64,000 bases of DNA, taken from Macrolepiota albuminosa (taxonomy: Eukaryota; Basidiomycota; Agaricomycetes; Agaricales; Agaricaceae). Positions 1-64,000 of this stretch are shown here, piece after piece (positions within the stretch are counted from its first letter, which is position 1; each line of letters opens with the position of its first letter). The DNA lies in NCBI GenBank assembly GCA_027475525.1, contig JAMWFC010000092.1, positions 496,001-560,000 of the forward strand. Direction: 5' to 3'. A program made the position numbers and the translations under genes. The notes under the pieces are model-generated. The model did no database searches. It was not told where the DNA came from and was given only the letters and a program-made list of their open reading frames with translations.

Positions 1-101
1 ACCGATACCCTAATTCGAGCAAAACTATACACGAGAGCCGCTGTTATTGCCAAGATCCTTCTTGACTTATACTGTCGAACTTGGTTTGAGTATAAAAGTG
101 T

Positions 102-222
102 CCAATGAGCTTTGACGTCGTAAAGAAAGTGAGTAAGGAGAAAGTTTGTACCGGGTCCAAATGGGGAGAGCTCGGTAGAGCCGGTCCCGTGTTTATTGCT
201 CGTATACCAGTGACAATATGCG
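102..222 (-). repeat. Ngaro split direct repeat B2
   Basis: A 121-bp sequence identical by eye to 437-557. It is the outer member of the B pair and marks the 3' end of the element on the minus strand. The apparent short ORF inside it is not a gene. Confidence 0.85.
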
Positions 223-237
223 AGGGGAGGTGGGTGG

Positions 238-436
238 GTAATACAAAAATATACTACGTCGCGGTACTACGAGCGTTGAGAAAGAGGAAAGAACTAAGTA
301 AGTAGAAACCCACCTAAGGAGCAAGCGTTGAGATTGGAAAAGGATGCCAATGTCTCAACTCGCTCCCTAGTGGGTGAGCACGTGAGTCCCGCGACTCTGT
401 GCACATTAGCCTCGTGAAAGTTTTACTTTAACACGG
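238..436 (-). repeat. Ngaro split direct repeat A2
   Basis: A 199-bp sequence that recurs at the far end of the element (19,313-19,511) in the same orientation. It abuts B1 at 436/437 exactly. Confidence 0.85.
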
Positions 437-557
437 CCAATGAGCTTTGACGTCGTAAAGAAAGTGAGTAAGGAGAAAGTTTGTACCGGGTCCAAATGGG
501 GAGAGCTCGGTAGAGCCGGTCCCGTGTTTATTGCTCGTATACCAGTGACAATATGCG
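437..557 (-). repeat. Ngaro split direct repeat B1
   Basis: Inner 121-bp copy of the B repeat, directly adjacent to A2 and on the recombinase side of it. The stretch 558-865 between B1 and the recombinase stop codon has no gene and holds only the short tandem repeat at 616-687. Confidence 0.85.
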
Positions 558-615
558 GCTATTCGCCTATACCGTTGAAAACGAATGAGTGAAACGATAT
601 TAAGGTGGTTGTCAC

Positions 616-687
616 TGGCGTACAGTATTCATCGACCGGTTTGATCGACAATGGCGTACAGTATTCATCGACCGGTTTGATCGACAA
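616..687. repeat. 36-bp perfect tandem duplication
   Basis: Two adjacent 36-bp copies (616-651, 652-687) lie downstream of the recombinase gene inside the Ngaro element. The unit length differs from the 77-bp joins seen elsewhere, so this one may be a real repeat of the element. Confidence 0.7.
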
Positions 688-865
688 CTGCAATCGAGGT
701 TAGTAGTCACTAAGCAATCTGCTCGGGTGACTTTACCTCAATTAGTCTCGGCATAACGTCTGCGTGTGCATGGACAGCTCGGAGACCATATGACTCGTTG
801 CTTTAGCAACAATATTAGTGCACTAGCACCAGTATCTGTGAGGAAACAGACCTAGAAAGAAATAG

Positions 866-1864
866 CTACCAATCTATCATCTCACTTCGTCTGCTTAGCG
901 CAAGGGCGTGTAAGACAATTGGGTGTTTCCTGATGTATCTCTGGAAGGCATCTGAAGACCAACGCCCAGCTGCCTGGATTACGGAGGGTGGTGCTCCAAT
1001 CTCTGCAAGGAAGGTTGCACCTCCGGCACGTAGAGATTGTCCAGCAAAATTGTTATTGAAGAATGTCCGCAAGCGGCGTATGAAGAAAGATCGGGTGGGT
1101 GATGATCCATCTTCTCGGAGCCACAGTTCCCGACGCAGTGGAAACTTAGAACTGCGATTGTTCCAGTACCGTATGAATTGTCGTTGTGGGTCAGATGCGT
1201 GGCGTGTTTTCCGAATATAGACCAGATTGCCTTCGAAAAAGGCATCAGCCTTGTGCGTTGGCAGGAAGAAAGAAAAATGATCGTATTCGATGTTGACAGA
1301 GCGTGACGTGGTGGTTTTCCGATAATCTTGTAAGGCTACGTCGTCTGGGCATGTCATTTCTCCAAGGCGCAGAAGGCCATGGAAGCCGGTGCAGAGCATA
1401 GCAATGAAAAGTAGGTCGTCGTGTGAGGGGTTCGAACCATAATGAGTAATGACTCGAGCAATGTCTTCACGAGTCAAAGCATGCTTTCGCTGGGTCGCAG
1501 ATGAGAAACGTTTTTTCGAACCTGACAGCGTCTTCTTTACAAGCGGGGAATTGCGTTCACTGCGAACATTTGGGAAATAAATTTCGAGTTGGTTGCATAT
1601 ACTGGACAGGTAAACTTGAATAGATTTTGGGTCAATATGGTGGGACATATATGCCACATAGAGGGATAACGTGTCAGCAGTAGGTTTTGTATCAAGCTGG
1701 TGGAGTTTTATGAAGTTGAGGTAGGAATTGAGAGCTGAGCCATAGGATTGAAAGGTAGCATCACCAATTCCGTAACCAAGTGTGATGGAGCGTTCTCTGA
1801 TCAAACGTTCCTTCGACCAAGCAACCCGGCGAGGTTGCCTGGGTTTTACCGTAGGTATGATCAT
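866..1864 (-). CDS. Ngaro tyrosine recombinase (YR)
   Basis: This 332-aa protein is the integrase of the outer retroelement and would join a circular DNA intermediate to the chromosome through a covalent tyrosine intermediate. An N-terminal SAM-like region is followed by the catalytic core. The first arginine is in LLRLGE (R166), a lysine sits at about 204, the box II arginine is in SLRAGGAT (R279), a tryptophan of GRWSS (W302) occupies the box II third position, and the nucleophile is Y310 in FQRYIRKHP. The residue three before R279, normally histidine, is glutamine (Q276), which may impair activity. The start ATG overlaps the stop of the RT ORF as ATGA, suggesting coupled translation. The frame is otherwise intact. 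Confidence 0.85.
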   Translation of the reverse strand: MIIPTVKPRQPRRVAWSKERLIRERSITLGYGIGDATFQSYGSALNSYLNFIKLHQLDTKPTADTLSLYVAYMSHHIDPKSIQVYLSSICNQLEIYFPNVRSERNSPLVKKTLSGSKKRFSSATQRKHALTREDIARVITHYGSNPSHDDLLFIAMLCTGFHGLLRLGEMTCPDDVALQDYRKTTTSRSVNIEYDHFSFFLPTHKADAFFEGNLVYIRKTRHASDPQRQFIRYWNNRSSKFPLRRELWLREDGSSPTRSFFIRRLRTFFNNNFAGQSLRAGGATFLAEIGAPPSVIQAAGRWSSDAFQRYIRKHPIVLHALALSRRSEMIDW

Positions 1865-2872
1865 TTTTCTATTGCCCCCAGCAGATCTCGAGGGGGTGTG
1901 AAAGTGTAGATGGCAATCGTCGGCTGTAAAGCTCTAACATCTTCGAATCTGTGCCTAGACAGGAGATCTGCAATAACATTGTTTGCTCCTGAGATGTGAA
2001 GAACTTTGAGCCTGTGGTCCTGCTCCAAAAGGATATCAACCGCAAACTTGAGCAAGGGGTTATAGAGAGGTTGAGCATGCAATGAATTGAAAATGTCGAC
2101 TGTGTTACTGTTATCAGAGTAGATCACGATTCGTTGGGGTGTGTTCAGGAAAGAGTTGGCATGGTGCAAGGAGCATACAACGGTCAAAGCCTCCAGAAAG
2201 AAAATAAGGTCTGGAGGAGTATCATTTCCCACTGGACAATAATACCCACGTACCAAACGTGGGTACCAGAAAGCCAGACCTGTTGGGCAAGCATCGCATT
2301 CAATGATGAGATCGGCATCTGATGGTCCCCAAGCTTGCACATTTAGAAGAAGTGTGCCATCGCAACGCTCGAAACGATCTGCTCCCCAATCCAGGTCGGC
2401 TCTGATGCTTGTGTTGCACCAAATTCTTGCATTTGGATTATCCGGAACTGAGTTCAGTTTCGCGTAGATGTTTGAGAGGCATGGGGCTAGCAATGGGAAA
2501 ACATTTAGTCCCCAATTTACCCATCCAGCCAACCGTTGCCATTCCCTTTTGGTGTAGTGAGTGGATCTTTTTTTGCTGTATGATGCAAAGCGACGAATTT
2601 CTTTGATAAGGTCTTGTTTGGCCTCGAGTGGAAGTGTCATCGACATAGCGTTAGGATCTACCAGAATACCAAAAATGGTCAGCGGAGAGCCAAAAACCTG
2701 TTTCTTTTGTTTGTGAGGTATACCAAGATCATCCCAAAGCCGCAGGAGATTGACTTGACTCTTTGGCATTGACTGCTGGTATGGGTCGTAGAAAGCGATG
2801 TTGTCTTCATCATCGATGCCATAAGAATCATCATTGAAACACAAGGGGTTTGACACCTCATACGAGTCCTGA
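1861..2872 (-). pseudogene. Ngaro RT-RNase H, 3' half (split by Ty3 insertion)
   Basis: This is the continuation of the outer element's reverse transcriptase beyond the inserted Ty3 element. Just after the junction comes the catalytic box read as FNDDSYG, in place of the usual Y-x-DD. It is followed by RT thumb and connection sequence and an RNase H domain with acidic residues in ECDACP and YSDNSNT and the late HISGANNVIADLLSRH motif typical of DIRS-order elements. The open frame upstream of 2,877 is LTR sequence and not part of the gene. Joining the two halves after removal of the LTR element and one GCGG copy keeps the reading frame across the junction, so the insertion itself cleanly split the gene. 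Confidence 0.85.
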
Positions 2873-2876
2873 GCGG

Positions 2877-3919
2877 TGATGACGCCAACTGTGGTTGGGT
2901 GCGCTGGACGTATACGCAGTACAACGCCGTCTCCAGCGCCTGGCATACGGGCCTGTGAGGAGTCCCGGCAGGGTCCCGGTGTGCTTGAGCAGAGGTGGTA
3001 GGACGATGCGCTAGACGGTAGCGCCTCGGGTGCTACCTAGCAAGTAGTAAGCGTCGTAGTTTAGGAGAAGTTATAGAGAAATAAACGAATAGCGCAGCGT
3101 AGCGTGCCCGTAGGTGGCACCGTAAACGATGAAGACGAGATAGACGAAGCTAGCGCCGAACTTGGTGGCAAAGTCAGGCAATGCTAGCGCGATTTGAACG
3201 CTAAGTGTAACTGGGTGCTCAAGAGGTTACGATTCGTTGTTATATACATGGCAAGTAGCTAGTTTTTATACTATGCGCTACATTATTTCCAAAATAAGTC
3301 CATTGACGGCGCTACCAATTAGCGCCTCCCTTTGTGACTGTAGCTAACGGCCACCTGTCAACGGCAACCTGCAGCACATGGGTGACGGCGACCAACGGCG
3401 ACTCTAAAACTACTTAGAAGTGGTACGAGTTTGCTCACTTTTTGATGTAATTTAATTGGCCATGCCATCCCGGGGTATGGTCAGGGAATCCTCGACAGAC
3501 GCCGTGAGCGCTAATTCCGGCGCTAAACATTGTACCATTTTTTGATAGATTTAAATGTCAGGTCTGCGTGTATCCTGTCTCGTCGTCATTGATTCTTTTA
3601 GACTTCTGATTGAGGTGCCTCGGTGATTGACAGCGCCAATTGCTAACTCCTTCCAGTACTGATCGGGGTTTGGTCAGAGTCCCCTCCCGCCGTTATGCTA
3701 GCGCTATGAGTCCTGAGTCTTCTTGGTCTTCAAAGTAACTGAGTGGAGTGCGCTGAGGGGCTGATACTGGTGATTGAGATGAATGGATAAGTCTTGCCAT
3801 AGAGCGCCCGCGCTAGGGCTGCTCTGTACCCAAGGCTGGTTGCTAGAGCCTTTAGTGTGTCAAGTGTCGGTTGGCCTATAATGTCCCTTGATGCGCTCAG
3901 TCCGAGTAGAAGCCTATCA
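2877..3919 (-). repeat. 3' LTR of the Ty3 element
   Basis: This 1,043-bp repeat matches 15,849-16,891 with nine transitions. It is unusually rich in the hexamer TAGCGC/GCGCTA: 13 occurrences by hand count, for example at 3,008, 3,019, 3,090, 3,151, 3,275, 3,508 and 3,699, where about 0.5 would be expected by chance. Confidence 0.92.
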
Positions 3920-3930
3920 TCTCCCCCCAA
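3920..3930 (-). other. Polypurine tract of the Ty3 element
   Basis: On the minus strand a purine run with six consecutive G residues ends exactly where the 3' LTR begins. This is the expected primer for plus-strand DNA synthesis. Confidence 0.7.
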
Positions 3931-4066
3931 CTGAAAAATTGACTGTCCTCAGTCAAACGCCGTCATTAATTTGACTGCGCTACAGTCCGTATAATGCTGC
4001 TGGCGCCTTATAAAAAGTCGTTTTCCGTACTTCACCTTCCCGTGTTTTCCTTCCCATCTTTCCAGT

Positions 4067-6882
4067 ATGTCCACTTCTTTCGACGCCTCTGCTCTCCGCA
4101 ATTTCCTGGCTAAGGCCTCCTATTTATTTGATTGCGCTAAGTCTGTCGGTCCCGCCAATGCGCCACAAACCGTCCCTGGTATTATGCACCTCTATCGGCG
4201 CTGGCTCGTGGTCCGCGGCTCCGACAGTTCCTGGGAGCGGGGTGACGAGGTTCGCGAGTGGTGCGTGGCCCGGTACCGTGAGTATGAGGGTGCCGATTGG
4301 TTGCGCCCTTTCGCGGACCTTTTCGTAAGTTTTCTAAGTTTGATTTTGGCGTTGTGGCGCTAAGGTTCAGCGCCCATACTAGGCTCCCTCCTTATCTGAC
4401 GAGATCGACGCGTTGTTGGCTAGTACCGAGGTGGCGCTAAGGTTCAGCGCCCATACTAGGCTCCCTCCTTATCTGACGAGATCGACGCGTTGTTGGCTAG
4501 TACCGAGGTCAGCGAAGTCCTTCCTTCTCCTCCCCCTTTTTCCACTGTTAATCCTTGAGTAGTCGACTCCCACCGTCGCCAGTCTTCCTACTGCCCCCTC
4601 GGCCTCTACTGTCCCTTCTGTTCCTACCGCCCCTCCTTCTTCGACTTCTGTTCCGCCTCCTTCCGTTCTTGGCAGCCCTTTTCGTGGCGCTGCTTCTTCC
4701 ACTCGGCCCCTCCTTCTTCGACTTCTGTTCCGCCTCCTTCCGTTCTTGGCAGCCCTTTTCGTGGCGCTGCTTCTTCCACTTGCCCTGCCCCAAGCGCTGC
4801 TTCTCCCGTCCGTACTGCCCCTCCCCATTCGGCCATCAAACGTATTGCCGTTTCTCGTAGCGAGCCACGACCCGGCCCGACCCCGTCCGTACTGCCCCTC
4901 CCCATTCGGCCATCAAACGTATTGCCGTTTCTCGTAGCGAGCCACGACCCGGCCCGACATGCCCAACTTCTCACGGTCCTCCGCGTAATTTCGCCATTGT
5001 TATTGAACGAGCGCCTCCTGCTCGTGCTAGTTCTCCTCCCAAACGTACTGTGCGTTCTTTCCCTATCTTCCTTACTCCATTTTTCTGACTTCTCCCCTTC
5101 CAGATCAATCTCCCTGCTCGTGTTCCCCCTTTGTATGTCGTAAGTGCTTTGCTCGTTGTCGCTAGACTTTAGCGCCTAAATGTTAATGTCGATAGGCACC
5201 TAACCAGACCATGTTCACCGACGCGGAGCTTGTTGTCGCTAGACTTTAGCGCCTAAATGTTAATGTCGATAGGCACCTAACCAGACCATGTTCACCGACG
5301 CGGAGCTTTGCGACCTTTTGCGTCTTCGCCATGATACTACCGTCATTGATACCGGCGTCCTGGCTGGTGTCCAAGTACTGGGCGGCAAGAAGAAGGTTAC
5401 CGTTGCGCCCTTGGAGCGTCGCGCGTTTAGGGCAAAGATTGGCGCGGTAAGCACTGGTTTGCCCATTGGTAGATTCATGCCGTCGCTGACTTCTTTCTTA
5501 GTGTGACAAGTGTTGGTCTGAGAACGATCCTGAGGGCTGCTGGTTCCCTACCGCGTCTCTGCCTTGCTATCGGTGCGATGCGTTGAAACGAGGCTGTGCC
5601 TTCAACGGGATTCATACTCGTGAACGTGGTAGGGACGCCATTATGCAAAGGAACTATGAGCGCACGGTGTTGGTTCGTAACGCCTGGGACTTCGTGCTGC
5701 AGCAACGTGATCTGGCGGCTATTCACCAACTCACGGTAATCAGCGCAGCCAGCCTGGCGCTGCCGACTACCCAGGATGGTACTACCATGGCGGCACCTTT
5801 TGCTCGCTCTCCTCGTTGTCCCGTCCTTTCGAAGCGTAAGCCTGTTGTCGCGTCTCCTGGCAAGAGCCCTAGTAAGCGCCGTGAGCTAGCGCCTGCTACG
5901 CCTGTGGTTTTGTCTTTGACCGAGTCTTCTACGGATGAGGGGGAAGGCACTGAGAGGGATGCCGAGGGAGAGGATGATGATGAAGCTGAGCCCATTGTTG
6001 ATGCCGATGCGCTGTTGGCGGTACGTGCTCTCCTGCTTCGCCTTACTCCCCCTATCGCCGCTAACCCTCGTCAGAGTGGCCCCAGTGGTAACCAGTACGT
6101 ATTTTCCTAACTTCTCTTTTCTTCGCGTGCTAACTTCTTGACTGATAGGTCCCCCACTCCTGTTCCCGCCGTAGTGGCTATCCCTGCTGCCGAAGATGTC
6201 GTTATGTCTGATGCTGGCGCTACCCCTGCCCCCGAGTCGGTTGCGGCTAGCGACACTCCGGTGGCTCTTCCTATTACTCCGTCCCTTACTCCTCCCCACA
6301 GCTCCCCTTCTTTTACTAGTAGTCGCGAGACTTCTGCGGCGCCGGAGTCCGAAGGAACCCTGGTGCCGGAAGGTGAGCGTCATCGCCGCTGGAGATACTT
6401 GCCTCCCTACGGCATCCATCTTTCTTCCGCCAGAGCTATGTCCCCCGGCGATGAGCGCCATGAGTGGATGCCCCGTGCGCCTGTAACTGTCTGGGTACGT
6501 CCATCTTTGTTCGTTCCCCTTTTCTCCCCTTTTCTAATCCTCCAATAAGTTCGATCCCTTTTGGACACCCCCTCCCGCCATGCGAGTTTCTGGCGACGCC
6601 TTCCCTTGGCTCGGGGACAAGTTCTCCTATCCTGTTACCCCTCTACGTCCTTCTGCCGACCTTCGCCAGCAACTCTGTCATATCGAGGATGCGACCGAAG
6701 CCATTGGTCGCGAACTTGCAAACCTGCGTCCTCGCGTTTCCACCTTAGCTCGCTGCGAGCGCCTCCTTCTCAAGCTCCATGACGATATTTCAGCTGCGCT
6801 TGAGTGGCAAGCGAGTAACTCGATCCAGGACAGGGACTTGCTTCCTTTGGGCGATCCCGCCCTTCCCGAGTATGATCCGTAG
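4067..6882 (+). CDS. Antisense accessory gene 1: 702-aa protein with Zn2Cys6-like cluster
   Basis: Eight exons fit consensus splice sites and one open frame once the 77-bp duplications are removed: 4067-4324, 4460-4507, 4563-5049, 5104-5139, 5285-5446, 5502-6094, 6149-6494 and 6550-6882. These sum to 703 codons. Introns are 54-68 nt. The N-terminus is short and helical, with a GIMHLYRRW motif resembling the other two accessory proteins. A Pro/Ser/Thr-rich linker follows. At the start of exon 6 is a cysteine cluster C-x2-C-x8-C-x8-C-x2-C-x6-C (CDKC...CYRC...C), close to the fungal Zn(II)2Cys6 pattern, then basic, acidic and Pro-rich regions and a helical C-terminus. It lies entirely inside the Ty3 element, opposite to gag-pol. 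A nuclear DNA-binding role is inferred from the cluster only; I do not recognise a named family. Confidence 0.75.
4354..4507. repeat. 77-bp tandem duplication (assembly join)
   Basis: 4354-4430 is repeated at 4431-4507. It duplicates an intron end and exon 2 of accessory gene 1. Confidence 0.9.
4629..4782. repeat. 77-bp tandem duplication (assembly join)
   Basis: 4629-4705 is repeated at 4706-4782, shifting the frame of exon 3 of accessory gene 1; removing one copy restores it. Confidence 0.9.
4805..4958. repeat. 77-bp tandem duplication (assembly join)
   Basis: 4805-4881 is repeated at 4882-4958, also in exon 3 of accessory gene 1. With both exon 3 duplications removed the exon is 111 codons. 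Confidence 0.9.
5155..5308. repeat. 77-bp tandem duplication (assembly join)
   Basis: 5155-5231 is repeated at 5232-5308, covering intron 4 and the start of exon 5 of accessory gene 1. Confidence 0.9.
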
Positions 6883-6968
6883 TTGCCGACCGTAACTCGA
6901 TCCAGGACAGGGACTTGCTTCCTTTGGGCGATCCCGCCCTTCCCGAGTATGATCCGTAGTTGCCGACC
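6815..6968. repeat. 77-bp tandem duplication (assembly join)
   Basis: 6815-6891 is repeated at 6892-6968 across the stop codon of accessory gene 1; the protein is not altered. Confidence 0.9.
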
Positions 6969-7485
6969 CCTTAGCGCTTTTAAACTTTTATGGACTTTTG
7001 TCTTTTGATACGAACTTTGTAGTGTGTGTGATACTAAAAATAAACGCCTCCCTTGGCTTCAAATCGTCAGTTTGTAAGTAATCAAAAGAAAAATAAGTAA
7101 AAAGGGGAAACGCTCAGTAGATCATCACAGCGCAAAAACCCCTTTGCCGACGTGGTCCAATAGCCATTACCGCGCCAGCCTAAGTAGAAAATAGGAGCTG
7201 TCTGGAAATAAATAAGCGGATCCATGTAAGAAGTAGCGCGTATAAAGAAATAGAAAACCAGTGATCGCTTATGCCCGTTTAGCGCGGTTGTGAGTAAGCG
7301 CTGAACATCGAATGTCGATTCCCTTTTTGGAGGGGCCCAGAATAAGTTAAACACTTTTGATTGGCTAGCGCTCCTGTTAGGGTCCTGGCTCCTTGAGAAA
7401 AGACCTCCCACGCTGTCGCTAATCGAAACACTTCCCGTGTCCTATAAATTACTTATGCATCAACTCGATTCCATCAGTCTTCGCG
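6969..7485. other. Gene-free spacer between accessory genes 1 and 2
   Basis: No credible gene is seen on either strand; the 109-aa minus ORF here has no features. The spacer holds three copies of TAGCGC (near 7,232, 7,279 and 7,366), a higher density than in the coding parts. It probably contains the terminator of gene 1 and the promoter of gene 2. Confidence 0.5.
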
Positions 7486-7542
7486 ATGGCCACCCCGTCT
7501 GGTTGCGTGTGGACTCGAAGCTGTGATCGCGCCTATGTTACC

Positions 7543-8007
7543 ATGGACCCTCCCACTTTTCTGGACCGGGCCACCTCGTTCTTTCATCATTACCCTCCCA
7601 AGGGTATTCCTAAGTTGGCCGACGAAGTAGTCGAGTTGGGTCGTTGCTGTCGGCTTCTGCGGGCTGCTTGTGAAATTTGGGGAGACGCGTCCCCGTTAAC
7701 GCGTTTTGGTACAGAGGCTACTTGGAGTCAGGCTTTCCATGTGCGTGTCTTGCTATTCTTGGCGCACTCCTTCTGACAGTCGCCCAAATCCAGGAAATCG
7801 CCACTGAAGACACGGCGGATCGTCTTCAACTTTTGATGGAGGAAAGCTATTACCTGGTTAGTAACTGAGCCATCACCTCTCCTTCCGTGTCTAACGGCTC
7901 TTTTCTCCTAGTCCCCTCGCAAGTATACCGGCGCTCGTCTCTTTCGTGGTCCCCTCGAGGGGCCGACGGTTGTTAGCAAGCGCATTTCTTGGTTCGGCCC
8001 TTCTTGA
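7543..8007 (+). CDS. Antisense accessory gene 2: small helical protein
   Basis: Three exons (7543-7708, 7780-7856, 7912-8007) join in one frame to a protein of 112 aa; an upstream in-frame ATG at 7,486 would give 131 aa. The intron ends GT...AG are consensus-like, but the first donor is a choice made on phase. The N-terminal region contains FF-x3-PP-x-GI, an R-rich helix and a closing tryptophan, matching accessory gene 3 in spacing. The C-terminus is basic. I do not recognise a family. It lies inside the Ty3 element, in the same direction as accessory genes 1 and 3 and against gag-pol. Confidence is moderate because the protein is short. Confidence 0.5.
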
Positions 8008-8260
8008 CCTGTCGCGTGTTGTTTTTCTCCCCCCCCCTTATTGTTTGAGTGAGGCGATCCCATCTTCTTCGCAGCGCCACCGGCCTAACATATTCCCAGC
8101 TTTTTGCTTCTTTTGCCGTAGTTATATGAAATACATCGTTGTTGTCGCGTCCTCGTGATTGTGCCGCATAAGTTCTGTTTCCTAAGTCCCTTCGACCCTG
8201 CATAATGTCGCTAGGTATATATTTGAGATTTCCGGGCCTAGCGTTGTTAAGTTCTTCGGA

Positions 8261-9049
8261 ATGCCTACTCCCTCTTTCTTTCTTGAAGACATCACCTCCG
8301 TCCCTCGTCCCGAGGTTTTAGATCGCCTCGAGATGTTCTTTGCTCGACTGCCTCCAGGCGGTATCCGACACCATAACGGAAATATCCTTACCCTGATTCG
8401 GCGCTACCGGTTACTTCTGGCTATGGCCCAGGAGTGGCTCGTGGAGTCCGAACAGCATCCCAACGCGGTAAGTTTCTGTCGTCAGGGTGATCAAGTACCG
8501 TCTTACGTGTCCTTCCAGCCTCCTGTTTCGGGTAGCACAAAAAGCTTGGAGTACCTACTCCTCGAAACGGATAATGTTGTTAGTTCCTCTTCTTTTCCCG
8601 CTCCTACGTTCAGGTTTGCTGACCCCCAGCTTCAGACTTTGAAGTGGTTGCCCTTGCCGGACCTGATTGACGACGAAGTTCATGCCGCCACGCTTCAGCG
8701 CGTCATCATACCGTTTACGCCTCTAGCTCCTCGCTTTGGAGCGGGAGCGCCTCCTGCCCCCATACATGAGTCTCCACCCAGTTCCTTCACCTTTCGCTTC
8801 GGAGCTGGAGCGCCGCCTGCTCCCATAAACGAATCTCCCACCGGCTCCTCCACCATTCGCGCTGGAGCGCCGCCTGCTCCCACCAATGAATCTCCTCCCG
8901 GCTTCTCCACCTTTCCTCCGGGGACCTTTCCCTCTACTCCGTCGCCTATTCTTCCCCCTGCACCGCCTCCTTCTCCTGCGCATCTCCGCCGCAGACAGCA
9001 CCCCCGTTGCTCTGAGGGATTTGTCAGGGGTCCTTGCCGTAGAACGTAA
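8261..9049 (+). CDS. Antisense accessory gene 3: helical N-terminus plus GAGAPPAP repeats
   Basis: Two exons (8261-8467, 8519-9049) encode 245 aa. The 51-nt intron (gtaagt...ttccag) is a multiple of three and has no stop, so an unspliced reading also stays open. The N-terminal 70 residues carry MFF-x3-PPGGI followed by LIRRYRLLLAMAQEW, the same pattern as accessory gene 2 and, more loosely, accessory gene 1. The C-terminal half has three imperfect copies of a GAGAPPAP-type unit of about 24 residues in a Pro/Ser-rich tail that looks disordered. Its stop codon faces the end of pol (9,187) across a 137-bp gap, so the two transcription units converge. The function is unknown; a partner or regulator of the 702-aa protein is only inference. 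Confidence 0.6.
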   Translation: MPTPSFFLEDITSVPRPEVLDRLEMFFARLPPGGIRHHNGNILTLIRRYRLLLAMAQEWLVESEQHPNAVSFCRQGDQVPSYVSFQPPVSGSTKSLEYLLLETDNVVSSSSFPAPTFRFADPQLQTLKWLPLPDLIDDEVHAATLQRVIIPFTPLAPRFGAGAPPAPIHESPPSSFTFRFGAGAPPAPINESPTGSSTIRAGAPPAPTNESPPGFSTFPPGTFPSTPSPILPPAPPPSPAHLRRRQHPRCSEGFVRGPCRRT

Positions 9050-9186
9050 AGTAGCCCATAGATCAATTATTGCCAGATCCATAGCCCTGTATAGTATTGT
9101 ATAGTATGAAATTCAATGTGTTGTTGTTCCATTCATAAGTAAGGTGCAAGGCGCTAAGGTCTAGCACCCTTCCCCTTCGGATCCTA

Positions 9187-12100
9187 TTACTGATCGGTTT
9201 CTTCTTCTGGTGCGACTTCGTCATCGTCCACAAGTTCGGTCTCCTCTAGCTCTCGAAGTTTAGCAGTGTCAACGTCTAGCGCCGATAAAGGCAGTGAAAT
9301 GTGTTCGCGCGCTAAGTAGGGAATGAGTCGGAACGCCGCTACTGGTCGATGCAAAACTGAGCCGTCCAACTCGCAGAGTACGTATGCGCCTCCCCGATTG
9401 CGGGAAACCACAATTAGGGGTCCCAGATACCGAGGCCGCATCTTTTTGTTATGAGTAACTTCGATCTTGGAGTTGCGCATTAGTACTAGGGCGCCAGTTG
9501 TGAAGTTGTAGTCTCGGATCGTGGCGCTATGCTCGGTCTCAAATCGTAGCGCAGCTTGCCGTCTAGCCTGAAATACTACCTCGTGTAAGCTCGGATCGTG
9601 GCGCTATGCTTGGTCTCAAATCGTAGTGCAGCTTGTCGTCTAGCCTGAAATACTACCTCGTGTAAGCGCTCGAGATCCTCCATGCATCGTTGTAAGTCTA
9701 TAGCGCGTCTAGCAATCATGTTGGTAGAGGATAGTATTGAGTTCGGTGGGGGTTGTAGGTACGTCGCTTCCACCACGTCCGCAGGTAGCAAGGGGTGGGT
9801 GCCAGTCGCCGCATAGTAGGGAGAGCAGCCCATCCTCTTTCGTACGGTAACCCGCTCCGACCAGAAGACCGAATAAGTCGCCTCGCTCCAGCGACTTTCG
9901 TCGCCGTCGACCGCCTTGAATAGCGCTTGTCGAACATCGAAATGAGGCCTTTCTACGATTCCATTAGCACGTTTATTGTATCCTGAGACTCGGATGTGTT
10001 GTATGTTGTATTTCTTGGCAAGATAAGTGAGTGCCTTAACTATTGGCGCTCCGTTGTCTGTGATGATCTCGTGAAGGGCTCCCCATCGGCAGATAACGTC
10101 CTCAAAAAGCCACTTAGCTATAGCGTCTGTATTTTCCCGCTGGAGCATACGGAACTCCGGCCAATGTACCAAGGAACACCTTCCTTGAATGATATACTTG
10201 TAGCGCCCTGACTTGGGCATGTGCATGGTGTCGATATATATTTTTCCGAATAACGGCGCGGGAGTCGCTACTGTTGGGGGAATTAGAACCTGACGTGTCT
10301 GCTGAATTTGACAGAGATGACAAGTGCGAATATACCACGCGATATCGGCGCTAACTTGCGGCCACCAAAAGCGCTCCAAAAGGTTCGCCCTTGTCGCATA
10401 GAGTCCTCGGTGTCCCAAGTCATCATGCATAGCGTGTAGAATCCTAACTCGATTATCCGGTTTGATTACTAGTTTATGGGCGCCATCTCTATTTTGTCGC
10501 CAAAGTCGGTTTTCCACCATAAAGAAAGTTGTCGCATATCGAATGAAGGTGGCGTATTCCGTATCCGTAAGGTCTGATGGTCGTTGCAAATCCTGTAGCC
10601 ACTTCCTAACCTGGTCCACTCGCTGATCTTCTGACTTAGCTTTGGCGCTTCGAGGTACTGCCGAATATGGCAGGTTCTGACTGTCTTCTCGCAAGGGTCT
10701 TGGTTCCTCGACTATCTTTAGATCGTTAGATGGCTTAGCGACGTTATAGATACTGGCCGTGTAAAAAGTCGATGACGCCTGATATGGTCGGGGCTGGTAC
10801 GGAACAATAGGGTGAAGCCAATTTGAAACTGGTTGGTCTTTGCGAAGCGCCGGAATAGGCAGCTGAATGATATGCATGAAACCATGCAATCGATTGATCC
10901 AGTCGTCAAATACATCGTTGTCGCTATCGTCTAGCGCAGCTGAATGATATGCATGAAACCATGCAATCGATTGATCCAGTCGTCAAATACATCGTTGTCG
11001 CTATCGTCTAGCGCTTCATCTTTTGGTTGTCTGGGTCGCCTAGATAATCCGTCCGGCCCGTGGAATGCACTTCTGACGTGTACTAACTCGAAGTGAAACA
11101 TTAATATCGCTACTACCCAGCGGTTCATACTGGCCGACGGTTGAATATCAGGGTTCTGAAGCATTCCTTTGATGTATCGTGCATCGACCTCGACAATGAG
11201 ATTTCGTACCCCAATGAGGTACATGCGCAGCGCCTGAAACGATCGAAACAAGCCATATAACTCTAGCTTGGGCTGACTGTAGCGCGATTCTCGGTCATTA
11301 AGAGTAATCGATCCGAAGCGATTGTAGCGCCTGATCTTCCGGTTCGCGCTATCACACTGGCATAAGAAGAAGCCAACGGCGATATATGATGTGTCAACAG
11401 CAAGTATAACGGGATCGGCGGTAGTATAGTCAATGGGTACCAATGGTTTTGCTTCCTGTAGCGCCTTTACTAAGTCCTTCTGGGCATTGATTTGATCGTA
11501 GTATAGTCAATGGGTACCAATGGTTTTGCTTCCTGTAGCGCCTTTACTAAGTCCTTCTGGGCATTGATTTGATCAGGTCCGAACTCAAAGGGGACCCCTG
11601 AACGGGTTAGGCGATTAAGGGCGTTTGCGCGATGAGAAAAATGGTGTATGAACATGCGCAGCACCCCTACAGTGCCCAAGAACGTGCAAACTTCCGAGAG
11701 GTTATGACAGATCCCCCATTTCTCCAACAGCGCTAATCGGCTCTTTTCTGGAACCCTGCCTTCTGGCGTGCAAACGTGCCCCAAAATTTTAAACTGCGGT
11801 GCGCAAAGAACGAGCTTGTGCCCTGAAAATGTCCCGCCACAATACTTCATGCGCTGAAGTACTCGGTTAACCAGTTGAAAGAAGTCCCATAGCGCCATAC
11901 GAATATTAGGATTTTCTGGGTGAACTTCGGGCTTGCCATCTACCAATCGCCAATCCTTCGGGCCTTTAACTCCTACGTCGTCTATGAAGCTGAGCACATG
12001 GTGAGGTATTTCGGGCTGTAGGATAAACGTAATATCATCGTGAAATATCGGTACCGAGTTTGTCCATCCCATAGGAAGTGTGACTAGTCGTAGCGCCCCA

Positions 12101-13205
12101 AACGGTGTTTGAAATGTCGTCAAGTCGCGAGAGGAAGGATGGATTAAGCACTCGTCATAGCCTACGTACAAATCCAGGGTAGCGCCACATATTCGTCCCG
12201 CGAAAGATTCAGCGACGTGATCGGGAAATGGCGGTACCCCTGAATGACGAATGGTGACTTTGTTTAGCGGTTCTAGGCTGTGAACTATACGTAGCTTCCC
12301 GTTTTTCTTTAGTACGCAGAACCACCTCGAGCGGTAGGCCGAATTAGAAGGCTCGTATACACCTGCCGCTATCTTGGAGCGAATAATTTGGCAGACTTCG
12401 GCTTCGATGCCCGGGGGTATGGGTCGGTTATGTTCAGTCCAGGGTACGTGCGGTATGGTTGGGATGACCACTGGTGGAAAGAAGTCAGTTCTAAGTTTAC
12501 CGCGTTCTGAGTCCTCCCATGCGAAAGCCTCATTCTGTTTTTGCATGATGTCGACTAATACGTTCATCTCCTCCGTCGAGAGGAAGCCGGTATCGTGGGC
12601 GCTAAGAAATAGCGCCTTTCGTTCTTCTGTAAATCGTCCCGTTGGTTCGAAGGGTAGTGGATTTGGGTCGAGTTTTGGCAGGGTAGCCAAAGGGTCGCCT
12701 ATTATTTTTCTTTCGATGTTGGTTCGAAGGGTAGTGGATTTGGGTCGAGTTTTGGCAGGGTAGCCAAAGGGTCGCCTATTATTTTTCTTTCGATTCGAAA
12801 TTCCTCGGGTACGGCGCTTGCTACCGGTTTCGTTTTAAGCGCTACGGGTTTATATTTCTTCTTGACCTGAACCCCTTTGCACTTAGGGGTACTATTGTTA
12901 GCAAACGTATTATAAATAGAGTCATGGTTTCTAGCAAAACCTGATATCAAAGATTCTTTCGAGTCGGGAGTAGAAACGAAATAAGTGTCTGTTGAAAGGT
13001 TTTCAGTAATATCTGACGCCGTGAGGTATAAGTAGGATAACGCTTCGCTAATAAGCGACGAAGAAGAATTCAAGATTTCATGGGCTAAAGGGGTATATGA
13101 TATAAAGTTTACTTGCCCAGTCCAATGGTTATAGTCCAAGATAAGCGCTTCATCTCCATGATCCTCATCACTCATCTCCTCGATGGCGCCGGAAAACACT
13201 CGCAA
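9187..13205 (-). CDS. pol: Ty3 Pol: reverse transcriptase, RNase H, integrase
   Basis: As assembled the frame breaks four times, each at a 77-bp tandem duplication. Deleting one copy at each leaves 3,711 nt, exactly 1,237 codons with no internal stop. RT contains LDLYVGYDE and FIDDVG. RNase H has AVDTS, an E and D pair, VDARY and HGPDGLSRR. Integrase has an HHCC zinc site (HAMHD...CHLC), then IDTMH, ITDNGAP and GIVERP giving the D-D-E triad. The tail is acidic and no chromodomain is evident. The frame is -1 relative to gag and overlaps it near 13,172-13,205, so expression by -1 ribosomal frameshifting is likely. The first ATG in the frame is not necessarily used. Confidence 0.9.
9513..9666. 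repeat. 77-bp tandem duplication (assembly join, three mismatches)
   Basis: 9513-9589 is repeated at 9590-9666 in the integrase region. The copies differ at three C/T positions, unlike the other joins, perhaps because bases from different element copies were merged or polished. Confidence 0.85.
10859..11012. repeat. 77-bp tandem duplication (assembly join)
   Basis: 10859-10935 is repeated at 10936-11012 between RNase H and integrase; it shifts the pol frame. Confidence 0.9.
11421..11574. repeat. 77-bp tandem duplication (assembly join)
   Basis: 11421-11497 is repeated at 11498-11574 between RT and RNase H; it shifts the pol frame. Confidence 0.9.
12641..12794. repeat. 77-bp tandem duplication (assembly join)
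   Basis: 12641-12717 is repeated at 12718-12794 upstream of the RT domain; it shifts the pol frame. Confidence 0.9.
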
Positions 13206-15769
13206 GGGTCGTCGCTAACGTAAGGTCGCTTTCTCGGTCCCGGTTTCTGGAATTTTCCTCGGGGAAACGTTGGTACTGTTCTCCTGACGCCCGAGTTAGG
13301 GTCGCTAATAGTTAGCGTCGTTTTGTCTTCAGACGTCGTCTTGACTACTGATCGGGCTAAGACGTCGAAGGGCCTCCCTAATAATAAGTCGTACGCAGGC
13401 GATCTAAGAATGTGTATTTGAAGGTAAAACGTAAGATCGCCAACAGCACATGGCACGTTACGAGCCATTCCCAAGGATCGATCAATAGTGCCGTTAGCGC
13501 TTTGCATATTAAGAATGATGGTCGGGTCGTAAATGATGCCAAGCTCGTTAGCGACGTCGGCAGCCATTGAAATAATCTGTGATCCGCTGTCCACGATAGA
13601 TTCTATCTCGCTTTTTCCATCAACTGTCAACATAATCGAGCGAATCGCATGAGAGTCTTGGGCTACAGTGAGGATGGCGGGATCGTCGCTAGATCTTAGC
13701 GACTTAAGGTAAGTTTCGACCGGGTCAATGGACGTAGCTTCTTTGGGTGGCGCGGCCTCTTCTTTGATTTCCGACGCGACCGTCTCGGTTATGTACGCGA
13801 ATCCAGGTAGCGCGTCGTCGCATTCGTCCACCGCCGTTACATTGTTAGCTACGTTCCGTCGAGGGGTTACCGCTGTACGCATCTGATTCCTGACGTCTGG
13901 CGCCACACTGCATAGCTCCCCTACCAACATCGTGACTTGACTTTTCATAATACGATCGAATACTTGCTTAGATTTTTCTATGTCGTAGATTGGTGCCGTT
14001 GGTCGGTAGCCTCCTGCTGGCTTGTCTGGCGCCCCAAAGTTTTGATTGATAGGCGGAGCGTAGTTATCGGCAAGTCCTGAATACGGGTGTAATGGTGGTT
14101 CCGTGCTAGCTGAGGCTTTGGCCGTATCAGGTGTGTCGTTGTTGATGCTGGGATTCAAAGGCTTCGCGGGTGCTGGATCTGACGTAGCGCCTGAGGGCCT
14201 ATAGTCTTTCAACGGTTGCTTGCTCTTTTTAATCTCTACACCATCGAAAACCTGATTTTTTAGCGACTTTAGCTCCCTTTCCAACGTCTCGATCCTCTCC
14301 TCTCGTGACAACGTCGGTCGCTCGCTAACAGCGTTAAGCTGGAGTACTTCATGGATTAGCGCCTGTTGTGGAGTTGTTTCTGCCTCCGTTGCGGCCGTAC
14401 TATTGAGATTGCCCGTCGCTAAGTTCCCAGGGTTCCGTTGGTGCCATTCATCAATTCGTCCCTGGAAGGTTCGGTGCTCAGGATATAGAGGGATGTTAGC
14501 GCCGGAGGGTAGGACTATTTTCCCGTTGGTGCCTCGGCACGCTCTTCCTTGGCGTAGATATTGTTCGAGGATAGTGCAGCGTCCGCGAGTCATCGTATGT
14601 CCTGCCTCACCACAGAAGTGACAAGGGCCGGATTGCATATTACCTCGTGGCGCATTAAGGCTAGTCGAGATTAACGTTTCCAATTTGCTCATAACGTTTG
14701 CGACGGCCGTGTTGACTGCGTTTTCCAGATCCTCCTTCTTGACAAAACCTCCCTGATTGTTAGTCGCGCTAGGTGCTGGCGCCGCAACAGGTGGCGCCTT
14801 TCCTCCGTTATCAGTGCTAGAGGGTCGCTGGAAGGGGATGCCAGTATCCGTGCCTTTCAGTATCCATTTACCTGCTTCAAAAACGTCTTCTATATTGTAG
14901 GGTTCCTCAGGATGGTGGTCGGACTTAAGAATTTCTAAGCGACGAGCTATACGAGTCCATAGTGATGTTGGAATGCCTTGTTGAAACAAGCGCCGTTCCT
15001 TGTTCCTGTAGAGTTTGCCATTCTGTACTAGCCATCTTGCAATTCGCTGGAAATCTCGATAATAAGTAGATAGCGTGCCTAGCGTATAAATGCCCGTTGC
15101 GAAGGTATCCTGTACCAGTTTCTGGATTTCAAGGACGGTATAGCGCGTGGATTCTTCAGTGCCAGGGTACAGTTTAATGATCGCCTTTTTCCATTCCTCG
15201 TAGGTAAACGACCTTGGCACCGCCTCTCGTGTTAATCCTTGAAACTCATCCAGTCCCGTCCAGGATTCCGCGGTATCGTAGGAAACGTATCTGGCGGCAT
15301 ATTCTTTCATTTGTGTGTTGTCGGTGACTCGGCAGTCGCATAATAAATATTCCAATTCTCGGAAATACTGTGTTAGCTCGCGAGGTTTCGTCTCGTCCCA
15401 TTTTGGCGACGAGAAGTGGTTTCTTGGCGGCATACGTGGTGTGTTTGCCTGCTCCATACTAGCTGGCGTCGACGTCGTGGTGGGAATAGTAGTGTTAGTG
15501 GTAGTTTTGCTTGGCGTGGTCGTAGTCGGTACTGGCTCGGGTAACTCTGAGTCGCTAGGTTCTGGCGATAATGACCTAGACAGCTCTTCCAAAGGAGTAA
15601 GCGGTGTATGGTTTTCACCTGCTAAGTATTCGAACGGTCGGGAAAATGGGAAGAAGCTTTCAGCCAAGCTATCTGGAGCGGCTTCAAGTTCCTGATCTAA
15701 AGTCTGCCTCGGTAGCGCGCCTGGTAAGTGTGGTGACTCAGTTAAGGTTTGTTCAAACGCGCTCTCCAA
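13172..15769 (-). CDS. gag: Ty3 Gag-protease polyprotein
   Basis: An 865-aa ORF that follows the 5' LTR and would form the virus-like particle and process the polyprotein. The first 115 residues are acidic and Ser/Pro/Thr-rich. A retrotransposon Gag-like helical region lies at about 120-300. A zinc knuckle variant, C-x2-C-x4-H-x6-C, is at 383-398 (the usual spacing is H-x4-C). The retropepsin active site is DSG in IVDSGSQI (D727), followed by the LLLGRPF motif. Protease therefore sits in the gag frame and RT in the -1 frame. The ORF is intact, without a 77-bp join. The start codon lies 79 nt inside the 5' LTR. Confidence 0.88.
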   Translation of the reverse strand: MESAFEQTLTESPHLPGALPRQTLDQELEAAPDSLAESFFPFSRPFEYLAGENHTPLTPLEELSRSLSPEPSDSELPEPVPTTTTPSKTTTNTTIPTTTSTPASMEQANTPRMPPRNHFSSPKWDETKPRELTQYFRELEYLLCDCRVTDNTQMKEYAARYVSYDTAESWTGLDEFQGLTREAVPRSFTYEEWKKAIIKLYPGTEESTRYTVLEIQKLVQDTFATGIYTLGTLSTYYRDFQRIARWLVQNGKLYRNKERRLFQQGIPTSLWTRIARRLEILKSDHHPEEPYNIEDVFEAGKWILKGTDTGIPFQRPSSTDNGGKAPPVAAPAPSATNNQGGFVKKEDLENAVNTAVANVMSKLETLISTSLNAPRGNMQSGPCHFCGEAGHTMTRGRCTILEQYLRQGRACRGTNGKIVLPSGANIPLYPEHRTFQGRIDEWHQRNPGNLATGNLNSTAATEAETTPQQALIHEVLQLNAVSERPTLSREERIETLERELKSLKNQVFDGVEIKKSKQPLKDYRPSGATSDPAPAKPLNPSINNDTPDTAKASASTEPPLHPYSGLADNYAPPINQNFGAPDKPAGGYRPTAPIYDIEKSKQVFDRIMKSQVTMLVGELCSVAPDVRNQMRTAVTPRRNVANNVTAVDECDDALPGFAYITETVASEIKEEAAPPKEATSIDPVETYLKSLRSSDDPAILTVAQDSHAIRSIMLTVDGKSEIESIVDSGSQIISMAADVANELGIIYDPTIILNMQSANGTIDRSLGMARNVPCAVGDLTFYLQIHILRSPAYDLLLGRPFDVLARSVVKTTSEDKTTLTISDPNSGVRRTVPTFPRGKFQKPGPRKRPYVSDDPCECFPAPSRR

Positions 15770-15823
15770 TAGGAGGTGGTGCTGTCGCTGGGCTCGAGTT
15801 TCTGGCGGAATTCTGCCTCAATA

Positions 15824-15845
15824 GAACCCCTCGCAGTGGGCTCCA
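15824..15845 (-). other. Candidate tRNA primer-binding site of the Ty3 element
   Basis: Three nt after the end of the 5' LTR the minus strand reads TGG followed by a sequence whose complement ends in CCA and resembles a tRNA acceptor and T-arm. The exact tRNA could not be assigned and the T-arm spacing is off by about one base. Confidence 0.5.
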
Positions 15846-15848
15846 AAA

Positions 15849-16891
15849 TGATGACGCCAACTGTGGTTGGGTGCGCTGGACGTATACGCAGTACAACGCC
15901 GTCTCCAGCGCCTGGCATACGGGTTTGTGAGGAGTCCCGGCAGGGTCCCGGTGTGCTCGAGCAGAGGTGGTAGGACGATGCGCTAGACGGTAGCGCCTCG
16001 GGTGCTACCTAGCAAGTAGTAAGCGTCGTAGTTTAGGAGAAGTTATAGAGAAATAAACGAATAGCGCAGCGTAGCGTGCCCGTAGGTGGCACCGTAAACG
16101 ATGAAGACGAGATAGACGAAGCTAGCGCCGAACTTGGTGGCAAAGTCAGGCAATGCTAGCGCGATTTGAACGCTAAGTGTAACTGGGTGCTCAAGAGGTT
16201 ACGATTCGTTGTTATATACATGGCAAGTAGCTAGTTTTTATACTATGCGCTACATTATTTCCAAAATAAGTCCATTGACGGCGCTACCAATTAGCGCCTC
16301 CCTTCGTGACTGTAGCTAACGGCCACCTGTCAACGGCGACCTGCAGCACATGGGTGACGGCGACCAATGGTGACTCTAAAACTACTTAGAAGTGGTACGA
16401 GTTTGCTCACTTTTTGATGTAATTTAATTGGCCATGCCATCCCGGGGTATGGTCAGGGAATCCTCGACAGACGCTGTGAGCGCTAATTCCGGCGCTAAAC
16501 ATTGTACCATTTTTTGATAGATTTAAATGTCAGGTCTGCGTGTATCCTGTCTCGTCGTCATTGATTCTTTTAGACTTCTGATTGAGGTGCCTCGGTGATT
16601 GACAGCGCCAATTGCTAACTCCTTCCAGTACTGATCGGGGTTTGGTCAGAGTCCCCTCCCGCCGTTATGCTAGCGCTATGAGTCCTGAGTCTTCTTGGTC
16701 TTCAAAGTAACTGAGTGGAGTGCGCTGAGGGGCTGATACTGGTGATTGAGATGAATGGATAAGTCTTGCCATAGAGCGCCCGCGCTAGGGCTGCTCTGTA
16801 CCCAAGGCTGGTTGCTAGAGCCTTTAGTGTGTCAAGTGTCGGTCGGCCTATAATGTCCCTTGATGCGCTCAGTCCGAGTAGAAGCCTATCA
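15849..16891 (-). repeat. 5' LTR of the Ty3 element
   Basis: The second 1,043-bp LTR. It would carry the promoter for the gag-pol transcript. It keeps the TAGCGC/GCGCTA-dense composition of the 3' LTR. Confidence 0.92.
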
Positions 16892-17862
16892 GCGGACCAG
16901 GTTATAAGGCTGTTAACAGAACCCCAGCAGTTGAGTGAAGCACGTCCACCAAAACAGTTGCAACGATCGATATGGCGTGAGTTGTCAATTGTTACTACTT
17001 GCTTGATTTGCCAGCGGGGGTGCATTGGGATTAGACGGTAAGCATTGGCAACATCAGATTTCCATAAGACCAAGCGTCGGTTGCTCGTATGGCGAATTTT
17101 GAGTAGTTGGCTCCCTAAGTGCTTCATGTTGTCCATAGGAAAACCACTGATATTTTCATATTTTATCATTGAGTTCAAAGAATGTGTGCCTGCAGATTGA
17201 TTGGTAACCAGACGGAGATCAGATGATTTGGGTTTTGGTACAGCATGAATCGGAGAACTGCAGCAACCTCAATGTCACGCTGCTTCCGCAAGAAATTGGC
17301 TTCAATAGGATCTTCTGGGGTCCCGAGCGACATATCACATGTTAGTGGATAAGTGGAGGGTCGTGTGTCAGCAAAAGGCCAGAACCCTTCCTTGAGACCT
17401 TTTATAACTGAATTCACAAAAGGGCGATTTGGATGGTGTTGAACAAGACGTTCAAAAATTTCTATGCAGATGGGTGTTACCAGTTTGAAAAGATTGCTGT
17501 GGTTTTGAATCGTGGCAGTGACACACGAGTTGTTTAGTTCATCATTAGGAGGTGAAGGAAGAGGTCTCGCTGTAAGGGACCATTGTATTAAAGTGGAAGG
17601 AAGTGGCCGAGCGAAATCATAATAATTGAACCGGAGGTATTTGGGAACATTTCCTTTTAAGACATCAATTCGTGACGTTTTGCGGACACTCCGTTTTTCG
17701 ATGGTTTCCTCCACACCTTCGACACACGTGCCTCCAGAAGCATTTGCTGGCATCGAAAGGACATCCAAGGTTTGTGTTCCACCTTTTACAGACTGCTCTG
17801 CTATTTCCTTGTGATCCTCCACCTCTGCCTGATCGATTGATTGCCGATTTTCCTCCACTCTT
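16892..17862 (-). pseudogene. Ngaro reverse transcriptase, 5' half (frameshifted and interrupted)
   Basis: This is the N-terminal part of the outer element's RT. Recognisable DIRS-order sequence includes GLKEGFWPFADT, then IHAVPKPK, LRLVTNQSAG and WKSDVANAYR, which carries the first catalytic aspartate. The frame changes near 17,255: the upstream part reads in one frame to LRKQRDIEVAA and the downstream part in another from SSPIHAVPK, with some residues apparently lost. At 16,892 the Ty3 LTR interrupts it. The upstream frame stays open back to 19,115 across the Gag-like ORF; see the separate note on that overlap. Confidence 0.85.
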
Positions 17863-19125
17863 TCATGATGAGCCACAATGGTTAATTCCTCCGGTATCAA
17901 GGATGGCATCCTGGAGGTCATTGAACGTTCCCCTGTCGGTGAGTAACATCTTTGTTCCAGCTCCAACTCGTGCTCGGACAGCTTTTTCAAACTCGATGAC
18001 ACTGGCATGTAGACCTGGTGGCTTGGCAGAGAAAAGGCCGACGATGTAGCGGTAATGGTGGGACCATTCTTCTCTCCGGTTAGGCCATGCAAAGCCAAGA
18101 GCTTCTCTGTAGAGGTTTGCTGCAACAGTCCATTGCCCAAGGTCCTCGACTCTTCGAATCGAATCGCTGTAGCCAAGGACGATTTCACGATCTCTGAAAT
18201 GCCCTCGATTCTCCCGAGGAGCTCCGATATGGTGGATAGCGGAATATATGGCATCGAAATCTGCGAGTTCTCCTCTGAAGAGTTTATCCCATTCTGTTGA
18301 AGGGAAGTTACAGGGAGCTGCTCGAGACATGGTGATCTGTCGTTTGGCTGCAGTGGGGTTTTTGAGGTACAGTTGAAGCAGCTCTCTGTTTCGGACGCAT
18401 CGAGGGTCTTCATTTTCTCGAGCAAGTCTCTCTTCTTCGTACCAAGGGAAGTCGCTATCTCTAACTTTTGACTTCTTGACTTTCGTCCCACTCTTTTCAG
18501 CGTTAGATCCATATGATCCTTCGGTATCGCATGACTCATTGTCGTCGTCTGATCCTTGCTGGGCCAGTCGTGCTTGGCGGACAGGCAAGTACTCTCTACT
18601 GATTTCCCCTTGCTCGATTTGATGGGCATTGGTTCTATTCTCTTCAGGAGACTGCAGCTCGGTGTTCTGTCTATACTGCTCACTTCGCCTTTCAGCCTTT
18701 TCCCGGTGTAAGGCTCGCTTTCGTCGTAATTTCTCTTTCTTTTCAACGGAGTCGAGTATCCCGAGGTAACCGGTGAGAGCCTGTCGAGCAAGGTTCTCTG
18801 TAAGGTCTGACTTTCGGATTCTTTCGACGACGGAAGTAATGGCGTCAATTTTTGATTGCTGTCCTCGCCGAAAACCGTCAACGATGCCTTCGAGTTTGTC
18901 AAAGATTTGCTTCTCCTCTTCAGACAGCTGTGCTGCTTCCGGGGTAGAGTCCCGAGACGCTCGGCGAGGCTCGGCCGGGGCGTGAGTTCCTTCTCCAGAC
19001 TGGTTTTCGAGAGGATTTTCCGTGAATGTTTGGGAGGTGGATCCTGAGGGGTCAGGTTCTCGAGCCGGTCCAGTAGCTGTGCGCTGAGAAGTGGAACTGG
19101 AGGCTTGTCTACCATGCGAACTCAT
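17863..19125 (-). CDS. Ngaro ORF1, Gag-like protein
   Basis: A 420-aa ORF at the 5' end of the outer element. The N-terminus is Ser/Thr/Pro-rich and unstructured. A helical, charged region follows, with a basic KEKLRRKRALHREKAERR stretch near residue 130. The second half contains FPWYEEERLARENED and a conserved-looking block with NFPSTEWDKLFRGE, characteristic of ORF1 of fungal Ngaro elements as I remember them. No zinc knuckle is present, which is usual for this group. It probably coats the RNA. The frame is intact and its start lies 188 nt inside repeat A1. A second frame is open over nearly the whole gene. Confidence 0.7.
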   Translation of the reverse strand: MSSHGRQASSSTSQRTATGPAREPDPSGSTSQTFTENPLENQSGEGTHAPAEPRRASRDSTPEAAQLSEEEKQIFDKLEGIVDGFRRGQQSKIDAITSVVERIRKSDLTENLARQALTGYLGILDSVEKKEKLRRKRALHREKAERRSEQYRQNTELQSPEENRTNAHQIEQGEISREYLPVRQARLAQQGSDDDNESCDTEGSYGSNAEKSGTKVKKSKVRDSDFPWYEEERLARENEDPRCVRNRELLQLYLKNPTAAKRQITMSRAAPCNFPSTEWDKLFRGELADFDAIYSAIHHIGAPRENRGHFRDREIVLGYSDSIRRVEDLGQWTVAANLYREALGFAWPNRREEWSHHYRYIVGLFSAKPPGLHASVIEFEKAVRARVGAGTKMLLTDRGTFNDLQDAILDTGGINHCGSS

Positions 19126-19344
19126 GTATCAGAGCTATATAAAGTGCGATACGAAGTGTATTGAGTTGCAACGATTGCGAAGCCACGTAATACAAAAATA
19201 TACTACGTCGCGGTACTAAGGAGCAGAGGCTTGTCTACCATGCGAACTCATGTATCAGAGCTATATAAAGTGCGATACGAAGTGTATTGAGTTGCAACGA
19301 TTGCGAAGCCACGTAATACAAAAATATACTACGTCGCGGTACTA
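19100..19344. repeat. 119-bp direct duplication at the 5' end of the Ngaro element
   Basis: 19100-19218 is repeated at 19226-19344, offset by 126 bp with 7 bp between. Each copy carries the Gag start region and the first 32 bp of repeat A. The first copy of A is cut short after 32 bp and joined to a 7-bp piece that also occurs inside the A repeat, as if by an internal deletion. Confidence 0.75.
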
Positions 19345-19511
19345 CGAGCGTTGAGAAAGAGGAAAGAACTAAGTAAGTAGAAACCCACCTAAGGAGCAAG
19401 CGTTGAGATTGGAAAAGGATGCCAATGTCTCAACTCGCTCCCTAGTGGGTGAGCACGTGAGTCCCGCGACTCTGTGCACATTAGCCTCGTGAAAGTTTTA
19501 CTTTAACACGG
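19313..19511 (-). repeat. Ngaro split direct repeat A1
   Basis: A 199-bp repeat identical by eye to A2 (238-436). It marks the 5' terminus of the outer element; host sequence resumes at 19,512, 64 bp before the DPH2 start. Confidence 0.85.
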
Positions 19512-19575
19512 TAAAATGACTAAGCGCACATAGTTTGATCGAAAAAAATTGTCCCAGTCATCTATCTCGATTGTC

Positions 19576-21678
19576 ATGGCTACAGAGCACTCTGCATTCG
19601 CCGCGTCAGGGGAAGAAGCGATCACCCGGACTCTTGATATCCATGTAGATCATATTACAGACAGTCTCTCGCCATCTGAATTTCAGAAGTTTTATGAAAT
19701 CTCACGGACGGCGGAGGAGATCGTGAAGGGTAATTATCAACGAGTACGTGTGTTACAATAGAATGCAATAATCGCCTGCTCTTGGAGTACTCAATATCAA
19801 TTTGCAGATTGCATTACAATTCCCCGACGAACTACTGCATGTTTCTGTTCCGGTTTATCGACAGCTCAAGGCAAACATCGGAGAAGGCAGAGAACTTTAT
19901 GTCCTTGCAGACACCTCCTATGGCAGGCAGGCAGCAACAATCACTGTGCCACTTCTGTGATTCTTATCGACAGTAGTTGCTGCGTTGACGAGGTGGCTGC
20001 CCAGCACGTTGATGCTGATGCCGTTGTACATTACGGGCATGCTTGCATGACACAGTAAGTGGAGTCAAGGCTGATTGCACGATCTCACACCATCTCGTCC
20101 AGAACATCTCGCTTGCCAGTGATCTATGTATTTGGCCATAAGCCCTGCGACATCTCTGCTTGCATCGCAAGCATCACGGCGTTCTTCCAGCAGTATTTCT
20201 TGACTGCAAACGAAGAGGATGGCACAAGGAAACCAGATTCGATTCTTCTGAAGCATGATGTAGGCTATACACACCTAGCAGGTAGCCCTGTGCAAAGCTA
20301 TAGCTGGAGACATACTAACAAGTCTATATTTTAGATATATTAAGGTCTAGGATCGAGGAAGTCTTCAGCACCTTTGGCGTCAAGACATTGTACCAAACAA
20401 TACCAACACAGACCACTCCAATAGCTACTACACTGATAGGATCATTGGAAACAAAAACTCATGGACCGCAAAACGTCTCCCACTCCGCAACGTCTGTTCC
20501 GACTTCTGAAGATCCAGCCTGCTCCTCAAATCCCGCACTTCTGTACATTGGTGGCGAGAGTCTCACTTTGACAAACATCCTGATGACCCATGGTCTGTCT
20601 GATGTACGTCCCTGGGTTGAAGATCTGTATGCTACAAAGGAGCATCTCACTCTCTTGATCACAGGTCTTCTCCTACGATCCATCGACAAATATCACAAGT
20701 CTGGCCTCTGGGCGCTCAAATCGCCTTCTAATGAGGCGTTATGCCGCCGTGCAACATGCTCGCGACGCTGATGTATTTGGGATCCTTGTGGGCACGCTTG
20801 GAGTCTGTACGTCGTGTCCTAATATCAATCGACCTATTTCAAGCTCATGGCGCGTCGTTAGCCTCTTATCTTCCTCTCATCCGTCACATCCGGGCTCTCT
20901 TGACGCGACACAAGAAAAAAAGCTATACCATCAGTGTGGGCAAGCTAAATCCTTCCAAACTTGCAAACTTTCTTGAGATCGAATGTTTCGTACTCGTTGC
21001 TTGTCCTGAAAATAGTGTGATAGAGGCCAAGGTTCGATTCTGATTTAATAACCTGACTTGACATCTCATCTATCTATAGGAGTTTCTCCGGCCAATTATT
21101 ACGCCTTTCGAGCTTGAAGTCGCACTTCAATCGACACCGAAGTGGACAGGACGTTACGTGTTGAACTTTGAAACATTGCTCGCAGATGCGCCAGAAAGTG
21201 TGGCGGCCAATAATATTCAGGCTGAATCAGGAAATGGCGGGAAAGAGGAAAGCGAGTCTGACGGCGAAGATCCTGATCGACCAGTGTTCTCACTCGTCAC
21301 GGGAACATATCGACAAGCTAAACGCTACGGTGCAGACGGTACGTTCGCTCAACTTGTTCTGGTCTGTTTTCCGATGTTCATCAGTCATCAGAGAATCAGC
21401 TTGACAGTGTTCGTGGCCCTGATTCTGCAATTGTACTACGAAACCAAGACAGCACAGTGGCTAAGTTAGCTGATAGTGCAGCTGGTAAGTGCATTGTTGA
21501 GAGGAGGAATTAACTGACCAATGGATCGCTGTGATCAGCCATGTTCTTGAAGACAAGAACATACCAAGGACTGGAGACACGAGTTGGTGAGGATGCTCCC
21601 AGCGTACTGGAGCAAGGACGGAGCGGAATCGCGAGAGGGTACCGCGATGTTGACCATGAGGCGGAAGCATCCGAGTAA
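19576..21678 (+). CDS. DPH2: 2-(3-amino-3-carboxypropyl)histidine synthase subunit 2 (diphthamide biosynthesis)
   Basis: Ten exons (19576-19743, 19808-19926, 19977-20054, 20103-20281, 20335-20603, 20665-20806, 20862-21031, 21080-21338, 21392-21484, 21539-21678) give 538 aa in one frame. DPH2 pairs with DPH1 in the cytosolic Fe-S radical-SAM complex that starts diphthamide synthesis on eEF2. Diagnostic segments are [19 protein letters not shown] then [24 protein letters not shown], and the C-terminal [11 protein letters not shown]. Intron 2 (19927-19976) has a GC donor, chosen because it rebuilds the family sequence around the conserved CC. The ATG at 19,576 is 64 bp from the retroelement end, so the promoter probably lies in transposon DNA. 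Confidence 0.93.
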
Positions 21679-22840
21679 TATTTGACACACGGGCCAAGAC
21701 TTGCAAAGGTACCAACGTGCCTTCTGTAACTCAGGCCCGCTTGAGTTCCAGAGTCACTCGATCCCAACCGAAAAATGACGATCTTGACAGTGACAACTGA
21801 TGGCTCTTTGGATTGTCCCTTTACGCTACAGCCTTTGGCAATGCCTATAGATGAGCAAGAAAAGGGTGATTCAGATAAGAATTCTCCTCCACTGTTTGCC
21901 CATCCTGATCGACGTGTTTGAGCCTGGGGTGGCTCAACCACTTGTAGTTCCCAAGCTCACAGATGGAAGGTCTCCTTGTTCATAGTCTTGAATCTGAATA
22001 TCGTTCTCCTCATCTTGTGAAGAAAATCTGTGTGTTAACGTTCGATCATCAGTCAGCAGACCTTCTGGTTGCAGATATGTGTCAACAATGGGCATAAATC
22101 GGCCAGCATATGGATGTATCTTATCGCTTCGAAATCAATCTAATTGGATATTGGTATCGAGACCGGGGATCACGCCTAGTATTGAATCACTTCGGAGTCG
22201 TTATGCTATCACGTACCACGACCAGATGTCCTACTTGCCGGCTGCCGACTCCAGAATAAATCCTAGAGGCTAGCCGTTCCGGGGACCGGTGGACCGGTGG
22301 CTGCTCTGACTCAAGCGGCTCTTAATGCAGTAATGCGACCAGCTCTTCCAGCTCTTGCCTTGTAGCATCTTTCTGAGGTTCTGCTCTCAGATATCGCCAC
22401 GGCAGATGCCTGCTCGATTATGTCCTTCAAAATCTGAACATAAGCTTCCCTGGGAACAGATCTTCAAGAGGACTAGAAAGCTGGCGGGAAACAAACTTAC
22501 TCGAGTGTACTTAAGACCCTAACATGATTCTCCATTAGTCGGGCCTTGAGATTTCAGAGTCACTTTCCAACACAACTCATGACGAGAGCTCTAACGCCAC
22601 TCTCCGTGTCCACGAAGAAAATGAAGCCGTGCGAATGCCTTCTACGACATCACATTAATCTGGCATTAAGGTCCTTTTCATAAGTATTGAAGGGGGTTTG
22701 AATTCAGTAACTGGCTCTGAAAGGATATCATGCGAACTGTTGCCCCGCATTCAGTAGATGAAATTACACAGAATCTAACACACTCCACCTAACGTCGAGT
22801 AAGGATTCGGTAAGAAGGGAGAGAATTTGTAATATATTAT
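21679..22840. other. Gene-poor interval downstream of DPH2
   Basis: Only short ORFs occur, such as 48 codons from 21,775 and about 50 codons near 22,110 on the plus strand. None shows a domain or convincing splice structure. This may be a decayed gene. Confidence 0.4.
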
Positions 22841-22841
22841 G

Positions 22842-22863
22842 AGGGACGGTTAGAGCCGTCCCT
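22842..22863. other. Strong hairpin next to the Fanzor-like fragment
   Basis: An 8-bp perfect stem (AGGGACGG / CCGTCCCT) closes a 6-nt loop. It begins 11 nt beyond the stop of the fragment at 22,874, on its 3' side. In TnpB/Fanzor loci a structured guide RNA overlaps this position, but a chance hairpin is equally possible. Confidence 0.4.
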
Positions 22864-22873
22864 GGTAGGGTCT

Positions 22874-23170
22874 TTATGCTGCGGTGAGAGTCTTGTCTCT
22901 GACGAGCTCTCTTATGCCAGCTACTGTACGACCCAGCACATACTTCCGCCGTGGCACGGCTGGCCATGGCAGAGTCACGCTGATGATGGTAACCATGAAT
23001 GGTGCGAAGAGAGCCGTGCGAGTTTTGATGTACATAAAGTCGTGTTTAAGGTGTCTCGCCACGTTTACATCGCGATGGTAGCACGGCTTGAGCACAGCGC
23101 ATAGCTGCAGCCGGGGGTTTTTCCTCCTGCAACGGTCGCCACAACATTCGCACTCAACTGAGTGAGTGTC
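22874..23170 (-). pseudogene. Possible Fanzor/TnpB-like C-terminal remnant (zinc finger and RuvC-III-like motif)
   Basis: Within an open minus frame, a stretch reads FYDTHSVECECCG, two further cysteines, then CYHRDVNVARHLK. The order Y-x-T-S-like, C-x2-C-G, C...C, [HN]RDVNxARxL is that of the C-terminal zinc finger and RuvC-III motif of TnpB and the eukaryotic Fanzor nucleases, whose last catalytic Asp is the D of RDVN (codon 23,069-23,071). No RuvC-I or RuvC-II, and no N-terminal domain, is visible upstream, where the F-box gene ends at 23,464. If the call is right this is a dead fragment. A chance resemblance in a short ORF is possible. Confidence 0.3.
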
Positions 23171-23463
23171 GTAAAATGAAAACAACTTGAATATGAAAAA
23201 TCGCAATGGACAAAAAATTGATTCGTTGTCGCAGCATAGTTTTCCAGCGTTTAAAGAGGGTTTGCGTTCTGAGATCGTGATGAACAGCATATGAAAAGGG
23301 GCTTTCCAGTCTTAACCAACTGGATCGCATCGATTGTAGCATAATCTTCATAAGATACGGCGAGAAAAGTGGCCCAGCAAGAATCTCAAAAGAGACAATC
23401 CCAGCACATCCATTGTATGGATCTTCCCGACTTCTCCAAACAATGAACTGCCTGCTTGTATAC

Positions 23464-24783
23464 CTACCCGGAAGATAAATATTCCAGACCGTCTTCAAGG
23501 GGCACATCTGTGGTTCCAATAAGAATCTTCATACCCGCCTGCGCCAATGATTCCAATCGACGAACAATAGCATCATCATAGTCGTCATTAGCACCCACCG
23601 TAACCTCCAGAAGTTGAGTAATAGGTGAAACCTCCTCATCTACGTTCCACCGGGACTCCAATAATTCTACCAACGTCGTGGTCAGGGGACCGGGAAGTGA
23701 GACCTCGAGGGTCTTCAACTTGGGTACGAGGGGCGTTTTCAAAGCAGAACGCCAAAGCAGACGGGTGAGGAGAAGATCAGTAACCATGGTAGATATGGAT
23801 GACGAAAGTAGAGTCAGGTGCTTCAATGTTGGAAGCAGCTCCAGAATCCCGATCACTTCGTCTTCGGTTAGCGCTGTTTTACGGAGATAGAGACTCTCCA
23901 GCCCATCAATGCCAGCAATGAAGGTGGACAAATGAGCGCCAAATGGACAGTCGATGTTACATATACGAAGGGATCGTAGGTGTGGCGCAATGAGATTCCT
24001 AAACAGATCCTGCGTCTCGATGACCTCGTTCCACGTTGGCGCCAATACAGCAAGTTCCTTGAGATTATCATGTCGAAAAGGTTGAGGGGGAGGTAACGGC
24101 AATTTGATGAGATCTTCTGTATATATGAACGATCCGCTTTCGAGCCGCGGAGCTCGGCGCAAGATGTCAAGTGAGTCGCTGATGGTTACGGTCATGATGG
24201 GTATCTGTGATAGGTTTGCCCAAGGAAATTTGAATATGTACGGGTGGAGGTTGACACACTCAAGAGATCGAAGCTGCGGTGCGACCTCAAACGCGTCTAT
24301 TATAGGATCAGTAGCGAATGGCTCGTGAGTCCCCAGGCTCAGCTCCTGCAGCGATGGAAGCTTGCCGCGGGCGGGAAAGAGAGCCGCGTATGCTGATAGC
24401 GGAAGAAAGAAGTACATACTCCGCCATTGATGAGAATGCTGTACTAGGATATCGAGGATTGCATGGGTGGAGAAGTACGGTGGGTCATTCCACATCACGT
24501 ATATTGATAGTGGACAAGTCCCAGATCTGGTTAACCAGGTAGAGACGATGCTAGTCTGATGTCTGGCATTTGGCTTGATATTGAGGTACAGTCTGGACCA
24601 AAGAGATCGAGTTCCAATGGCGACATTACGCCATGAACGGCAGATCTTGGTTAAGAGTAGCGGTATATCTATAGTATTCAAAGGGGTCAAGCTGCCATCT
24701 ATATCCGTACATTGGAGAAAGATCTTGGACAGGATCTCGGTAGGCAAGGTTGTAGCACCTGAGATAAATGATAATTTATGCAT
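23464..24783 (-). CDS. F-box protein with leucine-rich-repeat-like C-terminus
   Basis: An open frame of 439 codons. The F-box is near the start: LPTEILSKIF, then PLLLTKICRSWRNVAIGTRSLWSRL. The remainder is a run of degenerate LRR-like units (LQELSL, LRSLECVNL, LKELAVL, LRSLRICN, LESLYLRKTAL, LKHLTLLS, LKTLEVSLPG). Such proteins recruit substrates to SCF ubiquitin ligases and form a large expanded family in Agaricomycetes. A 3' splice site just inside the ORF (cag at about 24,762) and a donor near 24,889 suggest that an upstream exon exists, so the true N-terminus may lie near 25,060. The target is unknown. Confidence 0.8.
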   Translation of the reverse strand: MHKLSFISGATTLPTEILSKIFLQCTDIDGSLTPLNTIDIPLLLTKICRSWRNVAIGTRSLWSRLYLNIKPNARHQTSIVSTWLTRSGTCPLSIYVMWNDPPYFSTHAILDILVQHSHQWRSMYFFLPLSAYAALFPARGKLPSLQELSLGTHEPFATDPIIDAFEVAPQLRSLECVNLHPYIFKFPWANLSQIPIMTVTISDSLDILRRAPRLESGSFIYTEDLIKLPLPPPQPFRHDNLKELAVLAPTWNEVIETQDLFRNLIAPHLRSLRICNIDCPFGAHLSTFIAGIDGLESLYLRKTALTEDEVIGILELLPTLKHLTLLSSSISTMVTDLLLTRLLWRSALKTPLVPKLKTLEVSLPGPLTTTLVELLESRWNVDEEVSPITQLLEVTVGANDDYDDAIVRRLESLAQAGMKILIGTTDVPLEDGLEYLSSG

Positions 24784-25312
24784 GTCGAGGGCGATCCAGG
24801 TTCGAAGTCGGCAAGAACACGATCAGAGAGATCGGGAAGGATAATCCAAACGTCGGCCAGAGAGGGTCGCTTGGAGATACTCACAGAGTGACGAGCAGCG
24901 CAGAAATCTTCTGATCAGAAGACAGAGAGTCGATAGTTGCAATGAGTTTGCGGTTCCAGACGAAAGGAACGGTTTTACCATTTCGAGAACAGGCGATAAA
25001 GCATTGACAAGCAGGTACAAATATCGCGAGCTTGCTATTTGCTTCCCAGTAGCTGGGATCATCACTGGATTCTTGACTTATGTATATCACTATCTGGCTT
25101 CATGTTGAAACCAATCCACCTTTCTGCGGCGAAATGAGACTTTGAGGCTAATTGCTTCTGGCGTTCCGCAGAGACGGCCCGCCTATCCTGGTGACACGCG
25201 TTGTACGATTCACGCGCCTCGTAGGATCATATGACCATCCTTACTTACCATGGGCATGACTACTTCAGAACATGTACATTTCGTCCTTCAGCGCTTTGTT
25301 ATCTTGCCACGT

Positions 25313-27529
25313 ATGGCGTCTTTGAGCTACCTTATTATGCGTTTTCTTGTGCTTTTCTTCCTTCGTCGGTATTTCTGTGTCAGGGCCTCATTTTCAATAT
25401 CAACTCACTTGATTAGCAACAGTCTTCCCAGCCTATGGCCTAATCAACCCAATCCTACCTGGCTGGAATCCTGACCCCAGCATCGTCTGTGTTGGCTCTG
25501 ATTATTTTATTGCTACCTCCACGTTTGAGTATTATCCTGGACATCCAATATACCACAGCAAAGATTTAGTTTCTTGGACACTTATTGGCCATGCATTGAC
25601 ACGGCCCTCGCAACTGAGCCTGTGTGGTACTCCTTCTGACGCGGGCAAGTGAATTTGTCAGACTTGAGTCAGCTTCTGATCATATGCAGGTGTATGGGCT
25701 CCTGGCCTCAGATATCACGATGGAACGTTTTACTTGACATCAACTACGAGATATGTTTATACCTGTAAGTCCGTTACCACCTCACGTTGGGATTCTGTTG
25801 ACACTCCAAAGCTGAGTTTCGTTTATTTCCGCGCCCTTTCTATGTAACAACGAAAGATATATTCTCAGGCCTCTGGAGTGATCCTATTTACTTTGGTGGG
25901 TCTCCTGTTGTGATTTTGAGACCTGCATGAACACGGACCAGACGCGTTGGGCTACGATGCAGACCTCTTTTGGGACACTAATGGTGATGTGGGTCCTTCC
26001 TTCTTATGTTCTACTAATCTCAATTTCCAAACAGGTATTTCTGACTTGGAGTGGCATCAACAACGCGATCGATAAAATATATGGTTTGTCTGTCTATAGC
26101 TCGATTTCTTCCGAGTGACAGTTATCCAGGAATATGGCAGAACAAGATTGACCTCAAGACCGGCAATTCCCTTACACCAGCCCAAATGATTTTTGCAGGA
26201 ACATTGCCCGACGATGCGTCAGCTCGGCCAGAAGGTCCACATGTATATCGCATCAACGAGACATACTACCTACTGATTGCCGAAGGTCAATCCATAGAGT
26301 TTCCACGATTCCCGTTGTTTGAATTGTGGATTTGACAGGTGGTACTGACATTCACCATCGGTCTACCATCCAACGCGGACAATCGCCATCCGGGCCTTGG
26401 GAAAACAATCCTAAGAACCCCATTTTGTTCAACGGAGCAGATCTTACCAATGCCGTCCAAGATACGGGTCATGCTGACATCGTACAAGGTACAGATGGGA
26501 GATGGTGGGGCGTTGCCCTGGGTGTGCGTCCGCAGGGTCTGAATTTTAGCCACATTCAATTAGGCAGGCGACTATCTTGTAAATTTCCCGAGCGATAGTG
26601 ACGAGCTGTTTTGTCAAGGTCGCGAAACATTCTTATTCCCTGTTACTTGGGAAGACGGATGGCCCGTTTTTAACAGTGGTCTACCTTTAACAGAGCACAT
26701 CCCCGACGTCCTCCCCGACGTCTCTGCTCTCATCCCGTATACTAACAATTTTACCTCAGACGCCCTCGACGATTCATTCTACTTCGTACGCACGCCCTAC
26801 AAGGCTTTCCATTCCCTCACTGCCCGACAGGGCTACCTCCGTCTGTTCGCTAACTCGTACGCCCCTGGTGACCGTGACAGTTCCGCGTTGCTTCTGCGCA
26901 AACAGACAGCATACACTGAGACGTTCGAGACGCGCTTGGATGACTTCAAGCCAACGAGTAACCTAACTGAAGCGGGCGTGAGCGTGTATTACGGTGACTC
27001 GCTGCACAACGAGATTGGCGTGGCGGGTGGCGATGATGGGAGGTATATAGTGGTGCGGACAGTTGTGTTGAATCAGCAGGTTGGTCCGTGGGCGTTGACG
27101 ACTGCGAATGCGACGGTCATAACGGTTTGTCCTTGTATTATGCTCGAGCGGTTCCATCTTATATTCACATCATTCTCGCAGGTTCGATGGTGCAAGCTCG
27201 CTACGACCGACGCCAACGTGCGGTTCATGGTCCTAGCCAGCCCCGCCTCGTATAGTCTCGGTTATGCGGAAGGTGACGATTCCGAGTTCACCTTCCCTGC
27301 TACGATCGACAGTTCCGCGCTCTCCATCGCCCCTGCTGGGTACGCATCATGTACCAAAGTTTGTCTTCGTCTACTCAACCTTGCATGCAGAGGATTCTTC
27401 TTCAAAGGTGCCGCATTCGGGATCTACAACACAGGCAACGGCAAGCCCAGCCTCGTTTCTGCCGACTTCAAACACTGGCAGCAAACGCCAACCGCCCTTT
27501 TTCTGAATAATGGCACATCATTTCACTAA
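25313..27529 (+). CDS. Secreted glycoside hydrolase family 43 (beta-xylosidase/alpha-L-arabinofuranosidase type)
   Basis: Eleven exons join in one frame of 577 aa (569 from the ATG at 25,337): 25313-25364, 25423-25644, 25690-25764, 25812-25895, 25921-25988, 26035-26083, 26130-26285, 26339-26563, 26619-27124, 27182-27339, 27391-27529. A signal-peptide-like start (MRFLVLFFLL) leads to NPILPGWNPDPSI with the GH43 catalytic-base Asp, YYPGHPIYHSKDL, DADLFWD, RPEGPHVY with the likely acid Glu, and TGHADIVQ. The C-terminal part resembles the beta-sandwich domain of GH43 xylosidases. It would release sugars from plant hemicellulose side chains. Introns at 25645-25689 and 26564-26618 have GC donors, and intron 4 would be only 25 nt. 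Confidence 0.88.
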
Positions 27530-27803
27530 CACTCAAGTCGACTTCGGCTCCTAAACTCTGTTTCACACCCACAAGTCAAAACCGAAAAAGTCTACTCGTG
27601 TGCATATTATATTGTAATGAGATGAGAGGTGGGCACAGGAGGAACACCACAAGCAATAGGCGCATAGTTATGAGTACGTTAGTTGGTGATAATTCATCAC
27701 AGGTAAACTACTGTTTTTTTTGACCCGGCCATGGAAATATGTAGTGCAAGGACTACGTCTCCACGATAACGAGTACTGTTCATCTACATGCATAAGGAAA
27801 GAG

Positions 27804-30054
27804 TTAAGACAACGACTGCGCGAGTGCAGTAAGCTGCCCAGCCATATGCGGGTAGGTCTTGAGGAACTCGGCCTGGGCTTCGGTTGCCTAAACTCCAAAG
27901 TCAATAAGACAAACCATGATCAAGATCCCCCACTCACATATTGATATGTCAACGCATTCTGCAACTCTGGCTCACTCCTCGCAAGCTCGGCCTGCCTCCT
28001 GAAGTACTCCGCCGCCTTAGAAATTTTACTTTGCTGCAGATTCAGTTGAGCAAGTGTCGCCACCGCCGCCTCACATTCCGGATCAATCCTCAGTGCCTCA
28101 CCACAGCAGCGCTCAGCGGCACCGATGTCTTTCTTCCATTGGAAGAGAGCGAGACCTTTGTTAACAAGGGGGAGGACATTGGGTGTGGGCTTGAGCTTTT
28201 CGAGCTCGATGGCACGATCGAATTTCTCAGCAGCATCTTCGAAGCGTTGTTGGTCAAGGAGAAGTTCGCCACTAAGAGAGGAACGTCGGTAAAGTAAAGG
28301 TGGAAGAAAGGGTGGCGTACTAGTAATTTTGGGGCTCGCTTCGTTGAGGGAAGACTTTGAGTGTTCTGCGGAAAGTTGCCATACTGTTGGCAGTATTGCC
28401 CGACTTGTATTGGGCAACGGCGAGTTGGATATGTGAGAAGACGAAGGAGTCGTCCAGCTGAGTGGATTTCGTGTAGTTCTCTGCAGCCTGAGAGAACTCA
28501 TTCATGATGAAATAAACTGTTGCCAGCGTCAGCACAAAGTAATCCTTGATTCTTGCAATCGAGAAGCTCACCCTGTCCACGGTGGTAGTAGATGTCCGGG
28601 TCGTTTTCGTTAAACTTGATCGCCTCCTCGAAGCACTTGAAGGCGCTAGGAGCATCTCCTTGCTCCATGTGCACTGAAGCGAGCTTCACCAGACTCTGTG
28701 TGAAGTCTGGGAAAACCTCTAGAGAAGCAAGGAGGTCTTCCTTGGCTCCCGCGACTTCGCCGACAAGGAATCTAAAAGGCCATTTAGTAAATGAGTTCTC
28801 CGTGATATCGGCTTCTCTTACTTGAACGTTCCCCGCAGGTTGAGGGCCTCAGCACGACCTTGAGGCCATGAGATACCTTGGTCGATAGCCTCATTGACGA
28901 GCGTTAGAGCGTGTGCATAGTTGGAAGCCTCGAGTGCCTGGAGTGCAAGAAGCAAAGTATTGTCGCCCGTTGAGGGGTTTTCCGGAAGTGTCGGGAGAGG
29001 TCCTGGGGTTCACGTGTCAGCTGGAATGAGATTGAGAGAGTGGCAGACATACGAGGTCGGAAAGCGGAGAAGTAGGCAGCGATAAAGGTATGAGAAGGAA
29101 GACGAGGTGTGCGTGTAGCCATAGTTTCTGCTGCTTTTTTGTTTGAGAGCGTTTGAAGCACACGCTCAACGGCCTGTGCGGTGCCTTGGTTCGAGAATTT
29201 CTCGAGGATGGTTGCAGCGGTGAAATCTTGAAGCGAAGTTAGAGACGTGAGAATTGAGGAGGGGAATCAACGTTACCGCGTAGCGCCTCTTCGAACCGAT
29301 GAAGACTCTCAAAAGCCATGGCACGACGGTTGAGTGCCTTGATGTACATGACATCGAGCTTCAATGCCTCGTCACAGTCAGCAATTACGAGGTCATACTG
29401 AGGAGGTTCCATGTTGACATAACCTGCGCAAGACTCAGTCGGCTGCTGACGGAAAACGGAGCATGGGACATACATGCAGCACGATTGCTGTAGTAAATGG
29501 GTTCGTTGGGGGTTACCTGGATGGCGCGAGTGTAGAATACGGCTGCTTCATTGTATTTACGTTCCTTGTATGTTGCGTTTCCTCGCTCCTTTAACTTTCT
29601 CGCGAGTGCAGCCCGTTCCTGCCGTAAAATTAAATTCGTGTAGTTTGAATCAAGAACACTAAGATTTACCTCATTGGACAATGCAGCAATCTGCTCCGAA
29701 GTTAATGGTTTATCAACTGCACATCGTCAGAAACACCATAGAGTTCATTCCAGGTGACACACCCAAGGGATCCTCGCTCTCCACCTTAGGTTTTGGCGGA
29801 ACAATCTCCTCAAGAATAGGGCCGTCCACGTCCTTTACCGACTTCTTCTTCTTGTTCCCTTTGCCCTTCTTCTTCTCCTTGCGGGTCCCCTTTTCGACAT
29901 CGGGTTGCGCGTGCGGCCGTGACGAACTCGAGGCATAGTACGCAACACCTCCGACGGCGAGAGCAGCAGCAGCACCAATAAGAATGACACGCTTATTCTC
30001 GGAGATAAACGACTGGGCACGGTCAAGGAAGGAGGAAGGCTCGGAAGACGCCAT
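27804..30054 (-). CDS. TOM70: Mitochondrial protein import receptor TOM70
   Basis: About ten exons; the first are 29763-30054, 29670-29716, 29474-29618, 29277-29423 and 29053-29226. The N-terminus has a single membrane anchor ([20 protein letters not shown], about residues 22-41) and then a Lys-rich segment, the layout of TOM70 in the outer mitochondrial membrane. TPR units follow in the cytosolic part: the clamp-forming first ones ([32 protein letters not shown]) that bind Hsp70/Hsp90 tails, and later ones ([48 protein letters not shown]) that bind precursors. The last exon ends in LTALAQSLS. tRNA-Asp lies 113 bp upstream, and the gene converges with GH43. Confidence 0.92.
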
Positions 30055-30167
30055 TTTTGAAAGGAAAAGTAAGTCTGTTTCTGCTGAAGACTTTTTGTGA
30101 TGGCGAAGCGTGGGATTATGTACAAATTGGAGCAGGTTCTGATGTGTAGAATTGGTCTCATAAACAA

Positions 30168-30265
30168 TCTTCGCTAGTATATCGGTTTAGTACACGCGCC
30201 TGTCATTAAGAAAGTCTTCTCATTGTTGGCCGCGCGAAAGCTGGGTTCGACTCCCAGGCGAAGAG
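30168..30265 (+). tRNA. tRNA-Asp (GTC), intron-containing
   Basis: The acceptor arm TCTTCGC/GCGAAGA is fully paired, the D stem is GTAT/GTAC, the anticodon stem CGCGC/GCGCG, and the T arm CTGGG-TTCGACT-CCCAG. The anticodon GTC sits in CTGTCA and is followed by a 25-nt intron after position 37. A T4 run downstream can serve as the Pol III terminator. The spliced length is 73 nt with discriminator G. Confidence 0.92.
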
Positions 30266-31872
30266 TGTTGTTTTATTGACATACTACTATGTACTTTGTA
30301 TTTGCTTGCTTTTATTTACAATTATCGCAAGGCCATCATTAGAACCAACCTTCAAATTCAAATGTCGATTGCTGCTCTCTTCACATTATACCACAAACAA
30401 CTAACAAGAGGCTGCATCTTCACCGTTCACACTCTAAAGGAACGTAAGCGTAATCCCAGGCTCTTTTTCAGACAATTTCTGGCCACGGTGTACCCCTTGG
30501 CCGGGAATATTGCATTTCATGTGCCTAAGCCTTCTAATGCACAATCTCAGTGCATGATACACTTACCATTTTGCTTCTTATGGTCGATATACACTCAAAT
30601 GCGAGACTTCTGCTCCTTTGCTCTGTTGTCGAGCTTTATTCGTATGAGAGCGCCAGCTGCAATTGGCAGCAAGAGTGCGTACTACTCATATTATTGACAT
30701 GTTTCCTCTTGTTATTGTGTTATCTGAGTCGTTATATGAAGGTATATCAGCCGCAAAGGGTGGGTCCCGAAATGAACCATCCTTGGAACATGTACCGGAA
30801 AACTAGCTTATGTCTCGGCGACGAGAGATACTTCTCTCTTGAGATATCTCAAAAAGAAAAGGAAAGGTTGCGGACCCGGAAGGCGGTACAAACAAGAACA
30901 AAAAAAAGGCAAAATGTCCACCAGTTCTGTGGTATCTCAGGACCGTGTGAGTTTGTTTTGGATTTTAATGTTAAAGCCGCTGAGGCAGAATACGAGAATG
31001 GATCAATGAAAGTCTGGTCTGTGAATGCGTAAACACAATCGAAAAGCAAATCTGGTTGTCAGTAACAACTCTGGAGTTTTGTTTTCTTGTCCAAGTTTGA
31101 AGTCAATTCTGGGTGTCCTGGCCGAAATAATGGCGAATAAAACCCCAGTACTTCCTTTGGAGGAATGGAGGATGCACTTCGGCGTTCTTGACACTTTGTA
31201 GGCGATAGAAGTAAATTAGGTGCACAAATTGGAGCAACATTAATATGGCCCGACAGATTTGTCATTAGTAAAAGGTGGGTGGGCGCTATCATCAATATCT
31301 ATCGTTGACACGCCGTCCAAGGAATGTAGCTAATCGTAATGAATATTAATAATGACAAAACAGGTATTCTGATGAAGAAAGCAAGAAAGCATGAATTCAT
31401 GAATGGCAATCATGAATTGCAGGAATCCATTTTGATGACAGGTGTGGGGACTTGTGCGTAACGGGTAAGTCGCGACACCTTCAATTTTGCTTACGATACA
31501 TTCTTTGCCATTATTTGAGATTTGGAAGCGACGTACATACAAATCTACTAGATACATACCATGTAAGTGTTCAAAGAAGATGAGGTGAAGAAGCTGCATC
31601 CCGCCAAGGAGTGGTTTCAACTTCTTTTCTGACAGGCCTAGGTCCATAGACTAATGTTACCCACTCCCCCTTACTCAAGTTCACTTATTTTGATCCAAAC
31701 GTCATGGGTCCGAAGTCCAGGATCACACAACCGGACAACTGCTGTATTTCTGCGCAAAAAGAAATTACAAATAACATATGATAGTACAATATATCAGTGG
31801 AGACCCATCTCGTCGTTCCAGCTATAGAAACCCATTAACTGGTGACATCCCTCGACGAACGTATGAGATAAC
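30266..31872. other. Gene-free interval
   Basis: About 1.6 kb between tRNA-Asp and the first carrier gene. The ORFs present (for example about 130 codons from 30,296) have no ATG-supported frame, domain or splice pattern. Confidence 0.5.
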
Positions 31873-33177
31873 TTACAAATCCTGGAAAAACTTCCACAAA
31901 ACAGAGAAAATAAGTCCCTGTAAACCATTCGCCAGAATACGTGTCTTCAATCCCCGACCCAACAGCCCCTTTACTCCATCGGTCCCAATGACCGCACGTA
32001 CAGCATCAAAATAATCAATACGCGTCTCGTTGACCTGGCAGTACGTCTTGACAACCCTAAGCGAGTTAGAGACACTGTCGGAGACAACAGATGCGACGAA
32101 ACCGATAAAGGCATTGCGCAGAAGCTTTTCGACGAGTGTGTGTGCTTCGGGGAGGCAAAGCTCGAGATAGTTGTAGGTCCCGAACCACTGTATGATCGGA
32201 TAAGCGACCTGCCGCAGGCAATATGGACTCACGTACAGGGTAGTGTCCGACAAATCCGGCAGCAGCGGTGGCAAATGCACCAGACCACAAGGTCCCGAAA
32301 CCATATCGTTTAATCTAAAATGCAGTAATGTACCAAGGACTTTCTTAGCAATTTTCTCGACCATTACTTACCCTCTGGTGCAAAATCGGTAATCCTTTGC
32401 TGCCCCTTGTTTGCATCAGCGTCTTTATGGTGTCGACTGGTGTAAGAATTGTACGGAACCCAGCCGCAACTAATGAAGCGAAGACAGTCTTGAAAAGTGC
32501 AGGAAAATCTTCCAAGTATATTACAGTTTGAAATAGGGTCAGGATACCGATGTTGGCGGCTGTGTCACCAAAGCGAACGAGGGGACCCTGGATAAGCGCA
32601 GCTACGAGCCCATGGTAGTACCGAGTCAATCCACCATCGGCGTAAAGGCTGCATATGGCTTCGGAAGTGGTGGCTCCATATCGGTATTGGTAGTTCATTA
32701 CAGTGCGTAATGGCTGCATTTCTGTATGAGCTTCACCGATTGCTATATTGAAAGCTCGAGATTGAAAGTACCATCAAAGTTAGGACTGAGAAGAATGTGG
32801 CTGTGTTGTAACCATGAGCTTCCAGGAGTACGATTAGAAAATCACAATTCATACCAGCTGCTCCACTTAACCCGCCATAAAGCGCCAGCTTCAACGTTTT
32901 ACCGAGGTCGAGCTGTCAAACGGTTCAATATAACTTGCCTTAAACATAGATTTTCTGCACTGACATTGTCGATATCAATCAAGTCCCTGATGAGAACTGC
33001 GAAGACAGTAGCCAAAAGTAGACATAAGGCGGTAAAGCACGCAGTCTTTTTCCAGTTTTGTTGTCGAAGCTGAGGCGGAAATACATGTTCCTCAGCAAAT
33101 TCGTCATTGCATAAAGTGGCAAGGAGGGGAAGCCTCTCATCGATAATAGTAGGTACCAAAAAAGGCTCTTTGGACAT
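31873..33177 (-). CDS. Mitochondrial-carrier-like membrane protein, copy 1
   Basis: Four or more exons. The N-terminus (from ATG at 33,177) is hydrophilic and is followed by a hydrophobic helix (about 33,000-33,060). Then come a segment beginning DLGKTLKLALYGGLSGAA, the exon with PLRTVMNYQYRYG and FGDTAAN, the signature-like LTPVDTIKTLMQTRG (PxDxxK) and the C-terminal block FGTYNYL...SNSLRVVKTYRQVNE-type sequence ending at 31,873. PxDxxK and the repeated carrier-type halves place it near the SLC25 family, though the signatures are degenerate. Substrate and membrane are unknown. Exon borders include ...HYP|gtacgtgag and cag|TGGTTCGGG. A closely similar gene lies 3.3 kb away in the same orientation. 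Confidence 0.75.
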
Positions 33178-33210
33178 GATTAGTAGTTGCTTGTTCAATC
33201 TTTCCGTCAC

Positions 33211-33883
33211 ATAGGGTCTTTATAAGTATCCAGACCGTAAAGTTGACCTAAATGGGGTAACGTTTAAAGAGTTATATGTATGAAAACGCACATACACCAA
33301 ATGACACCAATCATTCAGTTAGACCAGGCGTTTCTTGACGAGTGAATATCGAAAGATCTGTAGGCGGTGATGCGTCATTGCAGATGCCTTTGATGAAAGC
33401 ATAAGTGTCAAGGTATGACGGACGATATCTGCAATCGGAGTGACACAAGCGCCAGACGTACTTATGTCGGCACTTTGTGATGCATTATTTACGCGAATTA
33501 TACCTGATCAGTGCGGGTCAATGCATAAGAACATAGCGCGATTTGTTCTTCATGGTCAGGGTCGATTAATTCTTCTCTGACCTATCCAAAAATGGAAGTT
33601 AAAAAGCTTAATACACAAAGTCGATTTTCAAGGTTGACTTCTCTGCCCACAGCCTGGTGGCCTGGTGCCGAACTTTTTCAAGAGGAATCGCGATAATATC
33701 CTCTGATCCTTCATCTCAAAATATACCAATATCGCGTTTTTTGTGTGCACAGAGCCCCGTTTTGGTTGGAATGAATCCAGGTCTCCCAGAATCTTCCAGT
33801 CCCTTGTGGACATGCGGATCCAGGTTTTTGACCCAGAACTTGTGTGGACCAGTAGGTTTTGGTTCGAAACTGCTATTAGAAAG
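33211..33883. other. Gene-free interval left of the TRIM element
   Basis: No gene is supported on either strand; this is the start of the repeat-rich island between the two carrier paralogues. Confidence 0.5.
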
Positions 33884-33888
33884 ACTTA

Positions 33889-34371
33889 TGTAATCATGCT
33901 CTGAGTGTGTCCGACAGAACCGTACAGCCAAAAGGCAGAATAACTGAATAGATATCTATTCAGCTATGACACACTATATATGTAGCATATGGGGATGCTG
34001 TAAGCCAGGCTTACATCCTCACCCCCTCTGGACCATGACCCCTCCAGCCAGAACTAGCCCCAATCCTGGGTTCCCGGAGTTTCTCTGTGGGTTACCAGAG
34101 GTGCAGGGCACACATATCGCTACCCCAAGGGTACAACCCCTTGCAACTGAGCTCCATTCAACCCCACAGTAACCATGGCCGGCACACAGTAGACAGTTTT
34201 GCCATGGGCCGGGATTGAACTCTCAGCCGGATCTATTCAGTTAATGTAATCATGCTCTGAGTGTGTCCGACAGAACCGTACAGCCAAAAGGCAGAATAAC
34301 TGAATAGATATCTATTCAGCTATGACACACTATATATGTAGCATATGGGGATGCTGTAAGCCAGGCTTACA
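33889..34371 (-). mobile_element. TRIM (terminal-repeat retrotransposon in miniature), 483 bp
   Basis: Two 127-bp direct repeats, identical by eye (33,889-34,015 and 34,245-34,371), begin TGTAA and end TTACA and flank a 229-bp non-coding interior. A 5-bp target duplication ACTTA borders the unit (33,884-33,888 and 34,372-34,376). On the minus strand the interior ends in a purine tract (GAGGGGGTGAGGA) touching the downstream LTR, as a polypurine tract should. A clear primer-binding site is not seen. Each LTR contains a 20-bp palindrome (CTGAATAGATATCTATTCAG) and a 17-bp one (TGTAAGCCAGGCTTACA). It encodes nothing and must be mobilised in trans. Identical LTRs indicate a very recent insertion. 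Confidence 0.85.
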
Positions 34372-34376
34372 ACTTA

Positions 34377-36500
34377 GCGCCCTCCGGCACCCCAGGAGCA
34401 CATCGAGACCATTTATAGCGCGTGCAAGCACTATTTGGGAGGAGAAAAGCTACTATATGTCAGTAATTGAACATGTTTTTCTACCTTCCTCGCCTGTCGT
34501 TTTCTAAAGAGTTGCATTGCTTACTTAAATCGAACTTCGTGAACCAACAAGACACTGAATGTAACTCCCGCTCCAGCAAATCTCGTCGGCTTGCACAACA
34601 AGGAGATAAATTCAGTTGAAGGAAGAAATGCATCTTTTTTTTTCCAAGGACAGCTGTCACCTGAGTGATACTTAGTGATGTTCCGGCCAGGCCCCAAGCT
34701 GTCAGCCAGGCCCGTTTTAGCTGGGCCCTAGCCAGACTGTGGACAGTGAAAAGCCAGAGCTGGCATTGAAATGTGTTTTCATTGGAAAAGTGTAGAAGAA
34801 ACCTAATAACATTCTTTCTGGTATTATTCTTGTGCTGACACACATTCAATGTCATGTGAAGGATATATAACAAGACTAATCACAAGTAGAGCTTTATGCT
34901 CTACATACTTATTTACTTAAATATAATTATTTAATTATAGCAAAAAAGCAGATTACTAGTGGCTGCCTTATATACGGCAGCCAATTTTACTGTCATACTA
35001 TATACTGCTTAACTAATTGGGCTCCAATATATAATGCAGTATGACTAATTAATGTAGTATAATATAAAGACAGCCTGTGGATAGAATATTTCCAGGCTAA
35101 ACAATAGCAGTGTTCTTCTGGCTTACATACTAAATCTACTGTAAGCTGTCTAGCAACATTCAACTGCTCAGCTAGCCTTGCTGGTCTCTTGCCTGACTCT
35201 TGCTTATCTCTATGTTTGCTTGACTCTCACTTGTCACTGATGCTTGCTGGCTCTGTGGAAGGAATTCCACAGATGTTAAGTGTTCCACTTACAAAACCAG
35301 AAAAAAATTGCATCAGCAGTGAAATGAGTGGCAGACTGACTGAATGCATCATTTAAAGATATAAATCCTCAAACATTTGTCCTATATTCTTACTGATGTC
35401 TAATATATGCTGCAGTAAACTTTGACAAGGGTGTGTTTGTGAAGAAGATTATAATGTTGAAATCTGCACGCAGCAGCAGCAAATATCCCAGGTGTGACCA
35501 ACACCTAGATGAAGTACATGTAAGTATATATCTAGGTACTTAATTAGTATGTTGTGAATAGAATATGTGAATAAGTAACACACCCTCAGATCACATAAAT
35601 GGAACTGAGGGTGTGGTCTATGATACTGGGTACATTTTTGCACAAAGCAAGTAAACTGGCCAGAGAGAAACATCACTAGCATATGGTTACCAACCCTGGT
35701 GGTTCCAGGACATAGGGGAGTATCTACCAACCAGATAGGTTGAGATTACTTTATGTTGGGAGATATTTCACTAAGCTGTGTAGAATGTCTCCCAACACTG
35801 AGGTATGTGGATCATCCCTGTTAATGAATACATAGAGACTAATATGTAGACTATAGTTATTCTTACTGATAAGTACTCCAGTGCTATCAGCTTTATAAGG
35901 TTTTTTGTTTTTGCCAGAAACGTGAGAATACATCATCACATTACTGAGTCCAAGTGATTCGAGTTTGAAACTGTTTCTCTTGACCACAGTCAAAAATATT
36001 GTGAAAAACATGCGCTACCCGGCAATTTTGATATCGTTGCTATTTCTTGGTCATTGGATCCCTTTGATATGCAGGTGATAGAAGACCTTGACGAAAATTA
36101 ATTTTGCAGAACAAACGTTTTATCTTGGCAGGTTCTCTTCCCTCTCAAAGCCCTTTTTATGTCCCAAGACCTGAGCCATGTTTTTCTGGCCAAACAGTGT
36201 GCGGAACGCTTCATGTGAACTTACGATGCTGGTATGACACGACGGGTCGTTGACCGCTTGATAGAAGGCTCATTTGAGGACTCAAACCTTCTGTTTAGCT
36301 TTGAAGTCCTGGATCCTGCACTTTGATTACGCCAGCTAGGTAGATTATCGCAATAACACTCTTTGCTGCTCGCAAGTCCAGGCACCAGATAGATTGATAG
36401 ATTGATATACACTGAACTAGGTTGAACTAGATTGAAACGGTACTCGATTGACCAAGTTGGCGTTCCAGCTGTCCGACATAGTTAGTGATATCCGGCAACT
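34377..36500. other. AT-rich, repeat-like island
   Basis: About 2.1 kb of AT-rich DNA without a supported gene. It includes the palindrome TGTGGAAGGAATTCCACA (about 35,253-35,270) and a 10-bp inverted repeat TGTTGGGAGA/TCTCCCAACA around a 24-nt loop (35,754-35,797), whose ends look like LTR termini. It is probably decayed LTR-element DNA separating the two carrier genes. Confidence 0.5.
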
Positions 36501-36520
36501 GAATTATCATTTAAAATGAC

Positions 36521-37834
36521 TTACATGTCCAGGAAAAACTTCCACAGGATAGAAAAGATAAGACCTTGTAGACCATTCGTCAAAATACGTGTTTTCAACC
36601 CCCGACCCATTAAGCCCCGTACTCCATCGATCGCGATGACTGCACGTGCAGCATCGAGGTATCCGATGCGTGTTTCATTGACTTGGCGGTATGTTTTAAC
36701 CACTCTCAATGAGTTCGAGATGCTGTCTGATACGACGGATGAAACGAAGCCGATGAAGGCGCGGCGGAAAAGCTTTTGAAAGAGTGTATGTGCTTCGGGA
36801 AGATTGGCTTCAAGGTAATTGTAAGTGCCAAACCACTAAATCGAAACGTGAGCGTAAGAGGTCGCAAACTCGGGACAGCGTGGACATACAGGATAGTGTC
36901 CGACGAACGTAGCCGCAGCTGTTGCGAAGGCACCATACCATAATGTCCCGATGCCGTATCGCGCGATCTAAATTTCATACATCAATAATTCTTTACAACC
37001 TATCTACATCCTCATCGTTGAACAGTGTGCTCACCCTCTGGCGCAGGATCGGTAAACCTCTCCTCCCCTGTGTCTGCATCGTCGTCTTGATGGTATCCAC
37101 CGGCGTAAGAACCATACGGAATCCAGCCGCAGCAATCGAAGCGAAGATGGTCTTAACGAGTGCGGGCAAGTCTTTAAGGTATGAATTCGACAGCAAAAGA
37201 GCAAGGATACCGGCATTAGCGGCCGTATCGCCGAAACGAGCGACTGGGCCCTGGATAAGTGCAGCTGCGAGACCATGGTAGTATCGTACCCATCCTCCGT
37301 CGGAGTAGAGGGTAAGTATGGCCTCCGAAGTGGTGGTGCCGAAGCGATATTGGAAGTTCATTACGGTGCGCAATGGCTAGGTTTCTGTATGAGCGTGACT
37401 AGTATATCAGGGGTTCTTAAGAAGTATGTACCATTAGCGTCAGCACCTGGACAACCATGGCTGAATAGAATAGTGGATCAACTCGCGTACATCTAAAGAA
37501 GACACTTCATACCAGCTGCACCACTGAGTCCCCCGCCAAGCGCGGCCTTGAACGCCTTCCCGAGGTCGAACTAAATGACCATTGAGCGTAAGGGCCATCC
37601 GGCAGTATGTTTTACACGAACATCAATATCGCCAGCATCAATAACCCCCTTGATAAAGACGGCGAGAATACCAGCACCAAGCAGGGACAAGACGATTTGG
37701 TACGTGAGCTTCTTCCAACTTTGTTGTGTAAGTGTCCCTCCACCTTCAATCGTCTGATTGTTGCTTGAAGTGACAAGGAGAGGCTGCGTCTCGTCGTTCC
37801 TAGCGTCAATTACCGGAGGATGCTCTTTTGACAT
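36521..37834 (-). CDS. Mitochondrial-carrier-like membrane protein, copy 2
   Basis: A paralogue of the gene at 31,873-33,177 in the same orientation and exon pattern. The start MSKEHPP at 37,834 matches the other copy's MSKEPF. The hydrophobic helix (QIVLSLLGAGILAVFIKGVI) is conserved, as are MRTVMNFQYRFG, FGDTAANAGI, LTPVDTIKTTMQTQG, LWYGAFATAAATFVGHYP, WFGTYNYLEANLPEAHTL and the end LKTRILTNGLQGL. All exons look intact. A tandem duplication followed by transposon accumulation between the copies is the simplest history. Sequence differences are spread over the protein, so the duplication is not recent. Confidence 0.75.
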
Positions 37835-37876
37835 GTTGGTCAGTGCCCAAGTACATTGACGCAGTGGGAACAACAC

Positions 37877-38364
37877 CTAACGTAGTCCGACACGGAACAC
37901 AAGGCACCGCTGAAAAACTAACTACATATCGGGCCCACAGGTTAGTAACGGGAACTCAATTCATCGCGTTCTTCGTCCCAGGATGATTGGATATGATTAG
38001 CATATCCTTGATAGGCATGCATAGCAGATATCGATAATAGTGGTAAATATGTAGGTGGATCATAACGTGAGAGTCAAAGGTGTGATATATGATATGTTCA
38101 GATTATCCACAACATGGAAGGCGTAAGTTGAGACCTTCAGAAAGAGAAGGCCACACAGCAAGAAACTACTGAAGGTAGCGATGAAGTGGCAGTGGGTATT
38201 GTGAAATCGAACCTGCGATATGGAGGTGAAGAGAGCTATAGCGGAATAATGATACAATGCCAAGGTAGTCTACATTTCTACCATTAGAAGGCAAGTCAAG
38301 GAGAGGTAAAAGAGATACCAACCTGGTGATGATACAAATCTAGTTTTACATCAGATTCGTCATT
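37877..38364. other. Gene-free interval between carrier copy 2 and DPH3
   Basis: About 490 bp with no gene supported; it should contain the 3' UTR of DPH3 and the promoter of the carrier gene. Confidence 0.5.
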
Positions 38365-38772
38365 TTAGGCGGAGACAGCAACAACGCGAGGGGCGGCATC
38401 CTCGCTGATAGTCAGCTTATCCATCGCGTCCTCAAAAGCTTGTTCGTCATCGTCTTCGCTCTCTGCATTTTCATCCTCTTCGCCATTTGTTGCACCGTCA
38501 TCTTCTTCTTCGTCTGCCTCATCTTCAAAGTCAAGCTGCCAAAGTAGTGGTGAATCAGTCCCACTTGAACGCAAAACCGCGATACACACTGGATCATAGA
38601 CGACTCGTATGATCAAACTGCAGCTCGGACAAGTCGCGATGTCCTCGTAGTTTGCAAGCTGCTTTCGAGAAATCTCGAAACGATCTCCACAGGGACAAGG
38701 GTAATGATAGACACCCTTCACAGGATCCCAAGTCATATCCTCAATCTCAATTTCGTCATAGTAGGCGCCCAT
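38365..38772 (-). CDS. DPH3: Diphthamide biosynthesis protein 3, CSL zinc-finger (Kti11-type)
   Basis: A small electron-carrier protein that supplies reducing equivalents to the DPH1-DPH2 radical enzyme and is linked to Elongator-dependent tRNA modification. The CSL finger is complete: [12 protein letters not shown], then CPCGDRFEI, then [13 protein letters not shown], with the four Cys ligands of C-x-C and C-x2-C. The start at 38,772 ([13 protein letters not shown]) fits the family; the frame is open further upstream but without an ATG. A 54-nt stretch after VVYDP looks like an intron (gtgtgt...tttggcag) because splicing joins DP to LDFEDE; it is a multiple of three without a stop. The C-terminus is a long acidic tail, longer than in yeast. 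Confidence 0.93.
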
Positions 38773-39163
38773 AGTCGGGTCGTGATCGTCGTTGAATGAG
38801 AGCACCAAGCTCGATGATTGAGGTCATGAAATTTTTGTGACTCAGATCGACATAAGTCACAAGTTGACAATCAGCTTACACAAACTGCATTACGTGGCCA
38901 ACTTTCTCACTTTCTGTTCTCCACGATCAGCAGATGTGCCTCATGGAGAGAGCATGGCAAACGCTAGGGCGAAACTCTCGCATCCTGATAGATCAATGGG
39001 ATGATTGCGATATCAGGCCCATAACAGGTTATTGTACTCGAGGCTGCCTCGTTACCTTCTAATAATAAAGAGAACGGCTCACAAAAGGCCCAAGCAACCT
39101 TGTACCTCCCACAAGAAACCTTTCCTTTTCGCATCGCTAATTTCAGTCAGTTGTCTTGCAGCA

Positions 39164-40537
39164 ATGATACACATACAACCTACCTTTCCACCTCAGGAAA
39201 CCGATGATCATTCCTTCTCAATAACATCGATTCCATACCTGCCTACATTAATCACAGCTTCTATGGTTTTCTTTGTGGTAGATGCGACGATCAGCTTACT
39301 CAGACAACACGCACGAAAGCCAGAGGCAATTACCTTCTCGGAATTGTCAAGCTCAGAACCACGCCGACCTTTGGCATGTTTTGTTGACAAATCCCGCAGC
39401 ATCCTAGAAGATTTTCAGGTGCTCGAGAAGCAGTTGGCTTTCAGCAGATCGCGCTGTTTCCGATACCCAACGCTTAAACGAAAACGTCGCGACCGACGTC
39501 TCGCCGCGATTGACCCTAAACCCTCAAGGATTCGCCGACCTCAGCCATCGTGTGAATTTACCGCTTTCTGCGAACGGCTCCTCCTGACCAACAAGATATG
39601 GAAGCAGGAAAGGGAGCTTAAAGCCCTCCGCGCCGCTTCCGACGCCAAGTCGTGTGCCTCTCGTTCCACAGCCTTCACCACATTTTGCGAACAGCTCCTG
39701 CTCTGGAACCGAATCTGGAAACTAGAAAAGGAGGCTGCGGAGCTGGTACAGGAGAAAGAGAAGATCCGGAGGGAGCGCATGGCGGTTGTCACACGCGCTG
39801 CAAAACGAATGGTGCAGGACGTGCAGAAGGAGCGGATGGTGGAGGAGTTCGTCAAGGACCTTGTCGACGAGGTTGGAACGGCAAAGGCCGAGATAGGGTG
39901 CATGAAAGAGAAGCATGAGAGGGAGATGGAAGGGATACAGGGGGAGTGGGCGAAGGATTATCGGAGGGTACAGGAAGAGCTTGAACGGCTCAAGTTGGCG
40001 CAGTCAGCAAGGCTTGTGGAGCAAGAGTTGTCGAATTCGACAGAGGAGAGTTTATTTGAGAGAATTAAGGAAGGGAGGAGGCGTGTTGAGCAATTGGAAG
40101 AGAGTTTGAGGGGTGTCGGTTATGCTTCTTCGGATAGGACGACCGAGGATGAAGCGTCTGATGACGACTCCGACCCGGTATCTAACCTTTCGTCGAGCAC
40201 ATGCGTTTCATTCGGGGCTTCTTCAGTCAGACGGTCCTCGACTGCCACGCTCGACCGGATACGAGAACGAAAACGATGCACGAGCCAGGGTACAACGTCA
40301 GCTCCCCGCAAACCGCAGCATAATCGTCCTAGCAGTGCACCAAATACTAGAATCCTAGTGATCGGCCAAGGAAAATACATCTCGCCCATGAGCAGGAATA
40401 GGAATCAGGCTGGTAGACCGCGCGCTGTTTTGAAGCGCAAGACTTCAACTGCGTTACGCACGCCTCCAGTAACCTTCAACTCCGATTTGGTTTCCAAGAG
40501 CAGGTCATTGGAAGACAGGGCACCATGGAGGGTATAG
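39164..40537 (+). CDS. Hypothetical coiled-coil protein with N-terminal hydrophobic segment
   Basis: A single-exon frame of about 457 aa from the first ATG (39,164); the frame is open upstream without an ATG. A hydrophobic segment (YLPTLITASMVFFVVDATISLL, given here as one possible membrane helix) lies near residue 30. A basic region follows, then two related units (FTAFCERLLLTNKIWKQE and FTTFCEQLLLWNRIWKLE), which form an internal repeat at the head of a long charged coiled coil (about 39,560-40,110). The last third is Ser/Arg-rich and disordered-looking. I do not recognise a family. The repeat and long open frame support a real gene. An anchored structural or tethering protein is only a guess. 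Confidence 0.6.
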   Translation: MIHIQPTFPPQETDDHSFSITSIPYLPTLITASMVFFVVDATISLLRQHARKPEAITFSELSSSEPRRPLACFVDKSRSILEDFQVLEKQLAFSRSRCFRYPTLKRKRRDRRLAAIDPKPSRIRRPQPSCEFTAFCERLLLTNKIWKQERELKALRAASDAKSCASRSTAFTTFCEQLLLWNRIWKLEKEAAELVQEKEKIRRERMAVVTRAAKRMVQDVQKERMVEEFVKDLVDEVGTAKAEIGCMKEKHEREMEGIQGEWAKDYRRVQEELERLKLAQSARLVEQELSNSTEESLFERIKEGRRRVEQLEESLRGVGYASSDRTTEDEASDDDSDPVSNLSSSTCVSFGASSVRRSSTATLDRIRERKRCTSQGTTSAPRKPQHNRPSSAPNTRILVIGQGKYISPMSRNRNQAGRPRAVLKRKTSTALRTPPVTFNSDLVSKSRSLEDRAPWRV

Positions 40538-43049
40538 TATTTATTGAGTGGCCGAACGCTGGTCGTTCTTGACTGTTTTTCCTGGATATTTACTGGTGGT
40601 GTCTGCATTGTATTGTATGTGTTTGGATGTATCTGTATCGTATCTTGAAGAAATCAGTGATGCATCAGTGTCAACATGAAACGAGTCAATAGGAGAGTGC
40701 CCATGCTTCTCTTACGATAATCTCGCTCGCTTTGTTCGTAAGTCGTGTAATTAATCTCCTCATTACCCTCTTCATTATCATTACAATCGTGAAACCTTAA
40801 AAATGCAAAGCCGCGTATCCAAACTTTTCTCGATTGAGTCTTTGACTTGGCTGCGACGTGTCGGTACCTAAATTGACGAATCTAGAATCTTTTTGGTCTA
40901 GATCATCAGCATTGAACGAATATTGAGCACTAACTCACGTATCGGCAAATATACTTGACATTATAATTCGTGTTTCATAACCTATGAACAATTTTTCTCC
41001 AAGACAGTCACCGTAGAAGCATTCGTGAGAGGAAAATATGGTCGCCGATCGGCATAGCACCACGCTATTTCAAGAGTCTAACCAGGTTAAAAGCGGCGCC
41101 CAGGATGTCATTTATGTCAAGACCATCCGACCACAGGACCTGTAGTCGCGTGATACGGAAGAATACACGAGTCCAAACTCGGCCATGTGTGAAATTTGTA
41201 GAGGGGCTAGTCTGAAGTCAAAATAGATAGAGGGTAACTGAACAGTGAAAACCTTACGATCAGGTCGGTTGGGAAGAAAAAGTTTTGCGAAATCCTTGTT
41301 CAACCGAGTGGAACAAACCAAAATTTCCAAATCAATCAAATCAAACGTAGTTCGGCCACGCGTCGTGCTTGCCGCTGACAAGCCAGCTGCGCTTTTTCTT
41401 GACGGAAAGGGATGATACCGTTTCGAGTGTTTAGGCTAAACGGCGATATTGTGGAGTTTGAATTGATTTCTTCTGGACTGTCCTGTGCTTATCGAGTCTT
41501 GATTTGTGCACCGCAATTAGCTCTTGTTAGTCTGGGAAGTATCTCACACCACACAGTAGTAACAGGTGCATGGAAGGCTTTCCAATGTTCTTCGTTGAGA
41601 GGGTTCATGGAAACTTAAGGAGCCTGAAATGAGTTTCTTCAATTGAATGGAAAAAAAAGAAAAGAAAATAAACGAAATCCAAAATAGCTATAGCCTATTT
41701 ATTTTCAAAATAATCACACACACCTTCACGAGTTTCTGCAGAATCACAACCTTTGAAGCATACATAATAAGAGGTCTGATGGTTGATGCTAATCAGCGCT
41801 CAAGCGCATATATCATTCTTGAGTTTCGCGGCTCTATGATCAATTCACATCCATGCATGGCCTGTCGATGTATGTGGCAGTTCTTGGACAATTCCAGCTG
41901 TCTGTCCACTCAAGACCACACAATCCGTCCTCGGTTATTGAAATACCCTGTTTCTAACTTGTTTTAAGCACTTAAGTATAGTCTTTGACTATGAACTGCT
42001 CTAAACCCTGATTGACGAGTCTACAAAAGCCCATCGCGAATCAGAAGTGCTTTCACAAGGTGACACTGATGCCTATATTGACTGATTTTGACTAACCTGG
42101 ATATTAACAGCCTGGAAATGGCTTGATTTGGCGCGATCCAGGGACACATTGGAATTACATGCAGAGACTTGGCGGCGAGCTAAGATGCTTGAGGGACTTC
42201 TGGACGATTTACGGGACATCATCTTCACGTAAACGGACCGGTATCCGGAGTATGGCGCCTCGAAAGGTTCGGGCGACAATCAATAACTGCTCCGCGGTAC
42301 AAGGGTCACGGTAAGTAAGGACCACGTGAGCCTTTACAAATGACTCCGAGATGTCGGTGTATAAGCAAAGATAGATGAAAAAAGCAAGAGTAAAGACAGT
42401 ATCAATCTCATGTCAAGTCGAGATGGTAACCAGAAAGAAAACGCATGGAGTGATGTCGGCTGTATGCCTCCATACTAACCTCCTTTGTTTTGATTCTGGG
42501 AGCTTTAATTCAAGGATGAATATTGACGAGGTGCCGTACTTGATAAGGGAGCTGAGATTGTTTGAGACAATCGATTAGTGTACAGTGGACAAGGAGCGTC
42601 CAACCGACAAACCTTAAGATTTTGTCGCCGCTTGAATCTCGACTGGGGTTAGAAAGTTATTTAAAAACATAGGAAAACATATACACTAATGGAGATAAGT
42701 ATATACTTCTTGGGGTTGCTTCGGATTCTTGACAATGATTCTATGCTTAGCAGGTTGCCATCTGATGTTCTCACCTCAAGCTCAAGTGTGGACCTGTAAA
42801 CACTCGTACGTAAGACCTAAAGAACCCAGCTGTTTCTTGAACCCCTAGTCAGGGAACCTGTCCCGAAAACTTTTACAAAGCAGTCCTCAAGAAATATTGT
42901 GATAGATCCCCCTTGATCGATGGACTGACACAAGTTGGTCAGGTTTTCTTCCCGCCATCGGCCCAAACTAACCACCGACATACCATTAGTACTGTGCGGT
43001 GATCATCAAAGGTATAGCGTTTCCTGTTATACTGAGTGGAAATCGAAAA
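40538..43049. other. Gene-poor interval with one exon-like fragment
   Basis: Most of this 2.5 kb has no supported gene. A plus-strand exon-like piece at about 42,111-42,229 follows a good acceptor (ttaacag) and precedes a gtaaac donor; it encodes a helical stretch with LARSRDTLELHAETWRRAK. No start, partner exons or family could be established, so it may be a gene remnant. Confidence 0.35.
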
Positions 43050-46000
43050 ATGCTGCCATCACAAGGAAGATCTCTTACCAAAGACCCCGAGTCAACCACG
43101 GATAGTATCACTCCTTCGTGTTCGCCATCCTCGACGTTCGTCCACAGTTCGTGCTCCATTTTGAATTCTTCTTCGGTACTTACTAGGCCTTATGAGTAGG
43201 TCAAGATAGTGTTGTGCCTTTGCAGAAACAACTCCCGGCAGCAAATCCCACAGACGTTTGGCTTTTGCCTCCGACCCACATCGCTTCATCAAGTGGATCC
43301 AATAGAGACATTCAACCTACAGCACCATCGAGTGTCTCCCACATGATAGGTCCTACGTCGACGTTTTATGATCAAAACACGACGGCGCAAGGCCAAGGGG
43401 ATAGTCAGTCACAATACCAACAATGGATTAACGATGCATATGGTAGCGGTCAGCGGCGCTCAAACCATCAGCAGTCGATGGTCCAACATTCAGCCCACCA
43501 CCGACCCGATACATATCAGCAACAACCTCAGTCATACCGACAGCACTCTCGTCACTCCACACATCCATCAGTCCAGTACGGTTACTCTCAACATACGCCT
43601 CCTCAGGCTTCTCACCCGCATTATGACAACTCTACACTAGGGGCGACCTCCAATCAATCTGATCTTGGTGGCCTAACGGCGGCAACAGGCGACAGCGCAT
43701 CATACCTGCACACCCCGTATGACCGCTATTTCTCCCATCCAAACTCACCGACTGGCACGAACACATCTGGCTTGAACGCGAGCCATCAAACATCCGAACT
43801 ATCGTACCAGCAACAGCATATACCTTCTCAGAATCACCGAAACCATGGGGTCCAAAATGCACAGTCTCAGTTCCAAATTCCTTCTTCTCAGTCCTTCATT
43901 TCCACACATACTACGATACCTTTTTCACATGAAGCCCTCAACCCTAGTACTCATCCTCAGTCTTCACACTCTTCGTCGCTCTCCCCTGCAGCGCAATCCT
44001 GGACAAATGAAATTTGCTCTAATAGTGCTATCTCCACTATGTCCTCGGTTTCAAAGGCTTCCTCAGACATCGGTTCCAAGATGTTCGGATCTTCGTCTTC
44101 GAAATCTACAGAGAGAAGATTACGGATGTCTACTCCCCCTCAAGGTACCCCGTTGTCACCTGGCAATGCGGCAAAAGCCTCCGCTAAACGCAAGCGCCCG
44201 AATCCGGGCCCCCAGGAGAGTGGCAGTGAGGAAGATGAAGTCGAGAACCCGTTCAACTCCGGTGGAATCAGTGTCGGGAGTGTGATTGGCGGCGGGTCAA
44301 GATCTCGACTGTGAGTCGTCGTTTTCTCGTGCTAAAGGTGGGGAATGCTTTATTGACGATGTTCCTCTCCTTATTTAAACACCTGCAATTTTATAATGAA
44401 CAACTGCGAACTCTGTCCGGGAACATCGACACTCCGGATCTTAATATTGGTTACTACCGCCTACATTACGCTGCGCGGGAACGCTTTACATCCGATGCGT
44501 TCGCTTTCGTCTGGCCCCGCGATAACGCCTTGTGGGATGGATCTGTTTTGTTTTGCTTTGTTTGTTCTTCCCTACCATTTTCTCTGACGATATTCTCTAA
44601 TTTGACCTACTCCACTCGTGGCGCTTCCATTCACCACCTGCTATCTTTCTTTTGGCTGATCGCTCGACTGTCTTCTGCAAATTGCCTGATCCGTCGTTTT
44701 CTAAATATGATCTGCACTGCCTCGCTCAATCGTTGCGGCTCATTTCTCCCCCCGTCATCAACCCCACACTCATCTTCAATGACTGACTCGCCTAATTGAT
44801 CCTCGCCGAATCTCATCACGGTGCTACGGGGAATTGACTTCGGACCCACAAAATTTCAATCTATCGCCCGGTGAATCTACACAATATACTTGATAGGCCC
44901 GGCGCGTGTACCCATTGCAAGAAACTCAAGGTATACCATTTCTCCAGTCCCTTTAGGAAACCTTACTCTGGATTGACGGCTCATATGTTATGTCATTCTC
45001 TTCGTTTGTTTCTTACTTTTTTTTTGAAAAATTTTCGGTGGCTGTCAAATCAATCGCTCTGTCCATCTTTTGAACTTTTCACGGTGATCGTGATTCTTAC
45101 TTTTTGTTGTCGGTGGTTACTTTTTACAGCTACGTCTCTATTCTCTTAACACCGCACCGCACTCCGCAAATCTTGACCTGATGCTTATTCTCCGAATTTG
45201 ACAGATGAAGTGTGATTTTCCAAAAGGCGACAATACATGTAGGAGATGCAAAACTGGCGGTCATTTTTGCATTGTCGAAGGAAGAAAGCCGAGAACGGCA
45301 CCCAAGTAAGTCTTAATCCTCACATTCATCATTTTCTATCTTTCGGCACTTTGTACTTGCGAAGGTCGTTTATCTTCTCCGGCATACTTACGTGATCATG
45401 TGAGAAGATCATGATCACCATTCTGACATATTGGAACCGCAGACTTTGTCTAATTGTACACGGGAGATGATGAATGCCTTGGCGCAGCTTCGTCCATCTG
45501 TTTAAATTCAGGCGTTTGAAAAGAACTACCTGATCACATCTCTCTGTTCCCTTTCTTTAAGATGTACTCTTCGTCAAATTCTTCCCTTGATTCTTTACCA
45601 TCGATTTCGTCTTCTTCAACGTCCTCTCTATCTTCCACCATGTCCTCGAACTTAGACTTACCGCTTTCTTTCGTCGCCTTTAGCAAACGCGAATATCTCC
45701 TCGCACAGATCAAACAGAAGGATGCGATTATTGAATCCCTTCTCAAACAGGTGAACAGTGCACATGACTATTACGATGGCATTATTCATCGCACTATGTC
45801 TAGCTGCATAACCCATATATCTCAACTCCTATTTCAATCGCGTCTTATCGGATGGCCACATCACCCTCGGACCAGAATAACAAGAACATCCTGGATTGGT
45901 TAGATCGCCTAAAATCTAGCGTTCGTTCTGCGGGTGGGAAAGCTGGACCTAGCGCTTTCAAGGACCCTCGTGACCCCAACAGCGGAGATGACGATTCCGA

Positions 46001-48874
46001 TACGGAGGAGACACACGCACAACGATTCGGTCTTGTGGCGCCTCCGGACGACGACGACAGCCAGACGGTCGGAGGCGAAGATGGCACAGCCGTAAATGAT
46101 AAGCTATCTTCTCTCCCGGATTCGGATACTCCCTTGGGCCTGATCGCGAATTTGAGCTTGAGCAACAATAAGTTGAAAGGCAAGAAAGATGTGAAGGAAA
46201 TAGACGAGAATCCGGACGATGACGATGTCGTATGTGCTGTTCCTTTAATTTTCCCTCCGTGTGCAAGAAATGAAACTGACCTCTCTTTTAGGGTGTTGCT
46301 AACGAAACATATTTCATGCCAGGTTTGCTATCCCGAATACATTACGTTCACATGACCTGATCATATTACGGTTTCAGGCCCTGCTACTGACCTTGGCATA
46401 CGGGCAACGTTAATCGAGCAACACAGCCCTCCTGAGATCTTGGTGCATGGATTAGTGACGCCTGGGGATGTAGATGCTCTCTTTGAGATGTTTGTCATAA
46501 CCCTCTTTTTGAGTCTTTTTACTTACATACTTTGACTTCGCTCAGATTTTTCAAACGCGTAAATGTGAGCATACCATGTCGGGCCTCTTCGTGCCATGTA
46601 GTAATTTGATCCTTCACAGCCTTTCGTTTCACTTTTGGATCCGAATATTCACACGCCGGCATCCACCTTTGCAAGATGTCCCTTCCTTTTTACCGTCAGT
46701 GAGTAATCAAGAGTTGATCTAACAAAAAAGCAATGACGGATCACATACACTTGTAGTCTGCGCTGTTTCATCAAGATTCTATACAGAAAAATCAGAGATC
46801 TATCCAATTGCTATGCATTTCGCGAAACATTCAGCAGCAAACGCTCTCATCGACGGATGGAAGTCTGTGGAACTTTGTCAGGCATATATCTTGATGAGCA
46901 TATACGCTGTCCCAGCGCGGAGATGGGAAGAGGACAGGAGTTGGCTCTATACTGGTCTAGCAATAAGGTAACTCCGACGACACCTCAACTCTAATTTGAA
47001 TGACAACTTAGTGCTATTCAGGATTGCCACCGATCTCAATCTCCACCAGGTTTCTACAACCAAACCACAGAATGAGAAGCAAGAAAGGGAAATCTTGAAT
47101 CGAACAAGAGTCTGGATGATTTGCTCTAATTTGGACCGTTCAACAGCAACACAGTTTGGCAAGCCGTCCACTATCAAGGAGGATTAGTTGGTCACCTTTT
47201 CGTAAACACGCTTTCTTGCGGAACTAAACATTTGCTTTGCAGTATCATGCGGAACGCAAAGGAATGGTACAAGAAGTCGAAATACAACCTTTATGTAAGA
47301 ACCTTCGTTCAATTGCCGACTTGTAGCAACTGACATTTCCAACTGATGCTAGTACGATGTACATCTATGCGCACATTCAGCCCTTTTACGAATCATGGCC
47401 AAATCCCATGACGAGATATTCAGCGACCCATCTTCACCAACTGGTCTCAATAGGGTATTCTTGACCTACCCCTCTATATGAACCCAACTCATTTAAATCA
47501 TTTATAGCGGGTGGATTTCCGTACAGTGACCATGGACCACGACGCACAATTGATAAGATATCAGGAGGAATGGACGCAACGGTTTTCTGAACATTCCGAT
47601 CTCACTGGTAGGATCAATGCCTATGCACATTCCATTATTCTCACCATGTAGGGTTCCAGATGGAGGTTGTGCCTTCCGATGTAGTTTGTTACCATTGTAC
47701 GCTCATTACCTTCCACCTTTTGCACGAAGTCTGACCTTTCTCAAAGTCTCGTGGAATATTCGCGCCTCGTGATGTTTTCATTCGGATTTCAACAAGCATA
47801 CCAACGTGGCATTGAGCCGAGAGATAATATATATTTTAGCAAGGTACAGGTTTTGACGAACAGACCCTGTGGAAACCGTTCTGATCTCTCCATAGTGTCT
47901 GGACGCTGCTAAATCTGTCATACGTAATATGGTCGAAACTCTGGCCCCAACAGGATATATGCGTTATGCACCTGATGGTATGTTGTTCGGGTTCTTATGC
48001 TGAAACCTGTTCACCTTCAGGGCAGGGCATTTTATCTTCGCTTCTTTTGCTTCAGCTTTCCTTCTTAAGGTATGTGGTTGATTGCAGCAGCGGTAATACA
48101 GGAATGTTCATATGATATCTCCAAGATTCTCAAACCTGAATTTTCCAACCTCCTGTCGAAGGAGCAGGAGACTGAAGCCTTTGACTTAATTGGACGACTT
48201 ATCCAAACTTTGAGCTCTCCTGAAATTGCAATCGACGATCGTCATACTCCGAAGCTCTATGCGCGTTTCCTTGCTGGCCTCCTGTCACGCCACAGGCGAG
48301 ATGGGGCGACTGTGGGACGCCTCCACCCACACCCCCCACCAAGCAGCAACACGCCATCCCGCGACGTTGCGCATGCCTCTTCCGCCTCGACCTTTTCTGT
48401 TCGCTCCCCTCAAGATGACGGCAGTTCAACTCAGGTTTCTAGTTTGAAATCTTCTTTCCAGCAAGATAGGAAGATGGACACAACTCCTATTTATCAGCCA
48501 GAAGCTACTTTTTCAGCTGCAACTGGACCAATTCATTTTGGTAGCAACGTTGGCATTGCGTCATTTGGAAGCGGGATGTCTGATGAGGAGATGCTTGCGG
48601 CGATGCAGACGCTTGAGAATCCGGCCTGGTGGGAGAATATGATGATGCCTGGGTAAACCAATCTTTTCTTAGTTGGTCTGGTCAACAAATTGATTCTTGC
48701 AGATTTTCGTGGCCAGATGCGGCGTCGTCCCCCAGCAGCAACGGCAATTCTCCACAGGTATCATATTCTCAAACGGTATATTCCCCGTCAGCACCGTATC
48801 CTATTCAATACCACAATGTTCCTACTGTAGGGGCTATCAACATGCTCCAGACCACGCAAGTGGGTTTGTATTAG
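43050..48874 (+). CDS. PRIB-like Zn(II)2Cys6 transcription factor with fungal-specific regulatory domain
   Basis: Exons from 43050-43175, 43226-44310, 44897-44930, 45205-45305, 45684-45750, 45804-46229, 46292-46322, 46378 onward, with the last exon ending at 48,874. A long Gln/Ser/His-rich N-terminus precedes the zinc cluster C-x2-C-x6-C-x8-C-x2-C-x6-C (ACTHCKKLKMKC...CRRCKTGGHFC), which is itself split by an intron. A coiled-coil dimerisation helix follows (YLLAQIKQKDAIIESLLKQ), then LHNPYISTPIS, LGLIANLSL and the fungal_trans middle region (PFLFTVICAVSSRFYTE, LSGR-like RIATDLNLH). The end (WWENMMMPGFSWPD) matches PRIB of Lentinula edodes as I remember it. It probably regulates development, but its targets cannot be told from sequence. 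Confidence 0.82.
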
Positions 48875-51296
48875 AAATTTTGTTGCATATTCATCGTTAG
48901 ACCCTTTACCTCTCGCGCATCACGGACTTTTTCCGGTCAATCTACTGTATCAGAACCCCTACAGTAATGCGATCTCCACGATATGGGTTTCTACATGTAG
49001 TAGAATTGGTGCGCTAAGACCCTGTCGAGCTGAGCATCGAGCATCTGCGATATAACTTCTTCCCTGGAAGCCACTAGTACTCTGTGCCTACGCTAGCTTC
49101 GAAATGCCTACCCAGAGCTCGCTGTGCCAGAGAATACATTACGTCCATCCTGTAGCTCTAAGCGCTTCAATTTCGAGGAAGCGATATCTATCTTCGAACA
49201 AACTGAAAGCATACTCAGCGCTCATAGAAACTTTGGCGAGGGACCGTCCGTGACAGTATCATGCAGGGCTGCTCCGAGATACCATGAGCATATGTACAAA
49301 GACGAAGAGAGACGGCCTTGATGTTCACTGTGGACTGATGTATTTGTACATCCAATTGCATCTTATCCTAGGTACTTCTAAAGAGAATACTCACACGGAA
49401 AAGGGATATACAGGACGAAGGATATGAAAAAAAAGCTTGAGTATATTATGAAGGTCGTCGATCAGATCCCATCATACAAGAGCTTGATAATGTCATGGGG
49501 CCCGTTGTCGAGACATCCAAGGAAAGAAAGGCGAACGAGGGCTTCATGAACGAACTAGCTTTTCACGACGTTGGGACAGACGGACTCGTTCGGATGTTTG
49601 TTGCATTGACCATCTTTCACCCATAGCCCGATTCCCTTGGGATGCATTTGTCCAAGTATACACAATCGCGTCCGGAGACAACATGAGTAGGTATGGGCCG
49701 TTGCAGTAACTGTGACGATTAGGCGATCTTATTCAACAGTTTCGGCCAATTGCGGGTTGCAAAGGGGAATATTGGAATGGTGATTGCCCGCGTCGCTGCT
49801 TCCATAATCGTTGAGCTCAATGCCAGAATCTGAAGGCGAGTCATTGCGGCTGTCAGACTTGGACATAAGATTCTGCCCAGATGTTGAGCGAGAGTAGTGG
49901 TCATACTACTGTTTTTTAATCCGAATACTAGGTCCCGACAAGTTGGGATCCAGAAACAAGTATCGCCCGAGTATCAATATAACGACAGGTTTGGTATTAA
50001 GCTCGTGAGAGCTCTGGAAAGCCTAATACAGTCGAACCTAATCAATATTAATGGCTCCAATAACCCATAATCCCCTTGGATTTCGGCTCCGACCAGCTTG
50101 TATGTGATCCTACAATGAGACCTCCACTAATCCATAATCATGAAAAGCTTAGCCCTGCCTTCCACATCAATTGCATAACCATCCTTAGCTGAAAATATAT
50201 GAATGTTTCTAACTTACAAAGACTGCATTTGTAGAGACTGCAATAGACTTGTTGCTGGTAAAGACAGGATAAACCATGATTTCTGTCACTATGGGAATCA
50301 TCATTCGTTGTCTCAGACAACGAACTTGTCTGAGAATGTGCCGTGAGCAAAAGGCAACAAACATCAGCGAATCCCTTCTTCTTTTTTTAAAAAAAAAAGA
50401 GCAAAGGAACCAGTCAACACCGGGATGGTAACAATGTGATATCAAGCGGCTTGGGAGGAAATGCGACTCTTAAAACAGGAGCAGGACTGAGCATACTCGA
50501 AGAGGCAATTAGTATTTGATGAACGGCGAAGAGGAAGGAAGTATCACATAGCCGATGACCATCGAAAGTTGATTCATTCCACTGCAAGCTACAGTCGAAC
50601 TTGTCATAACCCACTGTCAAGACCGAAACTTATGGGTATGGAAGATTTCAGAACAGAACGGGTTGCTCGTTTCTTTTTCACCAATACAGGTAATCACCTG
50701 TTCAACCATGACCGCAGCAGCGACACACAGTGACAAGAACAGTGCAATATACTGCTCTTCATATAACCTCTTATGTATGTTTTACTCTCGATTTGTATGT
50801 GAACGGGTTCACAACCAATAGAATCACTCCATCAAAATACACCTGCAAGGTTTTCCCACGAGTAGATCAGGACCGCCAAGATTTTAGGCAATTTCAGCCG
50901 AACTTTTGACTGTTTACTGTGCTTGTATCTCACCCCCCCTGGGTTTCAAAATCGGGTGTTTGCTATTTTTGTCATGTTCGATCGTCTGCAACTGTAGTTA
51001 AGATCAGTTACTTGCTGCTAGATCACAGAGCCGAAATGAAAAGCCCTCTGTAAACTTTTTCGGTTCGTTTGGAGGATATTGACATTACTTCCACGGAAAT
51101 CACAGAGCCGAAATGAAAAGCCCTCTGTAAACTTTTTCGGTTCGTTTGGAGGATATTGACATTACTTCCACGGAAACCCCGTGGACAAGCCGTGGCACTG
51201 CTGTATATATATATATATCCCACGGTTATGAGTCTTACGGCGATCCTGTGTCTTTCAGTCCTCTCTACTTGTCACTCCTTCAACAAAGTCTCCAAC
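48875..51296. other. Gene-free interval
   Basis: About 2.4 kb between the regulator and the SulP transporter without a supported gene. It holds poly(T)/poly(A) runs near 50,390 and, at its right end, a 77-bp tandem duplication followed by a short (TA)n tract near 51,205. Confidence 0.5.
51022..51175. repeat. 77-bp tandem duplication (assembly join)
   Basis: 51022-51098 is repeated at 51099-51175 just upstream of the SulP transporter gene, in non-transposon DNA. Confidence 0.9.
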
Positions 51297-54200
51297 ATGT
51301 CCCTTTTGTCGACTTTATCTACGGGAAACGGGCCTGAAGACCTGGAGAGCGAGGGCTTACCCAGACCCCTTAATCCGTCGTGCAGCCCTGATTGTGCATC
51401 TTCGAGAGCACACAAGCCCACATGCATAGTTATTCCCACTCTCACAACCGCGCCACAAACATCTACATCCTCTGTAATTACAGAAACGACCGCTCTTATT
51501 CGGCGGTATTGTCACCGACACCGCCATGGTACAACACCCAATCACATACACCCATGCTGCCGAATTCAAATTCGAACACGACTACGACGTCTCAAGGTGG
51601 TGTGCCGAATATCATCCCGCACATTATCCCGCACGTTCTTAAAATCGTGATTAAGAGTATGCCCCCCGTTCTTCTTGGGTGCCTGCTCAACATCCTGGAT
51701 GGAGTCTCCTGTACGTTACCGATCTCCTTTATATAGCTGTGCCATCCCACTTCACTTCATTGCCTAAATATAGATTGAGACTGACTTGGATTGATTCTCA
51801 AACAGATGGTATGATCCTGTTCCCTGGTACGGGTGTTTTTTCGGAACTTGGTCCAATAGGCGTCACAATGTTCTTTCTCTCGTGAGTATCCACGGTTTAT
51901 TGATCCATTATGCCAGCATTCAACAACTCGTCACTTATTGCGTAATTTTGCTAATTTGTCTCTGGCACGTGGTCACACCTTGTCATCTTTAGCACAACCC
52001 TCGGACAATTAGCATACACATGCGGGGGAAGTGCGTTCGCAGGCGCGAATGGAAGTATGATGATAGAAGTTATCGTAGGTCTTTTTTCCAACCGCTCGAC
52101 TTTAGAATACTTCCCTCGCAAACTCTAACTTTTTTTGTCACAGCCCTTCTTCCACACTATCGCAACCAATATTCAATCCCAGATTGGGGAGGACAATCCG
52201 CATGAAGTTATAGCCACTACACTGGCTGCGTTCACTCTCAGCTCCTTTTTGTCAGGCACGTCCAATCTTCTCTTCAAAGATGGATCAACGGAACCAATTT
52301 TTTCACATAATGCAGGGTTGGCATTTTTTACCCTAGGTGCACTCAAACTTGGCACTTTAATGGACTCGTTTCCGAAACACATTCTCATTGGGTACGTACA
52401 CTTGTCGATTATACTCGCGTTCAAATTATCCCATTGAAAAAAAAATCAGATGCATAGGCGGCGTAGGCGCATTCCTCATACAAACAGGATTTACGGTATC
52501 TCTCCGAATAGACGATGACAAATTCAAAGGGAATTGGGGAACATTGGAGATGATGTTCTTGAATAGGAGGAACTTTGTGTTATGGGTTGTGCCTTTGGTT
52601 CTCGCAGTGTCGTTGAGGGTTGTGACGAGTAGGTGGAAACATCAATTGATCTTTCCTATCTGTGAGTTACAATGCTTCCTTACTTTCCTTCTTCATTTGG
52701 ACATTTGATTTTGCTTGTGACTTTTTCCCCATGGAGATGTTTTTTCCGTGTTCTCATGTCTTTGACGTTCTATTTCCGAGGCATCGGTTACTGATGTTTC
52801 GGTACTAATACTGGTCTGAATCTGGGACAGATTTTCTCATCATACCGGTCCTCTTCTACATCGGAGTCGCAGCGGTTGGCGCTGACCTCTCAGACCTACG
52901 CAAAGGAGGATGGATCTTCGATATGGGGTCCGCAAAATCTCCAGCATGGTACAAATTGTACTCTTATTTTGGTAAGTCTCTTTCCTTCCGTTAATGCAAG
53001 GCGCTACTTTCCTCTCATTCTCTCACCCCCTGATGGGCGATTGTTCCGAATCGGTTACTTACGTACGTATCTACCTAGATCTTCAAGCCATTCGGTTCGG
53101 GGTGCTGTGGGGTACTCTTCCGACACAGTTTGTGTTGTGAGTGGGGTTCTTTTTTGTGTTTGAAAGTGTGGAGGCTGATTGGGGGTTTGTGATGTGTAGG
53201 CTGTTTTTCAATATCCTGCATCCACCGCTAAATGTTCCAGCTTTGTGTGCGTTATTGTTGCTTCTTAAAAAACCAGAATTCACGGCATTGAATAGCTATA
53301 TCCCTGAAAGAAGATGTCGATGCAGATAAGGAACTTGTTGGTCATGGATATTCAAACATTCTTTCCGCTCTGTTTGGCACGGTGTATGTTTAGAGTACCT
53401 TTTCTTACAAGGTCGACGTCTAACATTTTTTGACAGACCAAACTACCTCGTTTATGTCAATACAATTTTGTGAGTACCGAGTGCGTTGGATAATTGGTCA
53501 TCTCTTAGCTATCCTGTTGAAAAGATTCTATCGTGTCGGTGGTGGTAGCAGAATCGCTGGATTTTTGCTCGCTGTCATGACGGCAGTTTTGGTGGTCATC
53601 GGAACAGGTCCTATCGCATATATTCGTAAGTTCTGTTCTCTGTCACTGTTGGACTTGTGCAACTGATCTGATCTATACTTACAGCGGTTATGGTTGTCGG
53701 TGCCTTGGTTTTCGTTCTCGGCATTGATCTCGTCACTGAGGCGGTTTGGGACACGCGGAAACAAACTACCAGGTAACGCCCAATGTCTCTCGCGATGATA
53801 AAGTAGAGACTGTAATCTGTTGGACATTAGGACCGAGTATATTACAATTGTCGGAATCATTGTTGTCATGATTGTATGGGACTTTGTTATGGGCGTCCTA
53901 TGTGGCATCATTGCTAGCTGTGAGTATTTATTAAACATCTTTCTTCTTTTTTTCATGAAGTCCTTGATCCATCGCTTCACAGGTTTTTTCTTTGTCGTCC
54001 AAAACTCGCAACGGCAAAGTATACGTTCTCTTCATACGGCAGAGACCGCTATGTCGACAGTTCGAAGACCAGGCCATCAGCGTGACTATCTCCGCGAAGC
54101 ATTGAAACGAGCAACGATTGTCAGACTTCAAGGTTCTTATTTCATTTTATAGAAATTGAAGACTTTTTTAAGTGCTCGCGATGCCCAACTCTAGGTTTTC

Positions 54201-55318
54201 TCTTCTTTGGAAACATATTCCATATCGAGGATACAGTTCGAAAAGCTGTGGATGGCTTCGAATGCCATTATAATACTGTCAATTTTCTTATCCTCGACCT
54301 CACACTTGTGGCGGGCGTGGATATGTCCTCGTCAGGAGCATTCGCACGGATACACCGTTATCTGTCAAGAAAGGCAGCGACGATGGTGTTTTGTGGGTTC
54401 TGTAGAGACTCGGCAGTGGCAAAGGCGTTGGAGAGCGTGAATGTTCTTGATGCTCACAATGTTGAACATTTTCCAACATTTAACGATGCCATGGAGTGTG
54501 AGTTGTCTCGATGGTGGTTTTTTGAATCTCATATTTTGTGTCATGAACAGGGACTGAGAATGCGTATCTTTGCATGGCACAGAAGTATGAGGTCACATCA
54601 ACCGGTGTGTAAAGTAGTTTGTTCTTTATCGGCGGTCATATGATTGTAGGGTAGCTCTTCCTGGACGACACGATCATGGATACGATACATTCGAAGCACA
54701 AGCGTTAACAAGTGGCCATAGGACGATTGCCAATGGTCAGCACATTTCAATCATATATCGATTATAAGTCTCAATTCTCTCAGGAAAATACAGAATTGAA
54801 GGCTTGCAGGAAAATCCAGATGAACCCCTCAACACCCTTATCAAGGCATTCTCTTCCTTTGATGACATTGATGTCGACCTCTTCCGGCCCATGAGCAAGT
54901 ATCTTGAACATTTATGTCTTCCTGAAGGCCACGTGCTGTGGAAACAAGACGACGCTCCGGATGGGTTGTATATCATCGAGTCTGGTGTCCTGAGAGCCTC
55001 ATACAGGTTTGCTGAGCACATACAACATGTCGAGGAATCAATGGTGTCGGGGACTCTTTCTGGTGAATTATCGGCTTTGTCGGCTCTTCCTAGGAATGCC
55101 ACTGTTGTTGCGGAACGTGATGTGACGTTGTGGAAGTTGAGCACCGAGAATCTCATCCGTCTTGAGGTGGAGGAACCTAGGCTGGCGATGTGTTTCCTTC
55201 GGCTTGTTCTCAAAGGTTTGTTCCCTGTCTAGTTTCTCGCTGTTTCGGGGACTTACAATGGTCAGCTGCAAAATTCGATTACGACACCCTACTTTCGGCG
55301 TTGGCGTCACGACAATAG
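51297..55318 (+). CDS. SulP-family transporter with STAS and cyclic-nucleotide-binding-like domains (Ygr125w/Vsb1 type)
   Basis: A gene of a dozen or more exons. The SulP core begins at about 51,660 (LLNILDGVSYGMILFPGTGVF after splicing) and includes GGSAFAGANGSMMIEVI, FFHTIATNI, LMDSFPKHILIGCIGGVG, FYIGVAAVGADLSDLR and FALFGTVPNYLVY-like sequence. A STAS domain follows (LILDLTLVAGVDMSSSGAF, FPTFNDAMEW), then a cNMP-binding-fold domain (LCLPEGHVLWKQDDAPDGLYIIESG, GTLSGELSALSALPRNATVVA). This three-part order is that of the yeast vacuolar protein Ygr125w/Vsb1, implicated in vacuolar storage of basic amino acids. The last exon ends DTLLSALASRQ. The exact start and the first intron are uncertain. 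Confidence 0.85.
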
Positions 55319-55833
55319 CATAAATAAACATGGAATCTTGGACGGTACGAAATTGCTGCAAAGTATGGAAGATTGTCTATTATGTGTAATGATCGACTGG
55401 AGAAACTGATATATACTACCAATGATGCTTTGACTCTGGGCATTCATAATAATACAATCTCGCATCTGGACACGAAATATATAGTGATATATTGCAAGAC
55501 AGTTCAGGTTCCTACTCCACTGACGGGCACGCCTTGACTACTGTCACGAGATCATTCTAGGTTGCTACACAGTCACCTCTGTCTTAACTCATGCCCCTGA
55601 GTGGACACCCGGAGCCATGGGTTACGAGAGAGTATGGAGATAAGATAAAAAGGTCTTACCATGATATTTGATCTGATCCATGTATCAGGGAAATTTCCGA
55701 CAGATGAGGTCTCTATTTTATTGAGTAATAAATCATGATAAGCTTCTTTTTCCTGTTGTTTTTGTATAAGCTCTGCTGTCCAAAGTAGATTCATAGACAT
55801 TGGGTGAAGTGTTCAAGCAAAGTAAAGGTCACA
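55319..55833. other. Gene-free interval
   Basis: About 500 bp downstream of the transporter with no supported gene. Confidence 0.5.
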
Positions 55834-56274
55834 TCATCCTGACACAATATTGGTAAACTGAATGTATATTTGAGATCTGTAATTGTAGCCAGTGCTGGGC
55901 ATTTTGGGAGCAGGCCAGAAGTTGATCTTTGATGCTTCTGGCATCTTGTGAGAGCTTGTATCGAAGGTAATTGAACTGTCAAAGAGCTTCAAGTTCCATG
56001 AGTACATGAGTCCCGCGCACACCGGCAGTTGCTCGTTATTCAAGTGGTCTTTAGTCCTATGGATGGCCTCACATTGATAATTCAGGTCATTCGGGATCGC
56101 GTGAAAATATTTGGCGCCGAGGAATTCGAAATAACATTTCTGAGAATTTGGATCAGAAAGTGTCTTCGGATTTGATGCCGCCCATAACACAGACGGAAGC
56201 GGTAATGACATCGTGTCGCTGCATCCGAATTTAATATGCCCACAACGTATGGGCTCTCCAGGAAACACGTCCAT
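55834..56274 (-). CDS. Hypothetical protein, 146 aa
   Basis: An ATG-started minus-strand frame without introns. The product has scattered aromatic and cysteine residues and no domain I recognise. It lies head to head with the MYND-finger gene (starts 128 bp apart) and could share its promoter region. A chance ORF is possible, since no homologue or splice signal supports it. Confidence 0.3.
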   Translation of the reverse strand: MDVFPGEPIRCGHIKFGCSDTMSLPLPSVLWAASNPKTLSDPNSQKCYFEFLGAKYFHAIPNDLNYQCEAIHRTKDHLNNEQLPVCAGLMYSWNLKLFDSSITFDTSSHKMPEASKINFWPAPKMPSTGYNYRSQIYIQFTNIVSG

Positions 56275-56401
56275 AGACGAAGTTTTCCGGCCCGGATACT
56301 ACGGTACACGGTCCGGTTGTGACAAACGATAATCTTTATCATGGGGCCGCCAGTACTTGCAGATTGCTACTCCTGAGGCCTGAGGCCTGAATCCCTGGTT
56401 T

Positions 56402-58715
56402 ATGAAGCAATCTGTCCAGTTCGACATGGACATACCTGATCATGAAGTTCTATCACTTAGATACCCAGCCGGAAGCGCTCCAGATAGTCGAAAGACAATA
56501 CCTTGGGACGAAATGAGTATTGAAGTGAAGGTGAGAAATTCGTCTATTCGCTGAGTGTCTTTCTACTCATTCGCATTGATTTCAGATGCTCGTGCAAAGA
56601 GCTTCGAGCGGTTCTCTTGAGGGGCTCCAAGTCCTTGTTGCCTGGATGGAGCTTAACAAACTAACAGCTCGCCAAGATCGCCTGGTGCCCATTCTATATC
56701 ATCATCTGGAAAAGGACCCACCCTGCAGCTTTGACAACCAATCTGCAATTCTGAAGGCGAGGTTTGCATCAGCATCTTTAGAAGGTGTTGTGCAGAGTTT
56801 TTTGTGGCAGTTATCGTCGACCGCGATTTCCACTTCCCGAACTCTTCAGCACTTTACCCGGTTCTGGGACAGCATCTGGAAGTGGATTAATGCCCTATAT
56901 TTGTGCATCTACTCGAAAGGCCTATTCCACGACCTTGATACACCAATAAACAATGGGACGGATGAATATCGGACGGTGATCGCCATCCGACATCTCATTA
57001 CTATCTTAACTCATGAACAATTTGGGTTATGGCCTAGGTTACTGGAAACGCCGGGTTTCGTACCTCTTCTGGCCGATGTCTGGGCTAGACTATCGGAGAC
57101 CGGTTCAGGATCTGCCTATGCCTCGTCAACCTGGCACAGTATCAGTGCCTCCTTCTTTCTCGTTATTACAGAACACCGTCGCACTGCGATTATTGTGGAT
57201 GCACTCAATGGGGATGTCTCAAGACTGGCAACTTTGATACTCAGGAATCTCCGCGCCGTGATTTTTGATGTGGAACTTAGGGATGAATATTTGCAACTTG
57301 CTTTGCCTTTTATCTCTTTCATATCATCTAGTTCTTTCTATGTACCGAGATTGGGCACTGCACTTCTTGCCCAACACAGCATGATGGAAGTCATGCGCAC
57401 ACTCGCACTCCACGTAAGCAGGCCTCATACCAAAGCTGAAATGCAAGATCCTATGCATGGGTATCATGTCAGATCGTGCATCCGGTTGTGCCTCATGTAT
57501 ATCCAAGCAGCTTCCAAGGTCACGGACGGTTACACCTGGCTTACTCAGGCTGTTCGATCACAAGTCATACAATCAATATTGAAAGCTGCTGCTCTTCCGC
57601 AGCCACCGACCGACCTTTCAGGTCTAACGGCTACAGAGATACGCCGTGTTTCCAAGTCCTCCCCTGCTAAGCTGGAAAACGAACTTATCACTGCCACGCA
57701 ATTTCTCTTAATGTTTCTCATATACCGTTCATACACAAGGGAACTGGACAGAGTGATGGAAGATCCGGTAATACCACTCTTGGAATCCCGAGTCCCCAAA
57801 GACGGGAAATTTTGGCCATCTTGGGTACGCTTTAAAGATGACATTCATAGTAGGGTCGCAGTCAAGGCTGCTTTTGATAAGATGGGCAAATATAACTTGC
57901 CATGCTCAGCTCTCAATGTATGTCTGACGTCGTGGTCCATCATAGAATTAGAGAACCCTAATTGATTAACTATTAGTGCAAGAATTACGAAACTAGGGAA
58001 TACTTCAAACTGTGTGGCGCGTGCCAAACCACTCCCTACTGTTCCAGGGCCTGTCAAACCAAAGATTGGAAGTTCGGAAGCCACAAACCATATTGCTATA
58101 AACTTCGCAAGGACCGAGAAGGTGAATGGTTCCTTTTGCTTACCAGAGCGTTGACATAACTCATCAACCGATTTAGAGGGAGGATCGATGCCCATCTCTG
58201 AGCACGATCGTCAATTTATTCAGTTTAGCGCTGACTACCACGTCCAACGTTATGCTGCCCAAATCTCCCGGTCACAAGATAAGCTTTTCCATGAAACTGG
58301 ATCGGAAGACCTTGTTGTCTATGTCGAATATAGCAACCCAACCGTTATATTTTTCGTGGATATTCCAGAGGCATTTCCCGAATTTGTTCAACGTCCAATT
58401 TTAGCCCAAAGACACTTGCTCAAGGATACAGGATTTCCTGAGATTTATTTTGCCATTAGCGTTCCATTTGGCAAATCGCGTCAGATCTTCATCCTCGGCT
58501 CGGACATGGCAGATTCTCCTAATTTATGGATCAGAAAGGTCCTGGAACATGCTCGCGCCAACTACGATGAGGAGCAGGAGGATATCTGGAAAGAGATGTG
58601 TATTTTTCGCGCAAATCGTCTTTCAGCGCCAGAGCCGCCTCTCGAAGGATTCCCACAAGTGACCATAAGGGTTTTCAATTGTCGATTTGATGATCCTAGT
58701 ATGCCTCATGTTTGA
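56402..58715 (+). CDS. MYND zinc-finger protein
   Basis: Four exons (56402-56530, 56586-57917, 57977-58121, 58177-58715) give 714 aa. A long helical, HEAT-like N-terminal region of about 480 residues (for example TVIAIRHLITILTHEQ and LATLILRNLRAVIF) precedes a MYND finger coded mostly by exon 3, with ligands in the CSALNC pair, CGAC, YCSRAC, and the closing H-x3-C of GSHKPYC. The C-terminal part is a mixed alpha/beta region ending in MPHV. This arrangement is widespread in Agaricomycete genomes, usually as uncharacterised proteins; the MYND finger is a protein-interaction module. The exon phases agree throughout. Confidence 0.85.
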
Positions 58716-58990
58716 TCGATGTCTATATCAGACTGGCGAACAGGGTCACAACTGATGAGCGACGCATATGCCTTGACTCTTTTTTTTTTCCACAAAACTA
58801 TACCGACTTATCTTGCAAGTATGTACCCTTGCATAGACCATAACTAGCTAGAACCGGTTCTGCTGGTCTCAGATCCTGATTCTGTTTGGTTACCAGATAC
58901 CTCAGGAATCTTGAACGGGTTTATACTTAAGTCAACTAAAAGTGCAAAAGTAAAGTCTGCACTGATCAACATCTTTATCAGTCTGAATAT

Positions 58991-61181
58991 CTAGCAAATC
59001 TCCTTCTGCGACTTCAATTCACGCGCCGCTTCATGGCGTTCTCGATCAGCGTCGATGAACTTCTGTGGCCGCTCAACCTGCGTTGCTTCCTTGTTTCCAT
59101 ACACGAATATTTTCGAAGTGTTATCATGATAGAATTTGTCGATATCTTCAAGATGTCTGTTCGCGGTTTCAGGATAGACTAACCAGACCAACTTGTTGAA
59201 ATCGGGGATCAGTAAACATAATTTGGGAGTTAAAAGTGGTAGGGCGTACAGGAATGAATATAGCGTTAAAGGACATCCAGATGAGGTAGAATCTCCAACC
59301 GAGATTTGCAATTCCGATGGGAGTTATCTGAACAACCATGTAGTTTGCAATCCTGTTGGCCACAGGGATGTCAACTCCACGCTGGTGAAAGGGAAGTAAC
59401 ATCATACCAATTTGAGGCCGTTCCCAAAGCAGCTCCTTTGGTACGCATCGACAAGCTGTTGATCTCAGTGGGGTATAACCAAGGGATACCCTTGAAACAG
59501 TAAGCAAGTTTACCTAGAATACAAGTCAAAAGGTGAAGCGCTCACCTGCCAGCAGATGCCAAAGAAAACGTAATATAAGAAGAAAAATGCCGTCGCTCCC
59601 GCTCCGAACCTCCTTCCATGTATAGGATCATCATTTTGCGAGAGAAGTCCTGCTATGAATGCATAACAAAGGAATTGTCCGGCGGCACCCCACATCATCA
59701 TCTTTCGCCGTCCTGCTTTCTCGATCAAGATGAGGCCACCGAACGAGAAAACGAGATAGGAGACAGAGTTACAAGCGGCTAGAAGACGTGAGAGGTTGTT
59801 GGAGAGGCCTACGGAATTTTGGAGTACTAGAGGCAGGCTAGATCACATGAATTAAAATTTGGTGATAATAGAAACGAGATCAGCCGTACTAGTAACTGGT
59901 AACATTGATTCCAGCAAGTTGCTGCATCCATTGCGTTCCTACAGGAACAGTTCAGATTTTGAATATCCTACCGTTCTTTGAAAGAAAACACACCTGCTCC
60001 AAGGACCAATCTTTGTATCATTCCATTGTTTCTGGCCTTACCACGGAGTATATTTGACCAGCTTGGTGCCGCGTCCTTTTCCGCTCTAACAGCAGCCAAG
60101 ATCTCCTCAGCTTGATCTACGATAACGTCATCTCTGGCAGTCGTTCCGTTACCCTCCAGCGCTGCGAGTACTTGCAAGCCTTCCTCGTGATGACCATGGG
60201 CCAGAAGCCATCGAGGACTTTCTGGGAGCCAGGGAGCGGTCGAGAGGAGGATAAATGAAAATACGAGCTGGAAGGCGATAGGGAATCGCCAGGTAATGCT
60301 TCCATTGAGAAAACTGAAGCCATATGTCATCCAGTTGCTTATTGAAAAACCGCCAATATTCGTGCTGAGTCGCGTCGATCTGGTCAATGGGTCGTCGCAA
60401 AGCGGATGGGTTGAATACACGTACATCATAGAGAGAACGATCAGTTTGCCCCGCATTGACGATTTTGAGGTTTCGCTTTGCCAGACTGGTGCAGTTGCCG
60501 TATTAACCCTAGTCATGTAAAAAATTTCAGCTAGAAACAACCTTCATATTGACGATACTTGCCCATTTCCAATTCCTGAAGTGATTTGTCAGTTAGAGAT
60601 AAATGTCGTCGAGATGAAGACTGACCTGTGATCAAGCGAGCCACGATCATTTGTGGGACCGAATATGCGCAAGTCTGGATAATTGACCCAATGGACATCA
60701 CAATCACGCCGATAATAAACGCCTTCTTTCTGCCTGTCTTCTCTCCTACATTAGCGTCAGAGTAGCCACAGGATGCAGAAACGATGAAAAGTACCGAAGA
60801 GCAGAGCAGACATGGCGCCGAAGAAGCTACAATGAGACAATGAACATGTATTGAGATAGGTATTGTCGTGAACTTGACCTACCAACCAATGTCGTATAAC
60901 GAAACGATTGTTCCTTGAAGATTCGGGTCCGGATTGCCCATGGTATCCAGGAAATCCGGAGTGACAATGATCCCACCAAATACGCCTTGGTCGTACCCTG
61001 AGAATTTGAGATCAACGCCAATAGCTCAAATTTACTCATGAACTTACTTACCAAACAGCGTCATCGCAGTCGTACAAGCAACCGTGATCCAGAGATTGAG
61101 TCGTGTCCCAGTCATCCCGAAATAGGGACGACGCTTCGATTCCATCGCGTTGTTACCAGCACTGGTTGACTCGGTACCCAT
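58991..61181 (-). CDS. MFS sugar transporter (sugar porter family)
   Basis: A multi-exon gene encoding a 12-TM plasma-membrane hexose or disaccharide transporter. The start (MGTESTSAGNNAMESKRR) leads to TM1 with LFGYDQGVFGGI, the classic sugar porter opening. Further signatures are the GRKK loop, the exon with TATAPVWQSETS, PESPRWLLAHGH between TM6 and TM7, a second-half loop EKAGRRKMM, and PWLYPTEINSLSMRTKGAAL followed by YFFYPET at TM12. The charged C-terminal tail ends in SQKEIC. Introns of about 50 nt, such as the one after ALGTASNW (gtatga...caacag), fall between TM segments. Specificity cannot be read from sequence. Confidence 0.9.
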
Positions 61182-61865
61182 GTTATTGTGCAAGAAGAGG
61201 TAAGTTTAGGGGCGATGCAGCACTGATAAAGCTCCAGGGGGCAGAAATGGCTGACAGGATTCTTGTAATCGTCGTAGTCAGCCACAAGCATTGCATGGGA
61301 GGAACCTCAAGGGAGGCAGTCATTTCTGAAGAGTTAATCAGGTCACTGGCTTCCAGAAGTGCACAGTACCGTGTTGCGAGGAGTCTGTGTAAGGATATGG
61401 GTAACCGGCACGTAAATGTCTGGTAACCTTTTTGCACATTGTTCTCTTACATAATCTGGCGCAACCGTGACAAACGCGTGGCGTACTGTAAGGAGTGTTT
61501 GGCAGGTGTCGGTCTCGCGAAAGAACTGGCACGAGTGCTAGATTGCGAAAAGCTGTTCTAGTCTAGTACAATGAGAGCTTTATATACCAAGTCCTACCAG
61601 CACGAACTTCAATCACTTCAACGAAAACTAGTTCAAGGAATGCACGCTTGAAAAACCACATGACACCCTTTACTATAAAATCATCCTATGACCTGACCAA
61701 TGACTGAATCCACTCCAGGCCGTTATTTACCGCGAGAAGAACCGGGCTCCTCAGAAGGGCTGGTTTTCCCGTCCCATGCCTGGTTTAGATTTTTTACGCC
61801 GCCTTACGGCTACTATCTATTACAGGGAGGGCAGTGGTGGGTAGTTCAAATTACTTCTACTACTT
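61182..61865. other. Promoter-side interval of the sugar transporter
   Basis: No gene is supported; this should include the transporter promoter. A short plus ORF at 61,700-61,888 has no features. Confidence 0.4.
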
Positions 61866-62019
61866 CGCGTCGCGCTAGAGTGAGATAGTAAATTCTCGAG
61901 GAAATTCCCTCAAGAGGCGTACAGACTCAGCTTACCTAGAGGCGCGTCGCGCTAGAGTGAGATAGTAAATTCTCGAGGAAATTCCCTCAAGAGGCGTACA
62001 GACTCAGCTTACCTAGAGG
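61866..62019. repeat. 77-bp tandem duplication (assembly join)
   Basis: 61866-61942 is repeated at 61943-62019, at the border between the transporter region and the AT-rich end of the window. Confidence 0.9.
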
Positions 62020-62546
62020 AGGTGGCTCGAGAGGAAGACTCTCGCCTCTCTAGGTTTCCGCCACGTGAGCACCTCGACGCTTCAGATTCCTTCATTGGCA
62101 ACGTAAAAACTTTCTTTTAACTTAACAAATTCAAATCTAAATGCGTATCGAGTGCCTTCCGGGAGAATCAACCTTTTTGGAGTTGGAACGTAGAACAAAA
62201 TGCGGATTAGTAATGAAAGCATTGATAGATTGAATACTCTTACGAAAGCGGATTCTATATTTTATGCTTCATTAAACATGAAGATAAAAAACATAAACAG
62301 GTATCATTAATTACTATTTGCCGGAGGCCTGGTGTAACGTTTTGCGTAAAATGGAATACATTGAAATTTCACTCGACGAACCAGTCGGACTACCCTGTCC
62401 CATTAGAACAAACATAGTTACTATACTGTGACCCGTTACGCAGAGTGGAAGAGGCCTCTGGTACCGCCAGCATTCCATAGCGGGAACCCCAAACCGCTAC
62501 ACCTGGTTCCACCGATACACACACAAAAATTCAAAGACAACTGAAA

Positions 62547-62632
62547 TGAGTCGACCCAGGCTCGAACTGAGGACCTCCTGTGTTCCATATCACATGTGAG
62601 ACAGGTGCGATGACCAACTACGCCATCGACCC
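62547..62632 (-). tRNA. tRNA-Val (CAC), intron-containing
   Basis: The acceptor arm GGGTCGA/TCGACTC pairs with one G-T, the D stem is GCG/CGC, the anticodon stem CCTGT/ACAGG, and the T arm CTCAG-TTCGAGC-CTGGG. The anticodon CAC lies in CTCACA and is followed by a 12-nt intron after position 37. A T5 run about 16 nt downstream fits a Pol III terminator. It lies in repeat-like DNA, so a tRNA-derived SINE head is an alternative. Confidence 0.8.
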
Positions 62633-64000
62633 ATGATGAAGTATCGGCAAGGCACCAATCAGAGTCGATGTAGCAAGAAGAAGACCCCCGACAAAAAGTT
62701 TGTGAATAGTGCAAGGTAACTGGTTGCAATTAAGGTTTTTGTGTCTTCTTCTTCAGCAAACTTCATAGTATTTTAGTATTAATTGAAGCACTATGTCATA
62801 GTCTTCCAAGAAACTAATGGATTGTTGCAATGTCCACAGTTGAAGCCAAATATATCACTTCCTTAAATGCAACATACAAAGCTATCTGGCTATAAACTTT
62901 ATTATTTGATTTTAAGTCATAGCTACTATTATTCACTCAGACAGTACTGAAAGTATTGCACTATCAAATAATCTGGTCTCATGCTCCTGCACTAAGTACA
63001 TTATTACTTCATTCATGATCATGTTGCCTATGTAGATGTCAAATTACAATGTGTCTATGAAAGACATGAGAGCTGACATGTTATCTTAAGAGGCCTTGAG
63101 CAAGTGCCAAAGTGAACTTAGTGTAGTTGATTCTTAGTCTTTGTTGAGTGGGACCTCATTGACAGTCTTATATTATGGTATCCTGTGTGCCCTAGCACTT
63201 ACAGCAAGGCATATGAGCTTGGATATGCTAAGCTTCTAAGTTAATCAATGCAATATTTATTAAACACTAACATCTTCACCCTTTATTACCATATACTATT
63301 CAGAGTTCACTATAACTCTTGGTGCTTTTTCTTTTTCCACTGTTATTGGACTTTGCTGCATCTCCACTACACTTAAGCATGTCCTCTGGGACCTGCCCAG
63401 AACTTCTCATCACTTAGTGTGCTCAATGCATTTTCTGGCTCAGTAGCCATGCTCTGGTCTGCTCCTTAGCAACTTTTGAGCATCATCAACAGTCATGTTT
63501 GGGCACTCATTGGGTAGAAGTCTTTTTAGAGTCAGTTGTTGTGCTTGAAATGTGGTGTGTGGAGTCACATATTCCATCAAGCCAGCTACTAATACATCTG
63601 GGACTTGCTGCCAAGTTTGTTTGGCCTGAAAGATTGGGACATGCTAGACAGTCTTGACACAGGTGGATTGTAATGTGAGTGAAATAGAATGAGTGAGTGT
63701 TCAATGGAGGGCTTTTGTGAAAAACATGTAATTGAATATATATAGCATGCTCTGTGGCCAGAGGCACCTGTTCATATTATCATTTATACATATGTATACT
63801 CAGTCAACATCTTTCAACTTGTTAACACCAAATACATTATACCTATCAAAGCTTGCATTATACTATGTTGTATCATACTCACCACAGGGGAAGAGAGGAA
63901 GAAATAAAAAGGAAAGGTTTCTTGTTTTTTGCTGCATGCTTATTAGTCTGCATGGCTTACAGTACTTTCTTGTATGGCTACATAGTCAAGCAGCTCTGTG
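62633..64000. other. AT-rich repeat-like DNA at the window end
   Basis: No intact gene. A minus-strand frame around 63,440-63,650 encodes a broken helical stretch (QTWQQVPDVLVAGLMEY, then LTLKRLLPNECPNM) interrupted by stops, which reads like a decayed transposon protein. Composition resembles the island at 34,377-36,500. Confidence 0.4.

Follow-up and report, generated by a model that had tools for sequence, protein, structure and literature searches.

Dispersed TAGCGC motifs and a candidate element-encoded reader in a Ty3 retrotransposon of a fungal genome

The element, its setting and its 77-bp duplications

The window, that is the whole stretch of 64,000 nucleotides analysed here, belongs to a host genome of 100 Mb in 129 contigs. 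At 2877-16891 it contains an element which, by its TG...CA pair of long terminal repeats (LTRs) and its gag-pol, is a Ty3/Gypsy LTR retrotransposon. Its features, and the short tandem repeats found in it and around it, are the following.

2877-16891: Ty3 element with two LTRs, minus-strand gag-pol and plus-strand antisense genes
2877-3919: left LTR, 1,043 bp, TG...CA, 13 TAGCGC/GCGCTA
Between pol and the left LTR, plus strand: antisense genes
4067-6959, plus strand: gene A, multi-exon, antisense to pol, encoding the candidate motif-binding protein
5502-6110, plus strand: gene A frame opening with the zinc-cluster-like pattern CX2CX8CX8CX2CX6C
8186-9049, plus strand: further antisense open reading frame (MPTPSFF...)
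9187-15817, minus strand: gag-pol (protease, RNase H, integrase zinc-binding), from the window's reading frames and from Pfam matches on the same genes in copy L039/L040
15849-16891: right LTR, 13 TAGCGC/GCGCTA
4354, 4629, 4805, 5155, 6815, 9560, 10859, 11421 and 12641: 77-bp tandem repeats within the element
51022 and 61866: 77-bp tandem repeats outside it

The two LTRs differ from each other at 9 positions, and GCGG flanks the element on both sides, which looks like a 4-bp target duplication. Full-length matches to the LTR at 98-100% identity number at least 40 in the genome (the best 40 of 1,529 candidates, the window's own two counted in). In copy L039/L040 the Pfam models for RNase H, the integrase zinc-binding domain and the aspartyl protease match, while RVT_1 and rve did not reach an E value of 1 in the same profile search. 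A search of Rfam gave no matches. The Ty3 element appears to sit inside another one, at 1-2876 and 16892-19511, which the preliminary description called an Ngaro element and in which recombinase-like and RT-like frames can be seen by eye.

Eleven tandem repeats with a period of 77 were found in the window, nine inside the element (eight nearly exact and one imperfect) and two elsewhere. They break the gag-pol frames and create false pairs of motifs 77 bp apart. In seven other copies these repeats differ in number and place; they are absent from copy L039/L040, and L044 and L051 each show a gap of 100 N with a 77-bp repeat on either side. The duplications are probably assembly artefacts, which we take to be unmerged overlaps left by an assembler working at k = 77.

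Excess, pairing and conservation of TAGCGC

It had been claimed that TAGCGC or its complement GCGCTA occurs 13 times in one LTR and about 60 times in the element, on both strands. Each LTR does carry 13, and the whole element holds 71 (41 TAGCGC and 30 GCGCTA), so that the high density and the presence on both strands stand and the figure of 60 was an undercount. In the window's remaining 49,985 bases there are 15; a single one lies in the Ngaro flanks, as described, and three lie in the adjoining 16892-30891, a number as low as claimed, slightly below the roughly four that were given.

A hexamer count against composition and codon use had been set beforehand as the test of this excess, and the excess stays. 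Masking one of the LTRs and the duplicate units of eight 77-bp duplications leaves 12,358 bases with 53 motifs, 31 on one strand and 22 on the other, where a second-order Markov model fitted to this same element predicts 9.8 (Poisson 5e-22). The motif ranks first among hexamers in the LTR, in the internal part and in the element as a whole. The three gag-pol frames of copies L039/L040 hold 28, against a mean of 5.1 and a maximum of 13 in 1000 shuffles of synonymous codons, and codon use can therefore be rejected as the cause. Single-letter variants extend the motif to TAGCG[C>A]C, with 26 TAGCGCC against 2.4 expected and 15 TAGCGAC against 2.1. The background adjoining 30 LTR loci has 9 motifs in 34.6 kb. 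As a control for Ty3 pol, 5,542 bp of pol from other Ty3 elements, available as pieces in these flanks rather than as complete families, has none.

The preliminary description placed the highest density in non-coding parts. This holds for the LTR, which in L039 reaches 12.5 motifs per kb, and does not hold for introns: those of gene A in L039 (2 sites in 397 bp) have 5.0 per kb, no more than the 5.0 per kb of the part of pol contained in the L039 locus. The exons of gene A in L039 have 1.4 per kb.

The motifs also pair at a fixed spacing. The masked element has three exact everted pairs, GCGCTA-N5-TAGCGC, and when sites are placed at random, some arrangement, of whatever kind, recurs at least three times in about 1% of 20,000 trials. 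An everted partner with five or six matching letters stands at offset -11 for 10 of the 53 sites (six of them being the three exact pairs counted from both sides), compared with at most 3 of 53 at any other offset within 30 bp. When TCGCTA partners are included, the window has six distinct everted sites, of which the LTR has two, a gene A intron one and gag-pol three:

3008-3024: GCGCTA-N5-TAGCGC, left LTR (right-LTR copy at 15980-15996)
3309-3325: GCGCTA-N5-TAGCGC, left LTR (right-LTR copy at 16281-16297)
5159-5175: TCGCTA-N5-TAGCGC, gene A intron (5236-5252 is a probable artefact duplicate)
10921-10937: TCGCTA-N5-TAGCGC, pol (10998-11014 is a probable artefact duplicate)
12599-12615: GCGCTA-N5-TAGCGC, pol coding sequence
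13686-13702: TCGCTA-N5-TAGCGA, gag-protease frame

Genome-wide, and with copies of the same site included, everted pairs number 1,339 at N5, 19 at N4 and 1 at N6, and convergent pairs at N5 number 87; the corresponding reversed-pattern controls are 1, 5, 42 and 5. In several places the everted pairs at N4 appear as two sites 132 bp apart (G000:C29:105233, C58:179133, C65:2261939 and C79:380365) and possibly belong to another family with a changed spacing.

At the intron site the spacers vary by copy (gactt, atttc, gtctc, gattt). Among its 13 rows, two of which represent one copy, the TAGCGC half is intact in 9, decayed at its CpG in 3 and otherwise changed in 1. The partner half is more variable than the TAGCGC half, and most motif sites are single half-sites; both facts count against the reading proposed below.

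Conservation was scored with other hexamers containing one CpG as control. Strict conservation means identity, and the relaxed count allows CpG to have become TpG or CpA. L003 and L004 are one copy, so the set found via the motif pattern consists of seven copies (78.6% identity to L039), in which TAGCGC is kept at 35 of 45 positions strictly and at 42 of 45 relaxed, compared with 25% and 41% for the control. Because choosing copies by motif pattern is biased, five further ones were picked by identity of the gene A protein alone (rows of 83-87%, among the best 150 of 860 candidates scored). These keep 42 of 73 strictly and 64 of 73 relaxed (control, 26% and 55%), and their losses are mostly to TAGCAC or TAGTGC, as expected if they were methylated dead copies. 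The CpG observed/expected ratio is 0.56-0.72 in L053-L057 and about 1.0 in L058-L060, a difference that we read as decay of the methylation type in copies that were silenced.

The 12 copies taken together, with 22 distinct sites, give 77 of 118 strict and 106 of 118 relaxed (control, 25% and 47%), counts that are not independent because the copies share ancestry. Relatives thus keep the motif, as anticipated earlier, and selection seems to hold it in place. Among 309 hexamers with one CpG, TAGCGC ranks 2 by strict conservation in the 12 copies and 15 when CpG decay is allowed. Ranked strictly among all hexamers with n of at least 20, it stands 15th of 138 in the five copies picked by gene A and 34th of 714 when all 12 are taken, which counts against a reading of the motif by gene A.

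Gene A and a second family with another motif

Gene A of L039, its splicing read by eye, has eight exons and encodes 708 residues. At least 62 homologues were found, all the listed matches bearing Termitomyces names (7,995 candidates scored), which makes Termitomyces or a near relative the probable host. Of 52 aligned sequences, counting fragments and divergent rows, 34 show CX2CX8CX8CX2CX6C without deviation. AlphaFold2 predicts with confidence a C-terminal helix of some 70 residues and coiled-coil type; the cysteine segment has low confidence in both models. No Pfam domain matches, including Zn_clus and TRP28 (PF04195), and a sequence search of the PDB gave no matches.

Fungal Zn2Cys6 (GAL4-type) regulators combine six cysteines in a CX2C...CX2CX6C frame with a coiled coil, and recognize dimeric sites in which CGG half-sites are set at a fixed spacing; their canonical cysteine spacing is CX2CX6CX5-12CX2CX6-8C. 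Gene A and the motif resemble them in the six cysteines of that frame, in the coiled coil and in the fixed spacing of half-sites. They differ in that the half-site is not CGG, that Pfam and PDB give no match and that the first cysteine loop is X8, a departure from the canonical spacing. The X8 loop, the lack of a match for the cysteine segment and the low confidence of its models count against our reading. By profile match and canonical spacing gene A does not qualify as a Zn_clus protein.

A search with a distant Termitomyces homologue led to a second family in the same genome (family 2; L058-L060, 86-91% alike across most of their length), which carries a diverged paralogue of gene A in the same antisense place. 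Its piece L059 has gene A and, among frames of at least 80 amino acids, no counterpart of the further antisense reading frames, which points to gene A as the factor shared by family 2 and the family of the window (family 1). The further antisense frames are for the same reason disfavoured as motif binders. The first part of these frames (8186-9049 in the window; 4262-4618 and 5059-5340 in L039) resembles by eye that of gene A, and they may be its diverged duplicates.

The top words of family 2 are CTTGCCG, CTTAGCG and CTTGGCG, summarized as YTRSCGM, and the integrase piece of L059 and of L058 has 13 TTRSCGM against 1.9 by codon shuffle. The three pol frames of family 1 have no excess of TTGCCG (2 against 3.6 by shuffle), although TTGGCG, a word of the family 2 class, is slightly elevated there (11 against 4.9) and counts against a clean separation. 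TAGCGC is in turn raised in family 2, at 17-18 per 5 kb, because the family 2 class contains TTAGCGC and CTAGCGC. In a stretch of the integrase that is 73% identical between the families, none of four family 1 sites is kept as TAGCGM in family 2, where a family 2 site overlaps one of them, and of 19 family 2 sites one is identical in family 1. Since so few sites are shared, the two motif sets appear to have been largely gained separately. A paralogous gene A thus goes with a different motif in each of two families, the expected direction at n = 2.

Several points weigh on the other side. Conservation of CTTRSCG within family 2 (65 of 89) is only moderately higher than the control (55%), the comparison covers two motif classes, and the families differ in more than gene A. 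A preference of family 2 for direct repeats at 13 bp was discarded, as it rests largely on homologous pairs.

A possible self-recognition system and its rivals

On the sequence evidence above we consider it reasonably probable that gene A of the element encodes a sequence-specific DNA-binding protein, presumably a dimer, which recognizes the motif as its half-site and whose job would be element-wide anti-silencing together with activation of the LTR. The gene A protein, with its six-cysteine zinc-cluster-like segment and long C-terminal helix, would bind TAGCGMC half-sites, as a dimer on everted pairs GCGCTA-N5-TAGCGC and also on single half-sites. Since half-sites lie all over the element it would cover the element's own copies along their full length, both LTRs included, and this coverage of LTR and coding DNA would shield them from silencing and activate the LTR. 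We think of the role as protection of the whole element besides LTR activation because sites occur in coding DNA in addition to LTRs and introns. A broader version, which we put forward more tentatively and to which we give somewhat less than even weight, is that an antisense-encoded dimeric zinc-cluster protein may coat the DNA of its own family, block silencing and coevolve with its motif, each family thereby releasing no DNA but its own, as a convergent counterpart of VANC.

VANDAL/VANC is an anti-silencing system of Arabidopsis, as two papers describe (PMC5735166, PMC10398659). The word bound by VANC21 is YAGTATTAY, located in VANDAL21 outside its coding sequence; targets of VANC6 carry AGTTGTMC, and VANDAL motifs are spread by tandem repeats (PMC5735166). 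The preliminary description proposed self-recognition of this kind, a proposal partly supported by the everted pairs of fixed spacing and by the different motif found with a diverged zinc-cluster paralogue. The likeness extends to a short motif that is scattered through, and enriched in, members of one family and to an element gene as possible reader; that related families have different motifs points the same way over the two families compared. The likeness fails in other respects. VANDALs are Mutator-like DNA transposons, whereas here we deal with a Ty3 LTR retrotransposon of a fungus; their motifs are non-coding, while ours also occupy coding DNA; theirs were multiplied by tandem repeats, and the motif-bearing tandem repeats here are probable 77-bp artefacts. 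Everted pairs of fixed spacing and a zinc-cluster-like protein are further differences. The system may thus work like VANC, and on the features compared it is not a member of the VANC family. Should the motif indeed be read by the product of gene A, transposons would provide a second and independent example of sequence-specific self-recognition, this time among retrotransposons of a different kingdom, and with it a series of protein-motif coevolution within one genome.

Retand-type elements, too, have an antisense gene in the interval that separates pol from the 3' LTR; two papers on plants call its function unknown and suspect DNA binding (PMC7264820, PMC11963269). Gene A shares that position and differs in being multi-exon, in matching neither TRP28 PF04195 nor any other Pfam domain, and in having a candidate target motif within the element; our reading, if true, would give such antisense genes a testable function. 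Fungal DNA transposons encoding a TET/JBP dioxygenase, described elsewhere (PMC12730594), are likewise fungal transposons with a possible means against methylation, through an enzyme rather than a motif-reading protein and in another element class. Among the open-licence PMC papers listed we found no description of this motif or of gene A.

The motif might instead be an ordinary site at which an activator encoded by the element controls the LTR and antisense promoters, without anti-silencing, the pol sites being internal enhancers or decoys. This fits the peak of density in the LTR and the two everted sites there; the excess of sites in gag-pol over the codon shuffle seems beyond the needs of promoter control, and we regard this alternative as rather unlikely. 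Less likely still, the element may have recruited a DNA-binding protein of its host, be it a transcription factor, an insulator protein or a component of chromatin, with gene A unrelated to the motif. The tie between gene A and the motif is one that we infer, and the genome has 48,168 TAGCGC against 26,149 of the reversed word, though element copies may explain this difference; yet two families exposed to the same host proteins in one genome have different motifs at mostly non-homologous places, and the other Ty3 pol in the flanks lacks the motif over 5.5 kb.

Folding offers a very improbable account, in which GCGCTA-N5-TAGCGC, inherently self-complementary, would form a 6-bp stem with a 5-nt loop in RNA or DNA and serve RNA packaging or processing. 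Most sites are single and they occupy both strands, a TCGCTA partner breaks the outer base pair with TAGCGC, and in L039 only four of the six perfect 6-bp inverted repeats with a 5-nt loop are the motif, while no TAGCGC stem occurs with the other loops of 3-12 nt. That mutation bias, base composition, codon use, tandem duplication or assembly error lies behind the excess has next to no probability. The nine probable-artefact duplications add about five to the raw count and account for the pairs spaced 77 bp apart, not for the excess; the excess persists after masking, under the codon shuffle and in L039, which is free of the duplication, and the motif is conserved above other CpG hexamers.
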